Assembly: GCF_009363795.1 (NCBI RefSeq)
Contig: NZ_CP045420.1
Location: 2,647,001 to 2,711,000, forward strand
DNA from: Palleronia sp. THAF1
GTDB taxonomy: Bacteria; Pseudomonadota; Alphaproteobacteria; Rhodobacterales; Rhodobacteraceae
Direction: 5' to 3'
DNA: 64,000 nucleotides
Positions 1-64,000 of the stretch are shown in pieces. The notes below the pieces were generated by a model. It made no database searches. It saw only the letters and a program-made list of their open reading frames with translations, and was not told the origin of the DNA. How positions within the stretch are numbered: position 1 is the stretch's first letter; each line of letters begins with the position of its first letter. A program made the translations under genes and the position numbers.

Positions 1-847
1 CTGCCGCGACGACCAGCCGCCCGCCCTTGGCGGCCTCGGCGCAGATGGTTTCGGCGTCCAGCGGTTTGATCGTGGGCGAGTGCAGCACCGCGCAGGATAT
101 GCCGTCGTTGGCCAGCGCCTTCGCCGCATCCAAAGCGCGCATCGTCATGAACCCGGACGAGACGATCAGCACGTCCGTCCCGTCGACGATCATCTGTGCC
201 TTCCCCAGTTTGAACCGATAGCCGTATTCGCCCAGCACGTTCGGCACCTTGCCCCGCAGAAGGCGCATGTAGACCGGGCCGGGCGTGTCGGCGATGGCGC
301 GGGTCGCTTGGTCAATGTCCACCGCGTCGCAGGGGTCCAGCACCGTCAGGCCCGGCATCCCGCGCATGATCGCCAGATCCTCGGTCGCTTGGTGGCTGGG
401 GCCGTAGCCGGTCGACAGACCGGGCAAAGCACAGCAAATCTTGACCGGCAGGTTTTCCTCGGCAATCGCCATGGCGATGAAATCATAGGCGCGGCGCGCC
501 GCGAAGACGGCGTAGGTGGTGGCGAACGGCACGAAACCCTCGCGCGCCAGACCGGCGGCGGCGGACATCAACAGCGCCTCTGCCATGCCCATCTGGTAGA
601 AACGGTCTGGATGCGCCTCGGCAAAGATGTGCAGATCGGTGTATTTCGACAGATCGGCGGACAGCCCGACGATATCGTCGCGCGTCTTCGCCAGATCGAC
701 CAGCGCGTGACCGAACGGCGCCGCCACCGTGTCGCGTCCTTCCGCGTCGAGCGAGGCGATCATCGCGCTGGTGGCGACGCGCTCTCCATCCGGGACCGAA
801 CGCGGCGTGTATTTCGACTTGCGACGAGAGGAGGCGGGGATGTTCAC
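1..847 (-). CDS. Transketolase, C-terminal subunit (partial, runs off left edge)
   Basis: Pyrimidine-binding and C-terminal half of a two-polypeptide (split) transketolase, partner of the gene just upstream. About 282 residues are visible; the 3' end lies outside the window. The start is a GTG at 847-845 that overlaps the TGA of the N-terminal subunit gene (GTGA), giving a protein beginning VNIPASSRRKSKYTPRS. Family-type stretches are visible: GLSADLSKYTDL, then MGMAEALLMSAAAGLA and LSTGYGPSHQATEDLA. With the N-terminal subunit it should transfer a two-carbon ketol unit using thiamine diphosphate. The sugar substrate is not evident. The start was inferred from overlap and homology because no ATG is available there. 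Confidence 0.85.
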   Translation of the reverse strand, partial: MNIPASSRRKSKYTPRSVPDGERVATSAMIASLDAEGRDTVAAPFGHALVDLAKTRDDIVGLSADLSKYTDLHIFAEAHPDRFYQMGMAEALLMSAAAGLAREGFVPFATTYAVFAARRAYDFIAMAIAEENLPVKICCALPGLSTGYGPSHQATEDLAIMRGMPGLTVLDPCDAVDIDQATRAIADTPGPVYMRLLRGKVPNVLGEYGYRFKLGKAQMIVDGTDVLIVSSGFMTMRALDAAKALANDGISCAVLHSPTIKPLDAETICAEAAKGGRLVVAA

Positions 848-1695
848 AGCGGCGTCTCCTGATCCAGATGGGCAATGGCCTTGGCCCATTCGTCGGCCTC
901 GACCCGAATGAAATGGGTGCTCTCGCGGGTTTCCAGGAACGGCACGCCCTTGCACATCTTGGTGCGGCAGATGATGACGCGCGGCTGATCGCCCGGATGG
1001 TTGCGCGCGGCGTCGAAGGCGGCGACCAGCGCGTCCAGATCGTTGCCGTCAACCTCTTGCGCGTGCCAGCCGAACGCGGCCCATTTCGGGGCCTCTTCCG
1101 CGGTGGCCAGTGCGTCCAGCGTGGGGCCGTCCGCCTGCTGGTTGTTGAAATCGACGATGGCGATCAGGTTATCCAGCTTCCACTGCACGGCAGACATGAC
1201 TGCCTCCCAGGTGGAGCCTTCGCCCAGCTCGCCATCCGACAGAAGGTTGTAGACGAAGGCGTCCGACGTCTTGTGCTTTAGCCCCAGCGCGGCCCCTACG
1301 GCGATGCCCAGACCGTGGCCCAACGAGCCGCCCGTGATCTCCATCCCCGGCGTGTAGGACGCCATGCCGGACATGGGCATACGGCTGTCGTCCATCCCGT
1401 AGGTCTCGATCTCGTCTTCGGGCAGGATGCCAGCCTCTAGCAGAGCCGCGTAGAGGGCAATCGCGTAGTGGCCGATGGACAGGTAGAAGCGGTCGCGCCC
1501 CTCCCATTCGGGATCATCGGCGCGGTAGGTCATCGCGTGGAAGTAGGACGTGGCAAGCACATCCGCGACGCCCAATGCCTGCCCGATATATCCCTGCCCC
1601 TGCACCTCTGCCATACGCAGGGCATACCGCCGGATCGCCCAGGCACGGCGCGCAAGGCTGACGTTGGATCCAGAAATGTCGCGTTGATCTGGCAA
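844..1695 (-). CDS. Transketolase, N-terminal subunit
   Basis: ThDP-binding half of a split transketolase, about 283 residues. The cofactor motif is SDGELGEGSTWEA followed by IVDFNNQQADGP, and the early GQGYIGQALG and SIGHYAIALYAALLEAG segments are typical. I chose a TTG start at 1695 because GGGAGAG stands six bases upstream and family similarity begins there (LPDQRDISG); an upstream TTG at 1737 would add 14 residues with no clear ribosome site. It is translationally coupled to the C-terminal subunit through a GTGA overlap. Divergent from the oxidoreductase at 1870; the 174 bp between them should hold promoters for both arms of the module. Which ketose is used cannot be read from the sequence. 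Confidence 0.85.
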   Translation of the reverse strand: MPDQRDISGSNVSLARRAWAIRRYALRMAEVQGQGYIGQALGVADVLATSYFHAMTYRADDPEWEGRDRFYLSIGHYAIALYAALLEAGILPEDEIETYGMDDSRMPMSGMASYTPGMEITGGSLGHGLGIAVGAALGLKHKTSDAFVYNLLSDGELGEGSTWEAVMSAVQWKLDNLIAIVDFNNQQADGPTLDALATAEEAPKWAAFGWHAQEVDGNDLDALVAAFDAARNHPGDQPRVIICRTKMCKGVPFLETRESTHFIRVEADEWAKAIAHLDQETPL

Positions 1696-1774
1696 GACGG
1701 TCTCTCCCACGTCGCTATCGGGGAACAGTCGCTGCAAGTTACGGCCTGCGACAAGCGGGAAATCGTAAAGGACT

Positions 1775-1791
1775 GTTTAGCACAGCTTAAC
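1775..1791. promoter_or_regulatory. Candidate operator in divergent promoter region
   Basis: An imperfect inverted repeat, GTTTAGC-ACA-GCTTAAC (six of seven positions match across the arms), lies in the 174 bp between the divergent split transketolase and the SAF oxidoreductase. The size and symmetry suit a GntR- or LacI-type dimer. No regulator gene is inside the window, so the assignment is an inference from position and symmetry only. Confidence 0.35.
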
Positions 1792-1869
1792 GACTGCGTT
1801 GGAAAACATGATGGTTCTCTGCCATCGCCCGCCGTTATCGTGGCTTGACCCCACTGGAAGGCGCACGCC

Positions 1870-3210
1870 ATGAACCTGTCCGCAATGCTCGCCAAACGCA
1901 CCGCCGAAGGCCGCCCCGTTCGCATCGGCCTGATCGGCGCGGGCAAGTTTGGCTCCATGATCCTGGCTCAAGCGCAGCACATCGACGGCTATCACATCGT
2001 GGGCATCGCCGATCTGGATCCGTCTAAGGCCAAGGCGTCGCTGGCGCGCGTCCATTGGAGCGCCGAACAGTACGCCGCCACGTCCTTGCAGGACGCCGTC
2101 GCATCGGGGGCCACCCACGTCACCGACGATGTGGGCGCCCTGTTCTCCAACGACCAGATCGAGGTTATCATCGAGGCCACCGGACACCCCATCGCCGGTG
2201 TGCGCCACGCGATGGCGGCCATCGACGCGGGCAAGCATGTGATCATGGTCAACGTCGAGGCCGACGTGATGTGCGGCCCGATCATCGCGGAACGGGCCCG
2301 CAAGGCGGGCGTGGTCTATTCCATGGCCTATGGCGACCAGCCTGCCGCCATGTGCGAGTTGGTGGACTGGGTCCACTCCTGCGGGTTCGAACTGGTATCG
2401 GCAGGCAAGGGCATGAACTTCTGCCCCGGCTACCGCTATTCCACGCCCGATACCGTCTGGGATTACTTCGACTTCAGCGAAGAACAGGTGAAATCGGGAG
2501 ACTTCAATCCGAAGATGTACAACTCCTTCACCGACGGAACCAAGGCCGCCATCGAGATGGCCGCCGTGGCAAACGCAACGGGACTCGACTGTCCGTTCGA
2601 CGGTCTGGCCTTCCCACCCTCTTCGCTGGATGATCTGGCCGAGGTGTTTAAACCCGCAAGCGAAGGCGGGCGGCTGGAAAAGAACGGTATCGTCGATATT
2701 GCGGCCTCCCGCGAGCCCGACGGACGCTTGGTCCCGAACAACATCCAGTACGGCATGTTCGTCACCTTCCGCGCGCCCAACGAATACACCCGCCAGTGCT
2801 TCGACCAATACGGACTGCTGACCGACGCATCCGGCTGGTACGGCAGCATGTGGCGACCGTTCCACCTGATCGGGCTGGAAACATCTGTCTCGGTCCTGTC
2901 GGCGGCGTTGCGGGGCGAACCCACGGGTACGTCGAACCGCTACCGCGGCGATGCGGTGGCCACGGCCAAGGGCGATTTCGCAGCGGGCGACATGCTGGAC
3001 GGCGAAGGTGGCTTCAAGGTCTGGGCCAAGGCGATCCCCGCCAGCCGCGCCGTGGCGGAACGCGCTCTGCCCATCGGCCTTGCGCATCATGTTAAGTTGA
3101 AGCGTGACATCAAGCGCGACCAGATCGTGACGCTGGACGATGTGGAAGTGGCCGACGATCTGGATATCCACGCCTTGCGCGATGAACAGAACGCCCTGCT
3201 GGACAGCTGA
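1870..3210 (+). CDS. NAD(P)-dependent oxidoreductase with C-terminal SAF domain
   Basis: Protein of 446 residues. A Rossmann nucleotide-binding motif, GLIGAGKFGSMILA, sits at about residues 20-33, as in homoserine-dehydrogenase-like oxidoreductases; the last 50 residues (from about VKLKRDIKRDQIVTLDDVEV) are a SAF domain. Such proteins are common in sugar-acid or polyol gene clusters but their exact reactions are mostly unassigned. GGAAGGCG lies just upstream of the ATG. The transketolase gene follows two bases after its stop, so both are surely co-transcribed. I infer that it oxidises or isomerises a substrate that then enters the transketolase. No substrate is proposed with confidence. Confidence 0.8.
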   Translation: MNLSAMLAKRTAEGRPVRIGLIGAGKFGSMILAQAQHIDGYHIVGIADLDPSKAKASLARVHWSAEQYAATSLQDAVASGATHVTDDVGALFSNDQIEVIIEATGHPIAGVRHAMAAIDAGKHVIMVNVEADVMCGPIIAERARKAGVVYSMAYGDQPAAMCELVDWVHSCGFELVSAGKGMNFCPGYRYSTPDTVWDYFDFSEEQVKSGDFNPKMYNSFTDGTKAAIEMAAVANATGLDCPFDGLAFPPSSLDDLAEVFKPASEGGRLEKNGIVDIAASREPDGRLVPNNIQYGMFVTFRAPNEYTRQCFDQYGLLTDASGWYGSMWRPFHLIGLETSVSVLSAALRGEPTGTSNRYRGDAVATAKGDFAAGDMLDGEGGFKVWAKAIPASRAVAERALPIGLAHHVKLKRDIKRDQIVTLDDVEVADDLDIHALRDEQNALLDS

Positions 3211-3211
3211 T

Positions 3212-5155
3212 ATGGCAGACGTCCAGAAAATGGCCGACGCCATCCGCTTCCTTGCGATCGACGCTATCCTTAACGCGGGCGAGGGCCATCAGGGCGTGCC
3301 GCTGGGCATGGCCGAAATCGCGGCGACGCTGTATGCGCGCCACCTGAAAGCCGATCCCACCGATCCCCTTTGGCCCGATCGCGACCGGGTTCTGCTGTCG
3401 AACGGCCACGGGTCGATGCTGCTCTACGCGCTGTTGCATCTGTCGGGCTATGAGAAGGTCTCGCTGGACGCGCTGAAGTCCTTTCGCCAGTTGCACTCCG
3501 TCTGCGCGGGCCACCCCGAAATCGAGCAGGACGCAGGGATAGAGATCACGTCCGGCCTGCTGGGTCAGGGCATCGCTTGCGCCGTCGGCATGGCGGTGGC
3601 CGAAGAACGGCTGGCCGCCCGTTTCGGACGCGAGCTGGTGGATCACCGGACGTGGGCCTTCGTGGGTGACGGCTGTTTGCAGGAAGGGATGGGGCAAGAG
3701 GCGATCTCGCTCGCCGGGCATCTGCAACTGGGCCGCCTGACGTTTCTGTGGGACGACAATCAGATCACCGACGACGGCGATACCGCGCTGTCGATTTCTG
3801 AAGACGTCCCCGCCCGCTTCCGCGCGGCGCAGTGGCACGTGATCGAGGTGGACGGTCACGATATCGACGCGCTGGACGCGGCGATGGCTAAGGCGAAAGC
3901 CGATCCGCGCCCGTCGCTGCTGGCCTGTCGCACGACCATCGCGCGCGGGATCCCGCGCCTGCAGGGGAAACGCGGTGGGCATAGCGCGCCGCTGACCGCA
4001 CAGGACGCCGAAGATGCACGCTCCGACCGCGATTGGCCCTACCCGGCGTTTCAGGTGCCGCAGCCTGTTTACCGAGACTGGCGTAACGCGCTGGCGTCCG
4101 GCACACAGGCCCATGCGGGCTGGTCCGCGCGGTTGGCCGCCAATCCCGACGCCGCCGAGTACACCCGCTGGATCAGCGGCACCCTGCTCGATGGCTGGAC
4201 CGACGCCCTGCCCCGCACCAATGCGCCGCGCCCTACGATACAATCCTCTGGCGACGTCTGCGATGCACTGGCCGAAGCCTTGCCCGAAACCATCGTCCTT
4301 TGCGCCGATCTGGAAGCGCCCACGAACCACAAGCGCAGCCGCGCTGCCTTCACCCCCAACAGCCGCGCTGGCACCTATGTCCACTGCGGCGTGCGCGAGC
4401 ATCTGATGGGCGCGATGACCTGCGGAATCGCGGCGCATGGCGGGTTGCGCCCGATCAATGTCACTTACCTTGCTTTCGCCGATTACGAGCGTCCCGCGAT
4501 GCGGATGGCGGCCCTGATGGGACTGCCTGCGATCTTCGTCTTCAGCCACGACTCCATTGGCACCGGCAGCAACGGCCCGACGCACCAACCCGTCGAAACC
4601 CTCGCCGCATACCGCGCGATCCCGAACATGCGCGTCTTCCGCCCCGCCGACGCGGTAGAGACCGTCGAGGCATGGCAGATCGCATTGGAAACCCGCACCG
4701 GCCCGTCGATGTTCGCGCTGTCCCGGCAGGACGCGGACCCAGTGCGCCGCGATACGAGCAAAATCCTGTCGCGCAAAGGTGCCTACGTGCTGGCCGGGCC
4801 CGAAACGGACCGCGACGTGACCCTGATCGCCACGGGAACAGAGGTCGGTCTGGCCATGCGTGCCTGGACTACGCTGGAGGCGCGTGGCCTGCGGACCACC
4901 GTCGTCTCGATGCCCTGCTGGGAGCTGTTCGAGGGGCAGAACGCCGACTATCAGGCGCAAGTCCTTGGCACCGCACCACGCATCGCCGTAGAGGCCGCGC
5001 TGAAGTTCGGGTGGGAGCGTTGGCTGCGCCCGCAGGATCGGTTCATCGGGATGACCGGCTTTGGCGCATCGGCCAAGGGCCCGGAACTCTACGCACATTT
5101 CGGCATCACCGAAGCGGCAATCGTGGATGCTGCGACCGAACTGGTGGATCACTGA
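3212..5155 (+). CDS. Transketolase (full-length, single polypeptide)
   Basis: A 647-residue transketolase. All three domains are recognisable: the ThDP motif FVGDGCLQEGMGQEA with DDNQITDDG (about residues 150-190), the pyrimidine-domain motif GPTHQPVETLAAYRAIPNM (about 450) and a C-terminal domain. The ATG at 3212 is used rather than an in-frame upstream extension that would run into the preceding gene; it stands one base after that gene's stop. This is the second transketolase of the module, since a split version is encoded divergently 1.5 kb away. Two transketolases beside a dedicated transporter argue for catabolism of one imported compound rather than a pentose phosphate housekeeping role. 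Substrate unknown. Confidence 0.88.
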   Translation: MADVQKMADAIRFLAIDAILNAGEGHQGVPLGMAEIAATLYARHLKADPTDPLWPDRDRVLLSNGHGSMLLYALLHLSGYEKVSLDALKSFRQLHSVCAGHPEIEQDAGIEITSGLLGQGIACAVGMAVAEERLAARFGRELVDHRTWAFVGDGCLQEGMGQEAISLAGHLQLGRLTFLWDDNQITDDGDTALSISEDVPARFRAAQWHVIEVDGHDIDALDAAMAKAKADPRPSLLACRTTIARGIPRLQGKRGGHSAPLTAQDAEDARSDRDWPYPAFQVPQPVYRDWRNALASGTQAHAGWSARLAANPDAAEYTRWISGTLLDGWTDALPRTNAPRPTIQSSGDVCDALAEALPETIVLCADLEAPTNHKRSRAAFTPNSRAGTYVHCGVREHLMGAMTCGIAAHGGLRPINVTYLAFADYERPAMRMAALMGLPAIFVFSHDSIGTGSNGPTHQPVETLAAYRAIPNMRVFRPADAVETVEAWQIALETRTGPSMFALSRQDADPVRRDTSKILSRKGAYVLAGPETDRDVTLIATGTEVGLAMRAWTTLEARGLRTTVVSMPCWELFEGQNADYQAQVLGTAPRIAVEAALKFGWERWLRPQDRFIGMTGFGASAKGPELYAHFGITEAAIVDAATELVDH

Positions 5156-5293
5156 TTTACCAGGCAACGCGCCAACAAGTTGAGTGGGCACGCAGGGACC
5201 CGAAACAACCGGGTTGCACCTTCCCTACATCCCGATACCAACTACGTCCCAAGACATTGGGGCGTGCAGAACCCGGTGCCATGTGGAGGTGTC

Positions 5294-5803
5294 ATGGGTT
5301 CGATCATCAAGATCATCGATACGGTCAACGAGATCGTGGGGCGCATCGTCGTTGTGCTGGCCGCCGTCTTCGCCGCCATCATCATCTACGATGTTGTCAT
5401 GCGCTACGTCTTCAACGCGCCGACCCGCTGGGCGTTCGATCTGTCGAAGCAGCTTTACGGCTTCTATTTCATCCTCCTCGGCGGCTACGCGTTGCGCAAC
5501 AATGCGCACGTCCGCGTCGATCTGCTGATCGAACGCTTCTCTGACGGCTGGACCCGCATCGTCGAGGTTCTGGGCTACGTCATCTTCTTCTTCCCCTTCA
5601 CCTGGATCTTCCTGACCCGCTCTTACGACTTCGCGGCAACGTCATGGGCGCAGGGTGAAACGACCTACGGCGCCGTTGCGCTGCCGATCTACCCGCTGAA
5701 GGCAGCGCTTTGCGTCGCGTCAGGTCTGCTACTGATCCAAGGTGTGTCACAGGTTTTGAAGATCCTCTTCGACCACCGTGAAGAGCAGGAGATCCATCAA
5801 TGA
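5294..5803 (+). CDS. dctQ: TRAP transporter small membrane subunit (DctQ family)
   Basis: About 169 residues with four predicted membrane segments, the DctQ pattern: an N-terminal helix rich in IVVVLAAVFAAIIIYDVVM, then FYFILLGGYALRNNAHVRVD, a motif typical of the family. The ATG at 5294 follows GGAGGT by three bases, which is tight but the only good site. Its stop overlaps the large subunit start (ATGA at 5800), so the two are translationally coupled. Together with DctM and the periplasmic protein it forms a sodium-dependent secondary importer in the inner membrane. The 138 bp upstream has no gene and may hold a separate promoter. Confidence 0.88.
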   Translation: MGSIIKIIDTVNEIVGRIVVVLAAVFAAIIIYDVVMRYVFNAPTRWAFDLSKQLYGFYFILLGGYALRNNAHVRVDLLIERFSDGWTRIVEVLGYVIFFFPFTWIFLTRSYDFAATSWAQGETTYGAVALPIYPLKAALCVASGLLLIQGVSQVLKILFDHREEQEIHQ

Positions 5804-7131
5804 CCGGGCTGGGCGGCGAATCCATCGCCATCGTTATGTTCGGCTTGCTGGTGCTGGGTCTGATGATGGGCCACCCGCTGGCCTTCGTGCTGGGCGGCAC
5901 CGCCGTTCTGGGCGCGTTCATCGCCGGAAAGCCGATGGTGTTGGGCATCGTCATCAACCGCATCTTCGGGGATGTGCTGGACAATTACACGCTGATCGCG
6001 ATCCCGCTGTTCGTGCTCATGGCCCAGTTCCTCAGTAATTCGGGCGTGACCGACAAGATGTTCGAATCCCTACGATTGCTGATGTCGAACGTGCGCGGCG
6101 GACTGGCGCTGGCAGTGGTCTTCATCTCGATCCTGCTGGCGGCGACGACCGGCATCATCGGTGCGTCGATCACCGTCATGGGCGTGATGGCGCTGCGGCC
6201 GATGCTGCAATACGGCTACGCGCCGACGCTGACGACCGGCGTGATCGCCGCGTCGGGCTGTCTGGGCATCCTGATCCCGCCGTCGATCATGCTGATCCTC
6301 ATGGCGTCTTACTCACCACTGTCGGTGGGAGAGCTGTTCGCGGGCGCAATGATCCCCGGCGTCATCCTTGGCCTTCTGTACGCAGGCTGGGTCGCACTTC
6401 TGGCCGCCTTGCGCCCCGACATGGCCCCCAGCGTCATGCCCGACGACATGCCGCCGCGCCGCGAACTCTACCTCATGCTGATGAAGGAAGCGGTGCCACC
6501 GCTACTGCTGATCTTCGGCATCCTCGGCTCATTGCTGGCGGGCATCGCCACGGCGACGGAAGCCTCTGCCATCGGGGCCGCGTTGGCACTGGTCATCGTC
6601 ATCGCGCGCGGGCGCTTCAGCCTGTCCGGCTTCTACGACGCACTGCGCGAGACCGGGAAGACCAGCGCGATGATCCTGTTCATCGTGGTCGGCGCCACCG
6701 CCTTTACCGGCGTGTTCAACATCACCGGCGGGCTGCGCGCGACGCAAGAGATCATCCGCGGATTGGAAATGGAAACCTGGATGCTGCTGACGGTGATGAT
6801 GTTTATCGTCTTCATCCTTGGCGCATTCCTCGATTGGACCGGCATCGTGCTGCTGTCCTTCCCGATCTTCCTGCCCATCGTGCAGGAAATGCCATCGGTC
6901 GACCTGCTGTGGTTCGTCGTTCTGATGTCTATCGTTCTGCAAACCAGCTTTCTGACACCCCCCTTCGGCTATGCGTTGTTCTATCTGCGCGCCATTGCGC
7001 CGAAGGAGGTGAAGACCACGGACATCATCAAGGGGGTCCTGCCGTTCATCGGCCTGATCGTGATGATGTGCGTGGCCGTGGCGCTGTTTCCGGGTCTTGT
7101 GACCTGGCTTCCAGCCACGCTGTACCGTTGA
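5800..7131 (+). CDS. dctM: TRAP transporter large membrane subunit (DctM family)
   Basis: A 443-residue, almost wholly hydrophobic protein with 12 to 13 membrane segments, the length expected for DctM, the ion-coupled translocation channel. Family landmarks include GIVINRIFGDVLDNYTLIAIP, GIIGASITVMG and CLGILIPPSIMLILMASYS. It starts in the ATGA overlapping the DctQ stop and ends 29 bp before the binding protein gene. It acts in the inner membrane with DctQ to move the solute delivered by the periplasmic protein. The shared strand with the upstream oxidoreductase and transketolase suggests it feeds that pathway. Confidence 0.9.
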   Translation: MTGLGGESIAIVMFGLLVLGLMMGHPLAFVLGGTAVLGAFIAGKPMVLGIVINRIFGDVLDNYTLIAIPLFVLMAQFLSNSGVTDKMFESLRLLMSNVRGGLALAVVFISILLAATTGIIGASITVMGVMALRPMLQYGYAPTLTTGVIAASGCLGILIPPSIMLILMASYSPLSVGELFAGAMIPGVILGLLYAGWVALLAALRPDMAPSVMPDDMPPRRELYLMLMKEAVPPLLLIFGILGSLLAGIATATEASAIGAALALVIVIARGRFSLSGFYDALRETGKTSAMILFIVVGATAFTGVFNITGGLRATQEIIRGLEMETWMLLTVMMFIVFILGAFLDWTGIVLLSFPIFLPIVQEMPSVDLLWFVVLMSIVLQTSFLTPPFGYALFYLRAIAPKEVKTTDIIKGVLPFIGLIVMMCVAVALFPGLVTWLPATLYR

Positions 7132-7160
7132 GACCAAGAAAACCATTAGGGAGAGTAACC

Positions 7161-8255
7161 ATGACTATCCGTTCCAAGGCGCTTGCCGCCACCGCCATGA
7201 CGCTGACGCTTGCCGCGCCCGTCGCCGCTCAGGAAAGCTGGACGATGACGACGACGTGGCCGTCCTCGCTTGAACTGATCGAGTTCGACCGCCACTTCGT
7301 CGAATTGGCCAACCAGTTGACGGGCGACGCCCTGACCATCGAGTTCTTCGAGGGTGGTTCGCTGGTGCCAGCTGGCGAGGTGTTCGGCGCTGTGCAGTCG
7401 GGCACCGTTCAGGCCGGCGCCGACTGGCCGGGCTACTGGGCAGGCCGCGACGCCGCCTTCACCCCGCTGGCCACTACGCCGGCGCTGTTCAACGCGGTGG
7501 ATTACGTCAACTGGATCCAACAGTGGGGCGGACGTGAGTTCTATGACCAGACCTACGGCGAATACGGCATGGTCTATCTGCCCTATGGCGTGACCAACAA
7601 CGAATCCGGTTTCCACACCAACAAGTCGATGACCACGCTAGAAGACCTTCAGGGCATGCGCCTGCGTGTGTCCGGCAACGAACAGGGCCGCATCTTGGAA
7701 CGCCTTGGCGGCAGCCAGGTCTCGATGGCCGGTGGCGAAGTCTATCAGGCACTGGAACGTGGCGTGATCGACGGTGGCGAGTTCTCAACACCGAACGTCG
7801 ACTATTCGGCAGGCTTCCAGCAGGTCACGACGCACTGGTCGACCCCCGGCTGGCACCAATCGGCTTCCGTCTTCGGCGTGTCGATCAACCAAGCCGCGTG
7901 GGACGCGCTCGACGAGGACACGCAGGAAAAGCTGCGCATCGCGGCCGATGCGACGATGCTGTGGTCGCTGGCCTTCACCGAGAAGCGCGCCACCGAGGCC
8001 TACGCCAAGTGGGACGAGGAAGTGACCGTCGAGCGCTACACCGACGAAGCACTGGCAGAAGTTCAGAACATCGCGAACGAGGTGATCGTGGAGGTCTCTT
8101 GCGAGAGCCCGTCCGCAGGTGCGGTCTACCTGTCGATGGCCGAATACCTCGACAACTACGCCCAATGGCGTGAGGCATCGGCACCCTACAACCTCGGCCG
8201 CTCGCCCGATGGCCCGTCCGTAGAAGAACTGCAGGCCTGCGTCGACGGCTCGTGA
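7161..8255 (+). CDS. dctP: TRAP transporter periplasmic substrate-binding protein (DctP family)
   Basis: A 364-residue exported protein. A Sec signal occupies residues 1 to about 24, ending APVAAQ. The mature part has the DctP-family landmarks YGVTNNESGFHTNK and EDLQGMRLRVSGNEQG, where ligand-contacting residues lie. AGGGAGAG precedes the ATG. The SmoM-like subgroup to which it appears to belong binds organic acids, polyols or other small carboxylates, but specificity cannot be read off. As in many TRAP operons the binding protein comes last, after a 29 bp gap, directly before a strong terminator. Confidence 0.9.
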   Translation: MTIRSKALAATAMTLTLAAPVAAQESWTMTTTWPSSLELIEFDRHFVELANQLTGDALTIEFFEGGSLVPAGEVFGAVQSGTVQAGADWPGYWAGRDAAFTPLATTPALFNAVDYVNWIQQWGGREFYDQTYGEYGMVYLPYGVTNNESGFHTNKSMTTLEDLQGMRLRVSGNEQGRILERLGGSQVSMAGGEVYQALERGVIDGGEFSTPNVDYSAGFQQVTTHWSTPGWHQSASVFGVSINQAAWDALDEDTQEKLRIAADATMLWSLAFTEKRATEAYAKWDEEVTVERYTDEALAEVQNIANEVIVEVSCESPSAGAVYLSMAEYLDNYAQWREASAPYNLGRSPDGPSVEELQACVDGS

Positions 8256-8273
8256 TCGACTGAACAGTCAGGG

Positions 8274-8305
8274 ATGGGCCGGTCTTCGGATCGGCCCATT
8301 TCTAT
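8274..8305. terminator. Bidirectional rho-independent terminator with UUCG tetraloop
   Basis: An 11-bp stem (ATGGGCCGGTC paired with GATCGGCCCAT, one G-U) closed by C(UUCG)G is followed by TTCTATT. It lies between the convergent dctP (plus) and pcaB (minus) genes, so it most likely ends the TRAP operon and may also serve the pca operon from the other side. Confidence 0.8.
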
Positions 8306-9351
8306 TGCGGGCCAGGCATTCCACCGACCCATTCGATATCCTCTATGACCGCCGCCGCTACATCCAGACTACGCGCCGCAGCCACGCCCAGCCCCGGCAG
8401 GATCATCCACTCCAACGCCCACGCAGCGCCGGAGCGCTCCTGTTCGTGAACCTGCGCATGGTGTATCGCGGATAGCTGCGTGGCGGTGTACCGTGCGAGC
8501 GTGACCAACAATTCCGCGCGGATCGGGTTCTGCTTGTGCGGCATCGCAGATGACCCACCACCCCCGGCAATTCCAATCTCCTGCATCTGCGCCATAAGCG
8601 CGATGTCCTGCCCGATCTTGCCGCAGCTGCCCGCGATCATCGACATCAGCCCAGCGCATTCGACCAGACCGTCCCGCGTCGTGTGCCAGCAGGGTCCGGC
8701 GGAAAGGCCGAGCGCACCGGCCACATGCGCAACCATCGCCTCCGGAATGTCCCTTCTGTCGCCCACCGGGCCGCCGATCTGAACGACCTGTACACGGGGT
8801 CGCAGGGCCGCCAGCCGTGCCCGATGGCGCGGCAAAGCAGATGCCCAGCCAACGAACCGGGTTCCGGCGTCGATGGGCAGCGCGTCCTGCATCCGGGTAC
8901 GGCCCATGATGCGGGTTTGGCCGAACCGCGCATCGGCCCGCGCGAGCGCACTTTCCAATCGATTTAACCGCGTATCCAGTAGGTCGAGCGTGTGCTGCAG
9001 CGTCATCGCCAGCGCGCTGTCCATGACGTCTTGCGAGGTCGCGCCGACATGCACCGCCTCTGCCGCGTCACCGGCTGCGGCCTTCAGTGCGCGCACCAAA
9101 GCAGGTACCGGAAGGCCGTCATTCGCGGTCCCGCCGCGCAGCAGGTTCATGTCCGCTGGCCAGCCCTCAATCACCCTGGCGGCGCGTTCGGCTGTGTCCG
9201 GGTCGACGCGCCCGGTGGCACCCAGCGCGCGGGACCAGGCAGCCTCGAACGCCAGCATTTGGGACAGCTGCCGCTCTGGCGACCAGATCGCTTGCGCCTC
9301 TTCATCGGCGAACAAGCCGCCGAGCCAGGGGTGATCGAAGACAGAGATCAT
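8302..9351 (-). CDS. pcaB: 3-carboxy-cis,cis-muconate cycloisomerase
   Basis: Enzyme of the protocatechuate branch of the beta-ketoadipate pathway: it lactonises 3-carboxy-cis,cis-muconate to 4-carboxymuconolactone in the cytosol. The fumarase/aspartase superfamily signature is intact as GGGGSSAMPHKQNP, and VHVGATSQDVMDSAL carries the conserved region. At 349 residues it is the shorter form seen in alphaproteobacteria; many pseudomonad versions have an extra C-terminal domain. Its ATG overlaps the stop of pcaD (ATGA). It is the last gene of the long minus-strand run that begins at tctB or tctC. Confidence 0.93.
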   Translation of the reverse strand: MISVFDHPWLGGLFADEEAQAIWSPERQLSQMLAFEAAWSRALGATGRVDPDTAERAARVIEGWPADMNLLRGGTANDGLPVPALVRALKAAAGDAAEAVHVGATSQDVMDSALAMTLQHTLDLLDTRLNRLESALARADARFGQTRIMGRTRMQDALPIDAGTRFVGWASALPRHRARLAALRPRVQVVQIGGPVGDRRDIPEAMVAHVAGALGLSAGPCWHTTRDGLVECAGLMSMIAGSCGKIGQDIALMAQMQEIGIAGGGGSSAMPHKQNPIRAELLVTLARYTATQLSAIHHAQVHEQERSGAAWALEWMILPGLGVAAARSLDVAAAVIEDIEWVGGMPGPQ

Positions 9352-10130
9352 CCCAGCCGCGCCAGCAGATCATGGATTGCGCGGACGACGGCATCTGGCG
9401 CCTCGATGCAGGGAAGATGACCGCCCCCGTCGATAAGGCGGCACTCTGCATCGGGCAAAGCATCTGCCAACCCGGCGAGCAATTCGGGCGGCGTCGACAG
9501 GTCATCACTGCCCGCGATGCAGATCGCGGGCTTGGTGATCTCGGCCAGTCGGCTCCGCAGGTCTGTGTCGCGAATGGCGGCGCAGCAGGTGGCGTAGCCC
9601 TCGGTCGGCGTGCGGGACAGCATGGCGTGGTAGCCTGCAAGCTCGGTCGGGCGCTCGGTGCGGAAGGCGTGCGAAAACCAGCGCTCCATCACCACGTCAG
9701 CCATGACGTCCAGCCCCTGCGCAGCAAGCGTGTCCAGCCGGGCCGTCCAGAACGCATGATCGCCGATCTTCGCCCCGGTGTTCGACAGGATCAGCCCCGC
9801 GACCAGATCGGGACGCGTCAGGGTCAGCTGCTGCGCGATCAGCCCACCGACCGACACGCTGCAAACCAGCGCGTCTGTGATGACCCGCGCGTCCATCAAA
9901 GCCGCAACATCGGCGGCGTAGGTGGCCGTATCGGCGGGGTCGGTCCGGCTGAGACCGTGGCCGCGCTTGTCCATCCGCAAGATCGGATGGTCGCCTGCCA
10001 GCCGGTCGATCACCGCATCCCAGATGCGGAAATCGGTGCCGAGGCTGTTCAGGAAGACCAGTGGCCGCCCGGCGCCGGGGCGATGGGCGTAGTGGATGAC
10101 CGTCCCGTTGAGCTGGGCAAACTCAGGCAT
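9348..10130 (-). CDS. pcaD: 3-oxoadipate enol-lactonase
   Basis: An alpha/beta hydrolase of 260 residues that opens 3-oxoadipate enol-lactone to 3-oxoadipate. The opening INGTVIHYAHRPG-like region reads LNGTVIHYAHRPGAGRPLVF, the nucleophile elbow is VCSVSVGGLIAQ, and a late DGGGHLPCIEAPD gives the catalytic His. It lies between the beta-keto acid cleavage enzyme (15 bp upstream) and pcaB (overlapping), so its product is made next to an enzyme able to cleave it. Assignment rests on motifs and context. Confidence 0.92.
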   Translation of the reverse strand: MPEFAQLNGTVIHYAHRPGAGRPLVFLNSLGTDFRIWDAVIDRLAGDHPILRMDKRGHGLSRTDPADTATYAADVAALMDARVITDALVCSVSVGGLIAQQLTLTRPDLVAGLILSNTGAKIGDHAFWTARLDTLAAQGLDVMADVVMERWFSHAFRTERPTELAGYHAMLSRTPTEGYATCCAAIRDTDLRSRLAEITKPAICIAGSDDLSTPPELLAGLADALPDAECRLIDGGGHLPCIEAPDAVVRAIHDLLARLG

Positions 10131-10145
10131 GTCGGGCCACGATCA

Positions 10146-10982
10146 TCATGGCGCAGCCCGCAGGCCCAGGATCGCCCGCGCCTGCGCAGGCGTCGCGACC
10201 GTGCGCCCAGCCTCGACCACGATATCCGCCGCCCGCTTCACCAGCGCGGCGTTCGAGGGCGCAAGCGTCTCGCGGTCAAGTCGGATATTATCCTCCAGCC
10301 CGGCGCGCAGGTGGCCGCCCGCTTCGGCGGCCCAGCGGTTCAGTTCCACCTGATGCCGCCCGATCCCGGCAGCACACCAGGGCGCGTCCGCGCCGAACAG
10401 CTCATGCACCGTCTGCACGTAGAAATCGAAGACGCGGCGCACGGCGGGCATGGCGTTCTGCACACCCATGACGAATTGTACGTAGGGCGTGCCCAGCAAC
10501 TCCCCACGGTCCTTTATCGTCTTGGCCTGATAGATGTGAGACAGGTCGAACGCTTCGATTTCAGGCTTCACGTCGTAGGTTCGCATCTCGGACGCCAGCC
10601 ATGTCACCAGATCGGGCGGGTTCTCATAGACGCGCGTGGGGAAGTTGTTCGAGCCCACGGACAGCGACGCCATGTCGGGTCGCAAGGGCAGCATCCCGCC
10701 GCGCGCCTTCCCAGCGCCAGAGCGTCCCCCGGTCGAGAGCTGCATGATCATGCCGGGGCAATGCGCTTCGACCCCCTCTTTCAGAGCGGCGAAGCGGTCG
10801 GGGTCTGACGACGGCGTCTCGTCGTCGTTGCGGACGTGGGCGTGGCAAATACTGGCTCCGGCCTCGAACGCGGCGTGCGTGCTTTCGATCTGCTCGGACA
10901 GGGTCGTGGGAACGGCGGGATTGTCGGCCTTCGTCGGGACGGACCCGGTGATGGCGACGCAGATGATGGCGGGATCAGACAT
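10146..10982 (-). CDS. Beta-keto acid cleavage enzyme (BKACE, DUF849 family)
   Basis: A 278-residue TIM-barrel protein of the 3-keto-5-aminohexanoate cleavage (Kce/BKACE) family. Zinc ligands are visible in SICHAHVRND (His-x-His) and in GLEDNIRLD (Glu). Members condense a beta-keto acid with acetyl-CoA, giving acetoacetate and a new acyl-CoA. The gene is inside the pca run: its start overlaps the pcaG stop by eight bases and pcaD follows after 15 bp. From context the substrate should be 3-oxoadipate, giving succinyl-CoA plus acetoacetate and bypassing PcaIJ and PcaF, which are not seen nearby. Family assignment is firm; the substrate is inferred. Confidence 0.88.
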   Translation of the reverse strand: MSDPAIICVAITGSVPTKADNPAVPTTLSEQIESTHAAFEAGASICHAHVRNDDETPSSDPDRFAALKEGVEAHCPGMIMQLSTGGRSGAGKARGGMLPLRPDMASLSVGSNNFPTRVYENPPDLVTWLASEMRTYDVKPEIEAFDLSHIYQAKTIKDRGELLGTPYVQFVMGVQNAMPAVRRVFDFYVQTVHELFGADAPWCAAGIGRHQVELNRWAAEAGGHLRAGLEDNIRLDRETLAPSNAALVKRAADIVVEAGRTVATPAQARAILGLRAAP

Positions 10983-11586
10983 CTAGGAACACGGTCTCCT
11001 TGGGGCCTTGCAGCCGGATATCGAAGGTGTATCGCCCATCGCCTTCGGCGCGCGCGATCAAGGTGTCGCGGCGGGTGGCCGGGTCGATCAACGCCAGAAG
11101 CGGATCGGCGGCGTTCGCCTCTGCCTCATCCCCGAAATAGAGACGGGTTTGCAGCCCGACGTTGATCCCGCGCGCGACCATCCACAGCGACAGGTGCGGC
11201 GCTTGAGGGCGATCGTGGCGGCCCGGAACGGAACCGGGTTTTACCGTCTCGATGCGAAAAGACCCGGTGTCGAAGTCGGTCGCCACCCGCCCGAAGCCTG
11301 TGAAGCCGGAGTCCACCTCGGCGTGGCGCGTATCGGCGGGGTGCGGATAGATGCCGTTCGGATCGGCCTGCCAAACCTCGATCAGCATGTCGCGCACCGG
11401 TGCGCCCATGCCGTCGTAGACGTGGCCTTCAATGACAATGCGGTCCCCGACAACGTCGGGTCCGGCAATGGTCTGCCCGAACGCGATCGGATGCAGTGAC
11501 AATCCCGCAAGCGACGGCACCGTGCCGATATGGACAAACGGCCCGGCGGTCTGGGACGGCGACTCCTTGGGGTATTCCAGCGGCAT
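10975..11586 (-). CDS. pcaG: Protocatechuate 3,4-dioxygenase alpha subunit
   Basis: The non-iron-ligating subunit of intradiol protocatechuate 3,4-dioxygenase, 203 residues. Typical stretches: SQTAGPFVHIGT near the start, IEVWQADPNGIYPHP and FRIETVKPGSVPGRHDRPQA. The start is ATG at 11586, sharing one base with the pcaH stop (TGATG); an upstream open frame exists but lies inside pcaH. It pairs with PcaH to form the active site that cleaves protocatechuate to 3-carboxy-cis,cis-muconate. Its stop overlaps the start of the cleavage enzyme gene. Confidence 0.94.
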   Translation of the reverse strand: MPLEYPKESPSQTAGPFVHIGTVPSLAGLSLHPIAFGQTIAGPDVVGDRIVIEGHVYDGMGAPVRDMLIEVWQADPNGIYPHPADTRHAEVDSGFTGFGRVATDFDTGSFRIETVKPGSVPGRHDRPQAPHLSLWMVARGINVGLQTRLYFGDEAEANAADPLLALIDPATRRDTLIARAEGDGRYTFDIRLQGPKETVFLDV

Positions 11587-12302
11587 CACGCGCCTTCCAT
11601 CTTGTTCTCGAACAGCGTCTGGCGACTGCCGCGCAGAACGATGTCGAAGCGGTAGGCAAGGCTGTCCAGCGGGATCGAGGCGTTCAGGTCCAGCGGCGCG
11701 ACCAGCCGATCCAGCGCAGCGGCATCGGGGATGGTCTGGGCGATGGGGTCTTGTGCACGCAGGGGATCGCCTTCGAAATACATTTGGGTAATCAGCCGCT
11801 GCGCCAGTCCCGCCCCGAAGATCGAGAAGTGGATATGTGCCATCCGCCAAGAATTCGCGGAGTTCCGGAACGGGTAGGCGCCCGGCTTTACAGTGCGAAA
11901 GACATAACCGCCTTCGTCGTCCGTCAGGCACCGACCGCAGCCGCCGAAGTTCGGATCAAGCGGGGCAAGGTAGCCGTCCTTCACGTGCCGATACCGCCCC
12001 CCGGCGTTGGCCTGCCACACCTCCAACAGCGCACCGCGCACGGGGCGTCCGTTCTCATCCATCACGTGTCCGTGGACGATAGTGCGCTCACCGATGGCCG
12101 CTTCGCCCGTGTAGTTGTGGATCAGATCATTGTCCAAATCGCCAAGGGAGGTGTGGCTGAACGTCGGTCCGGTGATCTCGGACAGCGAGCTCTCGACCGA
12201 CAGAAGCGGCAGGCGCGGGCTGCGCGCAACGCTGGTCTTGTAGTCGGGCGTCAGCGCGGGCGGATGCCACCGCCGGTCGCGCTGGTAGTAGTCCCAACTC
12301 AT
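11586..12302 (-). CDS. pcaH: Protocatechuate 3,4-dioxygenase beta subunit
   Basis: The iron-binding catalytic subunit, 238 residues. All expected ligand contexts are present: [20 protein letters not shown] with the first tyrosine, [12 protein letters not shown] with the second, and AHIHFSIFG with two histidines. Together with PcaG it performs the ring cleavage that starts the protocatechuate branch. Start ATG overlaps the pcaC stop (ATGA), stop overlaps the pcaG start. The tight overlaps indicate one transcript with coupled translation, giving balanced alpha and beta subunits. Confidence 0.95.
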
Positions 12303-12676
12303 GGCGCGCCCTCTTCGGCAAAAGTCTCGCGCGCGATCTTCAGCGCGTGATTGGCGCGCGGGACACCAGCGTAGATCGCTACGTGCATCAGGGCCTCGCG
12401 AATATCACTGGCGCTGGCCCCCGTGCGTGCGGTTGCGCGGACGTGCATCGCAAGTTCGTCGAAATTGCCGGTTGCGGCGAGCAAGGCGATCGTCAGCATC
12501 GATCGTTCGCGCGCCGTGATCGCGTCCGATGCCCAGACAGTACCCCACGCGCCCTCGGTTATCATCTCTTGGAACGGCGCGTCGAAGTCGGTCTTCGCGG
12601 CTTCCGCGCGGTTCACATGCGCGTCCCCCAGAACAGCGCGGCGCACCCTCATGCCAGCGTCGTATCGGTCGGTCAT
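12299..12676 (-). CDS. pcaC: 4-carboxymuconolactone decarboxylase
   Basis: A small all-helical protein of 125 residues of the AhpD-like/CMD family; converts 4-carboxymuconolactone to 3-oxoadipate enol-lactone. Landmarks: [19 protein letters not shown] and [17 protein letters not shown], with the [15 protein letters not shown] segment near the C-terminus. Stand-alone form, not fused to PcaD as in some actinobacteria. Its stop overlaps the pcaH start; the dehydrogenase gene upstream ends 34 bp before it. Confidence 0.94.
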
Positions 12677-12710
12677 GGGCGGGACCTTGCGCCGGAGTGA
12701 TCGATTCGGG

Positions 12711-13553
12711 TCATGTCGGCTCCTTCGCCAATAGGTCCCGCAGCAGGCGAGCCTCGTCCAAGGGACGGTCGCAGAAATGCGCCCATGCGTGGACCCCCTG
12801 ATAGAAGAAAAGGTCCCAGCCGGACATCGCCATCAGCCCAGCCCGCGCGGCATGCTTCAGAAACGGCGTGTCGCGGGGCGTGTAGACAGAGTCGAAGGCC
12901 CAGCCTGCATTGGCCATAGCGCTGGGCTCGAGCGGGGTGCGCCCGTCGCCGTCCATCCCAAGGGGCGTGCAGTTGATCACACCCTCCGCCCCGTCTGCCA
13001 TATCCTCGGCCACCGCACCCGCCGACAGGCGCAGGCCGGACGCCGCGTTCGACATGTCGCGCGCAAGCCGTTCGGCCCGGTCGGGATCGCTGTCGGCCAG
13101 CCGGATGTCCCGCGCACCCAACGAGATCAGCGCGAAGGCAATCGCACGACCCACACCGCCCGCGCCGATCAGCAAGACCGGGCCGGGAACGGCAGCGCCA
13201 CGCTGACGCGCGTAGGCGGCCTTGAACCCGGTGTGATCGGTGTTGTGCCCCTGCGGGCCACCCGGTCCGAAAATCACGGTGTTGACGGCACCCATGGAGC
13301 GAACGAGCGGATCGTCGATCCGCACCATCGCGGCGGCGCGCTCTTTATAAGGGTACGTCACGTTGATCCCGCGGAAGCCTCCCGTCTCGCAGGCCGCGAA
13401 TACCGCCTCGAAGTCTTGGCCCAGATCGGCGGGGATAAGACTGTCGTAACGCACGTCCACGCCGGTCTGCTGTCCTGCAAGCCGGTGCAGGCGCGGCGCC
13501 TTCGACTGGGTGATGTGATCCCCGATCAGGCCAAGGTGAAGTTGCACGGTCAT
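12711..13553 (-). CDS. Quinate/shikimate dehydrogenase-like protein (AroE family)
   Basis: A 280-residue AroE-family dehydrogenase. The substrate motif is INVTYPYKERA (lysine retained) and the nucleotide site is LIGAGGVGRAIAFAL. After the second beta strand the sequence is LADSDPDRAERL, with aspartates where NADP-using biosynthetic AroE has an Asn-Arg-Thr/Ser pattern; this favours NAD and a catabolic role. I chose the ATG at 13553, preceded by GAAAGGGG, over an upstream ATG-less extension of 20 residues. Context with pca genes suggests feeding quinate or shikimate towards protocatechuate. The dehydratase that would complete this step is not in the window. Confidence 0.8.
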   Translation of the reverse strand: MTVQLHLGLIGDHITQSKAPRLHRLAGQQTGVDVRYDSLIPADLGQDFEAVFAACETGGFRGINVTYPYKERAAAMVRIDDPLVRSMGAVNTVIFGPGGPQGHNTDHTGFKAAYARQRGAAVPGPVLLIGAGGVGRAIAFALISLGARDIRLADSDPDRAERLARDMSNAASGLRLSAGAVAEDMADGAEGVINCTPLGMDGDGRTPLEPSAMANAGWAFDSVYTPRDTPFLKHAARAGLMAMSGWDLFFYQGVHAWAHFCDRPLDEARLLRDLLAKEPT

Positions 13554-13609
13554 GCTGGCCCCTTTCGAACCCTGTCCCGCCCGATGGATGCAGGAAGGCT
13601 GCGCGCGCT

Positions 13610-14380
13610 TCAAGTCGGGTCGTGGGTCCAGCGGTAGCTAGGCGGCGTGGGGCCCTTGTTGCGCCCGCCCTGTTCGGTCTGCTCCCACGCGTGGGCCAGG
13701 ATGCCGACGCTGCGCGACAGCCCGAAGAACCCGCGCGCCAACGGGCCGGGGCAGCCGAGTTCGCCGTAGATCACGGCTGTCGCGCCGTCGATGTTCAGGG
13801 ACAAGGGCGCGCCCCGTTCGCGTTGCAGATGCGCCCCAATGGCCCGAGCGGTCGCGGCCAACGTGCCGCCAACAGCGCCCTGTGCCGCCGCTTCATCCAC
13901 CAGCGCGAGCAATCGCGGCGCGCGGGGATCGACGGGTTTGTGAAAGCGGTGGCCGAAGCCGGGCAGGTATTTGCCATACTCCGCGCGCCAGCTATCCAGC
14001 GCAGCGGACATCGCGTCGCCTTCCAGGCCGGCACAGGCATCGAACAGCGCGATGGCCTGTTCCCCGGCCCCTCCGTGCACATCGCCCAGCATGTTCAGAC
14101 CCGTTGCCATCGACGATTGCAGCCCAATCCCGCAGGTCGCCGCCATCCGCGCCGCCGCGATAGAGGGTGCTTGCGGGCCGTGATCCACCGCGGCCACAAG
14201 CGCGGCCTCGAACAGCGCGGCACGGGAGCCCTCGATGCGGTTGCCCATGACGAGAAACCAGATCGTTTCGGCGAAGCTCATCGCGCCGATGATCTCTTCG
14301 ATAGGCGTGCCGCGCAGGGCGATGCGGCCCGGCTCCATGTCGATGATAGAGGTGCGCCACCAGTCGGAAACGTCGCTCAT
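13610..14380 (-). CDS. Citryl-CoA lyase-like protein (citrate synthase fold)
   Basis: A 256-residue protein built on the small and large helical core of citrate synthase but much shorter than the usual 370-430 residues. Catalytic surroundings are kept: GDVHGGAGEQAI, GFGHRFHKPVDPRAPRL, and NIDGATAVIYGELG. Such short proteins are annotated as citryl-CoA lyases, cleaving a 3-hydroxy-3-carboxyacyl-CoA to acetyl-CoA and a keto acid. The start overlaps the stop of the CoA-transferase (ATGA), so the pair probably acts in sequence: activation then cleavage. The true acid could be citrate or a relative; not proven by sequence. Confidence 0.75.
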   Translation of the reverse strand: MSDVSDWWRTSIIDMEPGRIALRGTPIEEIIGAMSFAETIWFLVMGNRIEGSRAALFEAALVAAVDHGPQAPSIAAARMAATCGIGLQSSMATGLNMLGDVHGGAGEQAIALFDACAGLEGDAMSAALDSWRAEYGKYLPGFGHRFHKPVDPRAPRLLALVDEAAAQGAVGGTLAATARAIGAHLQRERGAPLSLNIDGATAVIYGELGCPGPLARGFFGLSRSVGILAHAWEQTEQGGRNKGPTPPSYRWTHDPT

Positions 14381-15579
14381 GTCACGCCCTTCTTCGCCAT
14401 GTCCGCGATCTCGTCGAGTGTGTAGCCTAGGCCTTTGAGGATCGCTTGCGTATCCTTTCCCAAAACGGGTGGCGGACTGTCCACCTTCGGCCGCTGCCCG
14501 TCGATCTGCGCACCGATGCGCATCAGGTCAATGGCGCGATCCACGCCCGGAGCGTCCTCGAACCGGGCAAGAAAGTCGCGATCGGCGACCTGCGGGTGGG
14601 ACAGGATGTCGGGCAAGCTCATCACCGCACCGGCAGGCACTCCAATGGCGTTCAGTTCCTCAGCCCAATCTTCGGCGGGTCGCGTGGTCAGCACCGTTTC
14701 CAGTTCTGCCTTCAGCGTCAGACGGTTCGCCTTGCGATCCTCTCGCGTGGCGTAATCGGCGCGATCCAACAGATCGGCGCGCCCCAGATGCCGCGCGAGC
14801 GTCTCCCACTGCTCGTCGCGGTTGGCGGCAATGTTCAGCAGGCCGTCGGCGCACTGGAACGCGCCAGAGGGGGCGGATGTGGGGTTCTCGTTGCCATGCG
14901 GCGCGGGCGTGACGCCGCCGATCAGGTGGTTCGAGACCACCCAGCCCATCGTTGCCAGTACCGATTCCAGCATCGACACGTCGATGACGCACCCACGCGG
15001 ATCGGCCTGCAGTGCGGCGCAGATCGCCATCGCCGCCGTCAGCCCACCCACGGTATCGGCGAGCGGATAGCCCACGCGCAACGGCGCGCTGTCCGCATCT
15101 CCGGTGATCGACATGACGCCCGAGACGCCCTGCACGATCTGATCGTAAGCGGGCCTGTTCGCCCATGGGCCATCCTGCCCGAAGCCGGAAATCGCGCAGT
15201 AGATCAGACCCGGATTTTCGGCCCGCAGGACGTCTGGCCCTAAATTCAGCCGCTCCATCACGCCGGGGCGAAAGTTTTCGATCAGCACATCGGCGGTCGC
15301 GACCAGACGCTTCAGCGCGTCTTTGCCGCGCGGGATTTTCAGGTTCAGCGTAATGGATTGCTTCCCCGCGTTCTGCGCCAGGAAGCTGATCCCCATGCCG
15401 CGCGCGGAAAGCGTGGGGTCCAACCCCAGATTGCGGGCCAGATCGCCACGGCCCGGCGCTTCGACCTTGATCACTTCCGCCCCCAGATGGACCAGTTGGT
15501 GACAGGCGAAGGGACCGGCGAGCACGTTGGTCAGGTCAAGAACCCGCGTGCCCGCCAGCGGTTTGGTGGGGTCAGTCAC
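14377..15579 (-). CDS. Class III CoA-transferase (CaiB/BaiF family)
   Basis: A 400-residue family III CoA-transferase, standard length. Landmarks: GTRVLDLTNVLAGPFACHQL at the N-terminus, the ADVLIENFRPGVMERLNL region, and GPWANRPAYDQIVQGVSG, which carries the conserved aspartate. Starts inside the last codons of tctA (eight-base overlap) and overlaps the lyase start. It should place CoA on an organic acid brought in by the TTT transporter, using a donor such as succinyl-CoA. Acceptor and donor cannot be inferred. Confidence 0.85.
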   Translation of the reverse strand: MTDPTKPLAGTRVLDLTNVLAGPFACHQLVHLGAEVIKVEAPGRGDLARNLGLDPTLSARGMGISFLAQNAGKQSITLNLKIPRGKDALKRLVATADVLIENFRPGVMERLNLGPDVLRAENPGLIYCAISGFGQDGPWANRPAYDQIVQGVSGVMSITGDADSAPLRVGYPLADTVGGLTAAMAICAALQADPRGCVIDVSMLESVLATMGWVVSNHLIGGVTPAPHGNENPTSAPSGAFQCADGLLNIAANRDEQWETLARHLGRADLLDRADYATREDRKANRLTLKAELETVLTTRPAEDWAEELNAIGVPAGAVMSLPDILSHPQVADRDFLARFEDAPGVDRAIDLMRIGAQIDGQRPKVDSPPPVLGKDTQAILKGLGYTLDEIADMAKKGVT

Positions 15580-17089
15580 CCTCTGCCACCCCGCGTGCCC
15601 GGCGACGGGCGCGGTAGGCCCGAAAGCTGGGCAAAAGGACCAGAACGGCTGCCAGGATCAGAAGACCCAGCGTCATCGGACGCTCCAGAATGAAGCCCAA
15701 CCCGCGATACAACTGCATCGACCGCGCGAAGTTGTCTTCCAGCATCGTGCCAAGGATGAAGCCGATCAGCAGCGGTGCCAGCGGATAGTCGGCGAACTTG
15801 AAGATAGTCGCCAATACGCCAAGCCCCACCAGCATCAACAGCTCTGTCGCGTTGTTTTGGCCGATGTAGGCGCCCATGAGTGTGAAGAACAGGATGAACG
15901 GGATCAGGAACGTGCGCGGAATCGTCAGGATCTTGGCGATGTAGGGGATCAGCGGCAGGTTCAGAATCAGCAGCACGAGGTTGCCGATATACATCGAGAT
16001 GATGACGGCCCAGAAGATGTCCGGCTCATCGATCATCAGGCGCGGGCCGGGCTGGACGTTCAGCGCGATGAGCGCGCCCAGAAGGATCGCTGTTGTGCCC
16101 GATCCGGGGATACCCAGCGTCAGCAACGGCACGAACGAACCGGTGCAGGCCGCGTTGTTTGCCGTCTCCGGCGCTGCGAGGCCCTTGACCGAGCCCTTGC
16201 CGAACTCCTTCTGCTCTTCTTCCGACGCGATGTTACGCTCGACCGCGTAGCCCAGGAACGACGCGATGGTCGCGCCAGCCCCCGGCAGCACGCCGATGAA
16301 GAAGCCCTGCACCGATTGCCGCCCGATCACCGGCAGCATGGCGCGCCCCTCGGCGCGGCTGAAGCGCAGGTTCTCGATCTTGCCAGAGCCGCCTTCGGTT
16401 TCCGACCGCTTTGGATCAAGGACAAGGTAGATCGCTTCGGGCAGGGCGAACATCGCCATGGCGAGCGTGATGAAGCTGATGCCTGATTGCAGGTCCATCA
16501 TCCCCATCGTGAACCGCGGCATGTTGAACAGCGCGCCCTCGCCGACGGTTGCAAGGATCAGGCCCAGAACCGTCATCAGTAGCGCCTTTGCGACTTGGCC
16601 TGTTCCAGCGAAGGCCGCGATGGCCGACAGACCGACGACCATCAGCGCGAAGTATTCCGCCGAATGAAACAGCAGCGCGACGGACGACAGCGCGGGCGCA
16701 AAGATCGCCAGCAGGATCGCCCCGATCGTGCCGCCTGCGAAACTGGATACGGCGGCGATGGTTAGTGCCTTGCCCGCCTGTCCTTTTCGGGCCATCGGGT
16801 AGCCGTCGAAACTGGTGGCAACGGTGCCTGCCACCCCCGGCGCGTTGAGAAGGATGGAAGAGGTCGAACCGCCGAAGATCGCGCCGTAGTAAACGCCCGC
16901 CAACAAGATCAGCGCAGCCGTCGGATCGCCCAGCGTGATGGCGATGGGGATCATGATGGCGATGATCGACATCGGGCCAAGGCCCGGCAGCATGCCGATG
17001 AATGTGCCGATCAGGCAGCCCGCGACAACCATCGCAAGGTTCTGGAACGACAGGGCGGCCGACAGGCCAAGAAGGATGCCTTCAAGCAT
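15572..17089 (-). CDS. tctA: Tripartite tricarboxylate transporter large permease TctA
   Basis: A 505-residue integral membrane protein with about 11-12 hydrophobic segments. The duplicated TctA motif is seen as GTFIGMLPGLGPMSIIAIM near residue 30 and GVLPGAGATIASFLGYAVE near 270; GSTSSILLNAPGVAGTVAT and TLGIPGSGTTAILLGAL are also family-typical. It is the translocation channel of a TTT importer, with TctB (11 bp upstream) and the periplasmic TctC. The fusion of this transporter to a CoA-transferase and lyase by overlapping genes suggests a linked catabolic route. Confidence 0.93.
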   Translation of the reverse strand: MLEGILLGLSAALSFQNLAMVVAGCLIGTFIGMLPGLGPMSIIAIMIPIAITLGDPTAALILLAGVYYGAIFGGSTSSILLNAPGVAGTVATSFDGYPMARKGQAGKALTIAAVSSFAGGTIGAILLAIFAPALSSVALLFHSAEYFALMVVGLSAIAAFAGTGQVAKALLMTVLGLILATVGEGALFNMPRFTMGMMDLQSGISFITLAMAMFALPEAIYLVLDPKRSETEGGSGKIENLRFSRAEGRAMLPVIGRQSVQGFFIGVLPGAGATIASFLGYAVERNIASEEEQKEFGKGSVKGLAAPETANNAACTGSFVPLLTLGIPGSGTTAILLGALIALNVQPGPRLMIDEPDIFWAVIISMYIGNLVLLILNLPLIPYIAKILTIPRTFLIPFILFFTLMGAYIGQNNATELLMLVGLGVLATIFKFADYPLAPLLIGFILGTMLEDNFARSMQLYRGLGFILERPMTLGLLILAAVLVLLPSFRAYRARRRARGVAEGD

Positions 17090-17100
17090 GGGTCAGCCTT

Positions 17101-17586
17101 TCACAGGAAATTGGGCAGGGGGCGTAGAAAGATGCCAAGCACCTGATCGACCAGCCACCAAACGATGCCGGCAGCGGCAACGGCAGAGACGAGGATGGCG
17201 ATCCAGCGGCGCTCCCCAAGGATCAATGCTCCGCCCGCGATGAATACGGTCGTGGACAGCAGGAAACCCGCCGGGCGCAGCGCAATAGCATACAGCACCA
17301 TCAAGCCGAGCAAGGCCAAGGCTTGACCAAGCTTGTATTCGTGCAACCGCCGCCAGTTGATATCGGTGGGCGAAGGCTCGGAGCCCTCAGTCGCCTCGAG
17401 TCCGAACAGGACGACCAAGCCGACGATCACGCCGAAGACGCTCAGGATTTTGGGGAAGGTCGAGGGCCAGACGGGGTTGCGCTGCATGAAAGGCGGTAGC
17501 AGTTGGTCCATCGTGAAGAATGCCGCGTATCCGTAGACGCAGCAGAATGCCACGAAGACGAGCGCGATCCAGCGATCAAGAGCCAT
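17101..17586 (-). CDS. tctB: Tripartite tricarboxylate transporter small permease TctB
   Basis: A 161-residue membrane protein with four hydrophobic segments, the TctB pattern, including ALDRWIALVFVAFCCVYGYA at the start and ALALLGLMVLYAIALRPAGF in the middle. A strong ribosome site GGGAGGAG precedes the ATG by six bases. It assists TctA in the inner membrane. It follows the tctC gene after 90 bp that contain a stable hairpin, which may reduce expression of the membrane parts relative to the binding protein. Confidence 0.9.
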   Translation of the reverse strand: MALDRWIALVFVAFCCVYGYAAFFTMDQLLPPFMQRNPVWPSTFPKILSVFGVIVGLVVLFGLEATEGSEPSPTDINWRRLHEYKLGQALALLGLMVLYAIALRPAGFLLSTTVFIAGGALILGERRWIAILVSAVAAAGIVWWLVDQVLGIFLRPLPNFL

Positions 17587-17630
17587 GACGTTCTCCTCCC
17601 TGAGAATATCTTTGGGTCACTATGTAAAGC

Positions 17631-17657
17631 GGACGGCCGGACTGATCCCGGCCGCCC
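17631..17657 (-). terminator. Attenuator-like hairpin between tctC and tctB
   Basis: On the minus strand a GC-rich stem of ten positions with one mismatch (GGGCGGCCGG paired with CCGGCCGTCC) and a seven-base loop follows the tctC stop by about 20 bases, then GCTTTAC. The T-run is short, so read-through is expected. Such an element would let TctC be made in excess of TctBA. Confidence 0.55.
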
Positions 17658-17676
17658 ACAGATCAAGAACTGTCGA

Positions 17677-18669
17677 TCAGAGGAAACCGAGTTCCCGCAT
17701 CAGGTCGCCGATTTCCTGTTCCTGCTCTTCCAGGAAGGTGCGGAAATCGTCGCCTTCATTGTAGATGTTCACCCAGCCGTTGCGCGAACGAACGTCTTCC
17801 CAGGCTTCGGTCTCGTACATCTGCGAGAAGGCCTGCTGCATGGCCGTGACCTGCTCTTCCGGCAGGCCGGGGGCCGCGAAGAAGCCGCGCCAGTTCACGA
17901 ATTCGGTGTCGATGCCCTGCTCGACGAAGGTGGGCGCGCTGTCGTAGGCAGGCACACGCTCAGCCGCGGTGATGCCAAGGATGCGAACTTCGCCCTGCTC
18001 GGCCAGTGCGATCGCCTCGGACAGGCCAGTGGACAGCGCGTCGATCTCGCCCGAAAGCAGACCGGCCATCGCCTCACCGCCCGCGTCGTAGGGGATGTAG
18101 TTCAGCATGGTCGGGTCTTCGCCCGCCGCACGCATCACAAGCGCGGCCACAAGGTGGTCTAGGCCACCGGGAACCGAACCGCCGCCGACGGCGAAGTCGT
18201 CGCCCTGCTCGTTGTAAGCGGACAGCAGGCCTTGCATGTCCTGAATGTCGCTATCGGTTGGCACGACGATGGCAGCGTAGTCACCGATTGTGCCGGCAAC
18301 AAGCGTCAGGTCGCGGAACGACTGCGGGAAAACTCCCGTCAGGGACCGGATCACGATGGGGGTAGAGTTCACCATCACCGTGTTGTTCAGGCTTTCGGCG
18401 TTCTCGATCATGTAGTTGATCGCCGTGCCGCCGCCGCCGCCGGACATGTTCTCATAGCTGGCCGAACCGACGAGGCCCGAGTTGGTCAGCGCTTCGCCGG
18501 TGCCGCGTGCGGTGCCGTCCCAGCCGCCGCCAGCGCCGCCCGGAATGATGAAGTGCAAGTCTTCCATGACCTGCTCGGACGTGTGCTGCTCGGCAAAGGC
18601 GATGCCGCCAAATGCGAAGGTGGCCGTCGCGGCCAGCATGGCGGCGCGGCGTGTAAAGGTGGTCTTCAT
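17677..18669 (-). CDS. tctC: Tripartite tricarboxylate transporter periplasmic binding protein TctC
   Basis: A 330-residue exported solute-binding protein (Bug/TctC family). The signal peptide is MKTTFTRRAAMLAATATFAF followed by GGIAFA. The first beta-loop motif IIPGGAGGGWDGTARGTGEA, with the glycine-rich ligand loop, and NYIPYDAGGEAMAGLLSGE are diagnostic. The ATG at 18669 follows GGGAGGAAT by about five bases; an open frame continues upstream without similarity. Binds the organic acid transported by TctAB. Divergent from the two-component system at 18775, which probably controls it. Confidence 0.93.
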   Translation of the reverse strand: MKTTFTRRAAMLAATATFAFGGIAFAEQHTSEQVMEDLHFIIPGGAGGGWDGTARGTGEALTNSGLVGSASYENMSGGGGGTAINYMIENAESLNNTVMVNSTPIVIRSLTGVFPQSFRDLTLVAGTIGDYAAIVVPTDSDIQDMQGLLSAYNEQGDDFAVGGGSVPGGLDHLVAALVMRAAGEDPTMLNYIPYDAGGEAMAGLLSGEIDALSTGLSEAIALAEQGEVRILGITAAERVPAYDSAPTFVEQGIDTEFVNWRGFFAAPGLPEEQVTAMQQAFSQMYETEAWEDVRSRNGWVNIYNEGDDFRTFLEEQEQEIGDLMRELGFL

Positions 18670-18774
18670 TGGTATTCCTCCCGTTTGACAGGCGGTCGTG
18701 GACCGCCCATTCCTGTGTTCACCACAGCAAACTGACATGGACCTGACACGCTGGCGGCAGATCGAAGGATGCAG

Positions 18775-19440
18775 ATGCGCTACCTCTTGGTAGAGGATAA
18801 CTCTGAACTGGCCGACGCGATCATGAACCGTCTTGTCCTTGATGGTCATGCGGTGGACCATGCCGGTTCTGTGGCACAGGCCCGCGACTGGCTGGCCGCC
18901 GCGTCCTATGACCTGATCCTGCTGGACGTCATGTTGCCCGACGGCGACGGGCGCGACCTTCTGCGACTGACCCGCAGGGACAACGGCACACCCGTCATCA
19001 TGCTGACCGCGCGGTCGCAGATTTCAGACCGTGTCAGTATGCTGGATCAGGGGGCCGACGACTACATCACAAAGCCTTTCGACTTTTCCGAACTCGAAGC
19101 CCGATGTCGCGCCGTTCTGCGCCGTCGCGGTGGCTCTGCCCGAAACGAGATCGCCATCGGAACCGCGATATTCGACCCCACGTCCGGCAGCCTGCGCATG
19201 GGCAACGAGACGACCGAACTTCGCAACAGGGAAACCCGCCTGCTGGAAACGCTCGTGCGCCATCCCGGTCAGGTCATGTCGAAGGATCGCCTGCTCGACA
19301 GCCTGTTTTCCTTTGATGCGGATGTCACCGAGAACGCCATCGAAGTCTACATCGGCCGTCTGCGCCGCCGCCTTCAGGGCACCCACGCGCGGATAGAAAC
19401 GGTGCGCGGCATGGGCTACCGGCTCGACCTGCCGGAATGA
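18775..19440 (+). CDS. tctD: Two-component response regulator (TctD-like, OmpR family)
   Basis: A 221-residue regulator: receiver domain (residues 1 to about 115) with phospho-acceptor Asp near 51 in LILLDVMLPDGDG, Lys in DYITKPFDFSEL, and a winged-helix DNA-binding domain ending in AIEVYIGRLRRRL and VRGMGYRL. I prefer the second ATG (18775), six bases after GAAGG, over the ATG at 18769. The stop overlaps the kinase start (ATGA). Its position, divergent from tctC, points to control of the TTT transporter and downstream catabolic genes. Confidence 0.9.
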   Translation: MRYLLVEDNSELADAIMNRLVLDGHAVDHAGSVAQARDWLAAASYDLILLDVMLPDGDGRDLLRLTRRDNGTPVIMLTARSQISDRVSMLDQGADDYITKPFDFSELEARCRAVLRRRGGSARNEIAIGTAIFDPTSGSLRMGNETTELRNRETRLLETLVRHPGQVMSKDRLLDSLFSFDADVTENAIEVYIGRLRRRLQGTHARIETVRGMGYRLDLPE

Positions 19441-20816
19441 CGCCACAGGGTTCTATCCTTCGCCGCCTGACCCTGCTGCTGGCCGGGGTGGCGGCGGTGC
19501 TGTCGATCCTGTCGTGGCTTACGGTGTCCGACTTCGCGCGTCGCGCGGTGGGTCAGGCGCAGGACAACGTGCTGGCCGCATCGGTGACCAGCATCGTGGA
19601 GACGCTGCGCGCGGAAGACGGCGAGGTGCAGCTTGAACTGCCCTACTCCGCCTTCTCCATGCTGGGCGCGATCAGCGAAGACCGCGTGTTTTACCGCGTG
19701 ACCGCCGACGGAGCCCTGCTGACCGGCTACGACGATCTGCCGAGTGTGGGCGCGGGCGAGGCGGACCCGACCCGCGTGACATTCGCGACCGACGGCTACG
19801 CCGGAGAAACGGTGCGCCTTGCAAACGCCACGCGGATCGTGGCGGTCGGCGGCGATCCCGTTCCGGTGTCGGTGACCGTTGCCCAAACGCGGGCCGGGGT
19901 GACGCAGGTGGCGTTGGACCTGTCGCGTCGTGCGGCGCTGATATCGCTGATCTTCTTCTGCATCGCGGTCCTGCTGTCGGCCATCGCCGCGCGTGCTTCT
20001 CTGCGACCCCTGTCCGATGTCACGGATGCCGTCGCGCGGCGCGGCCCGTCCGACCTGCGCCCCCTGCGCCGCCGTGCCCCGTCAGAGCTTGCACCTTTGA
20101 TCGAAGCGCTGGACCGGCTGATTGTAAGACTGGCCGAGACCGTCAGCCGGTCCGAGGAATTCATCACCGAAGCCGCGCACCGCATCCGCACCCCGCTGGC
20201 CACGGTCAGGATGCAATCCGAACTGGCGTTGCGCGAAGCCACGACCGATCCGGACCGCCAACGCCTGCGCCGCATCATCCGCGCCGTAGACGAAAGCTCA
20301 CGCTCGGCCGGTCAGTTGCTGGATCACGCAACGGTGGCCTTCCGGGCCGAGGATCTGGTGCGCGACCCCGTCGATCTATCGCAACTGGCCCTGCGCACCG
20401 TCGCATCGATCCGCCCGACCGCAACGATGCGCGACATCGAAATCACGCTTCGCACCGACCCCGCGCCCGTACTGGGCGATCCGGTCCTACTGGACACCGC
20501 GCTGCGCAACGTGCTCGACAATGCCGTCAAATACTCGCCCGAAGCGACGGATATCCACATCGCCACCGGGCAAGAGAAGGGCGAGGCCTTCGTGCGCGTC
20601 AGGGATCAGGGGCCGGGGTTGGGCAGCGGTGCGTTCGACGACCTGACAGAGCGCTTTCGTCGCGGCGATACGGCCGCCGAGCACGTCGGCTCTGGGTTGG
20701 GCCTGACCATCACGCGTGATGTCCTGAAAGCCCACGGGGGTCGGCTCATTCTAGAGAATTGCAACGGCATGGAAGGGAACGGCGCATGCGTATCGCTTAT
20801 CTTGCCCTCGGGCTGA
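19437..20816 (+). CDS. tctE: Sensor histidine kinase (TctE-like)
   Basis: A 459-residue membrane kinase. Membrane segments near residues 12-35 and 165-185 bracket a periplasmic sensor of about 130 residues. The H-box is FITEAAHRIRTPLATVRM with His near 247, the N-box NVLDNAVKYSPEA, G1 RVRDQGPGLG and G2 GSGLGLTI are intact. Partner of the upstream regulator (ATGA overlap). It probably senses the transported acid, directly or through the periplasmic protein encoded next, whose gene starts 31 bases before this stop. Confidence 0.92.
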   Translation: MTPQGSILRRLTLLLAGVAAVLSILSWLTVSDFARRAVGQAQDNVLAASVTSIVETLRAEDGEVQLELPYSAFSMLGAISEDRVFYRVTADGALLTGYDDLPSVGAGEADPTRVTFATDGYAGETVRLANATRIVAVGGDPVPVSVTVAQTRAGVTQVALDLSRRAALISLIFFCIAVLLSAIAARASLRPLSDVTDAVARRGPSDLRPLRRRAPSELAPLIEALDRLIVRLAETVSRSEEFITEAAHRIRTPLATVRMQSELALREATTDPDRQRLRRIIRAVDESSRSAGQLLDHATVAFRAEDLVRDPVDLSQLALRTVASIRPTATMRDIEITLRTDPAPVLGDPVLLDTALRNVLDNAVKYSPEATDIHIATGQEKGEAFVRVRDQGPGLGSGAFDDLTERFRRGDTAAEHVGSGLGLTITRDVLKAHGGRLILENCNGMEGNGACVSLILPSG

Positions 20817-21835
20817 TCCTGTCGCTTTGGTCCGGCGCAGTCGCTCAGCCGATGCTGGAGGATCGGCACGTCTACGAAGGAACCTCCGATCGTGTGCTGC
20901 GCATCCTGTCGACCGCCGATCTCGACGTGTTCGATCCCTACCTGACCGCATTTCACGACCGGAACCCCGCAATCGGCATCGACTACAGCGTCGTCTCGTC
21001 AGCCGATCTGGAACGCCTGATCCGCGACGGCGCGCCCTACGATCTCGCGCTGTCCTCGGCGATGGACCTGCAGTTCCAGCTTGCCAACGACGGCTACGCC
21101 TTGCGCTACCAATCCGAGGCGACGAAGCAGCTTCCCGACTGGGCCGTCTGGCGCGAGCTGATATTCGCCTTCACCGCCGAGCCCGCCGTGATCGTCATTT
21201 CCGAGGATGCGATGGGCGACCTTCCGATCCCCACGACCCGCAGCGATCTGATTACCTTGTTGCGCGACCACCCGGACCGGTTCCGAGGGCGGATCGGCAC
21301 GTATGACGTGCGCGACAGCGGTCTGGGCTATCTGTTCGCCACGCAGGACGCTCGCGCGACGGAAGCCTACTGGCGATTGTCAGAAGTGATGGGCCGTCTG
21401 AACCCCAAGCTGTACTGCTGCTCTGGCGCGATGATCGATGAGCTGTCCAGCGGCGCTCTCGTGCTCGCCTACAATGTCCTTGGCAGTTACGCGCGCAACC
21501 GGCTGGCGACAGAGGGGGCGGACGACCTTCTTATCGTCGAGATGCAGGATTTCGCCAACGTCATGCTCCGCACCGCCATCGTGCCGAAACAGGCCGCGGC
21601 GCCCGAGCTTGCCGGTATGTTCATCGATCATCTGGTCCGCATCGGCCTGCGACCGATCCCTGGAAGCTGGCCTCTTCCACCGCTGAACGGCATCAATGCC
21701 GCCACTGACGCGCAAAGCTTCGGTCCGATCCGTCTGGGACCGGGGCTGATGGTCAATCTGGACCGACTCAACCGACGAAACTTCCTAAACGCTTGGGAAA
21801 ACTCGATCCGCCAAACGCAGATAGGGGGTCGGTAA
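20786..21835 (+). CDS. Periplasmic ABC-type (iron/2-aminoethylphosphonate-like) substrate-binding protein
   Basis: A 349-residue exported protein with signal MRIAYLALGLILSLWSGAVA. The mature part resembles the bacterial extracellular solute-binding family 1 fold (RILSTADLDVFDPYLTAFHDRNPAIG; PYDLALSSAMDLQF). No ABC permease or ATPase is next to it. It overlaps the end of the kinase gene by 31 bases, so I infer that it acts as an extra periplasmic sensor subunit of the TctDE system rather than in transport. Start ATG at 20786 follows GAAGGGAAC; an upstream ATG at 20759 is in frame but adds a non-signal-like leader. Ligand unknown. Confidence 0.75.
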   Translation: MRIAYLALGLILSLWSGAVAQPMLEDRHVYEGTSDRVLRILSTADLDVFDPYLTAFHDRNPAIGIDYSVVSSADLERLIRDGAPYDLALSSAMDLQFQLANDGYALRYQSEATKQLPDWAVWRELIFAFTAEPAVIVISEDAMGDLPIPTTRSDLITLLRDHPDRFRGRIGTYDVRDSGLGYLFATQDARATEAYWRLSEVMGRLNPKLYCCSGAMIDELSSGALVLAYNVLGSYARNRLATEGADDLLIVEMQDFANVMLRTAIVPKQAAAPELAGMFIDHLVRIGLRPIPGSWPLPPLNGINAATDAQSFGPIRLGPGLMVNLDRLNRRNFLNAWENSIRQTQIGGR

Positions 21836-22617
21836 GAGCGGCGCCGTAGTCACATCCGATACGCAGTCATCCGCCCCTTTGCCTTCACCACGACCGCGTG
21901 GATGCCCTACTGCACGGGCATGTGCGATGACAGCTTGGAGTACCCGTTGGCGATCCAAGAGAGACTGGGATTGCAAAGCGGATACCGAGCCTGATCAAGC
22001 CTGCCTCCACCATCGAAACGCTGTTCGATCTGGCGGGCGCCACGGCGCACGCCTTGGTGTCAGAAAGAACTTCTTCAGGACCAGATGACCCAGATCCTGC
22101 GCACCATGCTGACGCCTTCCCTCTCGAAGAGTATCGCGCGGGAAACTGCGCGGGTACCAGCGTTTCGATGTTGATTGTTCGGGTTAGCAGAGCACGGTGC
22201 GGGGCGCGCACAGGTTTGCTCAGGGTCGGCGTATCGTCGAGCTTCGACATCACTCCCAGCTTTTCGCTAAGAAAGAAGACCGGTTTTGACCGCGAAAAGC
22301 GACACACCGCGGCAATTAGCTTACCCTCAAGGCCCGGCGCAAGATTCAGAAGTACAACTTTAACCGCCCCAGCCGGTTCGTTTTCTGGACGTATCAATGG
22401 GCACTGTCGGCCGGAACGGCCTAGCTATGCTTTGGGGGACCCGACACCCACATGCTGTTCATAGTGGTAAACATGTGCCCCTCGAGTCCTCGTCGATGCA
22501 AGCGAAGCCTGGGTCCTCCACTGGTGCAGTGCGGCGTCGCTTGAAATGCTATCCAGTCGCCAACAAGCTGCGACTATCGGCGTAGAACGCTTACTGGCTT
22601 CATACCCCGACTTCTGG
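21836..22617. other. 782-bp gene-poor interval
   Basis: No gene can be supported here. Right after the binding protein stop there is a short open stretch without a start codon (about 21836-21993) that reads protein-like, including TAWMPYCTGMCDDSLEYPL, and another near 22080 (QMTQILRTMLTPSLSKSIAR). Neither is recognised. They may be relics of a decayed gene. Codon use and base composition look less GC-biased than the neighbours, by eye only. Confidence 0.4.
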
Positions 22618-23241
22618 TCAGGCGCCCCACGTCCGGATTGGACCAGTGTCGATATGGGTGAACGAGTCACCGTAGCGCCCGACGCCACCGATCTGCAGCC
22701 ATTCGGCCACGTTCGCGACCTGCTGCGGGGGAACGCCGTCCAAGCGGATATCGGCTGCGCGACGCCGCATGTGATAGCTTTTGGTCGCGGCCCCGATTCC
22801 CTTGCTGCGCAGGTGTTGCGTGGTGCGGGGCGTCCGGAAACCCGACAGCAGCGTGATTTCGCCCGAGTGCCCGTTCTGGCGCGCGATCGTCGTAAGCGTT
22901 GCAAGGCCCCAGTAGATCCTGCGATCCATGTCGGGCGCTTCGTCCTCTCGCCAATCCCGGAAGACCCAGTCGAGCTTGCGGATCGCGCGCCTGCTCTCGC
23001 GACCGTTCTTCATGAACTGGACAGCGACACGCTCGTCGGTATGCGCGTTCTTGATGTTCAAGTAGCTGTCCACATGCGGGAAGACATTGTCGAGCCGGGT
23101 GTCCGCACGGGTCGGAGGCGGTAGCTCTTCGTAGGCGCGTCTGCCGCAGCCGGACAGAAGAGGCAGCGCGGCACTGGCTCCAAGGCCAAACAGGATCTCG
23201 CGCCGACCGAATCGGCCCTCGGAAGGGGTTTTTGTCTGCAT
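22618..23241 (-). CDS. DUF882/YcbK-like M15-type peptidoglycan hydrolase, Tat lipoprotein
   Basis: A 207-residue protein of the DUF882 (peptidase M15-related) family. The N-terminus has a twin-arginine motif RFGRREILFGLG and then a lipobox LLSGCG, so it is probably exported by Tat and lipidated. Conserved metal-binding surroundings: SGFRTPRTTQHL and KSYHMRRRAADIRL, with a final FTHIDTGPIRTWG. Likely cleaves peptide cross-links in the cell wall. Start ATG at 23241 has GAGG upstream; an open frame continues further upstream without family similarity. It is isolated, with gene-poor DNA on both sides. Confidence 0.85.
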   Translation of the reverse strand: MQTKTPSEGRFGRREILFGLGASAALPLLSGCGRRAYEELPPPTRADTRLDNVFPHVDSYLNIKNAHTDERVAVQFMKNGRESRRAIRKLDWVFRDWREDEAPDMDRRIYWGLATLTTIARQNGHSGEITLLSGFRTPRTTQHLRSKGIGAATKSYHMRRRAADIRLDGVPPQQVANVAEWLQIGGVGRYGDSFTHIDTGPIRTWGA

Positions 23242-23505
23242 CTTTTGCCTCGTTACTGCTCTGCCCCGTTTTCGGGGTCTCTCAGAAGAACCGCTTCCGC
23301 GCGTCCTGTGTGCACAGGATGAGAACCCAACACCTCTGACGCAAGCATTTTTCGGCTTTACGCGCGAGTTGGATGGCCCACGCGCTTTCAACATCACGCT
23401 CGGTAAGGTGTTGTGATGGCCATTTTGCACGAAGTGTGGCGGGGTTCCGCGGTGCGATTTCGGCAGGATAATTGGACCGGCCGTTGCAGTGGCCTCTTTC
23501 GACTG

Positions 23506-23673
23506 TCACGTCATCACAGGCGAGCCGAACGTGTGGATGGCCTCGGTCAGCGCCTCGGCACAGAAGTCGGCCTCCAGCCTGTTCGAGATGCGCCGATTCA
23601 GCTCCTTGTGGATGTGCCAATCCAAGATCGCCACGAGGTAGAGGAACCCACGTCGCATGGGCAGATAGGCCGT
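23506..23673 (-). mobile_element. IS3-family transposase OrfB relic
   Basis: A minus-strand fragment of about 55 codons reads TAYLPMRRGFLYLVAILDWH, followed by a segment containing RRISNRLEADFCAEALTEAI and ending HTFGSPVMT-stop. This matches the integrase-core region of IS3-family OrfB proteins around the first catalytic aspartate (the D of LDWH region) and the helix before the second. Both sides are missing: an in-frame stop precedes it and the DDE remainder is absent. No terminal inverted repeats were found. A dead, partial copy. Confidence 0.75.
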
Positions 23674-24364
23674 TTACAGTCTAAGGACGTCATTCACGTG
23701 TCGCACGGAGCAAACGCAAACCTTTGATTAAAAACGGGAATACGACCTATAGGGCGGTCTTGCCGCTCCGGAGACCACAGGCCCGGCGCAAAGGATCGCT
23801 CGAACCACGTCAGGTCGCGCAAAGCGTCCTTTACGACGCGTCGCCATGCGCACGGCGGTAAGAAAGGTGGGAGTCCGTCGTCGAGCGGAAGGCCGGGGCC
23901 GACCTGGCCAGTAAAGTATCCGTTGCAGCCCCCGCCGGGCTTGTCGAGATCAGCCGGGAGGGCGACGGCCCTGTTTGAAGCTACCGGAGCAGATCCCTGA
24001 AAACGAACAGATCGACACACTGCCGAAATCCACATCCGAACTGCTCTCATGAACCGCGTCTCAGCCGTCGGAATGGCTGAGATCGTTTGTGATGAATGAA
24101 ATCGTAGGGAAACGGGGAAGTTCGCCTTCAGTCTGGGCCGCGCAACAACGCCGAATTTCTTGCAAATCAGCAAAGTAGCCCTTGTGACGGCATCTATCGT
24201 GCTCGCGCCACGGGCCTTTGGAAAATCTAGCCGTGCAATACGCAGAACCGAATCGGGCGTGCCGTCCACCAATTCTCATATCTGGTGAGCTTCGTGATCC
24301 CGTGATCAAACAGGTTTCCGCGCGCTTCTTTTCGAAAGCAATTGCTCGATCGACAAGAGGAGGG
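23674..24364. other. Gene-poor interval next to IS relic and SRP RNA
   Basis: About 690 bp without a supported gene. A minus-strand open frame at 23694-24272 (192 codons) has no recognisable domain, no convincing ribosome site and odd residue use, so it was not called. The segment may be decayed insertion-element DNA, or contain the downstream region of the SRP RNA gene transcribed from 24464. Confidence 0.4.
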
Positions 24365-24464
24365 AGGTGAGAGGCTGGACAACGACCCAAGCGAGGCTCG
24401 TTACGGCTGCTTCCTTCCGGATCTGACCGGGTTGGCGAGGTGCCTGCCCGCGCCAACCTCTCGA
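24365..24464 (-). ncRNA. ffs: Signal recognition particle RNA, small bacterial type (4.5S)
   Basis: The minus strand contains the universally conserved SRP core: GGTCAGATCCGGAAGGAAGC then AGCCGTAACGAG. The ends pair: GAGAGGTTGG (24462-24453) with CCAGCCTCTC (24378-24369), one G-U pair, giving a single hairpin of about 95-100 nt as expected for 4.5S RNA. It binds Ffh and targets nascent membrane proteins to the translocon. It lies 29 bp downstream of the nucleotidase gene on the same strand. Exact ends are estimated from the pairing. Confidence 0.92.
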
Positions 24465-24493
24465 TGCTCATGTATCTGGGCGTGCCTCGCGTT

Positions 24494-26323
24494 TCAACCC
24501 CTGCTCAACGTCGGCGCAACCATCTCTGGATCGGTGCCCAGAGACAGGCGGTAGCTGTCCCAACCGTCCTTCGAAACCCGTGTTCGGACCAGCCCGACTG
24601 CACCGGCATCCGTGGAATACCCACGGGCCCCCTGCCCGATCCGGTGCATCGCGATGGCGTAGGGAATCGGCAGGAAATTGAAAATACGTTGTGGCGGCAG
24701 GGGATCACCTGCCTCCAGGTAGGCGAGCAAAGCCCGGTCGCCGCGCGTCCCGGTTTTGATTTCCTGCACACCCTGCGGAACCGGAAAGCCCCCTCCGCCG
24801 CGCATTCGGTGCTCCGTGACGGCCAGTAGGATCGGTGCTTCAGGCGACAGACGCATACCTTCGATCTTTAGGTTGCACACGCGGCGCGGGGGATGCCCTG
24901 ACGGCGCGCCGTCGGCGCAAAAGGCGGCTGGCTGTGACAGGTCCAGATCGAAGGTGGCGCTGTCCGGCAGATCGTAGGCGGCCGACGGAAACTGGCTGTC
25001 TGTCAGTTCGGGCACGACCTCACCGGGGATGACCTGACGCAAGGCCGAGACCGACCGCTCTAGCCACAGTGTCAGATCGGCGACGGTCGCCGGAATGCCC
25101 CAGATCGGATCGCCATGGGGCACCAGATCGCGCAGATCGCCCTTCGTGATCACTCCTGAGGGTAGATCGACATAGTTGCGCGCGCCGCCAAGACCGCCCG
25201 CAAACACCGGCGCGGCCAGTCCGATGATGGGCCTGTCCGCCAGTGGCCCGTCTGTGACCGCCTCGCGCACGGCTTGTGCCGAAGCCGCCGCGACAAGACG
25301 TGTGGCGCGGCACAGGCCCAAGCGCGCAAAATAGGTGTGAAGGGGGATGTTCACCTCGGCCACCGTTCGCTGCGCATCCAGAAGGGCCGCTGCATGGACG
25401 GCCCTGCTGGCCGCCAGAACATCGGGCGCCGACGCCACTGGCGGTCGCTGGGCCGCGACCTCATGCACCGTGACGTGGCTACCGGCGACCGTCCAGCCAG
25501 CCTTCGACCAGTTCAGCGACAGGTCGATCGCCCCAACCGCGCGACCCCAGGCCCCTGGCATGACGGCAGGGACACCAAGGATGGTGCCCTCAACGGGGTC
25601 GACCCCATCCGACGCGCGCCATCCCGGTCCGGGAAACAGACCGTGCAGGTGCCCCATCGCGATCGCATCCACGCCGGCCTGCGCCAGCGCCACTGCGCTG
25701 TCCGGTCCGTCGTGACACATGGCAATGACCAGATCCGCCCCGGCATCGCGCATCTCACGCACCAAATCATCCGCAACCTGCGGCACGGGAGGCACCGCCA
25801 GCCGGTCCCACGGCATGTTTTCTGCGCCCGTCAGCGTTGCGGGCGGCAAAAGCGCGGTCAAGCCGATGATCAGGTCGTGCGATTCCCCATCCACCGTCAG
25901 AGTACGCTGGACCAGTCGGAAACGCGGTCGAAACCCCTTACCGTCCGATAGCCGCATGATGTTGCCCGTGACGATTGGCACAGGGTCATTTACCAACGCC
26001 AATTCGAGCAGCGACAGCCCACCGTCAAAATCATGGTTGCCCAGCGCCACGGCGTCGTAGCCGGCGGTCGCCATCGTCGACATGACGGCGCCGACACCTT
26101 GATCCGGCAAGGCGGCGTAAGGGCGCCCATGCAAAAAATCCCCACCATCCACCAACACGTTGACTGGCGCTTCCGCCCGCAGACGCGCGATGATCCCCGC
26201 CGCCCGACTAAAGCCCTTCAATGGGTCTGGACGGCGGCGCGCGTAGTCGAAATCGCGCAATTCCGCATGCAAGTCGCTTGTCGCGATCAGTCGCAAGATG
26301 GGTGTGCCGAATGGCGGGGTCAC
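24494..26323 (-). CDS. 2',3'-cyclic-nucleotide 2'-phosphodiesterase / 5'-nucleotidase family protein
   Basis: A protein of about 609 residues with an N-terminal calcineurin-like metallophosphoesterase domain and a C-terminal 5'-nucleotidase domain. Metal-site motifs: LIATSDLHAELRDFDY, DGGDFLHGRP, ALGNHDFDGG and MGHLHGLFPG. C-terminal landmarks include GGGGFPVPQG. I chose GTG at 26323, four bases after AGGAGG, over a TTG at 26341. There is no clear signal peptide, unlike the periplasmic CpdB type, so the location is uncertain. Probably salvages phosphate or nucleosides. Confidence 0.87.
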   Translation of the reverse strand: MTPPFGTPILRLIATSDLHAELRDFDYARRRPDPLKGFSRAAGIIARLRAEAPVNVLVDGGDFLHGRPYAALPDQGVGAVMSTMATAGYDAVALGNHDFDGGLSLLELALVNDPVPIVTGNIMRLSDGKGFRPRFRLVQRTLTVDGESHDLIIGLTALLPPATLTGAENMPWDRLAVPPVPQVADDLVREMRDAGADLVIAMCHDGPDSAVALAQAGVDAIAMGHLHGLFPGPGWRASDGVDPVEGTILGVPAVMPGAWGRAVGAIDLSLNWSKAGWTVAGSHVTVHEVAAQRPPVASAPDVLAASRAVHAAALLDAQRTVAEVNIPLHTYFARLGLCRATRLVAAASAQAVREAVTDGPLADRPIIGLAAPVFAGGLGGARNYVDLPSGVITKGDLRDLVPHGDPIWGIPATVADLTLWLERSVSALRQVIPGEVVPELTDSQFPSAAYDLPDSATFDLDLSQPAAFCADGAPSGHPPRRVCNLKIEGMRLSPEAPILLAVTEHRMRGGGGFPVPQGVQEIKTGTRGDRALLAYLEAGDPLPPQRIFNFLPIPYAIAMHRIGQGARGYSTDAGAVGLVRTRVSKDGWDSYRLSLGTDPEMVAPTLSRG

Positions 26324-26437
26324 GAAGCCTCCTGACGGCAATAGGCGAAAACTCGCCTCAAGGTTGTATTCTCATCATCCTCTGTATTGACTTGTCAATC
26401 AGGCTCCGCCCCAGCACACCGATGACCGGAGGTCTTC

Positions 26438-27394
26438 ATGCGCAACGCGGAAACAGTCACCTTTGGTGGATCGGGATTGGATCGCTCGGCAGCGCAGCGC
26501 CGGGATGAGGGCAGCTTGCGCGCAGACCCCGCGGCTCGGGTTACGCCGCTGTGGCGCGGCAAGCCGCTGATCCAGGACGACCCTGACAGCGGAGCGCTGT
26601 CGCTGGCCCATCTTCCCACGGATCACGCGGCACTGCGCGATTCGGGCCAATGGGTCTTTCTAGGCGTCGAGGGCGACACGCCGCGCTTCGCCGCTGATAT
26701 CAGCGCTTGGGAACCGGCAGAGATGCCCGACACGCTGGGCGCCTTCCACGACCCGTCGCGGCAGGCGCATCCCGACTTCGCCCCCGCGGAGTTCGCCGAA
26801 TTACGCGCGACGATGCTGCAACTGACCGCACGGGACGCGGAACTGGCGGCCACCGCTCGCGGCATCCTGGAATGGCACCGCTTGCACAGGTTCTGTGCCA
26901 ACTGCGGCCACGCCACCGACAGCGCGCAATGCGGCTGGCAACGCACCTGCCCCTCTTGCGAGCGCCACCATTTCCCGCGCACCGATCCGGTGGTCATCAT
27001 GCTGGTCACGCGCGGCAATTCCGTGCTGCTTGGTCGCTCTCCCGGCTGGCCAGACGGGATGTATTCACTGCTGGCGGGCTTCGTTGAGCCAGGCGAAACC
27101 ATAGAGGCCGCCGTGCGCCGCGAGACGTGGGAGGAAACCGGAATTCGCGTCGGTCAGGTGGACTACCTTGCAAGCCAACCCTGGCCCTTCCCCGCATCGC
27201 TGATGATCGGCTGTCGGGCCGAGGCGGTGTCGTCCGATATCCGCGTCGACCCAGAGGAAATCGAAGATGCCCTATGGTTGAGTCGCGAGGACGCGATGCA
27301 AGCCATGGCGGGCAAGCATCGCATCCTGCCGGCCCGGAAAGGTGCGATTGCGCATTTTCTTCTGACGCGGTGGCTTGCGGACACGTTGGATTGA
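26438..27394 (+). CDS. nudC: NAD(+) diphosphatase NudC
   Basis: A 318-residue Nudix hydrolase. A zinc ribbon (CANCGHATD ... CPSCERHHFPRTDP, about residues 150-190) precedes the Nudix domain, whose box reads GFVEPGETIEAAVRRETWEE followed by TGI; the downstream SQPWPFPASLMIGC is the NudC-specific SQPWPFPxS motif. Hydrolyses NADH/NAD to NMN(H) and AMP and can remove NAD caps from RNA. ATG at 26438; it is divergent from the nucleotidase gene with 114 bp between them. The following small gene lies 41 bp downstream. Confidence 0.94.
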   Translation: MRNAETVTFGGSGLDRSAAQRRDEGSLRADPAARVTPLWRGKPLIQDDPDSGALSLAHLPTDHAALRDSGQWVFLGVEGDTPRFAADISAWEPAEMPDTLGAFHDPSRQAHPDFAPAEFAELRATMLQLTARDAELAATARGILEWHRLHRFCANCGHATDSAQCGWQRTCPSCERHHFPRTDPVVIMLVTRGNSVLLGRSPGWPDGMYSLLAGFVEPGETIEAAVRRETWEETGIRVGQVDYLASQPWPFPASLMIGCRAEAVSSDIRVDPEEIEDALWLSREDAMQAMAGKHRILPARKGAIAHFLLTRWLADTLD

Positions 27395-27435
27395 CGGTTT
27401 GTTCGCAATCGCCCCCTTCAACACAGGCCATTCCA

Positions 27436-27888
27436 TTGAAGTTCTCTTCCCGCACCGAGATCGACGCCCCACCGACGGTCGTGTTCGAACGTCTGTCCGA
27501 CTTCGAACGGATAGAGTCCTTGGCGCGCGAGCGTGGCGTCAAGGTCGAACGGCTGGACGACGGCTCTGAAGGCCCCTCGGACGCACGGTGGCGGATCGAT
27601 TTCGACTACCGGGGCCGCAGCCGATCCTGCGATGCAGCAATCGCCGCCTACGTGCCCGGCGAACAGATCGCCGGTCGCGGAGAGCTGGAGGGCCTGTCGA
27701 TCTTCGGCAATGTAGAGCTTGTGGAATATGATCCGGGCAAGACCCGCATGTTCTGCACCGTTGATCTGAAGCCTTCCTCGATGCGCGCGCGTCTTCTTGT
27801 TCAGTCTCTAAAACTGGCGAAAGGCACGCTGGACCGCCGGTTCGCAAAGCGCCTGAACCAGTTCGGCAAGCGTTTGGAAACCACCTGA
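27436..27888 (+). CDS. SRPBCC (polyketide cyclase/START-like) family protein
   Basis: About 150 residues with the opening KFSSRTEIDAPPTVVFERLS and DFERIE, typical of SRPBCC ligand-binding proteins; the rest has the alternating strands and a C-terminal amphipathic helix (LDRRFAKRLNQFGKRLE). No ATG is in frame at the similarity boundary, so TTG at 27436 is taken as start; its ribosome site is weak. Function unknown; a lipid or hydrophobic ligand is a family-level guess. Lies between nudC and pcs on the same strand. Confidence 0.75.
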   Translation: MKFSSRTEIDAPPTVVFERLSDFERIESLARERGVKVERLDDGSEGPSDARWRIDFDYRGRSRSCDAAIAAYVPGEQIAGRGELEGLSIFGNVELVEYDPGKTRMFCTVDLKPSSMRARLLVQSLKLAKGTLDRRFAKRLNQFGKRLETT

Positions 27889-27933
27889 CGGCGCGCCATT
27901 GCCCTTCCACCGAAGGGGTGACAGACACGACTG

Positions 27934-28629
27934 ATGAATATCCGTAGCAAGGCCTTGGCCGTCCACTTCCTGACCGCGACCGGAGCGGTCTTCGCAATGC
28001 TGGCCCTTCTGGCCGCGGTGCAGAACGAATGGGGCATCATGTACCTGTGGCTGGTCGTCGCCTTCGTGGTCGACGGCATCGACGGCCCGCTGGCCCGCCG
28101 CTACGACGTGAAGGCAAATGCACCCGGCTACGACGGCGTGCTGATGGACTTGATCATCGACTACCTGACCTACGTGTTCATCCCCGCCTACGCCTTGTTT
28201 TCCAGTGGCCTGTTGCCCGGCTGGACCGGCTGGTTCGCGATCATTGTCATCACCTTCGCCAGCGTCGTCTATTTCGCCGACACTCGCATGAAGACAAAGG
28301 ATAATTCGTTTCAAGGCTTTCCGGGGTGCTGGAACATGGCCGTCCTCGTGTTTTTCGCGGTAGAGCCTGCTTGGGGCACGATATTGGTCATCACCGCCCT
28401 GCTGGCCGTCGCGATGTTCCTGCCCCTGAAATTCGTCCACCCGGTCCGCACGAAACGCTGGCGCGCTCTGACGCTGCCGATCGCGCTGGTCTGGACCATT
28501 CTGGCCATTGCCGCCGCATGGCAGGATTTCGCGCCCTGGCGTCCGGTTGAATTGGCGCTGATCGTCACATCGATCTACCTAATCTTCGCCGGTATCGCGC
28601 AGCAGGCGACAGAGCGCAGCCAGCTTTAA
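27934..28629 (+). CDS. pcs: Phosphatidylcholine synthase
   Basis: A 231-residue CDP-alcohol phosphotransferase with about seven membrane segments. The catalytic motif is VDGIDGPLARRYDVKANAPG then YDGVLMDLIIDYLTYV, the pattern specific to Pcs (DG-x-DG-x2-AR-x(n)-G-x(3)-D-x(3)-D). Condenses CDP-diacylglycerol with choline to make phosphatidylcholine in one step, as in Rhizobium and Rhodobacter. ATG at 27934, 45 bp after the previous gene. Its stop overlaps the end of an oppositely oriented gene relic by four bases. Confidence 0.92.
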   Translation: MNIRSKALAVHFLTATGAVFAMLALLAAVQNEWGIMYLWLVVAFVVDGIDGPLARRYDVKANAPGYDGVLMDLIIDYLTYVFIPAYALFSSGLLPGWTGWFAIIVITFASVVYFADTRMKTKDNSFQGFPGCWNMAVLVFFAVEPAWGTILVITALLAVAMFLPLKFVHPVRTKRWRALTLPIALVWTILAIAAAWQDFAPWRPVELALIVTSIYLIFAGIAQQATERSQL

Positions 28630-28760
28630 AGTCGCGTCAGCACGACACATGCAAGGATCTGCATCGAAATATCTTTGTTCGTCCCCAGCTTGATTGTGGC
28701 GTTCCAGCCTGCGTGCAGCAGGGCCACGACCATCGCCGCCAGAAAGACGCCGATGCTCAC
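28626..28760 (-). pseudogene. Truncated EamA/DMT-family transporter (N-terminal relic)
   Basis: A 44-codon frame begins with GTG at 28760, overlapping the stop of the DUF3253 gene (GTGA). It reads VSIGVFLAAMVVALLHAGWN followed by ATIKLGTNKD, which is the first membrane segment and the conserved LHAxWNAxxK motif of EamA drug/metabolite transporters, normally about 280-300 residues. After about 33 residues the similarity stops and a TAA follows, right at the end of pcs. The remaining nine helices are gone, so a deletion has probably joined this gene to the pcs end. Confidence 0.7.
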
Positions 28761-28987
28761 CCGCGCAGGCCCAACCGGATCGGCCCCTTTGCGGTTGCGG
28801 CATCGACCGGCGTGCCGCCCTGCGTCGCCACCAGATCGGCCCCGGCGGCCACTCGGCGCACGTCATCCATCAAGGGCCGCCAGTCATCCGACAGCCGCCG
28901 CGCCGCCTCGGACGGGCAAAAGGTGCTGCCCGCCCCGCGCTCTTCCGCAAGGTCCATCAGGACCGCGCGGATGTCGTCATCCGACAT
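28757..28987 (-). CDS. DUF3253 domain protein
   Basis: A 76-residue protein: MSDDDIRAVLMDLAEERGAG, then STFCPSEAARRLSDDWRPLM, then a short basic end. The CPSE-x-A-R-x-L-x-DWR segment defines DUF3253, a small helix-turn-helix-like family of unknown function often found beside transporter or synthetase genes. It starts 11 bases inside the end of the CoA ligase gene and its stop overlaps the EamA relic start, so all three were one operon. Confidence 0.8.
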   Translation of the reverse strand: MSDDDIRAVLMDLAEERGAGSTFCPSEAARRLSDDWRPLMDDVRRVAAGADLVATQGGTPVDAATAKGPIRLGLRG

Positions 28988-30521
28988 ACTGGTCCTTCAG
29001 AACCCGACGCAGGATCTTGCCGCTGGCGGACTTCGGGATCTCGTCCACGAAATGCACCTCGTGCAGTTGTTTGTAGGTCGATAGCCGCCCGGAAATATGG
29101 GCCTTCACGCCCGCCTCGTCGATCTCACCAGACTTCACGATGAAAGCGATGGGCACCTCGCCCGCTTCATCATCCGGCTTGCCCATGACGGCGGCGTCCT
29201 GGATCGCATCGTGGCCGACCAGTTCAGCCTCCAGCTCCGCAGGCGCGACCTGAAAGCCCTTGTACTTGATCAATTCCTTCACCCGCTCGCGCACGAACAT
29301 GTATCCGTCTTCGTCGATCACACACAAATCGCCGGTGCGCAGCCAGCCGTCTTCGGTGATCGTTTCCTTGGTCGCGGCATCATTGCCCAGATAGCCCTGC
29401 ATCACGTTCGGCCCGCGGACCCACAGTTCACCCTCTTCGCCCGGCGCGCGATCCTCCAGCGTGTCAGGATCGACCACGCGGCTTTCGCAGTTCGGCACCG
29501 TCAGACCCGATGCTCCCGCACGCGGGTTGTCGATAGGGGTCACATGGCTGACCGGCGACAGTTCTGTCATACCGTAGCCTTGCGTCATCACGCCGCCCAT
29601 GCGCGCCGCGCAGGCATCGCCCAACTCGCCACCCAGCGGCGCAGCGCCACACATCACGCGATCCACGGACGAATGGTCGAACTGATCCACCATAGGATGC
29701 TTGGCCAAGGCCAAGGCGACCGGCGGCACGATATACAGAACCTTCGGCTTGTGCTCGGCCACCAGGCTCAGGAAGCGTTCCAGATCGAAGCGCGGCATCG
29801 TCACCAGTCGCGCACCACGGGCGAGATACTGGTTCATCAGAACGGTCATGCCGTAGATATGGAAGAACGGCAGAAAGGCGATGGTCGTCTCGCCCACCTG
29901 CGGATCAAAGAAGGCGGCGCATTGCTCGACGTTCGCCACCAGATTGCGGTGGGACAGCATCACGCCCTTCGGCATCCCCGTCGTGCCCGAGGAATAGGGC
30001 AGCACCACGATGTCCTTCTCCAGATCGACATCGGCCTGCGCCTGCAACGGGTCGCCCAGCAGATCCTCCAGCGTGGTCTCTCCTGCGCCGATCACCGCGA
30101 TGGTCTCGACGCTGGTGCCTTGGATCGCCTCGCGCGCGGTGTCTGCAAAGCCCGCCACTACAACGAGGATTTTCGCCTTGCTGTCCAGCAGCTGCTTACG
30201 GACTTCATAGGCGGTGTAGGTCGGGTTGATCGTCGTCACCGTGCCACCGGCCCAAGCGACGCCGTGAAAGACGGTCACGTAATCCGGGATGTTCGGCGCC
30301 ATCAGCGCCACCACACCGCCCTTGCCCAGACCGCGCTGCGTCAGTCCACCGGCCAATCGCTTGATCCGGTCCTGCAACGCGGCGGCGGTCATCCCGGCGC
30401 CGCTGGTGCCATCGGTCAGAACGACCCCGTCGGGGTCCATCTCCAGACCTTGGAACAACCGCTCGGTGATAGAGATGTCGGGGATGTCGATATCGGGATG
30501 CGGGCTCTTGAAGACGGTCAC
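28977..30521 (-). CDS. 4-coumarate-CoA ligase-like AMP-dependent acyl-CoA synthetase
   Basis: A 514-residue adenylate-forming enzyme. Motifs: P-loop VVLPYSSGTTGMPKGVMLSH, VMCGAAPLGGELGDACAARM, QGYGMTELSPVSHV, GWLRTGDLCVIDEDGYMFV, and the catalytic lysine in PKSASGKILRR. The GYGMTELSP context and overall order fit the plant 4CL/bacterial 4CL-like clade. Activates a phenylpropenoic or other carboxylic acid as its CoA ester via an acyl-AMP. No feruloyl-CoA hydratase is adjacent, so substrate is open. It may still link to the protocatechuate pathway encoded earlier in the window, since hydroxycinnamates lead there. Confidence 0.85.
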   Translation of the reverse strand: MTVFKSPHPDIDIPDISITERLFQGLEMDPDGVVLTDGTSGAGMTAAALQDRIKRLAGGLTQRGLGKGGVVALMAPNIPDYVTVFHGVAWAGGTVTTINPTYTAYEVRKQLLDSKAKILVVVAGFADTAREAIQGTSVETIAVIGAGETTLEDLLGDPLQAQADVDLEKDIVVLPYSSGTTGMPKGVMLSHRNLVANVEQCAAFFDPQVGETTIAFLPFFHIYGMTVLMNQYLARGARLVTMPRFDLERFLSLVAEHKPKVLYIVPPVALALAKHPMVDQFDHSSVDRVMCGAAPLGGELGDACAARMGGVMTQGYGMTELSPVSHVTPIDNPRAGASGLTVPNCESRVVDPDTLEDRAPGEEGELWVRGPNVMQGYLGNDAATKETITEDGWLRTGDLCVIDEDGYMFVRERVKELIKYKGFQVAPAELEAELVGHDAIQDAAVMGKPDDEAGEVPIAFIVKSGEIDEAGVKAHISGRLSTYKQLHEVHFVDEIPKSASGKILRRVLKDQYVG

Positions 30522-30584
30522 GGCGGTTCCTCCCTTGGCGTGCTGGCGATGACCCTAGCACCGCGTCGGGCAGGGGAAAGGGGG

Positions 30585-30947
30585 TCAGAGCTGCCAGAGA
30601 ACGACACCGATCCCGACAGTGCCGAAAGCGAGTAGCAGCGACAGGATAGACAATCGCCATGTGGGCTGCGCGGTCGCGTCGTGGGTATCCAGATCGCGAC
30701 AGGCGCGGCGCGCCTCGTCCCAGCCCGCGACGAAGATGACGAGCGCCGCGAGCAGAAAGGCCGACGCGATGGCCTTGGGCACCCACTTCGGTTCATAGAC
30801 CGAGAACACCGCCTGCAACGCCAAGGCAACGACCACGGTGGTCAGACCGGTGCGCACCCAACCGGCATAGGTGCGTTCCGCCGCAAGGCGGGTACGGTCC
30901 TCGGCCCAGTCCGTGCGATCTTGCGCCAGCTTGTTCTTATCGCTCAT
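30585..30947 (-). CDS. DUF202 family membrane protein
   Basis: A 120-residue protein. The charged start AEDRTRLAAERTYAGWVRTG is the DUF202 (YidH) signature, followed by three membrane segments (VVVALALQAVFSV, AIASAFLLAALVIFVAGW, LSILSLLLAFGTVGIGVV). Role unknown. Lies 26 bp after fmt and 63 bp before the CoA ligase, on the same strand. Confidence 0.85.
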   Translation of the reverse strand: MSDKNKLAQDRTDWAEDRTRLAAERTYAGWVRTGLTTVVVALALQAVFSVYEPKWVPKAIASAFLLAALVIFVAGWDEARRACRDLDTHDATAQPTWRLSILSLLLAFGTVGIGVVLWQL

Positions 30948-30973
30948 CTGACCACCTTCTCGCGTTGACAGCT

Positions 30974-31873
30974 TCAGTCCAGACGCTCTGGCAGGCGCAT
31001 CCCGCGCAACACTTCATCCACCGATTGCGCCCGCTTGCCGGCACGCTGCACCTCTGTGATCTCGACTGCGCCGCTGCCACAGGCGACCGTGAAACCGTGC
31101 AACACCGTGCCGGGCGCTCCATCGTCTTCCGCCACCCGCGCGCGCAGCAGCTTCACCCGCTCGCCCGCGACCTCGCACCATGCGCCGGGAAAGGGCGACA
31201 GCCCCATGATGTGCCGCGCGACCTGATCCGCCGGGCGGGACCAGTCCACCCGCGCCTCTGCCTTGTCGATCTTGTCGGCGTAGGTCACGCCCAGCTCGGG
31301 CTGCGGCATGTCGGGCAGCGCGCCCAGACGCTCCAGCGCCGCGACCACAGCATCCGCGCCCATGGTAGACAGCCGGTCATGCAGGTCGCCCGTGGTGTCA
31401 CCCGGCCCGATGTCCGTTACTTCGCGCAGCAGCACCGGCCCGGTGTCCAGCCCAGCCTCCATCCGCATGATGCAAACGCCGGTCTCTTCATCGCCCGCCA
31501 TCACCGCGCGATGGATCGGCGCGGCCCCGCGCCACCGGGGCAAAAGAGAGGCGTGGATGTTCAGGCACCCATGCGTCGGCGCATCCAGAACCGCTTGCGG
31601 AAGGATCAGCCCGTAGGCCACGACGATGGCGATGTCCGCGTTCAGCGCAGCAAAGTCGCCCTTCTCGGCAGCGCCCCTCAACGACGCTGGATGCCGCACC
31701 TCGATCCCCATTTCCTGCGCCACCAGATGCACCGGCGACGGCCGGTCCTTCTTCCCCCGCCCCGCCGGTCGCGGCGGCTGGGTGTAGGCGCAGACAACAT
31801 CGTGCCCGGCAGCAATCAACGCGCGCAAAGGTGCTACGGAAAACTCGGGCGTGCCCATGAAAACGATACGCAT
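30974..31873 (-). CDS. fmt: Methionyl-tRNA formyltransferase
   Basis: A 299-residue enzyme that formylates initiator Met-tRNA with 10-formyl-tetrahydrofolate. The start [20 protein letters not shown] and the catalytic [20 protein letters not shown] with Asn-His-Asp residues are canonical, followed by [11 protein letters not shown] and a C-terminal OB-fold tRNA-binding domain ([10 protein letters not shown]). It ends an overlapping run rnhA, TRIC-like, deformylase-like, a 76-residue protein, fmt. The functional deformylase usually found beside fmt is replaced here by a degenerate one. Confidence 0.95.
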
Positions 31874-31892
31874 GGCGATCTCCTTGACGACG

Positions 31893-32123
31893 CTACAAAG
31901 CGGACCGCAACGCTGCGCGTTCTTCCTTCAGCGACCCGGTGAACGGATCGCGTCCGGCACGCGCGTACCAGTAAAGCGCATTCGACTCGTCGCCCTCGAT
32001 CCGATGCAGATGCGCGTGGACCCAAGCAGCCTCTGCACTGGGGTCAGCCTGCGCGAGTTCGTGCGCGCGATCCCACTGCCCGGCCTCCAGCGCATCGAGC
32101 GCCTCTTTCATCGTTTCCTTCAT
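31893..32123 (-). CDS. Small conserved protein, TPR-like
   Basis: A 76-residue acidic helical protein: two helix pairs, [20 protein letters not shown] and [20 protein letters not shown] followed by [10 protein letters not shown], look like a tetratricopeptide-type repeat. ATG at 32123 overlaps the stop of the deformylase-like gene (ATGA). Function unknown; its constant place beside fmt suggests a role in translation or simple co-expression. Confidence 0.75.
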
Positions 32124-32614
32124 CGCATCTTCCCCGATTTGCGGATCAGCATGTCCCGCTTTGTGCGGCTTAGCCGATCTACATAGAGCCTGCCCCCCAA
32201 GTGGTCGATCTGATGCTGAACGCTGGTTGCCCAGAGGTGCACGAAATCGCGCTCTACCGTCGCGCCGGTCTCGTCCATGAACTGTACCGTCACCGCGCGG
32301 GGCCGCGTGATCTTGGCCGACACCCCCGGCAGGCAAGGAGAGGCCTCTTCATGCTCTCGCCCCTGCCCGCTGGCGTGGATCACCTGAGGGTTCGCCATCC
32401 GTACCGCCTGCCCGCGTTCGGACGACGCATCGACCACGGCCAGCCGCAGCATCACACCGATCTGCGGTGCGGCCAAACCGACGCCCGGCATCGCCTCCAT
32501 CGTGTCTATCATGTCATCCCAGACGGCGCGCACCTCGTCCGTGATCGCCTCGACCGGGGCGGCAGGCTTCCGCAATCGCCGGTCGGGCCAAAGAAGGATC
32601 GGGCGCGCGGTCAT
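32120..32614 (-). CDS. Peptide deformylase-like protein, probably inactive
   Basis: A 164-residue member of the deformylase family by overall pattern: GVGLAAPQIGV (motif 1) is intact, but motif 2, normally EGCLS, reads EEASPCLPGV, so the metal-ligand Cys is displaced, and motif 3, normally HExDH, reads QHQIDHLGG with Gln in place of the catalytic Glu. The two metal-ligand His remain. I read the codons directly (cat cag atc gac cac) and the change is real in this sequence. It probably cannot deformylate. Translationally coupled to neighbours on both sides (ATGA overlaps). Confidence 0.85.
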   Translation of the reverse strand: MTARPILLWPDRRLRKPAAPVEAITDEVRAVWDDMIDTMEAMPGVGLAAPQIGVMLRLAVVDASSERGQAVRMANPQVIHASGQGREHEEASPCLPGVSAKITRPRAVTVQFMDETGATVERDFVHLWATSVQHQIDHLGGRLYVDRLSRTKRDMLIRKSGKMR

Positions 32615-33234
32615 AGCGGATCTCGCGGCGCTTGCGCGCGATAAACCGGCAACCGCCAGTCCAGCGCGATGGAGCCTGCGCGCAACGCGAAGACCGTTGC
32701 CGCTGCCAGCATCAGCGCCACGCTTTGCGCCACGAAGGCTACCGACAACACCGCCACCCCGGCCCCCGCCAAGGTTGCCGTCGCATAGATCTCACCCTGC
32801 TTCAGAACCAGCGGCACTTCGTTCGCGACCACGTCTCGCATCAGCCCGCCGAATGTGCCCGTCGCCATGCCCATGACCAGCACGATGGGCCAGGACATCC
32901 CCGCCGCCATCGCCACGCCAACCCCTGCCGCAACGGCAGAGGCCAGCGCCGCCGCGTCCAGCCAGTACAACGCGCGCACCCGGCTTTCCAACAGATGCGC
33001 GGTGAAGAACACGATCACCGCCGACAGGATGCACAGGCCCAGGTAAGACGGCGTTGCGATCCAGAAGATCGTGCGGTCCAGCAGAACATCGCGCAACGTG
33101 CCGCCGCCCACGCCGGTCAGCACCGCCAAAAACCCGAAGCCCACGATATCCAACTGCGCGCGGCTGGCCGTCAGCGCGCCGGTCAGCGCGAAGACGATCA
33201 CCGCCGCGTGGTCCAGTACCCCGACCAGCGTCAT
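32611..33234 (-). CDS. TRIC/UPF0126 family cation channel protein
   Basis: A 207-residue membrane protein with seven hydrophobic segments in a duplicated arrangement. Both repeat motifs are visible: [16 protein letters not shown] and [20 protein letters not shown] followed by KQGEIYATA, diagnostic for UPF0126, the prokaryotic relatives of trimeric intracellular cation channels. Probably a monovalent cation or glycine-related channel; physiological role unknown. Start overlaps rnhA stop and its stop overlaps the deformylase-like start. Confidence 0.9.
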
Positions 33235-33680
33235 TTGAACGGCGCCATCCCGGCGCGCGCCAATTCATCCGCGCGCTCGTTCTCGGGGTGGCCCGCATGG
33301 CCCTTCACCCATGTCCATGTCACCTGATGGCGCGCCTGCGCCGCATCCAGACGCTTCCACAGATCGTCGTTCTTCACCGGCTTCTTGGCGCTGGTCTTCC
33401 AGCCGTTCCGCTTCCACCCGTGAATCCAGCTTTCCACGCCGTTCTTCACGTACTGGCTGTCCGTCACCATCGTGATCCCAGACGGACGCGCCAACGACTC
33501 CAGCGCGTTGATCGCCGCCAACAGCTCCATCCGGTTGTTCGTCGTCGGAGCCTCCCCGCCCTTCAACTCAAGCCGCTTCACCTCTGCCTCACCGTCACGC
33601 GCGATCAGCAGCGCGCCCCAGCCGCCGGGGCCTGGATTGCCCGAACAGGCACCGTCGGTATAGGCGAAGAGATCAGGCAT
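33231..33680 (-). CDS. rnhA: Ribonuclease HI
   Basis: A 149-residue enzyme removing RNA from RNA-DNA hybrids. Active-site sequence: [20 protein letters not shown] (first Asp), [11 protein letters not shown] (Glu), [12 protein letters not shown] (second Asp) and [18 protein letters not shown] (His and last Asp). Single domain, normal length. First gene of the ATGA-linked operon that ends in fmt. Confidence 0.96.
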
Positions 33681-33775
33681 CGGGTTTCCGGCTTAGATGG
33701 ATGACAAAGGGATCGACATTGACGGTCAGACCAGCGCCCGCCCCGTTTCGCAAGCCAATGTCGCTGCCTCCGGAC

Positions 33776-34228
33776 TCATCCGATGATGATCGGCAGCAAC
33801 GTCACGACGACAACGAAGGTCAGGATCAGCCGCAGCGACACCCACCACGGCGGCGCAAGGCCCTGCCGTTGGAACATCCAGTCCAAGCCAAGGATGCCCA
33901 CGAAGCCCAGTGCCAGATAGATCGCGGCAGAGACCGGCCCGCCGCCCACGAAGAAGAACGCCCATAGCGCGGGCAGCGTCGACACACCGTAACCGAACGC
34001 CGCCTCCGCACCCTCGGCCCGCGTCGCAAAGCCCCAGAGCACGCCGGACATGAAAGACAGGATGACGGTGCCGTAGGCCAATTGCACGTAGGGGCCGACG
34101 AAGCGCGGCCCCAGAATGTCGGCGGTGAACACGCCTAGGCTGGGGAATGCCATCGTGGACACGCCCCACAGGAACGGAAGCAGCCCCGCAAGGCCCAGCG
34201 CGAGCGGAGCGAAAGGTATCTTCGTCAT
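33776..34228 (-). CDS. DUF3429 family membrane protein
   Basis: A 150-residue protein with five hydrophobic segments: PLALGLAGLLPFLWG, VQLAYGTVILSFMSGVLWGF, TLPALWAFFFVGGG, AAIYLALGFVGILGLDW and LRLILTFVVVVTLLPIII. The GAVILSFLGGVxWG-like second segment is characteristic of DUF3429. ATG at 34228 overlaps the LysE stop. Function unknown. Confidence 0.85.
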   Translation of the reverse strand: MTKIPFAPLALGLAGLLPFLWGVSTMAFPSLGVFTADILGPRFVGPYVQLAYGTVILSFMSGVLWGFATRAEGAEAAFGYGVSTLPALWAFFFVGGGPVSAAIYLALGFVGILGLDWMFQRQGLAPPWWVSLRLILTFVVVVTLLPIIIG

Positions 34229-34839
34229 GCCCGCTCCACCGCCAGCTTGCCCGCCAATCCGGCGAAGAGCGCCGCAATTCCGCGCGACAGCCACCGCAGG
34301 GCGCGCGGCGATGACAGCACACGGTCCCGCGCCACGGCCGCCATCACGCCGTAGCCCGCGAAGACGATGAACGTCAGCACCATGAAGACCGCGCCCAACA
34401 CCAGCATCTCACGCGATGCCGCAGTCGGATCACCTGAAAGAAACGGCGGCAAAAGCGCTAAGAAGAAGATCGACAGCTTGGGGTTCAAAGCGTTGATCAA
34501 CACTCCGCGCAGCGCGGTGCGCCAGCCGGGCTCGGATCCCTGATCCGGATCCACCCGCAGCGCGCCGCCCGACCGCAGCGCCTGCCACGCCAGATACAAC
34601 AGATACGCGACACCAGCCCAACGCAGCGCGTGGTAAGCCAACGCACTGGTGTGCATCACCGCCGCCAAGCCCAAAGTCGCCGCCACAAGCGCGGGCACGA
34701 TCCCGAAGGTGCACCCCAGCGCCGCCCAAAGGCTCGCCCGTCGCCCGCGCCCCAATCCGATCGCAACGGTATAGATCACCCCGGTGCCGGGGATCAGGAC
34801 AACGACCAAAGCGGTCAGCAGGAACGGAAGAGAGATCAT
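34225..34839 (-). CDS. LysE/RhtB family amino acid exporter
   Basis: A 204-residue inner-membrane exporter with six segments. Typical N-terminus FLLTALVVVLIPGTGVIYTV and the ALNPKLSIFFLALLPPFLSG motif, which the RhtB branch shares. Exports a small amino acid or homoserine-like compound; substrate not determinable. Followed by DUF3429 through an ATGA overlap; 131 bp separate it from ispH upstream. Confidence 0.88.
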   Translation of the reverse strand: MISLPFLLTALVVVLIPGTGVIYTVAIGLGRGRRASLWAALGCTFGIVPALVAATLGLAAVMHTSALAYHALRWAGVAYLLYLAWQALRSGGALRVDPDQGSEPGWRTALRGVLINALNPKLSIFFLALLPPFLSGDPTAASREMLVLGAVFMVLTFIVFAGYGVMAAVARDRVLSSPRALRWLSRGIAALFAGLAGKLAVERA

Positions 34840-34920
34840 TTCGGGCCTCGCCGGATCGCAACACGGAACGATCTTGCACCGCCCGTGCCACAGGGCAACC
34901 CGGCGCGCGGCAATGCCGCC

Positions 34921-34942
34921 TCTTTGTTTTCACAAATACTCA
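34921..34942 (-). repeat. Dispersed intergenic motif, copy 1
   Basis: On the minus strand the string GTGAGTATTTGTGAAAACAA continues into AGA. It lies about 30 bases after the ispH stop, just past a short hairpin (GCACG...CGTGC). Four other copies of the GAGTATTTG-x-GAA-A-type motif stand in gene borders of this window. Confidence 0.6.
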
Positions 34943-34970
34943 CGGCGCACGGCCTGTCGCGTGCGGACAG

Positions 34971-35921
34971 TCAGGCAGGCTCGCGCAACACCCGAGGCAC
35001 CTTGAACTCGATGTTCTCTTCCGCCGTCACGACCTGCTCGACCGTAACGTCGAACCGCGTGCGGAAGGCGTCGACCACCTCGTCGATCAGAACTTCGGGT
35101 GCACTGGCACCGGCGGTGATGCCGACGGACCCGATCCCCTCCAGCGCCCGCCAGTCGATGTCTGTGGCCCGCTGCACCAGTTGCGCATAGCCGCAGCCCG
35201 CACGGCGGCCCACTTCGACCAGCCGCTTCGAGTTCGACGAATTCGGCGCGCCGACGACCAGCATCGCATCCAGCTTCGGCGCCATCGCCTTTACCGCTTC
35301 TTGTCGGTTCGTCGTGGCGTAGCAGATATCTTCCTTATGCGGCCCGACGATGGCCGGGAAGCGCGCCTTCAGCGCCGCGACGACCTGTGCCGTGTCATCA
35401 ACAGACAGCGTCGTCTGCGTGATGAAGGCCAGCTTTTCGGGATCGCGCACATCCAGCTTGGCCACATCCTCGGGCACCTCGACCAGCAGCACTTCGCCTT
35501 CGGGCAGTTGGCCCATGGTGCCCAGCGTCTCGGGGTGGCCGGCGTGGCCGATCATCACCATCTGCAGGCCGTTCTGGTGGTGGCGCTCGGCCTCGATATG
35601 CACCTTGCTGACCAGCGGACAGGTCGCGTCCACATAGACCATCTCTCGCGCCCGTGCCTCTGCGGGAACGGCTTTGGGCACACCATGGGCCGAGAAGATC
35701 ACGGGGCGGTCCGTGGGCGCTTCGTCCAGCTCTTCCACGAAGACCGCGCCCTTCTCGCGCAGACCGTCCACGACGAACTTGTTGTGCACAATCTCGTGGC
35801 GCACGTAGACTGGCGCGCCCCATTTCTCGATCGCCATCTCGACGATCTTGATCGCGCGGTCCACGCCCGCGCAGAACCCGCGCGGCGCGGCCATATACAG
35901 CGTGAGAGGCGGCTTGGTCAT
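34971..35921 (-). CDS. ispH: 4-hydroxy-3-methylbut-2-enyl diphosphate reductase
   Basis: A 316-residue iron-sulfur enzyme, last step of the MEP pathway, forming IPP and DMAPP. The three cluster cysteines are in [23 protein letters not shown] and [24 protein letters not shown] is the substrate loop. ATG at 35921 is preceded by GGAG with six-base spacing; a TTG one codon upstream is less likely. Supplies precursors for the carotenoid and bacteriochlorophyll side chains made by genes at the right of the window. Confidence 0.96.
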
Positions 35922-35990
35922 CAATGTCTCCTTCGTGCATCCGACACCTAATCAGGGGCGGGCCGTGCGTAAAGGTGGCCGACTTCGGGA

Positions 35991-36021
35991 TACCTCCGGC
36001 GGAGGTATTTGAGGAACGATG
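35991..36021 (+). repeat. Dispersed intergenic motif, copy 2, with hairpin
   Basis: A near-perfect hairpin TACCTCCG-G-CGGAGGTA (35991-36007) runs straight into TTTGAGGAACGATGAAAAC. It is in the 367-bp gene-free region between the divergent ispH and DEAD-box helicase genes. That region otherwise shows no gene; both promoters must lie in it. Same element as at 34921, 40701, 44506 and 59671. Confidence 0.6.
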
Positions 36022-36288
36022 AAAACACTGGCGTTGACCGGGCGCCGTACAGGGCATAGATGCCGTCCCAAGACGCCGGGTCCAGGCCGCGTGAGCCAGT
36101 GCTGAAAGTCAGCACATCGCAGGACCGGTGCAACGCATCCCACATCACGCGGGGGAGGCGCCGGGAACGGCGGCCTTTCGGACATCCGGTCCGCAACGTC
36201 AGACCGTTCGCGCTTCTGAACGCATCGCCCTGCGGGTCCGACCGATGTCCGACGCGGGGCCGACCCTTATCCGACAGGAAGAATCTTC

Positions 36289-37587
36289 GTGGATTTCGAC
36301 ATGCTGGGCCTTGCGCCCGCCCTTCTTTCCCGCCTTGCAGAGCGTGGCCTTGATACCCCCACACCCATTCAGGCCAAAGCCATTCCCCACGGCCTGCAGG
36401 GCCGGGACGTCATGGGTCTGGCACAGACCGGCACCGGCAAGACCATCGCCTTCGGCCTGCCCATACTGCAGGGCCTGATCGAAGACGGAAGCCGTCCCGC
36501 GCCCAAATCCGTACGCGCCCTTGTGCTTGCCCCCACCCGCGAACTGGCCAATCAGATCGCCGACAACCTGCGCCCGTTGTCCGGCGGCAGCCAGATCGGC
36601 ATCGCCGTCGTCACCGGCGGTGTGTCGGCCAACCGTCAGAAGGGCCGGCTGGAGCGCGGCGTCGACATTTTGATCGCCACGCCGGGTCGCCTGCTGGACC
36701 TTCTGAATCAGAAGGCCCTGACCCTGTCCGACACGCGTTTCCTGGTGCTGGACGAGGCCGACCAGATGCTCGACATGGGTTTCATCCATGACCTGCGGAA
36801 GATCGCGCAGCATGTGCCCGAGACACGCCAGACGCTGCTGTTCTCGGCCACCATGTCCAAGGACATGAACGAGATCGCCCAGACCTTCCTGCGCAACCCT
36901 ATCCGGATCGAGGTCGCCTCTCCGGGCAAGCCAGCCGACAAGGTGACACAGGAAGTGCGTTTCATGCCGAAAGAGGCGAAAGTAGACGAGCTTATCGCTC
37001 AGCTTGGCACCCACAAGGGCCAGCGGGCGCTGATCTTCGTGAAGATGAAGCACTCTGCCGACAAGCTGATGAAGCAGCTGGAGCGCGCCGGTTTTCCGGG
37101 TGCCGCGCTGCACGGCAACCGCAGCCAGAACCAGCGCGACCGGGCGCTGAAGGCCTTTACCAACGGCGAGATCGACGTGCTGGTCGCCACCGACGTGGCC
37201 GCCCGCGGCATCGACATCCCAGAGGTCGATTTCGTCTACAACTTCGAGCTTCCGAACATCCCCGAGACCTATGTCCACCGCATCGGTCGCACCGCGCGGG
37301 CGGGGCGCGATGGCAAGTCGGTCAGCTTCTGCCAGCCGGATGAACTGGGCTATCTGCGCGATATCGAGAAGCTGCTGAAGATCACCGTTCCCGTGGCGCA
37401 GGATGCGTCCTGGGCCCACGAGGCGCCCATCGCGCCACCGAAGCCCGGCGGCGGTCGTCGCCGTGGCGGTGGCGGCGGTGGCGGTCGTCCCGGTGCGGGT
37501 CGCGGCGCGAAGCCGGGCGGCGCGCGTCCGCAGGCGGCCAAACCCGCTGGCGGCAATCGCCGGCGTCGTGGGCCGAAGAAAGCCTAA
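36289..37587 (+). CDS. DEAD-box RNA helicase (RhlE-like)
   Basis: A 432-residue ATP-dependent RNA helicase. Motifs in order: Q motif TPTPIQAKAIP, I AQTGTGKT, Ia PTRELANQI, Ib TPGRLLDL, II DEAD, III SAT, V ATDVAARGIDIP, VI HRIGRTARAGRDG. A low-complexity Gly/Arg-rich tail follows from about residue 385 and probably binds RNA. Start is GTG at 36289 with GGAAG upstream. Likely role: RNA remodelling in ribosome assembly or decay at low temperature. Ends four bases inside the convergent cobK gene. Confidence 0.93.
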   Translation: MDFDMLGLAPALLSRLAERGLDTPTPIQAKAIPHGLQGRDVMGLAQTGTGKTIAFGLPILQGLIEDGSRPAPKSVRALVLAPTRELANQIADNLRPLSGGSQIGIAVVTGGVSANRQKGRLERGVDILIATPGRLLDLLNQKALTLSDTRFLVLDEADQMLDMGFIHDLRKIAQHVPETRQTLLFSATMSKDMNEIAQTFLRNPIRIEVASPGKPADKVTQEVRFMPKEAKVDELIAQLGTHKGQRALIFVKMKHSADKLMKQLERAGFPGAALHGNRSQNQRDRALKAFTNGEIDVLVATDVAARGIDIPEVDFVYNFELPNIPETYVHRIGRTARAGRDGKSVSFCQPDELGYLRDIEKLLKITVPVAQDASWAHEAPIAPPKPGGGRRRGGGGGGGRPGAGRGAKPGGARPQAAKPAGGNRRRRGPKKA

Positions 37588-38330
37588 GCGGACGTCTCGG
37601 CGATCCACGCCATGACATCTCCGACCGTCTCCGCCTCTCGTCGTTTCGGGATCGCGGGGCGGTCGATCATCACGACCGGCAGGCCCAGCGCGCGCGCCGC
37701 CTGCAACTTCGCCACAGCGCCCGTGCCGCCCGCGTTCTTCGACACGATCAGCTCGATCCCGTGCCGCTCCATCAGGGCGCGGTCATCGGCAGCGGTGAAC
37801 GGGCCGCGCGAAACCTCTACTTGGCAATCCGGCAGCGGCAGTGCGCCCTGCGGCGGATCGACCAGTCGCAGCAGATAGAAGTGCTGAGGGTTCGGCGCGA
37901 ACTCTGCCAGATGCATCCGCCCCACCGCCAGCATGACCCGTTTGCGCGGACCATCCAGCGCAGTAACGGCCCCGGCAATGTCGGGGACATGGGTCCAGTC
38001 GTCGCCCGGCGCGGCCTGCCAAGGCGCACGCGTGAGGGCGATTAAGGGCACCCTTACGCTCGCAGCAGCCGCGATGGCGTTACCGCTCATCTGTGCGGCA
38101 AAAGGGTGTGTGGCGTCGATCAGGTGGGTGATCGCGTTCTCACGCAGGTATGCCGCCAACCCGTCAACCCCACCAAAACCGCCGACGCGTTGCGGCAGGG
38201 GCTGTCGCACGGGCCGCTCGACCCGTCCGGCGAAGGACACCACACCGCTCAGCCCCGCATCGGACACCGCGCGCGCCAGCGCGGTCGCCCCGGTCGTGCC
38301 GCCAAGGATCAGAAGGTTCGGCTTGTTCAT
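37584..38330 (-). CDS. cobK: Precorrin-6A reductase
   Basis: A 248-residue NADPH-dependent reductase of cobalamin ring synthesis, converting precorrin-6A to precorrin-6B. Opening NLLILGGTTGATALARAVS is the nucleotide site; THLIDATHPFAAQMSGNAI and the ISKNAGG-like IVSKNAGGTGAVAKLQAA are family hallmarks. ATG at 38330. It is divergent from cobL with only 60 bp between the starts, so a shared promoter region is probable. Confidence 0.94.
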   Translation of the reverse strand: MNKPNLLILGGTTGATALARAVSDAGLSGVVSFAGRVERPVRQPLPQRVGGFGGVDGLAAYLRENAITHLIDATHPFAAQMSGNAIAAAASVRVPLIALTRAPWQAAPGDDWTHVPDIAGAVTALDGPRKRVMLAVGRMHLAEFAPNPQHFYLLRLVDPPQGALPLPDCQVEVSRGPFTAADDRALMERHGIELIVSKNAGGTGAVAKLQAARALGLPVVMIDRPAIPKRREAETVGDVMAWIAETSA

Positions 38331-38390
38331 GGCGCGCACCCTGCCCGCCGCCTCTTGCCGCTGCAACCGCCGCGTGGCAGGCCATCTTCC

Positions 38391-39560
38391 ATGACGCATT
38401 GGCTGACAATCATCGGGATCGGGGAAGGCGGCGTGGACGACCTGACCCCTGCCGCGCGCTCTGCCCTGAATGCGGCAAAGGTGGTCATGGGCCCGCCCCG
38501 TCATCTGTCGATGGTGCCAGACACCGGCCCGCAGCGGATCGAATGGCCTGTTCCCTTCGCCGATGGGATCGACACGCTGCTGAACCATCGCGGCACCGAC
38601 ACCGTAGTCCTCGCATCCGGCGATCCGTTCTGGTTCGGCGCCGGATCGGTGCTGTCCGCGCGGCTGGAGCGGAACGAATGGATCGCCCATCCCGGCCCGT
38701 CCGTCTTCTCCCTCGCCGCCGCCCGCATGGGTTGGCCGCTGGAACGGACCACCTGCCTTGGCCTGCATGCAGCCCCCCTGTCGAAGATGCGCACGGCGCT
38801 GCATCCCGGCGCGCGTTTGATCGTCACCCTGCGCGACGTCGCGGCGGTGGCTGACCTTGCGGGCTACGTTGCAGACCTGGGCTTCGGTGACAGCGAGATT
38901 ACGATCCTCGAACGGCTTGGCGGCCCATCGGAACGGATCACCACCGATATCAGCGGCCCCTTCGACGCCCCCGTCGCCGCCGCGATCACGGTCGCAGGCA
39001 GCGGCACCGCGATCCCGCTTGCGTCAGGTCGCCCTGACCCGATCTACGCCCACGACGGTCAGATCACCAAGCGCCCCGTCCGTGCCCTGACCCTGTCAGC
39101 GCTGGCCCCGCAGCCGGGGGAACACCTGTGGGACATCGGAGGCGGCTCTGGCTCTGTCGCCTTGGAGTGGTGCATGGCGCATCCCACCTGCCGTGCGACG
39201 GTCATCGAACGCCGCCCCGACCGCGCCGACCGTATCCGGGCGAACGCCGATGCGCTCGGCCAGTCCCTGTCCGTCATCGAAGGCACCGCCCCCGACGCCC
39301 TGTCAGGCCTGCCGCAACCGCAGGCCATCTTCGTCGGCGGTGGGCTGTCCCAGGCTTTGCTGGACCGCTTGGCCCCCTTTGCCGGCACCCGCCTCGTCGT
39401 CAACGCGGTTACACTGGAAACCGAGGCGCTCGTCCTTTTGCACCACGCCAAATACGGCGGTGAGCTGCTTCGCGTCCAGATGGCCCGCCCCGAACCCTTG
39501 GGCGGTTTCCACGGCTGGCAGTCGAGCTACCCCCTTCTGCAATGGAGCGTCACGCTATGA
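38391..39560 (+). CDS. cobL: Precorrin-6Y C5,15-methyltransferase (decarboxylating)
   Basis: A 389-residue bifunctional enzyme: N-terminal CbiE-type methyltransferase ([35 protein letters not shown]) and C-terminal CbiT-type domain ([31 protein letters not shown]). Methylates C5 and C15 and decarboxylates the acetate side chain. ATG at 38391; the frame is open further upstream but overlaps the cobK start region. Its stop overlaps the next start (ATGA). Confidence 0.95.
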
Positions 39561-39910
39561 TCGTCGCAGGCTTCGGCTTCCGTGCAGAGGCGACTCAGGA
39601 CAGCCTTGCCGACGCGCTTGCGCAGACGGGCGCGCAGCCCGATGCGCTGGCGACCATCGCCGACAAAGCACATTCCCTCGCCTCCCTCGCCACGCGCATG
39701 AACCTGCCGTTGCACACCATCCCGCAGGCAAAGCTACCCGCCGACACCCCCACCGACAGCCCCGCCTCCCGGACCCACCGCGCGACCGGATCGGTCGCCG
39801 AAGCGACCGCGCTGGCCGCCGCGGGCCCCGGCGCGCGGCTGATCACACTTCGCACAATATCCACCGACCGCATGGCCACTTGCGCCATCGCAGAAGGAAC
39901 CGATCCATGA
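39557..39910 (+). CDS. cobE: CobE/CbiG C-terminal-domain protein
   Basis: A 117-residue protein: [20 protein letters not shown] and a Thr/Ala-rich second half with [18 protein letters not shown], matching the small CobE/CbiG-C fold (PF01890). Its exact role in cobalamin synthesis is not settled. Start and stop overlap cobL and cobM (ATGA both sides), so it belongs to the core operon. Confidence 0.85.
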
Positions 39911-40692
39911 CCGTCCACTTCATCGGCGCAGGCCCCGGCGCGCCCGATCTGCTGACCCTGCGCGGCCGCGACCGCATCGCCGCCAGCCCCGTCTGTCTTT
40001 ACGCCGGATCGTTGGTGCCAGAGGCGATCCTGTCCCACTGCCCGCCGGGCGCGCGCATCGTGAACACCGCGCCCATGGATCTGGACGCCATCATCAACGA
40101 AATCGAAACCGCCCACGCGGCAGGACAGGACATTGCCCGCCTTCATTCCGGAGATCTCTCCGTCTGGTCCGCGATGGGCGAGCAACTTCGCCTGCTGGCA
40201 GAGCGCAACATCCCCTACACCATCACTCCTGGCGTGCCCGCCTTCGCCGCTGCCGCCGCCGCCATCGGCGCAGAACTCACTGTGCCCGAGGTCGCGCAAT
40301 CGGTTGTCCTGACGCGCACTCCGGGCCGCGCCTCGACCATGCCGCCTGCGGAATCGCTGACGAACTTCGCCGCCACCGGGGCGACCCTCGCGATCCATCT
40401 GTCGATCCAGAACCTCACCAGCGTGGTCGCTGACCTTACCCCGGCCTACGGGCCCGATTGCCCCGTCGCCATCGTCTTCCGCGCCAGTTGGCCGGACGAA
40501 AAGATCATCCGCGCCACTCTCTCCACCGCCGAAGCCACGCTGCCTGACGGCATCACGCGCACCGCCCTGATCCTCGTCGGCCCCGCTCTGAGCCAGAATA
40601 CCACGACCAGCCAGCTTTACGCCGCCGACTACGACCGCCGCTATCGCCCCCAGACTGCCGACAGCCCGTGGATCGACGGCCCCGGAGACTGA
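39907..40692 (+). CDS. cobM: Precorrin-4 C11-methyltransferase
   Basis: A 261-residue SAM-dependent methyltransferase. Family landmarks: [57 protein letters not shown] and [18 protein letters not shown]. Methylates C11 of precorrin-4 to give precorrin-5. Followed by a 58-bp gap containing a copy of the dispersed intergenic motif before cobB. Confidence 0.95.
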
Positions 40693-40700
40693 CCCTCCCT

Positions 40701-40723
40701 TCTTTGTTTTCTCAAATACTCAT
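40701..40723 (-). repeat. Dispersed intergenic motif, copy 3
   Basis: Minus strand ATGAGTATTTGAGAAAACAA followed by AGA, between cobM stop (40692) and cobB start (40751). Nearly identical to the copy at 34921, which lies 5.8 kb away between unrelated genes. Confidence 0.6.
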
Positions 40724-40750
40724 CCCCGGCCCGACCAAAGGACCAGCCCC

Positions 40751-42061
40751 ATGACCCTGCCTCCCGGACTTCTCGTCTCAGCCCCCGCATCGGGCACCGG
40801 CAAGACCACCGTCATGCTGGGCCTATTGCGCGCGCTGGCCGATGACGGTCTGACGGTGCAGCCCTTCAAGTCCGGCCCCGACTATATCGATCCGGCGTTC
40901 CACCTTGCCGCCGCCGGGCGTCCGTCCTTCAACCTCGACACCTGGGCGATGGGCGATGACCTGCTGAACGCCATCGCGGCCCAGGCCATCGGCTCGGACA
41001 TCTGCGTCGCCGAAGGCTCCATGGGTCTCTACGACGGCGTCGCCACCAAGGGGCGCGCAGGATTCGGCAGTTCGGCAGAGACCGCGCGCCGCATGGGGTG
41101 GCCCGTGATCCTTGTGATCGACGCCAGCGGTCAGGCACAATCCGCAGCCGCCACTGCAATGGGCTTCGCCGCCTATGCGCCCGATCTGCCCTTCGCGGGC
41201 GTCATCCTGAACCGCGTCGCATCGCCCCGCCATGAACGCCTGATCCGCGTCGGGATGGAGCGGGCGGGCCTGCCCGTGCTTGGCGTCCTGCCCCGACGCG
41301 GGGACCTCGCCCTGCCAGAGCGTCACCTCGGGTTGATCCAAGCGGTTGAGCACCCCGATCTGAACGCTGCGATCGACGGCTACGCGCAATTCCTGCGCGA
41401 AAACGTCGATCTGGCAGCCATCCGCGCCGCCGCCCTCTCTGGCCCCATGCCGCCCAAGGCCGCTCTGCCAAAGCCCCCCGCCCAGCGCATCGCGCTAGCG
41501 CAGGACGCCGCCTTCTCCTTCACCTACCCGCACCTGTTGGAAGGCTGGCGACAGGCGGGTGCAGAGATCCTGCCCTTCTCACCCCTTTCCGACCAGCCCC
41601 CGCCCGACGCCGATCTCGTCTGGCTGCCCGGAGGCTACCCCGAACTCCACGCAGGAACCCTCGCCGCCGCTACCACCTTCCGCGCCACCCTCCGCCGCCA
41701 CGCCGAAACCAAGCCCGTCCACGGCGAATGCGGCGGCTACATGGCGCTGGGACAGGCGCTGATCGACAAGGACGGCACGCGACACAAAATGGCCGGCCTC
41801 CTCGGCCTCGTCACAAGCTACGAGAAACGCAAGTTCCACCTCGGCTATCGCCGCGCGGTCCTGAACGCTCCCCTCCCCGGCCACCCCGCCAAAGCCGCCC
41901 TAAGGGGCCACGAGTTCCACTACTCCACCATCCTCGAAGAACCCGACGCCCCCCTCGCCGCCGTCACCGACGCCGACGGCAACCCGGTCCCGGAAACCGG
42001 ATCGGTAAAGGACAACGTAACGGGGACGTTCTTCCACATGATCTCGGGGGAGGAAGGATGA
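40751..42061 (+). CDS. cobB: Cobyrinate/hydrogenobyrinate a,c-diamide synthase
   Basis: A 436-residue glutamine-dependent amidotransferase. N-terminal ATP site SAPASGTGKTTVMLGLL and PFKSGPDYIDPAFHLAA; C-terminal class I glutaminase with cysteine in VHGECGGYMALG and histidine in GHEFHYS. Converts the a and c acetates to amides before cobalt insertion in the aerobic route. Full length. The next gene begins about 60 bp later on the same strand. Confidence 0.95.
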   Translation: MTLPPGLLVSAPASGTGKTTVMLGLLRALADDGLTVQPFKSGPDYIDPAFHLAAAGRPSFNLDTWAMGDDLLNAIAAQAIGSDICVAEGSMGLYDGVATKGRAGFGSSAETARRMGWPVILVIDASGQAQSAAATAMGFAAYAPDLPFAGVILNRVASPRHERLIRVGMERAGLPVLGVLPRRGDLALPERHLGLIQAVEHPDLNAAIDGYAQFLRENVDLAAIRAAALSGPMPPKAALPKPPAQRIALAQDAAFSFTYPHLLEGWRQAGAEILPFSPLSDQPPPDADLVWLPGGYPELHAGTLAAATTFRATLRRHAETKPVHGECGGYMALGQALIDKDGTRHKMAGLLGLVTSYEKRKFHLGYRRAVLNAPLPGHPAKAALRGHEFHYSTILEEPDAPLAAVTDADGNPVPETGSVKDNVTGTFFHMISGEEG

Positions 42062-42121
42062 TTGGAGCCACAGGACTCGGCACCTAAGGTCAATCACACA
42101 CCAAAACTTCAAGAGACTGTC

Positions 42122-42661
42122 ATGGACGTCGCCACAGGCTTTGACGGACAAGAAGACCGACTGATCGCCCTGTTCACCGCCACATTCACCGACACGGAAG
42201 GCGCGGAAGAGGGCAGGCTGATCGGCGGGCTGGTTCACGATCTGCTCACGACCACACCGGCGTCCGATATCCACGTCTTTCGCGCCGAAGACGACAGCAC
42301 CCTGATCGGCGCGGCCATCTTCACGCAGATCACCTACCCCGATGAACCGAACCGCGTGGTCCTGCTCTCTCCCATGGCGGTCGCAACCGACCGGCAAGGC
42401 AAGGGTGTCGGCCAAGCTCTTCTCATCCAGGCCCTCGCAACGCTCCGGTCGGAAGGAGCCGAGGTTGCGCTCACCTATGGCGATCCGGACTACTACAAGC
42501 GCGTCGGGTTCGCGCCGATCACCGAACAGCAGGCTTGCGCACCTCTGCCTCTCAGCCACCCTCAGGGCTGGATCGGGCAGTCGCTGACGGACCAACCCAT
42601 GCCTATCCTGAGCGGCAGGCCCACGTGCGTCCCAGCCCTGAACCGAGCTGACGTCTGGTAG
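42122..42661 (+). CDS. GNAT family N-acetyltransferase
   Basis: About 179 residues. The acetyl-CoA motif is LSPMAVATDRQGKGVGQALL and a later GDPDYYKRVGFAPI is common in GNATs of the YhbS type. I use the ATG at 42122; a TTG at 42062 adjoining the cobB stop would add 20 residues. Substrate unknown. It is probably an unrelated passenger in the cobalamin cluster. Confidence 0.82.
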   Translation: MDVATGFDGQEDRLIALFTATFTDTEGAEEGRLIGGLVHDLLTTTPASDIHVFRAEDDSTLIGAAIFTQITYPDEPNRVVLLSPMAVATDRQGKGVGQALLIQALATLRSEGAEVALTYGDPDYYKRVGFAPITEQQACAPLPLSHPQGWIGQSLTDQPMPILSGRPTCVPALNRADVW

Positions 42662-42747
42662 CGCGCTTCACCTTCGCCAAGAGAGCGTGTCACGACGACC
42701 GCGAAACCACCCTTCCCCCCGCCCCACACCAGTGCCAAAAGCCCCCC

Positions 42748-43467
42748 ATGACAGGCTTCGTTTCCTTCGTGGGCTCTGGCCCCGGTGACCCCGAGTTGCT
42801 GACGCTCAAGGCGGTGGACCGTTTGCGTCGTGCGGATGCGGTGCTGTTCGACGACCTGTCGTCTGGCCCGATCCTTAGCCACGCGCGCTCCGGGGCGGAC
42901 ATGGTCGCGGTTGGCAAGCGCGCCGGGCGGCCCTCTCCCAAGCAGGACCATGTCAGCCGCCTGCTGGTGGATTACGCGCAGGGCGGCGGTCGTATCGTGC
43001 GGTTGAAATCGGGTGACTCAGGCATCTTCGGACGGCTGGAGGAAGAACTGGTCGCCCTGCGCGACGCCGGCATCCCGTACGAGATCATCCCCGGCGTCCC
43101 TTCGGCCATCGCCGCCGCCGCCGCCGCGGGCATCCCGCTGACCCGGCGCTTCACCTCGCGCCGCGTCCAATTCGTTACGGGCCACGATGCGTCAGGCGAG
43201 CTGCCGCCCGACATCGACCTGAATGCGCTGGCCGATCCGATGGCCTCCACCGTCGTCTTCATGGGCAAGCGCACCTTCCCGACGCTGGCCTCCGCCCTGA
43301 TGGACCGCGGCCTGCCGCCCCACCAGCCGGCAATTCTGGCGGAAGCGGTGTCGACGCCGCACCAGCAGATCACGCGCAGCACCGTCACCGACCTTGCCGA
43401 TCGGCTGGCCCAGGAGCGCGGCGACCAGCCCGCACTGATCCTCTACGGGCCGCTCGCGGATGGTTGA
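42748..43467 (+). CDS. cobA: Uroporphyrinogen-III C-methyltransferase (SUMT)
   Basis: A 239-residue enzyme adding methyl groups at C2 and C7 of uroporphyrinogen III, giving precorrin-2, the branch point from heme and bacteriochlorophyll. Motifs: FVGSGPGDPELLTLKAVDRL, AVLFDDLSSGPIL, VRLKSGDSGIFGRLEEE and IIPGVPSAIAAAAAAGIPLT. Stand-alone SUMT, not a siroheme synthase fusion. Its stop region overlaps the cobF start by eight bases. Confidence 0.94.
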   Translation: MTGFVSFVGSGPGDPELLTLKAVDRLRRADAVLFDDLSSGPILSHARSGADMVAVGKRAGRPSPKQDHVSRLLVDYAQGGGRIVRLKSGDSGIFGRLEEELVALRDAGIPYEIIPGVPSAIAAAAAAGIPLTRRFTSRRVQFVTGHDASGELPPDIDLNALADPMASTVVFMGKRTFPTLASALMDRGLPPHQPAILAEAVSTPHQQITRSTVTDLADRLAQERGDQPALILYGPLADG

Positions 43468-44176
43468 GATCACGCTCGTCGGTATCGGCACCGGTCACCC
43501 GGACCACGTTACCCTGCAGGGACAAAAGGCGATCCGGGACGCGCAGCTGATCCTTCTGCCGCGCAAGGCGGGAAAGGACGATCTGGCCCACCTGCGCCGC
43601 GCCATCATCGAGGCGGCCGGATCGAACGCCCGCATCGTGCCCTTCGACTACCCAGAGCGTGACGACAGCCTGCCCTATCAGGTGCGCGTGGCCCAGTGGC
43701 ACGACGAAATCGCAGCCCGCTGGGCTGACGCGATTGGCGATGCCAAGGCCGCCACGCTACTGGTGTGGGGCGATCCGGGCCTTTACGATTCGACCCTGCG
43801 CATTGCCGACCGCCTGCCCGGCGCGCGCACTCGCGTGATCCCCGGCATCTCTGCGCTGCAGGCCCTGACAGCCGCTCACGCGATCCCGTTCAACACCGTG
43901 AACGGCCCCGTCACCATCACCACGGGCCGCCGCCTGCGCGACTCCGGCTGGCCAGAGGGGGCCGAAACCGTGGCCGTGATGCTGGACGGCGACTGCAGCT
44001 TTGCGACCTTGTCCGAGAATCTGACGATCTGGTGGGGGGCTTATCTGGGAATGACGGAGCAAGTGCTGGACCACGGCCCGCTGCCGGAGGCGGGCCCCCG
44101 CATCACCGCCACACGCGCCGCGGAACGCGAACGGCATGGGTGGATCATGGACACATACTTGCTGCGGAAGGGGTGA
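43460..44176 (+). CDS. cobF: Precorrin-6A synthase (deacetylating)
   Basis: A 238-residue methyltransferase of the aerobic pathway; methylates C1 with loss of acetate from precorrin-5. Landmarks: EITLVGIGTGHPDHVTLQGQ, LILLPRKAGKDDLAHLRRA, LLVWGDPGLYDSTLRIADRL and VIPGISALQALTAAHAIPFN. CobF exists only in oxygen-dependent cobalamin synthesis, which supports an aerobic lifestyle. Confidence 0.95.
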   Translation: MVEITLVGIGTGHPDHVTLQGQKAIRDAQLILLPRKAGKDDLAHLRRAIIEAAGSNARIVPFDYPERDDSLPYQVRVAQWHDEIAARWADAIGDAKAATLLVWGDPGLYDSTLRIADRLPGARTRVIPGISALQALTAAHAIPFNTVNGPVTITTGRRLRDSGWPEGAETVAVMLDGDCSFATLSENLTIWWGAYLGMTEQVLDHGPLPEAGPRITATRAAERERHGWIMDTYLLRKG

Positions 44177-44184
44177 GCCGTGGC

Positions 44185-44496
44185 ATGAAACCCATCCTGC
44201 ATCTTTGCGCCACCTGCCGCCCAGACACGGAGACCAGTGCCCTGCGCGCGGCACTTGGGGACACGGCAGACCTGCGCCTGCACGACTGCCTGAACGTCTG
44301 TAATCGCCCCACAGCCCTGTCGATCCAAGGCAACGGGACGGCCTATCTGTTCGCAGATGTCGATCCCGAGACGGACGCCGACGACATCGCCGCCACCGTC
44401 CGCACCTATGCCAATGCCCCAAGCGGAAACATCAATGACGCCCGCCCCTGCGGACGCCTACGCCATTGCCTGATCGGCAAGATCCCGGCAGCCTGA
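44185..44496 (+). CDS. DUF1636 predicted metal-binding protein
   Basis: A 103-residue protein with paired cysteines, LHLCATCRPD near the start and HDCLNVCNRPTALSIQG in the middle, the DUF1636 pattern and thioredoxin-like ferredoxin layout. DUF1636 genes often sit in cobalamin clusters; a role in metal handling is an inference. ATG at 44185, eight bases after cobF ends. Followed by a convergent gene. Confidence 0.82.
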   Translation: MKPILHLCATCRPDTETSALRAALGDTADLRLHDCLNVCNRPTALSIQGNGTAYLFADVDPETDADDIAATVRTYANAPSGNINDARPCGRLRHCLIGKIPAA

Positions 44497-44505
44497 CGGC
44501 CCTCT

Positions 44506-44526
44506 TCATCTTGTCGAAAATACTCA
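44506..44526 (-). repeat. Dispersed intergenic motif, copy 4
   Basis: Minus strand GAGTATTTTCGACAAGATGA followed by AGAGG. It directly follows, in the same orientation, the hairpin after the His-rich protein gene. Related to the copies at 34921, 35991, 40701 and 59671. Confidence 0.55.
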
Positions 44527-44529
44527 CGA

Positions 44530-44554
44530 CGCCACGCCCGCCGAAGGCGTGGCG
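44530..44554. terminator. Hairpin between convergent genes
   Basis: A 9-bp perfect stem CGCCACGCC / GGCGTGGCG with a seven-base loop starts one base past the minus-strand gene stop. On the minus strand it leads into TCGTGAGTATTTT. Likely 3' end structure for the cbt operon; also faces the end of the DUF1636 gene. Confidence 0.65.
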
Positions 44555-44555
44555 G

Positions 44556-45014
44556 TCAATCGAGCGTCAGGTCGACGGCAACCGCTTCACCATCCACCGC
44601 CAAGGGCCGATGGTCGTTCGAGGTCAGCGTCACCTGAACATAACCTCCGGTCGGCACATGCACCCAAGGCCCATAGAACCGGCCTAGTTTCACGCCGTCC
44701 ACGTAGACATGCGCGTGGCCTTGTCCTGCCACGTGATCGCCACTTGCCGACTCAGGCGCGAAGGTGAAGTTGGTCGGCTCAAGATACAGGTTCCAGCCTG
44801 CCATCGGATCGGGCGTGGCCTCGACCGTCAACGAGGGCGCATCCGAACCGGACACATCCAGCGGCATGTCATGGGCGTGGTCCATGCCCGCGCCGTGGTG
44901 CGCCGGGTCGGAGTGGTCGTGGCCAGCCATCTCCCACCCTTGCGACACAGCCAGAAACACGCCGAGGCCGACCCCGATCACCAAACCGATGACTCCAAGC
45001 GCCAGCGCCCGCAT
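44556..45014 (-). CDS. His-rich exported protein linked to CbtAB
   Basis: A 152-residue protein. After an N-terminal hydrophobic segment (MRALALGVIGLVIGVGLGVF) comes a His/Met-rich stretch AGHDHSDPAHHGAGMDHAHD, then a beta-rich domain with GQGHAHVYVDGVKLGRFYGP. I see no named family. The histidine cluster suits cobalt, nickel or copper binding. The start overlaps the cbtA stop (TGATG), so it is the third gene of the riboswitch-controlled cobalt operon; a periplasmic metal chaperone role is inferred. Confidence 0.75.
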   Translation of the reverse strand: MRALALGVIGLVIGVGLGVFLAVSQGWEMAGHDHSDPAHHGAGMDHAHDMPLDVSGSDAPSLTVEATPDPMAGWNLYLEPTNFTFAPESASGDHVAGQGHAHVYVDGVKLGRFYGPWVHVPTGGYVQVTLTSNDHRPLAVDGEAVAVDLTLD

Positions 45015-45688
45015 CACGCGTCTCCCCGCGCCCAAAGCGCGCCGCAGAGCGAACCAAGCGCCGCCCAGACCGCCAACCCGACGCCCAGCGCACGGGCTGA
45101 GAACAAGGCGCCCAATTCGGGCGGTGCGGGACCGGTGAAGCCATCGGGCTGGGGCGCGCCGATTGCATGAGGTGCGGCCAGCAGGACGATACCTCCGACC
45201 CACCAGACCCAGCCGCGTCCAAGGCCCAGTAGCAGGCAGCCGATGCCCGATGACACCACGCAACCCAGCCACCACGCCTGACGCGCCGCCAGATCGGCCG
45301 CGGCGACCCCCGGCAGTTCCGGCGGCAGGCCGATGGCCGGGGCCAGTTGCACCGTTACGAAACCCGCAATGCCCCAGATGATTCCGGTGCGTCCGTCAAT
45401 ATCGGCCCAGCCACGATCGGCGGCGACGGCCATGAATGCGGTCAGGATCAGCGCGTAACCGATGTAGACGACAGCCGAGAACAGCACGCTCAGAATATCG
45501 CGCATGGGGTCGAAGTTATAGGCGACGGGGGCCGAAGATCCGTCCTCCCCGAAGTGCGTCAGAGCGCCGCCTTCATAAAGCTCGGCAGCCAGAAGGACGG
45601 GCTGCACGAATGCGAATTGCAGCACGGCAGCCAAAAGCCCCGCGGCAAAACCGGCGATCAACGCGCCGGTCAGCAGTCTGTAGGTCAT
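45014..45688 (-). CDS. cbtA: Predicted cobalt transporter subunit CbtA
   Basis: A 224-residue membrane protein with five or more segments. N-terminal LLTGALIAGFAAGLLAAVLQ and the acidic/His elements (GRTGIIWGIAGFVTVQLAPA, GLPPELPG) match CbtA. Believed to import cobalt, with CbtB, when cobalamin is scarce. Located three bases after cbtB and downstream of a cobalamin riboswitch. Confidence 0.9.
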   Translation of the reverse strand: MTYRLLTGALIAGFAAGLLAAVLQFAFVQPVLLAAELYEGGALTHFGEDGSSAPVAYNFDPMRDILSVLFSAVVYIGYALILTAFMAVAADRGWADIDGRTGIIWGIAGFVTVQLAPAIGLPPELPGVAAADLAARQAWWLGCVVSSGIGCLLLGLGRGWVWWVGGIVLLAAPHAIGAPQPDGFTGPAPPELGALFSARALGVGLAVWAALGSLCGALWARGDA

Positions 45689-45691
45689 GGA

Positions 45692-45874
45692 TTAGTGGCA
45701 GGGAAAGCCGGTGGCGTGGCGCACGTCATGCGCCGCGTCGTGCAAGGCATCGGCTTGCACGTGGCCTGCAAGAACGATCAGGCCAAGGCCCATCGTCAGC
45801 GCCAGAAGCGCGGGGGCCATAACGCCCGTCTTGGGCAGGGTCTGGATGGCGGCGGTCGCGGTCTGCGTCTTCAT
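45692..45874 (-). CDS. cbtB: Predicted cobalt transporter subunit CbtB
   Basis: A 60-residue protein with one membrane helix (PALLALTMGLGLIVLAGHVQ) and a C-terminal His-rich end (ALHDAAHDVRHATGFPCH) likely to hold the metal, as in CbtB. Strong ribosome site AAGGAAAGGAAG. First gene after the cobalamin riboswitch. Confidence 0.9.
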   Translation of the reverse strand: MKTQTATAAIQTLPKTGVMAPALLALTMGLGLIVLAGHVQADALHDAAHDVRHATGFPCH

Positions 45875-45922
45875 CGGTCTTCCTTTCCTTACCGTCTCCC
45901 CGACGGGTTGGCTGAACTCAAA

Positions 45923-46089
45923 CCCGGCAGGTCTCCTGGCTTGCGGGTCAACACGTTACATCCGCCTTCCCCGGGAATCGGCCCCGAGTGGCTGTCTGGA
46001 TGCACGCTAACCGCTTACAGTCGCGGGGGCGGCTTCGGCGTTTCACCGAATTCCCTATTGGTCCCGTCGCTTGCGACGACGACACCGGG
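45923..46089 (-). ncRNA. Cobalamin riboswitch controlling cbtBA
   Basis: On the minus strand all core elements occur in order: GGTGAAACGCCGAAGC, GCCCCCGCGACTGTAAGCGG, then the B12 box GCCAGGAGACCTGC at 45940-45927. The ends CCCGG (46089-46085) and CCGGG (45927-45923) can form P1. Past the B12 box CGGGTT pairs with AACCCG (45926-45904) in a hairpin that competes with P1 just before the cbtB ribosome site, a plausible switching platform. It should shut cobalt import when cobalamin is abundant. Confidence 0.93.
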
Positions 46090-46134
46090 CCCTTCCTCCG
46101 TAGCGCCGATCCGACCCTGTGGAAAGAGGCGATC

Positions 46135-46572
46135 TTAGCGGGGACGTCGAAAGCTTTTCGCCAAGCGGTCCGCGTAGGCGTCCCGCGCTTCTGGCGACAT
46201 CTGCGTCAGCCGGTCGATCAACGCGGCTTCCGTCCGCGCGACCCGGGCATCTCCGATGCGCCGAGCCTCTGCGAACGCGATTTGCAGCGCCTCTGGGTCG
46301 AAGGGGATGGCGCGCAGCGCCTCTAGCACGCTCTCCAAGCCGCGACCCCGCGGTCCGCGCGGACCTGCGCGCAGATCATCCACCAGCGCCTGCCGATCCG
46401 GCTTGTCCAGCGCGCGCACAAGGGGCGCTGCCGGGCCGCCCATACGCGGACCGCGATCGCGGTCGGGGCCGTCAAAGACCTGCCCCAGCACGACGCCAGC
46501 GACCGCAAGGTTTAGCGCCAGAGAGCCGATCAGCACGAATCGCCACAGACGGGGAAGCGTCGAGAACCTCAT
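46135..46572 (-). CDS. Periplasmic heavy-metal sensor family protein (Metal_resist/CnrX-like)
   Basis: A 145-residue protein anchored by one N-terminal helix (FVLIGSLALNLAVAGVVLG) with a periplasmic helical domain: PAAPLVRALDKPDRQALVDD, then FAEARRIGDARVARTEAALI and MSPEARDAYADRLAKSF. This is the four-helix hairpin pattern of the CnrX/ZraP/CpxP-type family. Overlaps the anti-sigma candidate by four bases. I infer metal or envelope-stress sensing for the neighbouring sigma factor. Confidence 0.8.
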   Translation of the reverse strand: MRFSTLPRLWRFVLIGSLALNLAVAGVVLGQVFDGPDRDRGPRMGGPAAPLVRALDKPDRQALVDDLRAGPRGPRGRGLESVLEALRAIPFDPEALQIAFAEARRIGDARVARTEAALIDRLTQMSPEARDAYADRLAKSFRRPR

Positions 46573-46916
46573 TCCGAAAGCTCCGCATATTGAAAGCCGT
46601 AGCCTCCGGCGACATCGGTAAAGTCCGACCCAAAGGTCGCCCCGGCGATATAGCCGCCCGGATCGCCCAGCCCCACGGCCAGCCCCATGACGCAGGCCGC
46701 CGCAAGGCTGCCCCACGCCGCGATATCGCGACGGCGGCGGGCGCCTGCGGTGGTCCGTGCGTCGCGCATCACGCGAGCCATCAGCAGCTCGGACGGCTTG
46801 GGGTGATCGCGGCGACCGGCCTCTAGCGCAGCATCCGCCAGCACACGTTCCATCAGGTCGCCACTGGCATCGGACTTCAGCCCGCGCAGGCCTGCGATCA
46901 AATCGTCATCATTCAT
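46569..46916 (-). CDS. Small membrane protein, candidate anti-sigma factor
   Basis: About 115 residues: cytosolic N-terminal helices (MNDDDLIAGLRGLKSDASGD), then one membrane helix (IAAWGSLAAACVMGLAVGLG) and a short periplasmic tail. It sits between an ECF sigma gene (overlap) and the sensor gene (overlap), the place of CnrY-like anti-sigma factors. No zinc anti-sigma motif (HxxxCxxC) is present. ATG at 46922 is an alternative start. Assignment is by context and topology. Confidence 0.65.
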   Translation of the reverse strand: MNDDDLIAGLRGLKSDASGDLMERVLADAALEAGRRDHPKPSELLMARVMRDARTTAGARRRRDIAAWGSLAAACVMGLAVGLGDPGGYIAGATFGSDFTDVAGGYGFQYAELSE

Positions 46917-47475
46917 CGACATATCCCAGCGCCTCCTTGCGACCGGCCAATATCTTCCCAAGCGACGCGCGCCCCCGTGCGGTCAGGCTTTCCACCGCCT
47001 CGACGCTGATGCCCATGGTGGCGGCGACATCGGGGTTCGGCAATTCCTCTATGTGGCGCAGGATGACGGCAAGACGCTGGCGTTCGGGCAGGGCGGCCAG
47101 CGCCTCTTCCAGCGCCACCTTCCGCTGCCGGTCCTGCATCCGCACCGCAACGCTGGGGTCGGGCGCGGCAGGTTCGTTCGCTGCATCCAGCGGGTCCGAA
47201 GGCCGCCGCGCACGCAACCGATCCGTGCACAGGTTCGCCGCCACACGGTAAAGCCAGGTCGAGACCTTGGCCCGCCCTGCCTGCCACTCCGGTGCGATCT
47301 TCCATAAGCGCAGCAGAGCCTCTTGCGCCACATCCTCTGCCTCTGCCGCATCGCCCAACATCCGCTGCGCCACGGCCAGCACGCGCGGCACGTGCCGCTG
47401 CGCGAGGGGTGCGGCGGCGGACATGTCGCCGGCGGCATAGGCCGCGAGCAGGGATTCGTCAGAAGGCTCGGTCAT
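46909..47475 (-). CDS. ECF-type RNA polymerase sigma factor
   Basis: A 188-residue sigma-70 family protein with regions 2 and 4: AEAEDVAQEALLRLWKIAPE (region 2.2), KVSTWLYRVAANLCTDRLRA (2.3-2.4), and LEEALAALPERQRLAVILRH followed by ISVEAVESLTARGRASL (4.1-4.2). Directs transcription of a small regulon, probably including its own operon. Downstream overlapping gene is the anti-sigma candidate; upstream, 42 bp away, is the EF-hand protein. Confidence 0.9.
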   Translation of the reverse strand: MTEPSDESLLAAYAAGDMSAAAPLAQRHVPRVLAVAQRMLGDAAEAEDVAQEALLRLWKIAPEWQAGRAKVSTWLYRVAANLCTDRLRARRPSDPLDAANEPAAPDPSVAVRMQDRQRKVALEEALAALPERQRLAVILRHIEELPNPDVAATMGISVEAVESLTARGRASLGKILAGRKEALGYVDE

Positions 47476-47517
47476 GCGGTCAAGATGGGGGCGGACACGC
47501 GCCCGCCCCCTGCTTCC

Positions 47518-48015
47518 TTAGCCACGGTCGCGATCATGGCCGTGGCCGCGTTTGCCATCGTGACCACGCTTGCCGTGCTCGGGCAGATCGGCGATCTCTT
47601 CGGCGTCGAGCACGCCATCATCATTGGCATCGGCCCGCTCGAACATCCGCTCGATCCGGTCGCCCCGGTTGCCGCGCGGCTGGGGCAGGTTGTCGATGGC
47701 GATCTGGCCATCGCCGTCCTCGTCGAAGCGGTCGAACATCTGGCCCGCGCGGTCAGTCGCGCGCTGGGTGGCGCGCTCGGTTGCGGCGGCGATCACCTCG
47801 TCGCGGGTAAGCGTGCCATCGCCATTCGAATCAGCCATGGCCATCGGGTTGGCGGGCGCAGCCTGTGCTTCTTCCAGCGAGACCTGACCGTCGCCATTCG
47901 TATCAAGCCGCAGGATCGGGTGCGGACGCTCTGCCTGCGGCGTGGTGTCCTGCGCGATGGCGGTGGTGGTCAATGTGGTGCCTGCCAGCAGGGCAAGAAG
48001 GGTGGTGCGGATCAT
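47518..48015 (-). CDS. Exported EF-hand calcium-binding protein
   Basis: A 165-residue protein with signal MIRTTLLALLAGTTLTTTAIA and four EF-hand loops: DTNGDGQVSLEE, DSNGDGTLTRDE, DEDGDGQIAIDN and DANDDGVLDAEE. The C-terminus is His/Lys/Asp-rich (GKRGHDGKRGHGHDRDRG) and could bind transition metals. ATG at 48015. Same strand as and just before the sigma operon; divergent from bchG. Confidence 0.88.
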   Translation of the reverse strand: MIRTTLLALLAGTTLTTTAIAQDTTPQAERPHPILRLDTNGDGQVSLEEAQAAPANPMAMADSNGDGTLTRDEVIAAATERATQRATDRAGQMFDRFDEDGDGQIAIDNLPQPRGNRGDRIERMFERADANDDGVLDAEEIADLPEHGKRGHDGKRGHGHDRDRG

Positions 48016-48147
48016 CGGGTTTCTCCTGAGTTTCTTTGGCCGTCTGCCTCGACGACGCCCCTGATACGCGGCCCGCGCCACCTTCCGTCGCCCACCGCGA
48101 CAAATCAAGGATCACGCATGCGCGAGCGCACGTCTTACTTGCGAGAG

Positions 48148-48196
48148 TGTCAACTTTAGTGTTCACTCTGTGTATGAGTGTCAACTTATCCTTACA
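48148..48196. promoter_or_regulatory. Tandem PpsR/CrtJ-type sites at the bchG start
   Basis: A perfect TGT-N12-ACA site lies at 48179-48196 (TGTCAACTTATCCTTACA), covering codons 2-8 of bchG. A second, one base off consensus (TGT-N12-TCA), is at 48148-48165, 31 bp (about three helix turns) upstream. TGT-N12-ACA is the established operator of the PpsR/CrtJ repressor of photosynthesis genes. Confidence 0.75.
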
Positions 48197-49076
48197 CCCC
48201 GAGCGGCGCACACCCGAACCGGCCGCCCTGCTGACCCTGATCAAGCCGATCACGTGGTTCCCGCCGATGTGGGCCTATCTTTGCGGCGTCGTCTCTGCCG
48301 GCGTCTGGCCCTCAGAGTGGGCGCTGGTGGTCTTGGGCGTCGTGCTGGCCGGTCCCATCGTCTGCGGGATGAGCCAGGCGGCGAATGACTGGTGCGACCG
48401 CCGTGTGGACGCCATCAACGAACCGGATCGGCCCATTCCTTCGGGCCGCGTGCCGGGCCGTTGGGGGCTGTGGGTGGCGCTGGCCATGTCCGTACTGTCG
48501 CTGGCCGTCGGCTGGATGCTGGGGCCGTGGGGCTTTGGTGCGACGCTCGTCGCCGTCGCCGCCGCCTGGGCCTATTCCGCAGAGCCCCTGCGCCTCAAGC
48601 GTGACGGCTGGTGGGGGCCGCTGTTGGTGGGCTTTGCCTACGAGGGGCTTCCGTGGTTCACCGGCGCCGCCGTCGTCAGCGCCGCAGCACCGTCGTTCTT
48701 CGTGGTGCTGGTGGCGTTCCTCTATGCCGTCGGCGCACAGGGCATCATGGTCCTGAACGACTTCAAGGCGGTCGAGGGCGACCGGGCCATGGGCATCCGC
48801 TCGCTGCCCGTCACCAAGGGCCCCGCCATCGCCGCACGGCTGGCCTGCTGCGTGATGATCCTGCCGCAAATGTTGGTCGCGACGATGCTGCTGATTTGGG
48901 GCCAGCCGATCTACGCGCTCGCCATTACTGGCCTGATCGTCGTCCAAGGCGCCATGATGCGCCGCTTCCTTCAAGCCCCGGCCCAGCGTGCGCTGTGGTA
49001 TTCGGGCTTCGGCGTGCCGCTTTATGTGGCGGGCATGATGGTCGCCGCCTTCGCGATCCGGGGGCTGGTGCTGTGA
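48174..49076 (+). CDS. bchG: Bacteriochlorophyll synthase (prenyltransferase)
   Basis: A 300-residue UbiA-family membrane prenyltransferase that esterifies bacteriochlorophyllide a with geranylgeranyl diphosphate. The aspartate-rich motif is NDWCDRRVDAINEPDRPIPS and the second is LNDFKAVEGDRAMGIRSLPV, both specific for chlorophyll synthases. ATG at 48174; the N-terminal codons overlap a PpsR-type site. Stop overlaps the next gene (GTGA). Confidence 0.95.
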   Translation: MSVNLSLHPERRTPEPAALLTLIKPITWFPPMWAYLCGVVSAGVWPSEWALVVLGVVLAGPIVCGMSQAANDWCDRRVDAINEPDRPIPSGRVPGRWGLWVALAMSVLSLAVGWMLGPWGFGATLVAVAAAWAYSAEPLRLKRDGWWGPLLVGFAYEGLPWFTGAAVVSAAAPSFFVVLVAFLYAVGAQGIMVLNDFKAVEGDRAMGIRSLPVTKGPAIAARLACCVMILPQMLVATMLLIWGQPIYALAITGLIVVQGAMMRRFLQAPAQRALWYSGFGVPLYVAGMMVAAFAIRGLVL

Positions 49077-50356
49077 CCCTGTCTTGGCTGTCCATCGTGC
49101 GGCTGGGGCTGGTCCAGATGTGCCTTGGGGCCATCGTCGTGCTGACGACCAGCACGCTGAACCGTCTGATGGTCGTCGAACTGGCCCTGCCCGCCGTCCT
49201 GCCGGGCGCGCTGGTGGCGTTGCACTACGGCGTGCAGATCACACGTCCCAACTGGGGCTTTCTGTCCGATACAGGCGGCCACCGCACCCGCTGGATCATC
49301 GGCGGCATGGCGGTTCTAGGCGCAGGCGCGCTGATCGCTGCCGCAGCCATTCCGCTATTGGACACGAACTTCGCCGCTGGCCTTGGCATCTCGATACTCG
49401 CCTATGCGCTGATCGGTCTGGGCGTCGGCGCCTCCGGCACGTCGCTTCTGGCGCTTCTGGCCACCGCTACTGCGCCGCACCGCCGGGCCGCTGCCGCCAC
49501 GATCACATGGCTGATGATGATATTCGGCATCGCCGTGACGGCCGGCGTCGTCGGCGGGTTGCTCGATCCCTACTCTCCCGCACGCCTGCTGGTCATCGTC
49601 GCCGCCGTCTGCGCCATCGCGCTGGTCCTGACCATCGTGGCCACCTTCCGTATCGAGCGCGGGTTGATCGCCCGGCCAGAGCCTGACCCCATGCCGTTCC
49701 GCGAAGGGCTGGCAGAAGTCTGGGCAGAACCCAAGGCGCGCGCCTTCACCCTGTTCGTCTTCCTGTCGATGACCGCCTACTTCATGCAAGAGTTGATCCT
49801 GGAACCCTACGCCGGTCTGGTCTTCGCCTTCACGCCGGGCCAATCGACCTCGCTGTCCGGCGCACAGAACGGCGGGGTCTTCGTCGGTATGCTGATCGTC
49901 GGCATCATGGCCACCGGCTTCCGCTTCGGCGCCCTGCGCGATTGGGTCGTTGCGGGCTGCGTCGGCTCTGCGGCGGCGCTTTGTGCCATTGGCCTGCTGG
50001 GCCAGACGGGCGCGAACCTGCTGGTCCCGGCCACCGTCGCACTGGGTGTCTTCAACGGCATGTTCGCCGTTGCCGCCATCGGGTCGATGATGGCTTTGGC
50101 GGGTGAAGGACGTGGTGCGCGCGAAGGCACGCGCATGGGTCTGTGGGGTGCGGCGCAGGCCATCGCCGCAGGGTTCGGCGGGCTGACAGGCGCCGCGGCG
50201 GTGGATATCGCGCGCACGCTGACGACCGACGCCACGGCCTTCGGGCTCGTTTTCGCGGCAGAGGCCGTTCTTTTCGTCGCAGCAGCCGTCATGGCCGCGC
50301 GGATCATGGAGGGGCGTACTGCCGCCCCGCAATTCAGGGGTGAAGCACATGTATGA
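49073..50356 (+). CDS. PucC/LhaA-family transporter-like protein linked to bchG (Orf428 type)
   Basis: A 427-residue, 12-helix protein of the BCD (bacteriochlorophyll delivery) family. It starts with GTG at 49073 inside the bchG stop. Landmarks: LNRLMVVELALPAVLPGALV, QITRPNWGFLSDTGGHRTRW and LQELILEPYAG-like MQELILEPYAGLVFAF. Members assist assembly of light-harvesting complexes, perhaps by delivering bacteriochlorophyll. Between bchG and bchP is its usual place in this family. Confidence 0.92.
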   Translation: MTLSWLSIVRLGLVQMCLGAIVVLTTSTLNRLMVVELALPAVLPGALVALHYGVQITRPNWGFLSDTGGHRTRWIIGGMAVLGAGALIAAAAIPLLDTNFAAGLGISILAYALIGLGVGASGTSLLALLATATAPHRRAAAATITWLMMIFGIAVTAGVVGGLLDPYSPARLLVIVAAVCAIALVLTIVATFRIERGLIARPEPDPMPFREGLAEVWAEPKARAFTLFVFLSMTAYFMQELILEPYAGLVFAFTPGQSTSLSGAQNGGVFVGMLIVGIMATGFRFGALRDWVVAGCVGSAAALCAIGLLGQTGANLLVPATVALGVFNGMFAVAAIGSMMALAGEGRGAREGTRMGLWGAAQAIAAGFGGLTGAAAVDIARTLTTDATAFGLVFAAEAVLFVAAAVMAARIMEGRTAAPQFRGEAHV

Positions 50357-51527
50357 TGTCGTCGTGATCGGGGGCGGACCTTCGGGTGCCATCGCCGCAG
50401 AAGATCTGGCCCGCGCCGGTCGCAAAGTTGCCCTGCTGGACAAGGCCGGCCGCATCAAACCCTGCGGCGGCGCCATCCCGCCCCGCCTGATCGCGGATTT
50501 CGAAATCCCCGACAGCCAGCTTGTCGCCAAGGTGAACACCGCGCGGATGATCTCTCCAACGGGGCGCGCGGTGGATATTCCCATCGAGAACGGTTTCGTC
50601 GGCATGGTCGATCGCGGACCGTTCGACGAATATCTGCGCCAGCGCGCCGTCGATGCCGGGGCCACCCGCATCACGGGCCAGTACCTTCGGATCGAGCGTG
50701 GCGACACGACGGCGGTGGCTTACCGCTGCAAGGACACGGGCGAGGAAAAGTACCTGCCCACGCGCCTGATCGTCGGTGCAGACGGCGCGCGCAGCCGCGT
50801 CGCCAAGTCAGAGGTGCCGGGCGGCAAGGAAATCCCCTACGTTATCGCCTACCACGAAATCATCGCCGCACCCACTCAGGCCACCGAAGCCTACGACCCA
50901 ACCCGTTGCGACGTGATCTACGATGGCAAGGTCAGCCCTGACTTCTACGGCTGGGTCTTCCCGCACGGCCACTCGGCAAGCGTTGGCATGGGCACGGGCA
51001 TCGACGGCATCGACCTGAAGGAAGCCACCAAAGCCCTGCGCGCCGCCTCTGGCCTGTCGGACTGCGAGACGTTTCGCCGCGAAGGTGCGCCAATCCCCCT
51101 GCGCCCGTTGGATACATGGGACAACGGCAAGGACGTCATCCTCGCGGGCGACGCGGCGGGTGTCGTGGCGCCGTCCTCGGGCGAGGGCATCTACTACGCC
51201 ATGGTCGGCGGCCGGGTTGCCGCCACCGCAGCACAGGCCTGCCTCGCCAGCGGCAAGGCGAAGGACCTGCAACTGGCGCGCAAGCTGTTCATGAAAGAGC
51301 ACAAGACCGTCTTCAAGGTCCTGCGCACCATGCAGGATGCCTATTACAAGTCCGACGAGCGCCGCGAACGCTTCGTCTCGCTCTGTCACGACGTGGACGT
51401 CCAGCGCCTGACGTTCGAGGCCTATATGAACAAGAAGCTGGTCGGCGGTCGGCCCCTTGCGCACCTGAAGATCGGCGTGAAGAACATGGCACACCTGCTG
51501 CGCCTTGTCCCGGAAGCCCACGTATGA
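50349..51527 (+). CDS. bchP: Geranylgeranyl-bacteriochlorophyll reductase
   Basis: A 392-residue flavoprotein that reduces the geranylgeranyl tail to phytyl. FAD site VVVIGGGPSGAIAAEDLARA; KAGRIKPCGGAIPPRLIADF and GDAAGVVAPSSGEGIYYAM are typical of BchP/ChlP. ATG at 50349 overlaps the previous gene by eight bases; a GTG at 50340 is possible. Stop overlaps the idi start. Confidence 0.95.
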   Translation: MYDVVVIGGGPSGAIAAEDLARAGRKVALLDKAGRIKPCGGAIPPRLIADFEIPDSQLVAKVNTARMISPTGRAVDIPIENGFVGMVDRGPFDEYLRQRAVDAGATRITGQYLRIERGDTTAVAYRCKDTGEEKYLPTRLIVGADGARSRVAKSEVPGGKEIPYVIAYHEIIAAPTQATEAYDPTRCDVIYDGKVSPDFYGWVFPHGHSASVGMGTGIDGIDLKEATKALRAASGLSDCETFRREGAPIPLRPLDTWDNGKDVILAGDAAGVVAPSSGEGIYYAMVGGRVAATAAQACLASGKAKDLQLARKLFMKEHKTVFKVLRTMQDAYYKSDERRERFVSLCHDVDVQRLTFEAYMNKKLVGGRPLAHLKIGVKNMAHLLRLVPEAHV

Positions 51528-52054
51528 CCATCACCATCCCCGCCTGGATCGACGGGCGCCTTCAGCCCGTCGAGAAGCTGACAGCCCATAAACGCGGGCT
51601 GCGCCACAAGGCGGTGTCTGTCTTCGTGATGGCCGGGGATGCGCTGCTGCTGCAGAAACGCGCGTCGGTGAAATACCACACGCCGGGCCTGTGGACGAAC
51701 ACCTGCTGCACCCATCCCGACTGGGACGAAGACCCCCACACCTGCGCCATCCGGCGGCTGGACGAGGAACTGGGTCTGCGCGCCCCGGCCCTGACCCATC
51801 GCGGACAGGTCGAGTATCGCGCCGATGTAGGCGGCGGGTTGGTCGAGCACGAAGTGGTCGAGCTTTACACCGCCGACGCCGAGATGACCCTTCCGCTGCG
51901 TCCGAACCCGGAAGAAGTCAGTGAAACCCGCTGGATGCGGCTTCACGATCTCGTCAGGGATGTGTCGGAAAACCCTGCGAACTATACGCCGTGGCTGCGA
52001 ATTTACCTTGAGAAACATGGCGAAGCGATCTTCGGAGAGCGGCTCGCCTCCTGA
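51524..52054 (+). CDS. idi: Isopentenyl-diphosphate delta-isomerase (type 1)
   Basis: A 176-residue Nudix-fold isomerase interconverting IPP and DMAPP. Active-site residues: Cys in LWTNTCCTHPDWDE and the Glu in the HEVVELYTADAE region; the Nudix-like helix is CAIRRLDEELGL. Translationally coupled to bchP (ATGA), so its expression follows pigment synthesis. Supplies CrtE. Confidence 0.95.
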   Translation: MTITIPAWIDGRLQPVEKLTAHKRGLRHKAVSVFVMAGDALLLQKRASVKYHTPGLWTNTCCTHPDWDEDPHTCAIRRLDEELGLRAPALTHRGQVEYRADVGGGLVEHEVVELYTADAEMTLPLRPNPEEVSETRWMRLHDLVRDVSENPANYTPWLRIYLEKHGEAIFGERLAS

Positions 52055-52158
52055 CGGGCGCTGGGGCCACACCTGAACCCCGTTGCGCGGTCGTGCGTTG
52101 TGATTGCAGATCGGGGATGGCAGATCATCCCCAACCCTGACTTCGCGGAACCAGACAC

Positions 52159-52722
52159 ATGCAGCTGACACGACGCCACTTCATCGCGACCGGACTGACG
52201 GTCCTGTGCCCATCTGCCGTTCTGGGCCACGCCGGACTGCCCCACACCTCGCGCGATACGATGACTGCGCGTGACGTTCCGGTGCGGTCGGATGTGGCCG
52301 TCGATACGATCCATATCTTCCCGGAGTACTTCTCGCTCTACCACGTCCGTTCGCCCGGTCAGGCGCGCGAGTACCACATCGCCGTGGGCGAGCAGGGCCG
52401 CAACATGTCCGGCACAACCGTCATCCAGCGCAAGGCAGAGTGGCCGTCTTGGACTCCGACGCAGAACATGATCCGCCGTGAGCCCAACGTCTACGCGAAG
52501 TATGCCGGCGGCATGGAAGGCGGCCCCGACAACCCGCTGGGCGCCCGCGCGCTGTACCTGTACCGCAATGGCCGCGACACGATGTACCGCATTCACGGCA
52601 CGCCCCAGCCCTGGACCATCGGCATGGCCGCATCCTCTGGCTGCATCCGCCTGACGAATGACGACGTGATCGAGCTGTATCCGAACGTCGCCACCGGAAC
52701 GCGTGTGACGACTTACGTCTAA
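52159..52722 (+). CDS. L,D-transpeptidase (YkuD domain)
   Basis: A 187-residue exported enzyme. The start MQLTRRHFIATGLTVLCPSA is a Tat-type signal. Catalytic motif IHGTPQPWTIGMAASSGCIR followed by LTN holds the conserved His and nucleophile Cys of YkuD proteins. Forms 3-3 cross-links in peptidoglycan or anchors proteins to it. ATG at 52159. The 104 bp before it contains no gene. Confidence 0.92.
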   Translation: MQLTRRHFIATGLTVLCPSAVLGHAGLPHTSRDTMTARDVPVRSDVAVDTIHIFPEYFSLYHVRSPGQAREYHIAVGEQGRNMSGTTVIQRKAEWPSWTPTQNMIRREPNVYAKYAGGMEGGPDNPLGARALYLYRNGRDTMYRIHGTPQPWTIGMAASSGCIRLTNDDVIELYPNVATGTRVTTYV

Positions 52723-52795
52723 GGTGCTTCAGCCATCGAGACTGTGTGCGCCGCTGATGCTGCGTCCCCTCCCTGTTGCGAGCAGGGGCGTTTCA

Positions 52796-53371
52796 ATGGC
52801 GCTGATTACAGTCTTCCTGGGAATTGCCGTTGCCCTTTGGGCGTCCGACGCACGCGCTCAAGACCCCTACGCCGACGCGCCGCCATTCGATCCGTCGGCG
52901 GCCTGGTGTACGGACGACCTCTACATGTCACCTGGCGCGCAGAGATACGTCCCGGACGGCGCAATAGCCCAGGTTGGACCGTACTATCTTCGGGTTTGCC
53001 TCAACGGCCCTAGCAGGTCGGCACCCGGCGAAAGAGCGATGCGCTTCTTCTACAACCCCGAGCGCGTGGAAGGTCTATCCAGCGTCAAAGTCATGACGGG
53101 CCTGATGGTCAACGCTTTCTCTCCTTGGGTTGAAAAGCTTCAATCGACTCTTTCTCGGCACCAGTATGTCGGCGCACAGCAGATCGGTGGCGCGACCTAC
53201 AGCATTTACCGTTACGTTCGACCTGACGGAGATCTGGGCGGTGCAACATTCGTCTACAAGACGGACGACGTGACGAGGGAGGATGCGCTGCCACCGCATC
53301 TGTTCGAGTGTACGCAGCCGGTCGTTCCACCGTATGCGCTGCAAGGCCGGTGCTTTCTGGATATCGGCTAG
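52796..53371 (+). CDS. Exported protein of unknown function
   Basis: About 191 residues with a signal peptide (MALITVFLGIAVALWASDAR, cut after ARA) and four cysteines in the mature part (WCTDDLY, RVCLNGP, FECTQP, GRCFLDIG), which could form two disulfides. No domain recognised. I prefer ATG 52796 over 52724 because the signal peptide then begins directly. A minus-strand open frame overlaps its 3' half but lacks similarity. Confidence 0.6.
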   Translation: MALITVFLGIAVALWASDARAQDPYADAPPFDPSAAWCTDDLYMSPGAQRYVPDGAIAQVGPYYLRVCLNGPSRSAPGERAMRFFYNPERVEGLSSVKVMTGLMVNAFSPWVEKLQSTLSRHQYVGAQQIGGATYSIYRYVRPDGDLGGATFVYKTDDVTREDALPPHLFECTQPVVPPYALQGRCFLDIG

Positions 53372-53611
53372 GGGGAGATTTGGGCGAGCCTTCTCTTTCT
53401 CAGCGTCGCGCCCGCAGTACCCACACCAATCCCCGTCAACCGCTTTCCCGAATTCGCACTCGACATGAAACGGGTGCTGGAAACCGCCGATGTGACGGAT
53501 GAGTACAAGAACGCGGATCTGGATCTGCCCTTCCTTCAATAGTGCATCTGCAAGCTTGGCCATTAGTGATTGTTATCCGCTCGAAGATTCACCGAAAGCT
53601 TCTTCCCAACC

Positions 53612-53645
53612 AAAAAAGCACCGCCACGGCGATGCCGGGCGGTGC
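53612..53645 (-). terminator. Rho-independent terminator of the puf operon
   Basis: On the minus strand GCACCGCC-CGGC-ATC-GCCG-T-GGCGGTGC forms a 12-bp stem with one bulge and a three-base loop, followed by TTTTTT. It stands 122 bp past the pufX stop. Two more stable hairpins precede it on the transcript: 53733-53758 (11 bp stem with one bulge) and 53676-53695 (7 bp, GGGGCCC/GGGCCCC). No gene is seen in 53372-53767. Confidence 0.88.
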
Positions 53646-53767
53646 AAGGTTCCTGTAGCCAACAGGAAGGGAACCGGGGCCCCGCCAAGGGCCCCTTTAT
53701 CGCGTGACCCATGGGTCGTGCGATCCCGGAAGAAGCGCGTGGGCAAAGCCCCGCGCTTCTGTTTCGA

Positions 53768-54019
53768 TCAGGTAAGGACCCGCTGCACGGCGTCGATCGC
53801 CGCATAGGGGTCTTCCGGCAGCACCCGCGACAGCAGGCGCAGCGCGTAGATGAACAGCACCACTCCGAAGAACAGGACGGCGGCATAGAACGCGCCCTTA
53901 CCCATCTGCAGCGCCACCCAGCTATACAGCGAAGGTGCCGTGTCGTGCTCCAGGTGCCAACCCGACGGCTGGTCCTGGCGCTTGGCGAACTTCTTGGCGG
54001 ATTCGGTCATATCGCTCAT
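53768..54019 (-). CDS. pufX: PufX, reaction centre-LH1 core organiser
   Basis: An 83-residue protein with one membrane helix. The segment YSWVALQMGKGAFYAAVLFF followed by GVVLFIYALRLLSRVLPED lines up with the known PufX pattern [20 protein letters not shown] through VVGRMLP, including the GxxxG-like small-residue face. The N-terminus is charged and soluble. PufX keeps the LH1 ring open for quinone exchange. It follows pufM by four bases where other Rhodobacteraceae have pufC. Length matches Rhodobacter PufX (about 82). Confidence 0.9.
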   Translation of the reverse strand: MSDMTESAKKFAKRQDQPSGWHLEHDTAPSLYSWVALQMGKGAFYAAVLFFGVVLFIYALRLLSRVLPEDPYAAIDAVQRVLT

Positions 54020-54023
54020 TGCG

Positions 54024-55019
54024 TCACTCCATCACTGGGGGGCTGTAGATCATGAACTCTTCCGGCGTGCGGGCGGGAACGTAGTTGTTCTGCGCACCGT
54101 AGCCGTGGTCCTGCGCCCAGATGAACCAGTTGTCGACGACCGTGCCGGTCAGCAGGATACCGATGCCGCCGGTCAGCGTCGTCAGCACCGCGAACCACCA
54201 CGCCCAGCGGTGGATACCTTCCATCGTGGCGTTGAAGCCCATGGTCCAGCGCCAGAACAGGCCAGCCCGTTCAGAGGCCGTGCCCCGGTCGTGGATCTGG
54301 TCCAACTCGCGGTCCGCACCGTAGCGCGAACAGGCCAGGATGGTGCCGCCGTGCATGGCGAACAGCAGGACCGAGCCGTAGAGGAACACGATCGAAAGCG
54401 CGTGGAACGGATTGTAGAACAGGTTGCCGTAAGTCAGCGAGAACAGGTTCGTCCAATCAAGGTGCGGGAAGATGCCGTAGGGCACGGCTTCCGACCACGA
54501 TCCCATCAGCAGCGGACGGATCAGGCCCAGCACAAGGAACAACCACACCGCGCTGGCGAAGGCCCAGAACACGTGCTTGCCCATCTTGAGCTGCGCCGCC
54601 AACTGCCAGCTGCGCGCCAGCCAAGACATCACCGCAACCAACAAAAGCGCCGAGGCGATCAGGAACAGGCCACCATCCCACAGGGGCGGGATCGACAGGC
54701 CGTACTCAGGCGAAGGCGGCTCTAGCGCCAAGTAGAACAGCTCGCGGAAGAATAGCGCCGGATTAAAGTCCACCTGCACCCAGAAGCTGATGCCCACCAA
54801 GAAGAACCACAGCCCGCCCGTGATGAACGACAGCACGCCGAACGGCCCCAGGTAGATCGGTCCAAGCTGCGCGTTGCCCAGCCAGCCCAGCAGCTGGCTG
54901 AAGCCACCGGGATCTGTGCGATCACGTTCGTCCAGTCCCGCGCCGACCATGCCGGTTTCGGGCGGACCCTGAACCTGCACCTGCGTGAAGATGTTTTGAT
55001 ATTGGATTTTCGATGCCAT
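54024..55019 (-). CDS. pufM: Photosynthetic reaction centre M subunit
   Basis: A 331-residue five-helix membrane protein binding bacteriochlorophylls, bacteriopheophytin, QA and the non-heme iron. Typical parts: [44 protein letters not shown] and [19 protein letters not shown] with the iron and pigment histidines. Extends to SPPVME. Located 14 bp after pufL. Normal length, no truncation. Confidence 0.97.
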
Positions 55020-55033
55020 GTCTCAGACCCTCC

Positions 55034-55864
55034 TTACAGGTCGGCCCACCAGGGCAGGTTGAGATACCAGTCCCACCAGACGACCCATTGGTCGAACCAG
55101 ATGGTGCCAGAGATCACGATGCAGACCGCCGACCAGAACCCGGCGTTGATCGCCAGCAGCCAGCCCAGACGGTGGATACCCATCGGCCCGATCGAGTAGC
55201 CGATGAAGTCGCGGAAGAACGTGTCTTCGTGGTCGGGCGACTTCATGGGCTCGCCCTTTTCGGGGTTTGCCGCGGACAGGATCAGCGATCCGTGCAGCGC
55301 AAGCGCCAGTGTGGTGGTGAAGAACAGGGTCACCGCCAGCATGTGCGCCGGGTTGTAGTGGAAGTTGCCGTACAGGTAGCCGGTGTAGCTGACCCAATCG
55401 AGGTGGCTCCAGATACCGTAAGGGAACGCATGGCCCCAGGCACCCATCAGCACCGGACGGATCACCTGCAGCGTGGTGTAGGCGAAGATCGCGACGAGGA
55501 AGGCGATCGGCACGTGGAAGCCGATTCCCAGCTTGCGACAGATCTCGATCTCGCGGAACGCCCAGCTTAGGAAAGCACCGTGCGCGCAGATCGTGATGAT
55601 CTGCCACAACCCACCCAATTGCAGGGGTGCAGCCCCCAAACCGTAGGAAATGGGCGGCGGGTTGACCGAGATCAGCCACGGGTTCCAGACGCCCTGGATC
55701 GCTGCGGTATAGAAAATGAGGATGGTTCCGAGACCGGCGAAGAAAACCGTCGTGATCCCGAAGAAGCCTACGTAGAACGGGCCGACCCAGAAATCGAACA
55801 GATCGCCACCGATAAGCGTGCCACCCGGCACGCGGTATTTTCGTTCGAAGCTGAGCAATGCCAT
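55034..55864 (-). CDS. pufL: Photosynthetic reaction centre L subunit
   Basis: A 276-residue five-helix subunit. Landmarks: [54 protein letters not shown] and [16 protein letters not shown], which carry the special pair, QB and iron ligands. Starts 100 bp downstream of pufA, after the intercistronic hairpin that lowers pufLMX relative to pufBA. Confidence 0.97.
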
Positions 55865-55923
55865 CTTTCGACTCCGTTACTTGGCGGCGTGGTGGGCCGT
55901 CGTGTCTTACAATTGAAAGGCGT

Positions 55924-55943
55924 GGGGCGGGCGGACCCGCCCC
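55924..55943 (-). other. pufA-pufL intercistronic RNA hairpin
   Basis: A perfect 8-bp stem GGGGCGGG-(four bases)-CCCGCCCC in the 100 bp between pufA and pufL. A stable hairpin at this place in Rhodobacter is known to protect the pufBA message 3' end and set the excess of LH1 over reaction centre. Not a terminator: no T-run follows. Confidence 0.75.
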
Positions 55944-55964
55944 GACGCGGTTGTCAGGGCCGGA

Positions 55965-56150
55965 TCACTCGGCAGCCGAGGACTCGCCGGGCACGCCATA
56001 CTTGGCGGCCGAGGTCTCGAACCAGTTGTACCGGTCCGTGCTGAGCAGGACGAGGTGAATCATCGCTGCAAGCAGGAACAGGAACACGCCCTGCGCCACG
56101 AAAACGCGACGCGGGTCGAAAACCAGCCAGATCTTGTAAAAGTTTGCCAT
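55965..56150 (-). CDS. pufA: LH1 antenna alpha polypeptide
   Basis: A 61-residue single-helix antenna protein: [20 protein letters not shown] then [20 protein letters not shown] with the bacteriochlorophyll-ligating His. C-terminal [19 protein letters not shown]. 14 bp after pufB. Forms LH1 with PufB around the reaction centre. Confidence 0.97.
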
Positions 56151-56164
56151 TGTCTAAGTCCCCC

Positions 56165-56314
56165 TCAGAACCACGGGCGCCAGATGAACACCGCGATATG
56201 AGCGAGAATCGCGACGATGGAGAAAAGCCAAAGTCCGCTCATATAGACGGAGTGCAGCTCTTGCGCCTGCTCGTCGGTAAGACCCGTAAAGGACAGGTCG
56301 GTTCTATCAGCCAT
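56165..56314 (-). CDS. pufB: LH1 antenna beta polypeptide
   Basis: A 49-residue protein too short for most gene callers: [20 protein letters not shown], then [20 protein letters not shown] and AVFIWRPWF. The second histidine, in the [13 protein letters not shown] helix, ligates bacteriochlorophyll and the WRPWF end is the beta hallmark. ATG at 56314, AGGAG seven bases or so before it. Confidence 0.96.
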
Positions 56315-56345
56315 TATTGAACACTCCTAGAGTATCGTGCTGACG

Positions 56346-56361
56346 CCGCGGGGCCCCGCGG
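56346..56361. other. Perfect palindrome in pufQ-pufB leader
   Basis: CCGCGGGGCCCCGCGG, 16 bp, lies 32 bp upstream of the pufB ATG in the 111-bp pufQ-pufB interval. Transcribed, it can fold or dimerise; structured leaders here are where the puf message is processed in Rhodobacter. No pufK-like gene was recognised in the interval. Confidence 0.5.
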
Positions 56362-56425
56362 CCGGGTTCCAGCTTACGCCGGACTTCTCGTTGACCCGAG
56401 GGCCCCCGTGAATTTCGTGTGTGGA

Positions 56426-56653
56426 TCACGCCGAGAAGATCATCGGCGTGATGATGCGTGCCTGGCTCCAGGCGCGCTTGATGGGTCCGCGCTCGGGCAG
56501 ACCGCTCGAGCGGATCGCCGTCAGTGCCCAAGTCAGGCAGGCCAGCGGAACGGTCGCGGCGAAGATGATCGCGAAATAGATTGCGAACTCTGTCTTCAGG
56601 CCGGTCTTGCCGCGCTCGGCGGCTGCGAAACCCGTGTTGGTCATGTCGCTCAT
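56426..56653 (-). CDS. pufQ: PufQ, bacteriochlorophyll synthesis-associated protein
   Basis: A 75-residue protein with one membrane helix ([20 protein letters not shown]). The [14 protein letters not shown] and [17 protein letters not shown] parts match PufQ. It increases flux through bacteriochlorophyll synthesis, possibly as a pigment carrier. ATG overlaps the bchZ stop (ATGA). Only Rhodobacteraceae-type superoperons have it at this place. Confidence 0.93.
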
Positions 56654-58125
56654 TGGTCGTTCTCCCTGTTGGGTCGGTTCCGTGCGGGGCGCAGGGCCTG
56701 CACGATCTCTTTGGCCACCGTCTCATCGCCGTTTGCGAGGGACTGGCGCTCGGCTGCATCGCGCAGCTGGCGGGCGGCGGAAATTCGGGTCAGCACCGGG
56801 TGCTCTGCCACGATGCGGTCAAGCTCTGCCTGAGCTTCGGGCTCCCACGGCAGATCGCGGCGCAGTTGCGCGGGCGTGGCCGCTGCATCGTCCATCTCGC
56901 TGCCCAACGGCAGGATATGGAAGAGCGCGTCGAACAGCCCGTTGCAGATCTCTTGCAGCAGATAGGTGGCGCCGGCATAGCCCATGAAGGGCGTGCCCGT
57001 CGCACGCCGGATCGCGGCACCGGGGAAGCTGGCGGGGATGAACGAGGGCTGCGGGCCGTGGCCTGCTTTCGTTTCTGCCAGGTACATTTTCTCGTTGATC
57101 GATCCCATCAGGATCAGCGGCCGTTTCTCGTGGATCATCGAGCGCACGGCTTCGTTGTCGGACTTCTTGCCCGCGGTGCGTGAGACCGCGAAGGCACAAG
57201 GAAAGCCGAGCTCGTCTTCAAGATAGTGGCGGATGCCACGGGTATAGGTCTCGGTACCGACGATGCCGAACTCTGCGGTCGCAAAGAAATCCTGCGTGAC
57301 AGAGCGCCACAGATCCCACACCGGCTTCAGCGTCGAATGTTTCTCGCGCTCGATGAAGGGCTGCGGGTCCAGACCCAGCATCGCGCCCAGCGTTTCCAGG
57401 AACCGCGTGGTGCTTTCGACGCCGATGGGCGCTTGCAGATACGGTTTGCCCAAGGCTTCCGACAGCCCGCGTCCGAATTCGCGATACATGCAAATGTTGA
57501 CGTCGGCGTTCACCAGATTGCGCATCTCGGCCAGATGGCAGCCCAGCGGCATGACCATGTTGACCTCTGCGCCGATCCCTTCGACCAGACGCCGGATCTC
57601 GGCCAGATCGGAGGGCGAATTGAAGACGCCGTACATCGGACCAAGGATGTTCACGCGCGGAGCGGCGCCCTCTTCGCGCTTGGCCTCGGGCGGCATCCGC
57701 CCCTTGGTCTGGCCCCATTCGGTGAACAGCCAAGTCATCGCGCGGTCAGCGCATTGCCACTGATCCTCGTCGATGGTGCGGGGCAGGAAACGCTGGATGT
57801 TGGTGCCTTGCGGTGTGACACCGCCGCCGATCATCTCGGCGATGGAGCCGGTGACCACCACCGCCGGCAGCGCCGGGTCGAGCGTGTCCCAAGCGCGCTT
57901 CATGGCCGCTTCGGTGCCCGCACCCATCTCGTCTTCCGACAAGCCCGTCACCACGATCGGCATCTCGTGCGGCGGCAGGCCGTCGGTGTAGTGCAGAACA
58001 GAGGTCACGGGCAGGTTCTCGCAGCCTACGGGGCCGTCGATCACCACCTGCAATCCCTTGACGGCGGTAAAGGCGTAGACCGCCCCCCAATACCCGCCCG
58101 CGCGGTCGTGGTCGGTGATCAGCAT
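56650..58125 (-). CDS. bchZ: Chlorophyllide a reductase subunit Z
   Basis: A 491-residue subunit of chlorophyllide a reductase (COR), the nitrogenase-like complex with BchX and BchY that reduces ring B. Landmarks: [40 protein letters not shown] (cluster Cys) and [20 protein letters not shown]. Starts seven bases inside bchY. Standard length. Confidence 0.96.
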
Positions 58126-59669
58126 TTGACACCGCCATTCGCCGCGACGCGGGCCTTCTCGGCCCGTTCCAGCTTCTTCTGGTTCTGCGCACGGAAATCG
58201 GCGCGAATGTTCGGCACACCCTCCCAGACACCGGCAGTATCGCCGCTGCCCACGCCTTCGTAGAACGCGCGCATCTTGGCCATCCGGTCGCGGTTCGCCA
58301 TGGCGGTGTTGACCACCTGCGCCAGACTGCCCGCGCCCGCCGGACCCATCAGAGGCCGGGCGGAAATGAGGTTCGTGAAATAGAGCGCCGGGATACCCGC
58401 CTCCTTGGCCTTTTGGACGACCGGCGTGGTTCCGATTGCAAGGTCTGGCTTCACAGCCTCCATCGCTGCCAGATCGTCTTCAAGACTGGCGCGAAACTTC
58501 ACCTTCACGCCCTTGGCCATCAGCCACTCCAGATCCGCCGCACTTGCCGGAGACTTGGCGCAGGCGGTTCCCACATATGGCACGTTCGCCCCGCTCTCGA
58601 TCAGCAGACGGGCCACCAGCAATTCGCTGCCCTCGTAGCCCGACAGCGTGATCGTCCCGTCGATCCGCGCGCCCTGCAGCGCCCCCTTGATCGCGGGGAG
58701 AAAGGCGTTCTTCGCTGCACCGATCTGCGCCTCGGCCACGCCGAACGCATCACCGATGGCCGACAGCCAGGCGTCCGTTCCGTCGAGGCCTATCGGGGCT
58801 GATCCGATCACAGGCCGCCCAGCCCGCTCGAACACACGGGTGGCAGAGGTGTAGAACGGGTGGATCGCTGCCACCGCACCGCAATCAAGCGCGGCATAAA
58901 GCTCGCGCCATTCGCGGGCGGGCACGACCGGCCCGGCAGCCAGGCCCATGGGGGCCAGCATCGCACCGATCATCATGGGATCGGCGGGGAACATCTCTCC
59001 CAACAGCGCCACCGCCGGACGATCCGATGTACCGCTGGCCGGCTTCGCGACGGGGCCCGCTGCCACTTCTTCGGCAGCGTAGGCAAGCATCGCACCGGCC
59101 AGGACGTCCTTGGCTTCCGCATGGGTCGGCACACCAAAGCCCGGCACGTCGATGCCGATGATGCGCACACCGTTGATCTCTTTCGGCAGCAACCGAAGCG
59201 GCACGCCCGATGCTGTCGGAACGCAAAGGTTCGTCACCACGATGGCGTCGTATTGATCGGGGTTGGCAAGGTCGTGAACGCTGTCGCGGATATCCTCGAA
59301 CAGCTTGCCAGTCACGAGCGATTCGGAATCGAACGGCACGTAACCGACCGACCGCCGCGCGCCGTAGAAATGACTGACAAAGGTCAGCCCGTAGACGCAG
59401 CACGCGCTACCGGACAGCACGGTCGCCACCCGGCGCATCCGCAAACCAGTCCGCAACGAGCCAAACGCAGGGCACATGCTCTGGGGCTGATCGTGCGGGC
59501 CCTTGGGATAATCGGCTGCGAACTGGTCAAGCAACTCGGACTGGCCCGCCTGACGCGCCGCCGCCTCCATCGTGGACCCGGCATGGCAGCCCATGCCGTC
59601 GACAGGCGCGTCGGCCACAGGCAACGCCTGCGTCGTCTCGGTTCCGTCATATGCCACGTCATCACTCAT
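58119..59669 (-). CDS. bchY: Chlorophyllide a reductase subunit Y
   Basis: A 516-residue COR subunit. Cluster cysteines lie in [37 protein letters not shown] and [22 protein letters not shown] at 59669 (MSDDVAYD) is chosen; five further codons in frame upstream belong to the dispersed intergenic motif (GGAACGATGAA), which also supplies the only purine-rich site. This is the first gene after bchX, separated by 55 bp with a perfect palindrome. Confidence 0.95.
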
Positions 59670-59670
59670 T

Positions 59671-59715
59671 TCATCGTTCCACAAATACCTCGGGGGTGCG
59701 GGGGCTAGCCCCCGC
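59671..59715 (-). repeat. Hairpin plus dispersed intergenic motif (copy 5) between bchX and bchY
   Basis: After the bchX stop, the transcript has the 18-bp perfect palindrome GCGGGGGCTAGCCCCCGC (59715-59698), then ACCCCCGAG and GGTATTTGTGGAACGATGAA, ending at the bchY start. The hairpin can stall decay or transcription; the motif matches the copy at 35991 in 17 or more positions and acts here as the bchY ribosome-binding region. Confidence 0.65.
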
Positions 59716-59724
59716 CGGTCTCAC

Positions 59725-60738
59725 TCAAGCCTCGTCGTAGATCACTTCCAGCGACGCCTTCGGCGCGCTCTTCGTGCCGCGCATGTCGGCGTCGGTGGCG
59801 GGCACCAGCGTCACGTCGCCGCCTGTGTCCTTGCTGTCGAACAGCGCAAGCAAGCCGTCTTGATCCAGCGCGGTCGGGTGCTGCGGTCCGGCGGCGGAAA
59901 CCTCCTCTGCCAGCCCCGCGAACAGGCTGCCCCACTGGGACTCTTCGGTGCCGACGATCTGGTAATTCGCCGATTTCTTGCGCAGGTCGTCGTCCTGCGG
60001 GATCGCGGCCAGCACGGGGATACCGACGGCCTTGGCAAAGGCCTGCGCCTCTCCGGATCCGTCGTCCTTGTTGATGACCAATCCGGCCACACCGACGTTG
60101 CCGCCCAGCTTGCGGAAGTATTCCACCGCCGAACAGACGTTGTTTGCCACATACAGCGACTGCAGATCGTTCGAGCCAACCAGGATCACCTTTTGCGCCA
60201 TATCCCGGGCAATGGGCAGGCCGAAGCCGCCGCAGACCACGTCGCCCAGGAAGTCGAGCAGCACGTAGTCGAAATCCCAGTCGTGGAAGCCCAGCTTTTC
60301 CAGCAGCTCGAAGCCGTGGATGATGCCGCGCCCGCCGCAGCCGCGACCAACCTCTGGTCCACCCAACTCCATTGCGTAGACGCCGCCACGCTTGAAGCAG
60401 ACATCACCGATGGCGACTTCTTCTCCAGCCAGCTTCTTGCGGGTGCTGGTCTCGATGATCGTGGGGCACGCCTTGCCGCCGAACAGCAGCGACGTGGTGT
60501 CAGATTTCGGATCGCAGCCGATCAGCAGGACGCGTTTGCCCTGCTCGGCCATCATGTGGGACAGGTTCGCCAGCGTAAAGGATTTGCCAATGCCGCCCTT
60601 GCCGTAGATCGCGATGATCTGGCACTTGCTCGTCGGCTCACCCTGCGGGATTTCCAACGTCGGCTCGGCGGCTTCCGCGCGCAGACCGGCGTCATAGTCC
60701 TTGAGGTTCGGAACGGTGTTCGGATCGTCGAGGCTCAT
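59725..60738 (-). CDS. bchX: Chlorophyllide a reductase iron protein (subunit X)
   Basis: A 337-residue NifH-like ATPase that delivers electrons to BchYZ. P-loop [20 protein letters not shown], then [28 protein letters not shown] (cluster Cys) and [18 protein letters not shown] (second Cys). ATG at 60738 overlaps the bchC stop (ATGA). The N-terminal extension of about 40 residues before the P-loop is usual for BchX. Confidence 0.97.
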
Positions 60739-61652
60739 GCCACGTCCTTCCAATTCAGCAGTAGTTTCAGGCAGGCGGGATCGGTAAAGGCGGTCTCATA
60801 GGCCTCCGCTCCGTCCGATGCGCTGCGTCGATGCGTAACCAGCCCGTCGAGCGACAGGGCGCCCTGCTCGACCAGTTGGCGGGTCACGCTCATGTCATTC
60901 GCGTTCCACTCGGCAGCCACCCGCAGGCGGGCCTCCTTCATGAAGGCGGGCGGGAAGGCGAAGCTGATGGGGTCGGTGTAAAACCCGGCCAGCACGATCT
61001 CTCCGCCCTTTTCGATGCGCCCGATCAGCTCGGGCAGCAGGTCGGCGCGGCCGCTGGCATCGAAGATGCAGCCGTAGTCGCGCGTCTCATCGGTGTCTGG
61101 ATGGATCACATCATAGCCGCTTGCGCCGCCCATGCGATCGGGCGCGACCTCCCAAACGGTCGGCCCACCGCCGGCAAGAACGGTCAGGCGGGCCAGAAGG
61201 CGGCCCAAGGTCCCGTGGCCGACGATCAGATCGGGCAATTCGGTGCGTAGCCCGGCGATGGCGTGGCGGGCCGTGGCGGCCAGCGCCAGCAACGCGCCAT
61301 TCTCACCCATGCCAGCATCGACCTTCGTCAGGCGTGACGCGGCAGAGACGATTCGCTTGGATGCGCCACCGAACAAACCGCGCACGCCGTCGTAGCAGTC
61401 GGCGCCGGGAACGAAGACCGTATCACCGACCCGAAGGCCCGCGCCGGGCGTGGTTTCGACGACTTCTCCCAGGCTCTCGTAGCCGGGCACCAGCGGGTAA
61501 CCCATACCGGGGAACGGCGGCATGCGCCCATCCCAGAACAGCTTTTCGGTGCCGGTCGACACGCCGGAGGTTGCGATCTCTACCACAACATCGCCCTCGG
61601 TCGGGGCGGCCAAAGCCACGGTGTCCAGCCCCAGGCTGCGCGGTCCTTCCAA
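60735..61652 (-). CDS. bchC: 3-hydroxyethyl bacteriochlorophyllide a dehydrogenase
   Basis: A dehydrogenase of about 305 residues (312 if extended) making the C3 acetyl group of bacteriochlorophyll a. Motifs: [35 protein letters not shown] and [15 protein letters not shown]. No ATG or GTG is in frame near the N-terminus. The TTG at 61652 is the first usual start codon, but similarity (DTTAII before LEGPRS) continues upstream to an ATC at 61673 placed eight bases after GGAGG. Start is therefore unsettled; see findings. First bch gene after the tandem PpsR-type sites. Confidence 0.9.
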
Positions 61653-61725
61653 GATGATGGCCGTGGTGTCGATGATCGCATCCTCCCCAGGACAGAACGG
61701 TGTTCCGTCATCACGACGGGTTGAG

Positions 61726-61769
61726 TGTCAGTTTAACTTTACAGTCTTTGGTGTCAAATGAATTAGACA
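61726..61769 (-). promoter_or_regulatory. Two PpsR/CrtJ-type operators upstream of bchC
   Basis: Two perfect TGT-N12-ACA sites, TGTCAGTTTAACTTTACA (61726-61743) and TGTCAAATGAATTAGACA (61752-61769), separated by eight bases, lie between crtF and bchC. Paired sites with this short spacing in front of bchC are the classical arrangement for cooperative PpsR/CrtJ binding. Confidence 0.88.
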
Positions 61770-61778
61770 GATTGCCTG

Positions 61779-62849
61779 TCAGGCGCGACCCTCGACCACC
61801 GAGGTGACGAAGGCTCGGTGTGGCTTCGGCGCGCGGATATCCGTGAAGCCTGCTTGGCGCATCAGCGCTGCTATACGGGCCTGAGAGCGCGCTTGGCCCG
61901 TGCCCATCGCGGCGCAATAGGTCGCGAAATAGACATCCCCTGCGACGTGGGGCGCGTCTCCGCCGGTCATCGGCTCTGACACGATGAGCCGCCCACCCAT
62001 TGGCAACGCAGCCTTCGTTTTGGCCAGAAGCGCCTGCACCGTGTCATCGGAATGATCGTAGAGCACGCGGATCAGGGTGATCGCGCCCTGCCCTTCGGGC
62101 AGCGCGTCCTCACGGAACGAGGCCGGCGCCTTTGTCACCTTCCCCGCCAACGCTTCGGGCACCGTGTCCAGCACTGTTGGCAGGTCAAACAAGGTGACGG
62201 CAGCGTCTGGATAGGCCTCCAGCACCTTCGCTGCGAAGGCCCCCGATCCGCCGCCCACATCCGTCAGCCGCGCCACGCCGCGCAGATCGACTTGCGAAAG
62301 CGTGTCCTCGGCCACCAGCGCCTGACTGTCGGCCATCAGCTTGCTGTAGCGCGTGGCTTCTTCCACTCCAGCACCGCCGCCGAAGACGTAGGGCCAGAAG
62401 CTGGCCAGTTCCGGCTTGGTCTCTCCTCGCAGGAAGGCGACGGGATCGGCCAAATCGCGGTACAGAACATCATGGTGCAGGATCATGTCGGTCAGGCCGG
62501 GCACGGAGCCCAGCACAGCGCCGCGCGGGGTGGTGGTGAAGTGCGCGCCATCCAAAGACAGCAGCCCCATGGCGACACCGGCGCGACACAGCAGGTCCGC
62601 GCGGTCGACTGACAGGCCCAGATCGGGGGCAAGGGCGGCTACGGTCTGGGGTGAGCGGCATCGCTCCAGCACGTCCAGCTTCACCAGCGCCTGCAGCATC
62701 TGGCTTTGCACAAAACCCGCGACTAGATCGAACATGCGCGCGCCCTCGGCCCGCACGAACGGGCGGGTCAGCGGGAAGCGCGCAGCTTTGTTCTGAAACG
62801 CAGGGTCAGAGACCGTCCGAGCGATCCACCCGGCAAAGGGCAGCCTCAT
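61779..62849 (-). CDS. crtF: Hydroxyneurosporene/hydroxycarotenoid O-methyltransferase
   Basis: A 356-residue SAM-dependent methyltransferase of the caffeate O-methyltransferase type; methylates the 1-hydroxyl of carotenoids in the spheroidene route. N-terminal dimerisation/winged-helix part, then the SAM site LTDVGGGSGAFAAKVLEAYP, FDLPTVLDT and VLYDHSDDTVQALLAKTKAA. ATG overlaps crtE stop (ATGA). Confidence 0.94.
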   Translation of the reverse strand: MRLPFAGWIARTVSDPAFQNKAARFPLTRPFVRAEGARMFDLVAGFVQSQMLQALVKLDVLERCRSPQTVAALAPDLGLSVDRADLLCRAGVAMGLLSLDGAHFTTTPRGAVLGSVPGLTDMILHHDVLYRDLADPVAFLRGETKPELASFWPYVFGGGAGVEEATRYSKLMADSQALVAEDTLSQVDLRGVARLTDVGGGSGAFAAKVLEAYPDAAVTLFDLPTVLDTVPEALAGKVTKAPASFREDALPEGQGAITLIRVLYDHSDDTVQALLAKTKAALPMGGRLIVSEPMTGGDAPHVAGDVYFATYCAAMGTGQARSQARIAALMRQAGFTDIRAPKPHRAFVTSVVEGRA

Positions 62850-63715
62850 TCGCCGGGCTGACGCATCGCTTCGCGCGGCGCAAGCTTGCGGGCGTAGCGT
62901 GTGACCAGGTCGGCCAGCATCGCTTCGCCTTCACAGGACGGGATCGAGGCGATGGCACCGGACAGGATGTCATCCAATCGTTGCGCAGCACCCTGCACGC
63001 CGAACTCTGCCACGGCGGACGGGCGACCGTGGCGGTCGTCCTGACCGGCGGGCTTACCCAGGTCATCATCACTCATCAGGGCATCGCGCAGGTCGTCGGC
63101 GACCTGGAACGCCTCTCCGATGCGCGCGCCAAGCTCTTCCCATGGCTCGGGGTCTTGCCCCGCCGCGACCGCGCCCATCTGCGTCGCGGCGACGAACAGC
63201 GCCCCGGTCTTGGCGCGATGGTAGGCGCGCAGGTCGATCTTGTCCTCACTCTCCCACCCCTGCCCCGCACAGATGCCACCGGGCATGCCGGTGTGGCGGC
63301 CCAGCAGGCCGATCAGGGCAACAGTGCGGTCAGGAGAGTCCGCAGCAGCGCGGGCCAGCACCTCGAACCCCATGACGATCAGGCTGTCGCCCGCCAGCAC
63401 GGCCAGCGGCTCGGAAAACGCACGGTGCACGCTGGGCTTGCCGCGCCGCAAGTCCGAATCGTCGAAACACGGCAGGTCATCGTGGACAAGGCTGGCGCAG
63501 TGGATCAGCTCGATGGCGGTGGCGGCCGCGTCCGTCACGCGCGGCGTCGGATCGCCGCAGGCCAGCGCCACGCTTGTCAGGATCGTTGGCCGAATGCGCG
63601 CGCCACCGGGCGTGCAACTGTAACGCAACGCAGCGGCCAAACGCGGCGGCGCACTGCCCGCTTGCCCCAAACGCAGGGCGGCTTCGATGGCGGGTTCGAT
63701 CCGGCTGGCGAGCAT
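62846..63715 (-). CDS. crtE: Geranylgeranyl diphosphate synthase
   Basis: A 289-residue polyprenyl synthase giving C20 precursor for carotenoids and the bacteriochlorophyll tail. First aspartate motif LVHDDLPCFDDSDLRRGKPS; second FQVADDLRDALMSDDDLGKP. Early GGARIRPTILTSV is the usual GGKRxRP region with an alanine and isoleucine variant. First gene of the photosynthesis superoperon; divergent from crtD. Confidence 0.94.
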   Translation of the reverse strand: MLASRIEPAIEAALRLGQAGSAPPRLAAALRYSCTPGGARIRPTILTSVALACGDPTPRVTDAAATAIELIHCASLVHDDLPCFDDSDLRRGKPSVHRAFSEPLAVLAGDSLIVMGFEVLARAAADSPDRTVALIGLLGRHTGMPGGICAGQGWESEDKIDLRAYHRAKTGALFVAATQMGAVAAGQDPEPWEELGARIGEAFQVADDLRDALMSDDDLGKPAGQDDRHGRPSAVAEFGVQGAAQRLDDILSGAIASIPSCEGEAMLADLVTRYARKLAPREAMRQPGE

Positions 63716-63752
63716 ATCGGTCCTGACTGTCGGATCGAGCCGACGGCTAAAG

Positions 63753-63770
63753 TGTAAACTTATGTGGACA
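63753..63770. promoter_or_regulatory. PpsR/CrtJ-type operator between crtE and crtD
   Basis: A perfect TGT-N12-ACA site, TGTAAACTTATGTGGACA, 38 bp upstream of the crtE start and 31 bp upstream of the crtD start. One site can therefore serve both divergent promoters. A nearby GTGTCAGATGTCAAC stretch may be a weaker half-site. Confidence 0.8.
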
Positions 63771-63800
63771 CTTTAGGTGTCAGATGTCAACGTCCAAGCC

Positions 63801-64000
63801 ATGTCCAATTCCCGTGTGATCGTCGTCGGTGCCGGTATGGGCGGCCTTTCCGCTGCCATGCGTCTGGCCGCGTCGGGCTGCGATGTTACCGTTTTTGAGT
63901 CGGCCTCCGCTCCCGGCGGCAAGATGCGCACGCTGCCCTCTGACGCGGGGCCGGTGGATGCGGGACCGACGGTACTGACCCTGCGCGATGTGTTCGATGA
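63801..64000 (+). CDS. crtD: 1-hydroxycarotenoid 3,4-desaturase (partial, runs off right edge)
   Basis: First 66 codons. FAD-binding RVIVVGAGMGGLSAAMRLAA, then VFESASAPGGKMRTLPSDAG and PVDAGPTVLTLRDVFD, which fits CrtD rather than CrtI (the GPTVLT-x-R-x-VFD pattern). ATG at 63801. Gene order crtD divergent from crtE-crtF is the standard Rhodobacter arrangement, and crtC is expected just beyond the window. Confidence 0.88.
   Translation, partial: MSNSRVIVVGAGMGGLSAAMRLAASGCDVTVFESASAPGGKMRTLPSDAGPVDAGPTVLTLRDVFD

Follow-up and report, generated by a model that had tools for sequence, protein, structure and literature searches.

Palleronia sp. THAF1 carries a conserved gene set that is probably devoted to the import and breakdown of an unusual sugar acid. 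By sequence, it comprises an oxidoreductase that resembles DXR-II but has an altered substrate site, together with two additional transketolases whose phosphate sites are altered. We consider the chances evenly balanced that it is a peripheral catabolic module acting on an unphosphorylated aldonate-type sugar acid by kinase-free oxidation and then C2 transfer, a judgement that applies to this general scheme and not to any one substrate.

Gene content and conservation of the module

The window, the whole 64,000-nucleotide stretch of DNA that was analyzed, holds one part of the module at its left end (Table 1). A split transketolase on the minus strand had originally been placed divergent from an oxidoreductase, a full-length transketolase and DctQMP on the plus strand, and both order and strands were confirmed by reading of the open frames and by Pfam matches. 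The stop of TKC lies 197 bases beyond the left edge of the window (L006:14804), and from the orthologs in L039 and L061 we infer that TKN starts at the TTG at 1695, the open frame itself extending to 1737. The region between the head-to-head genes probably contains divergent promoters. The module extends about 12 kb to the left of the window, as read in stretch L006 (15 kb left), where the rest of TKC is accompanied by a threonate-dehydrogenase-like enzyme of the 3-hydroxyisobutyrate-dehydrogenase (HIBDH) family, an SDR, an FAH-type hydrolase, LysR and GntR, a second TRAP system, an enolase-superfamily-like gene, PhyH and a UxaA-like gene; LysR, GntR, the enolase-like gene, DctQ2 and DctM2 were identified by eye.

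Table 1 Features of the module within the window
Feature	Position	Strand	Basis or remark
TKC, split transketolase, C-terminal half	1..847	-	Truncated by left edge; putative start near 847; Transket_pyr 108.5 bits, Transketolase_C 99.4 bits (Pfam)
TKN, split transketolase, N-terminal half	844..1695	-	Transketolase_N 133.5 bits
Intergenic region of head-to-head genes	1696..1869	.	Gene order
DXR-II-like oxidoreductase (DLO2-like), 446 aa	1870..3210	+	DRL_cat (PF21135) 189.4 bits, cut-off 27; 3upl 219.3 bits over full length, E 1.1e-63; residue comparison
TK2, full-length transketolase, I at TktA R358 position	3212..5155	+	TIGR00232 679.7 bits, slightly below cut-off 682.25; residues
DctQ, TRAP system 1	5294..5803	+	PF04290 89.8 bits; not a conserved module partner
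DctM, TRAP system 1	5800..7131	+	PF06808 251.8 bits; not a conserved module partner
DctP, solute-binding protein, TRAP system 1	7161..8255	+	PF03480 144.2 bits

The oxidoreductase and the split transketolase are associated beyond chance. The split transketolase was present in 12 of the 15 family genomes with the oxidoreductase compared to 24 of 248 overall (Fisher 1.2e-11, relatedness ignored), and G008, one of the three exceptions, has a partial TKC match of 78 residues. Beyond the family sample, TKC was found at 63% identity or more in 30 of 50 oxidoreductase genomes, many of them from a few genera, compared to 7 of 337 (at least 66%) class-wide, with the family and class-wide counts including the window's own genome and the identity limits (58%, 64%, 63% and 66%) set after inspection of each list. 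The 50 tested genomes are a subset of the best 80 of 200 oxidoreductase relatives, and L059, L077, L082, L111, L117 and L135, which hold no split transketolase in the stretch, are not among them; L097 has a split transketolase within its stretch, and in L122 the stretch ends with TKN. With only exact duplicates removed, there were 86 distinct oxidoreductase loci, 55 distinct split-transketolase loci and 29 with both, and the two genes were head-to-head in 27 of these 29. An SDR was present in 50 of the 55 split-transketolase loci and some TRAP system in 39. At L179, L181 and L191, a TIM-barrel protein lies next to the split transketolase; the L181 copy of this protein gave no NCBIfam match at E<=1e-20. 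A study of this gene module was not found among the literature matches listed.

The oxidoreductase and the split transketolase are also separable, as 12 of the 24 family genomes with TKC have no oxidoreductase at 58% identity or above, and 20 of the 50 tested oxidoreductase genomes have no TKC at 63% or above. In an exploratory contrast that counted any GntK match at E<=1e-8, TKC was absent from 11 of the 14 loci with a GntK-like kinase near the oxidoreductase, and since TKC is usually missing there, this hints at a kinase route at such loci. At a further type of locus (type 2), the oxidoreductase is accompanied by an ABM protein and a tartronate-semialdehyde-reductase-like protein, sometimes with a GntK-like protein, and no transketolase is present in the stretch.

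The idea that the DctQMP genes of the window are the module's own importer did not survive comparison, and TRAP system 1 was rejected as a conserved feature based on its ortholog loci. The window's DctP has orthologs in 15 of the 248 family genomes, and of these the window's own genome is alone in having the oxidoreductase at 58% or more; ten DctP ortholog loci hold DctQMP without module genes, and the window's DctM was found at 50% identity or more in none of the 86 distinct oxidoreductase loci. The importer that is conserved is TRAP system 2, which lies beyond the left edge of the window. The nearest PDB sequence to the window's DctP is 7ug8, named a ketoacid-binding protein, and keto-acid and lactate binders are among the nearest PDB sequences, by sequence similarity only, for both DctP and DctP2 (L006:9448-10461); 2hzk, a close DctP relative, was deposited as a sorbitol/mannitol binder. 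Some loci (L099, L123 and L135, together with L124, which is less similar) have an ABC sugar importer, which shows that an acid substrate is not a requirement at every locus.

Oxidoreductase and transketolases with altered residues

The oxidoreductase had been described as a SAF-domain protein, a description to be dropped as no Pfam SAF match was obtained at E<=0.001 and the Pfam matches were DRL_cat, GFO_IDH_MocA and NAD_binding_3, the first marking it as a relative of DRL/DXR-II. In DXR-II, K191, K193 and T229 anchor fosmidomycin (PMC3847144), and two of these three reported residues are lost in the oxidoreductase, which keeps K191 and has Met for K193 and Ala for T229. Position 193 was Met in all 94 rows of the clade, and at position 229 Ala was present in 92 rows and Ser in the other 2, duplicates being included in this count. 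The comparison with DXR-II rests on 10 rows with GKGKN (the DXR-II type) among 20 distant rows, the other 10 being L215, a distant relative, L216, of the 48-55% group, and eight wrong-strand or unaligned reads. DLO1 and DLO2 are sister groups of DXR-II, with DLO2 reported as uncharacterized in 2013 and recognized by Pro, Ser or Ala at position 229 (PMC3847144); the Ala at this position fits assignment of the oxidoreductase to DLO2 by residue comparison. A functional paper on DLO2 later than 2013 was not found among the matches listed. Inspection by eye revealed no common partner in the neighborhoods of six oxidoreductases of lower similarity (L053-L058, 48-54%), and the AlphaFold model of the oxidoreductase has a mean pLDDT of 68.8, with values under 50 across much of the catalytic domain. 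The Palleronia sp. THAF1 genome has a normal DXR-I elsewhere, so that the oxidoreductase is not needed for making MEP and is unlikely to serve isoprenoid synthesis; together with the lost DXR-II residues, this led us to reject such a role.

The transketolases would have been read as housekeeping enzymes had they been the only ones in the genome, but five Transket_pyr loci were found, which are read as a housekeeping transketolase (L001), 2-oxoglutarate dehydrogenase E1 (L002) and DXS (L004), plus the two module enzymes. A housekeeping role for the module enzymes was rejected given this separate housekeeping transketolase. Two transketolases in one module, originally considered unusual, turned out to be a recurring arrangement, with TK2 within the stretch of 16 of the 55 distinct split-transketolase loci.

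The transketolase catalytic residues, which we take to be H66, H261, E411 and H473 (TktA numbering), are present in 14 of 14 TK2 and 44 of 44 split enzymes. The presumed phosphate ligands R358, S385, H461 and R520 (TktA numbering) gave a different picture. At position 358, all 30 controls have R, all 14 TK2 have I and 43 of the 44 split enzymes have a residue other than R. At position 461, all 30 controls have H and 43 of the 44 split enzymes have L, with TK2 retaining H461. All 44 split enzymes have Y at position 385, where TK2 has P or T depending on a one-residue gap, and all 44 have R at position 520, where TK2 has R in 13 rows and K in 1. In both module transketolases, the predicted substrate-phosphate arginine is thus lost, and neither enzyme has the complete set of phosphate ligands. 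More distant split transketolases with kinase-like genes next to them (L163/L182) likewise have Y26 and the loss at 358, and because the pattern is common to these, it is no proof of an unphosphorylated donor, a reading of the R358 loss that was ruled out on this ground.

Proposed route and alternatives

The original prediction of a dehydrogenase and C2-transfer module for an acidic sugar probably stands, with a contextual link to D-apionate at 8 of the 86 oxidoreductase loci, while its importer does not. In the scheme considered here, TRAP system 2, outside the window, would import the acid, and the oxidoreductase, or the SDR for other substrates, would use NAD(P) to convert it into a ketol acid (HOCH2-CO-CHOH-...-COOH), an oxidation that could involve a DXR-like skeletal shift if the acid is branched. 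The split transketolase may then remove a two-carbon ketol unit without prior phosphorylation, releasing a semialdehyde acid, which would be glyoxylate from a C4 acid and tartronate semialdehyde from a C5 acid. The neighboring HIBDH-family enzyme could reduce the released acid or oxidize the substrate at C2, and TK2 could pass C2 units into the pentose-phosphate pool. A more specific version, which we put forward only tentatively, makes DLO2 a catabolic oxidoisomerase that works with a keto-acid transketolase pair lacking R358 in kinase-free, transketolase-based sugar-acid breakdown. Oxidative DXR-type chemistry on an unphosphorylated branched R-C(OH)(CH2OH)-CHOH-COOH would yield a straightened ketol acid, which the transketolase pair would cleave to a C2 unit and tartronate semialdehyde.

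One competing explanation is a C4 or other simple linear acid, with the oxidoreductase as a plain threonate/erythronate-type dehydrogenase and the split transketolase freeing glyoxylate from the 3-oxo acid. OtnI/OtnC/OtnK-type threonate genes adjoin the oxidoreductase in several loci (e.g., L075, L079 and L084), and the module HIBDH-family enzyme matches best with L-threonate dehydrogenase (NF043037; 335.1 bits, cut-off 350), the L172 copy reaching 349.0 bits. However, the genome has a separate LtnD/OtnK/OtnC/OtnI-like run, and a DXR-II-type catalytic domain would be odd for a plain dehydrogenase, leaving this explanation unlikely. We regard as rather unlikely a D-apionate variant, in which ApnO or the oxidoreductase would form 3-oxo-isoapionate and the transketolases would cleave this compound straight to hydroxypyruvate and a C2 unit, bypassing the OiaK kinase and the OiaX-type enzyme. 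A split transketolase, the apulose-4-phosphate transketolase AprA/AprB, does belong to D-apiose routes. ApnO/OiaK/OiaX-like matches occur in 8 of the 86 distinct oxidoreductase loci (stretches up to ~10 kb; L068 a fragment only), and at L096 the oxidoreductase, an ABM protein, OiaX-like and OiaK-like genes and an SDR run in the same direction, with no ApnO match in the stretch. Against this, the other 78 loci have none of these genes in the stretch, and the OiaX-like and OiaK-like scores (447-461 and 482-562 bits) fall well under the curated cut-offs of 700, as does the OiaK-like protein of the window's own genome (441 bits). An ApnO-OiaK-OiaX-like run is also found in this genome, 37-40 kb to the left of the window, and ApnO accompanies the oxidoreductase at several loci, so that one does not simply stand in for the other. 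The run weakens the oxidoreductase as the sole D-apionate enzyme, and because it is separate from the module, D-apionate is unlikely as the only substrate. The claim that no kinase or RuBisCO-like gene is present holds for the module as read through L006, but not for the wider region, since genes for an OiaK-like kinase and an OiaX-like RuBisCO-like protein lie 38-40 kb left of the window.

It is quite unlikely, in our estimation, that the oxidoreductase unit and the SDR-split-transketolase unit are independent modules for different acids, sharing a niche and joined only in a Rhodobacterales sugar-acid island. Each unit is also found alone, type-2 loci pair the oxidoreductase with other partners, and further sugar-acid genes lie within 45 kb in the window's own genome, yet the co-occurrence (30 of 50 compared to 7 of 337) persists even where the two lie at different genome places, though many of the 50 genomes are from few genera. 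Salvage of 2-C-methyl-D-erythritol or a relative, with the oxidoreductase reversing DXR chemistry to give 1-deoxyxylulose, would suit a member of the DXR-II superfamily, many of whose carriers are Methylobacterium and other plant-associated genera. It is nonetheless highly improbable, as the nearest binding-protein relatives indicate acids, 1-deoxyketoses are poor ketol donors for transketolase, and K193 and T229 of DXR-II are lost.

Significance and comparison with known systems

If true, the kinase-free scheme would add such a route to sugar-acid catabolism. Its strong association with a split transketolase, an SDR and importers places DLO2 in a concrete setting and offers it a testable role, and transketolases that carry the engineered R358I change by nature could serve as keto-acid catalysts.

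Compared to DXR-II/DRL of Brucella abortus (3upl/3upy), the oxidoreductase keeps DRL_cat, K191, R320, E174 and the NVEAD stretch, but differs at K193 (Met), T229 (Ala) and H250 (Ala), and its setting is catabolic in a host with DXR-I. The two-chain architecture of the split enzyme is that of the Carboxydothermus hydrogenoformans transketolase, whose chains are the nearest PDB sequences (6yaj for TKC, 190.9 bits; 6yak for TKN, 223.5 bits); these chains retain His in GHPG, Arg in TREAYG and His in THAG, whereas the corresponding residues of the module enzyme are Tyr, Val or Ala, and Leu. The HIBDH-family enzyme matches the models for L-threonate dehydrogenase and tartronate semialdehyde reductase (189.3 bits, cut-off 340.75) of its superfamily, below both cut-offs. 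The D-apionate route, which we take to be ApnO-OiaK-OiaX, has related genes near the oxidoreductase and elsewhere in the genome, but the module itself differs in that none of the three was found by reading of open frames in window positions 1-14000 or in L006. This gene set is described in PMC11747546. An E. coli TktA engineered to carry R358I/H461S/R520Q turns 5-ketogluconate into tartaric semialdehyde (PMC12016104); TK2 naturally has I358 and the split enzyme is without R358 and H461, but TK2 keeps H461 and R520 (K in one row) and the split enzyme keeps R520, and therefore only part of the engineered pattern is present.

Identity of the oxidoreductase

The original prediction had named a SAF-domain oxidoreductase in the module, but Pfam assigned this protein to DRL_cat (189.4 bits) with no match to SAF. 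It is the only DRL_cat protein in the 3.34-Mb genome, which also encodes a normal DXR-I. The only PDB sequences that it matched were 3upl and 3upy, the latter being the DXR-II of B. abortus, an enzyme defined together with DLO1 and DLO2, sister groups that were both uncharacterised (PMC3847144). The same text has fosmidomycin anchored in DXR-II by T229 together with K191 and K193, and gives Pro, Ser or Ala at position 229 in DLO2 (PMC3847144). In the clade of the module oxidoreductase, K191 is retained, K193 is replaced by Met in all 94 rows, T229 by Ala in 92 and by Ser in two, and H250 (PMC3847144 numbering) by Ala in 89, duplicates being included in these counts. Both GKGKN and T229 are retained in ten more distantly related sequences of this family. 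The residue and domain comparison therefore gives a DXR-II frame that lacks the tested DXR-II residues, K191 excepted, and makes the protein a DLO2 candidate, the class being assigned by residues. A literature search, with subscription journals mostly outside its reach, gave, among the matches listed, neither a description of this module nor a function for DLO2.

Genes of the module and of nearby runs in Palleronia sp. THAF1 (window positions unless stated otherwise; the window is G000:C1 2647001-2711000)
Feature	Position	Strand	Remarks
TKN, N-terminal half of split transketolase	844-1695	minus	
TKC, C-terminal half of split transketolase	from ~847, runs off left edge	minus	
Oxidoreductase, DXR-II-like	1870-3210	plus	head-to-head with split transketolase
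TK2, full-length transketolase	3212-5155	plus	
DctQMP, TRAP system 1	5294-8255	plus	
3-Hydroxyisobutyrate dehydrogenase (HIBDH)-family enzyme	left of window	minus	best model L-threonate dehydrogenase, 335.1 bits, short of its cut-off (350)
SDR	left of window	minus	no specific assignment; the one cut-off reached among 25 listed models is that for a glucose 1-dehydrogenase subfamily
LysR, FAH-type hydrolase, GntR	left of window, beyond SDR	plus	LysR and GntR by eye
TRAP system 2 (DctP2, DctM2, DctQ2)	left of window	minus	DctQ2 and DctM2 by eye
Enolase-superfamily-like gene, PhyH, UxaA-like gene	to ~12 kb left of window	minus	enolase-like by eye
Protocatechuate-like cluster (pcaB-, pcaD-, pcaG/H-, pcaC-like)	8302-12676	minus	by eye
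DUF849/BKACE-like gene	10146-10982		within pca-like set, by eye
LtnD-, OtnK-, OtnC-, OtnI-, OiaX-, OiaK-, ApnO-like, 2-hydroxyacid-dehydrogenase-like and aldolase-like genes (L227)	G000:C1 2603253-2611995, 35-44 kb left of window	all on one strand	aldolase by eye

Occurrence of the module genes

Among 248 family genomes, the oxidoreductase was present in 15 (at least 58% identity; next matches 55% and below), TKC in 24 (at least 64%; next 48%) and both in 12 (Fisher 1.2e-11, uncorrected for relatedness). One of the three oxidoreductase genomes without a full TKC, G008, has a partial match of 78 residues. TKC was also found at 63% or more in 30 of 50 genomes reached via further oxidoreductase loci, against 7 of 337 genomes (at least 66%) in a class-wide sample that includes the window's own. 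Among those 30, the split transketolase lies inside the fetched stretch in L097, TKN lies at the stretch end in L122, and the others fall outside.

Dropping exact duplicates left 55 split-transketolase and 86 oxidoreductase loci, the counts from which describe this sample rather than natural frequencies because these same two genes served to collect the loci. The split transketolase was accompanied by an SDR in 50 of 55 loci, a TRAP system of some kind in 39, an HIBDH-family gene in 24 and TK2 in 16. The oxidoreductase was present in 29 of these loci and stood head-to-head with it in 27. Around the oxidoreductase, one or other half of the split transketolase (at least 60%) was seen in 31 of 86 loci, an ABM protein in 44, a tartronate-semialdehyde-reductase-like gene in 43, a GntK-like kinase in 14 and at least one match to ApnO, OiaK or OiaX, the D-apionate gene set described in PMC11747546, in eight (a fragment only in L068).

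Oxidoreductase and split-transketolase units were found separately in many genomes. In 13 fetched stretches (Methylobacterium, Caballeronia, Burkholderia, Herbaspirillum, Roseomonas, Martelella, Halomonas and three MAGs) and in further stretches from the family, the split transketolase forms a separate unit, usually LysR-SDR-TKN-TKC, frequently joined by an HIBDH-family gene and TRAP and in some cases by TK2. No TRAP match was obtained in five of the 13 (L186, L188, L192, L193, L195), and L186, L188 and L195 carry an MFS transporter, of organic-acid families by eye. These stand-alone units suggest that SDR and split transketolase are a complete means of opening an acid; the DXR-II-like enzyme would supply the same chemistry from a different substrate.

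A TIM-barrel sugar-isomerase-like protein (64-69% identity among the three) adjoins the split-transketolase unit at L181:11545-14092, L191:10244-12818 and L179:7527-8333; in L181 and L191 a gene of the dihydroxyacetone-kinase family comes after it. In L006, the PhyH dioxygenase-family and enolase-superfamily-like genes (4767-6826, minus strand) lie between TRAP system 2 and the UxaA-like gene, and the pair recurs in several related loci.

Importers and other sugar-acid routes

The reading of DctQMP as the module's own importer was not supported. Orthologs of its DctP occur in 15 of 248 family genomes, yet none of the other 14 has the oxidoreductase at 58% or more, ten fetched ortholog loci contain DctQMP and no module genes, and neither DctP nor DctM was found at 50% or more in any of the 86 distinct oxidoreductase loci. 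DctM2 (at least 60%) is present in 24 of the 55 split-transketolase loci, and the second TRAP system is the conserved importer of the module. Both DctP and DctP2 have 7ug8, a keto-acid binder, and the TTHA0766 family of lactate binders among their nearest PDB sequences; 4pe3, which DctP2 matches best, carries no ligand in its name, and 2hzk, also among the nearest, is deposited as a sorbitol/mannitol binder although it corresponds to the keto-acid binder TakP. From these relatives, the imported substrate is more likely an acid than a polyol, but an ABC sugar importer adjoins the oxidoreductase in L099, L123, L135 and the less similar L124.

The L227 run seems to combine C4 tetronate and apionate-type routes in one cluster. 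As it lies in the same genome, C4 and D-apionate routes are probably covered there. In two Methylobacterium loci, L093 and L096, the oxidoreductase is near OiaX-like and OiaK-like genes, with no ApnO match in the stretch; at L096:10001-15275 the oxidoreductase, OiaX-like, OiaK-like, ABM protein and SDR genes all run in one direction.

A second architecture (L109, L110, L112, L118, L121 and similar) joins oxidoreductase, ABM protein, tartronate-semialdehyde-reductase-like gene, TRAP and GntK-like kinase, with the split transketolase absent from the stretch. TKC is missing from 11 of the 14 loci with a GntK-like kinase near the oxidoreductase, and the two tend towards mutual exclusion, which hints that where the GntK-like gene is present a kinase route may stand in for the transketolase.

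Transketolase substrate sites and the proposed pathway

The genome has five Transket_pyr loci, which by sequence comprise a housekeeping transketolase (L001), DXS (L004), the 2-oxoglutarate dehydrogenase E1 (L002) and the two module transketolases; the latter are thus not the sole transketolases, in line with the original prediction. In E. coli K-12 TktA numbering, the catalytic H66, H261, E411 and H473 are retained in all 14 distinct TK2 and all 44 distinct split enzymes. Position 358, in TktA an Arg that is a substrate-phosphate ligand, is Arg in all 30 controls (for each of 30 relatives, its best-matching transketolase), Ile in 14 of 14 TK2 and other than Arg in 43 of 44 split enzymes, where the exact column may shift by one residue. 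Split enzymes further carry Tyr at 385 (44/44) and Leu at 461 (43/44, Met in one), while TK2 has Asn at 469 (14/14) and retains H461; R520 persists in all 44 split enzymes and in 13 of the 14 TK2. At L182 (G239:C2:139000-158999), a split transketolase of lower similarity (46-50% identity) has, by eye, ABC importer, two FGGY-kinase-like, SMP-30-like and alcohol-dehydrogenase-like neighbours, and this unit may belong to a sugar route whose substrates are phosphorylated.

Beyond the gene identities, we infer a pathway in which an aldonate would be taken up and oxidised to a ketol acid, either by the SDR or, possibly together with a skeletal shift, by the DXR-II-like enzyme. The split transketolase would then remove a C2 unit, freeing a semialdehyde acid for further processing by the HIBDH-family enzyme, and TK2 would recycle the C2 units. 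The presence of the L227 run, the separate occurrence of the two units in many genomes and the usual lack of TKC near a GntK-like kinase speak against this pathway. These reactions are drawn after established DXR and transketolase chemistry. Part of the altered-residue pattern is common to the L163/L182 split enzyme, which adjoins kinase-like genes, and the altered phosphate-site pattern is for this reason a hint and not proof. The sole published precedent found for the pathway is an engineered TktA (R358I/H461S/R520Q) that is reported to turn 5-ketogluconate, an unphosphorylated keto acid, into tartaric semialdehyde (PMC12016104). R358I, which TK2 has naturally, and the loss of both R358 and H461 from the split enzyme hint at a change in the same direction as in this engineered enzyme.
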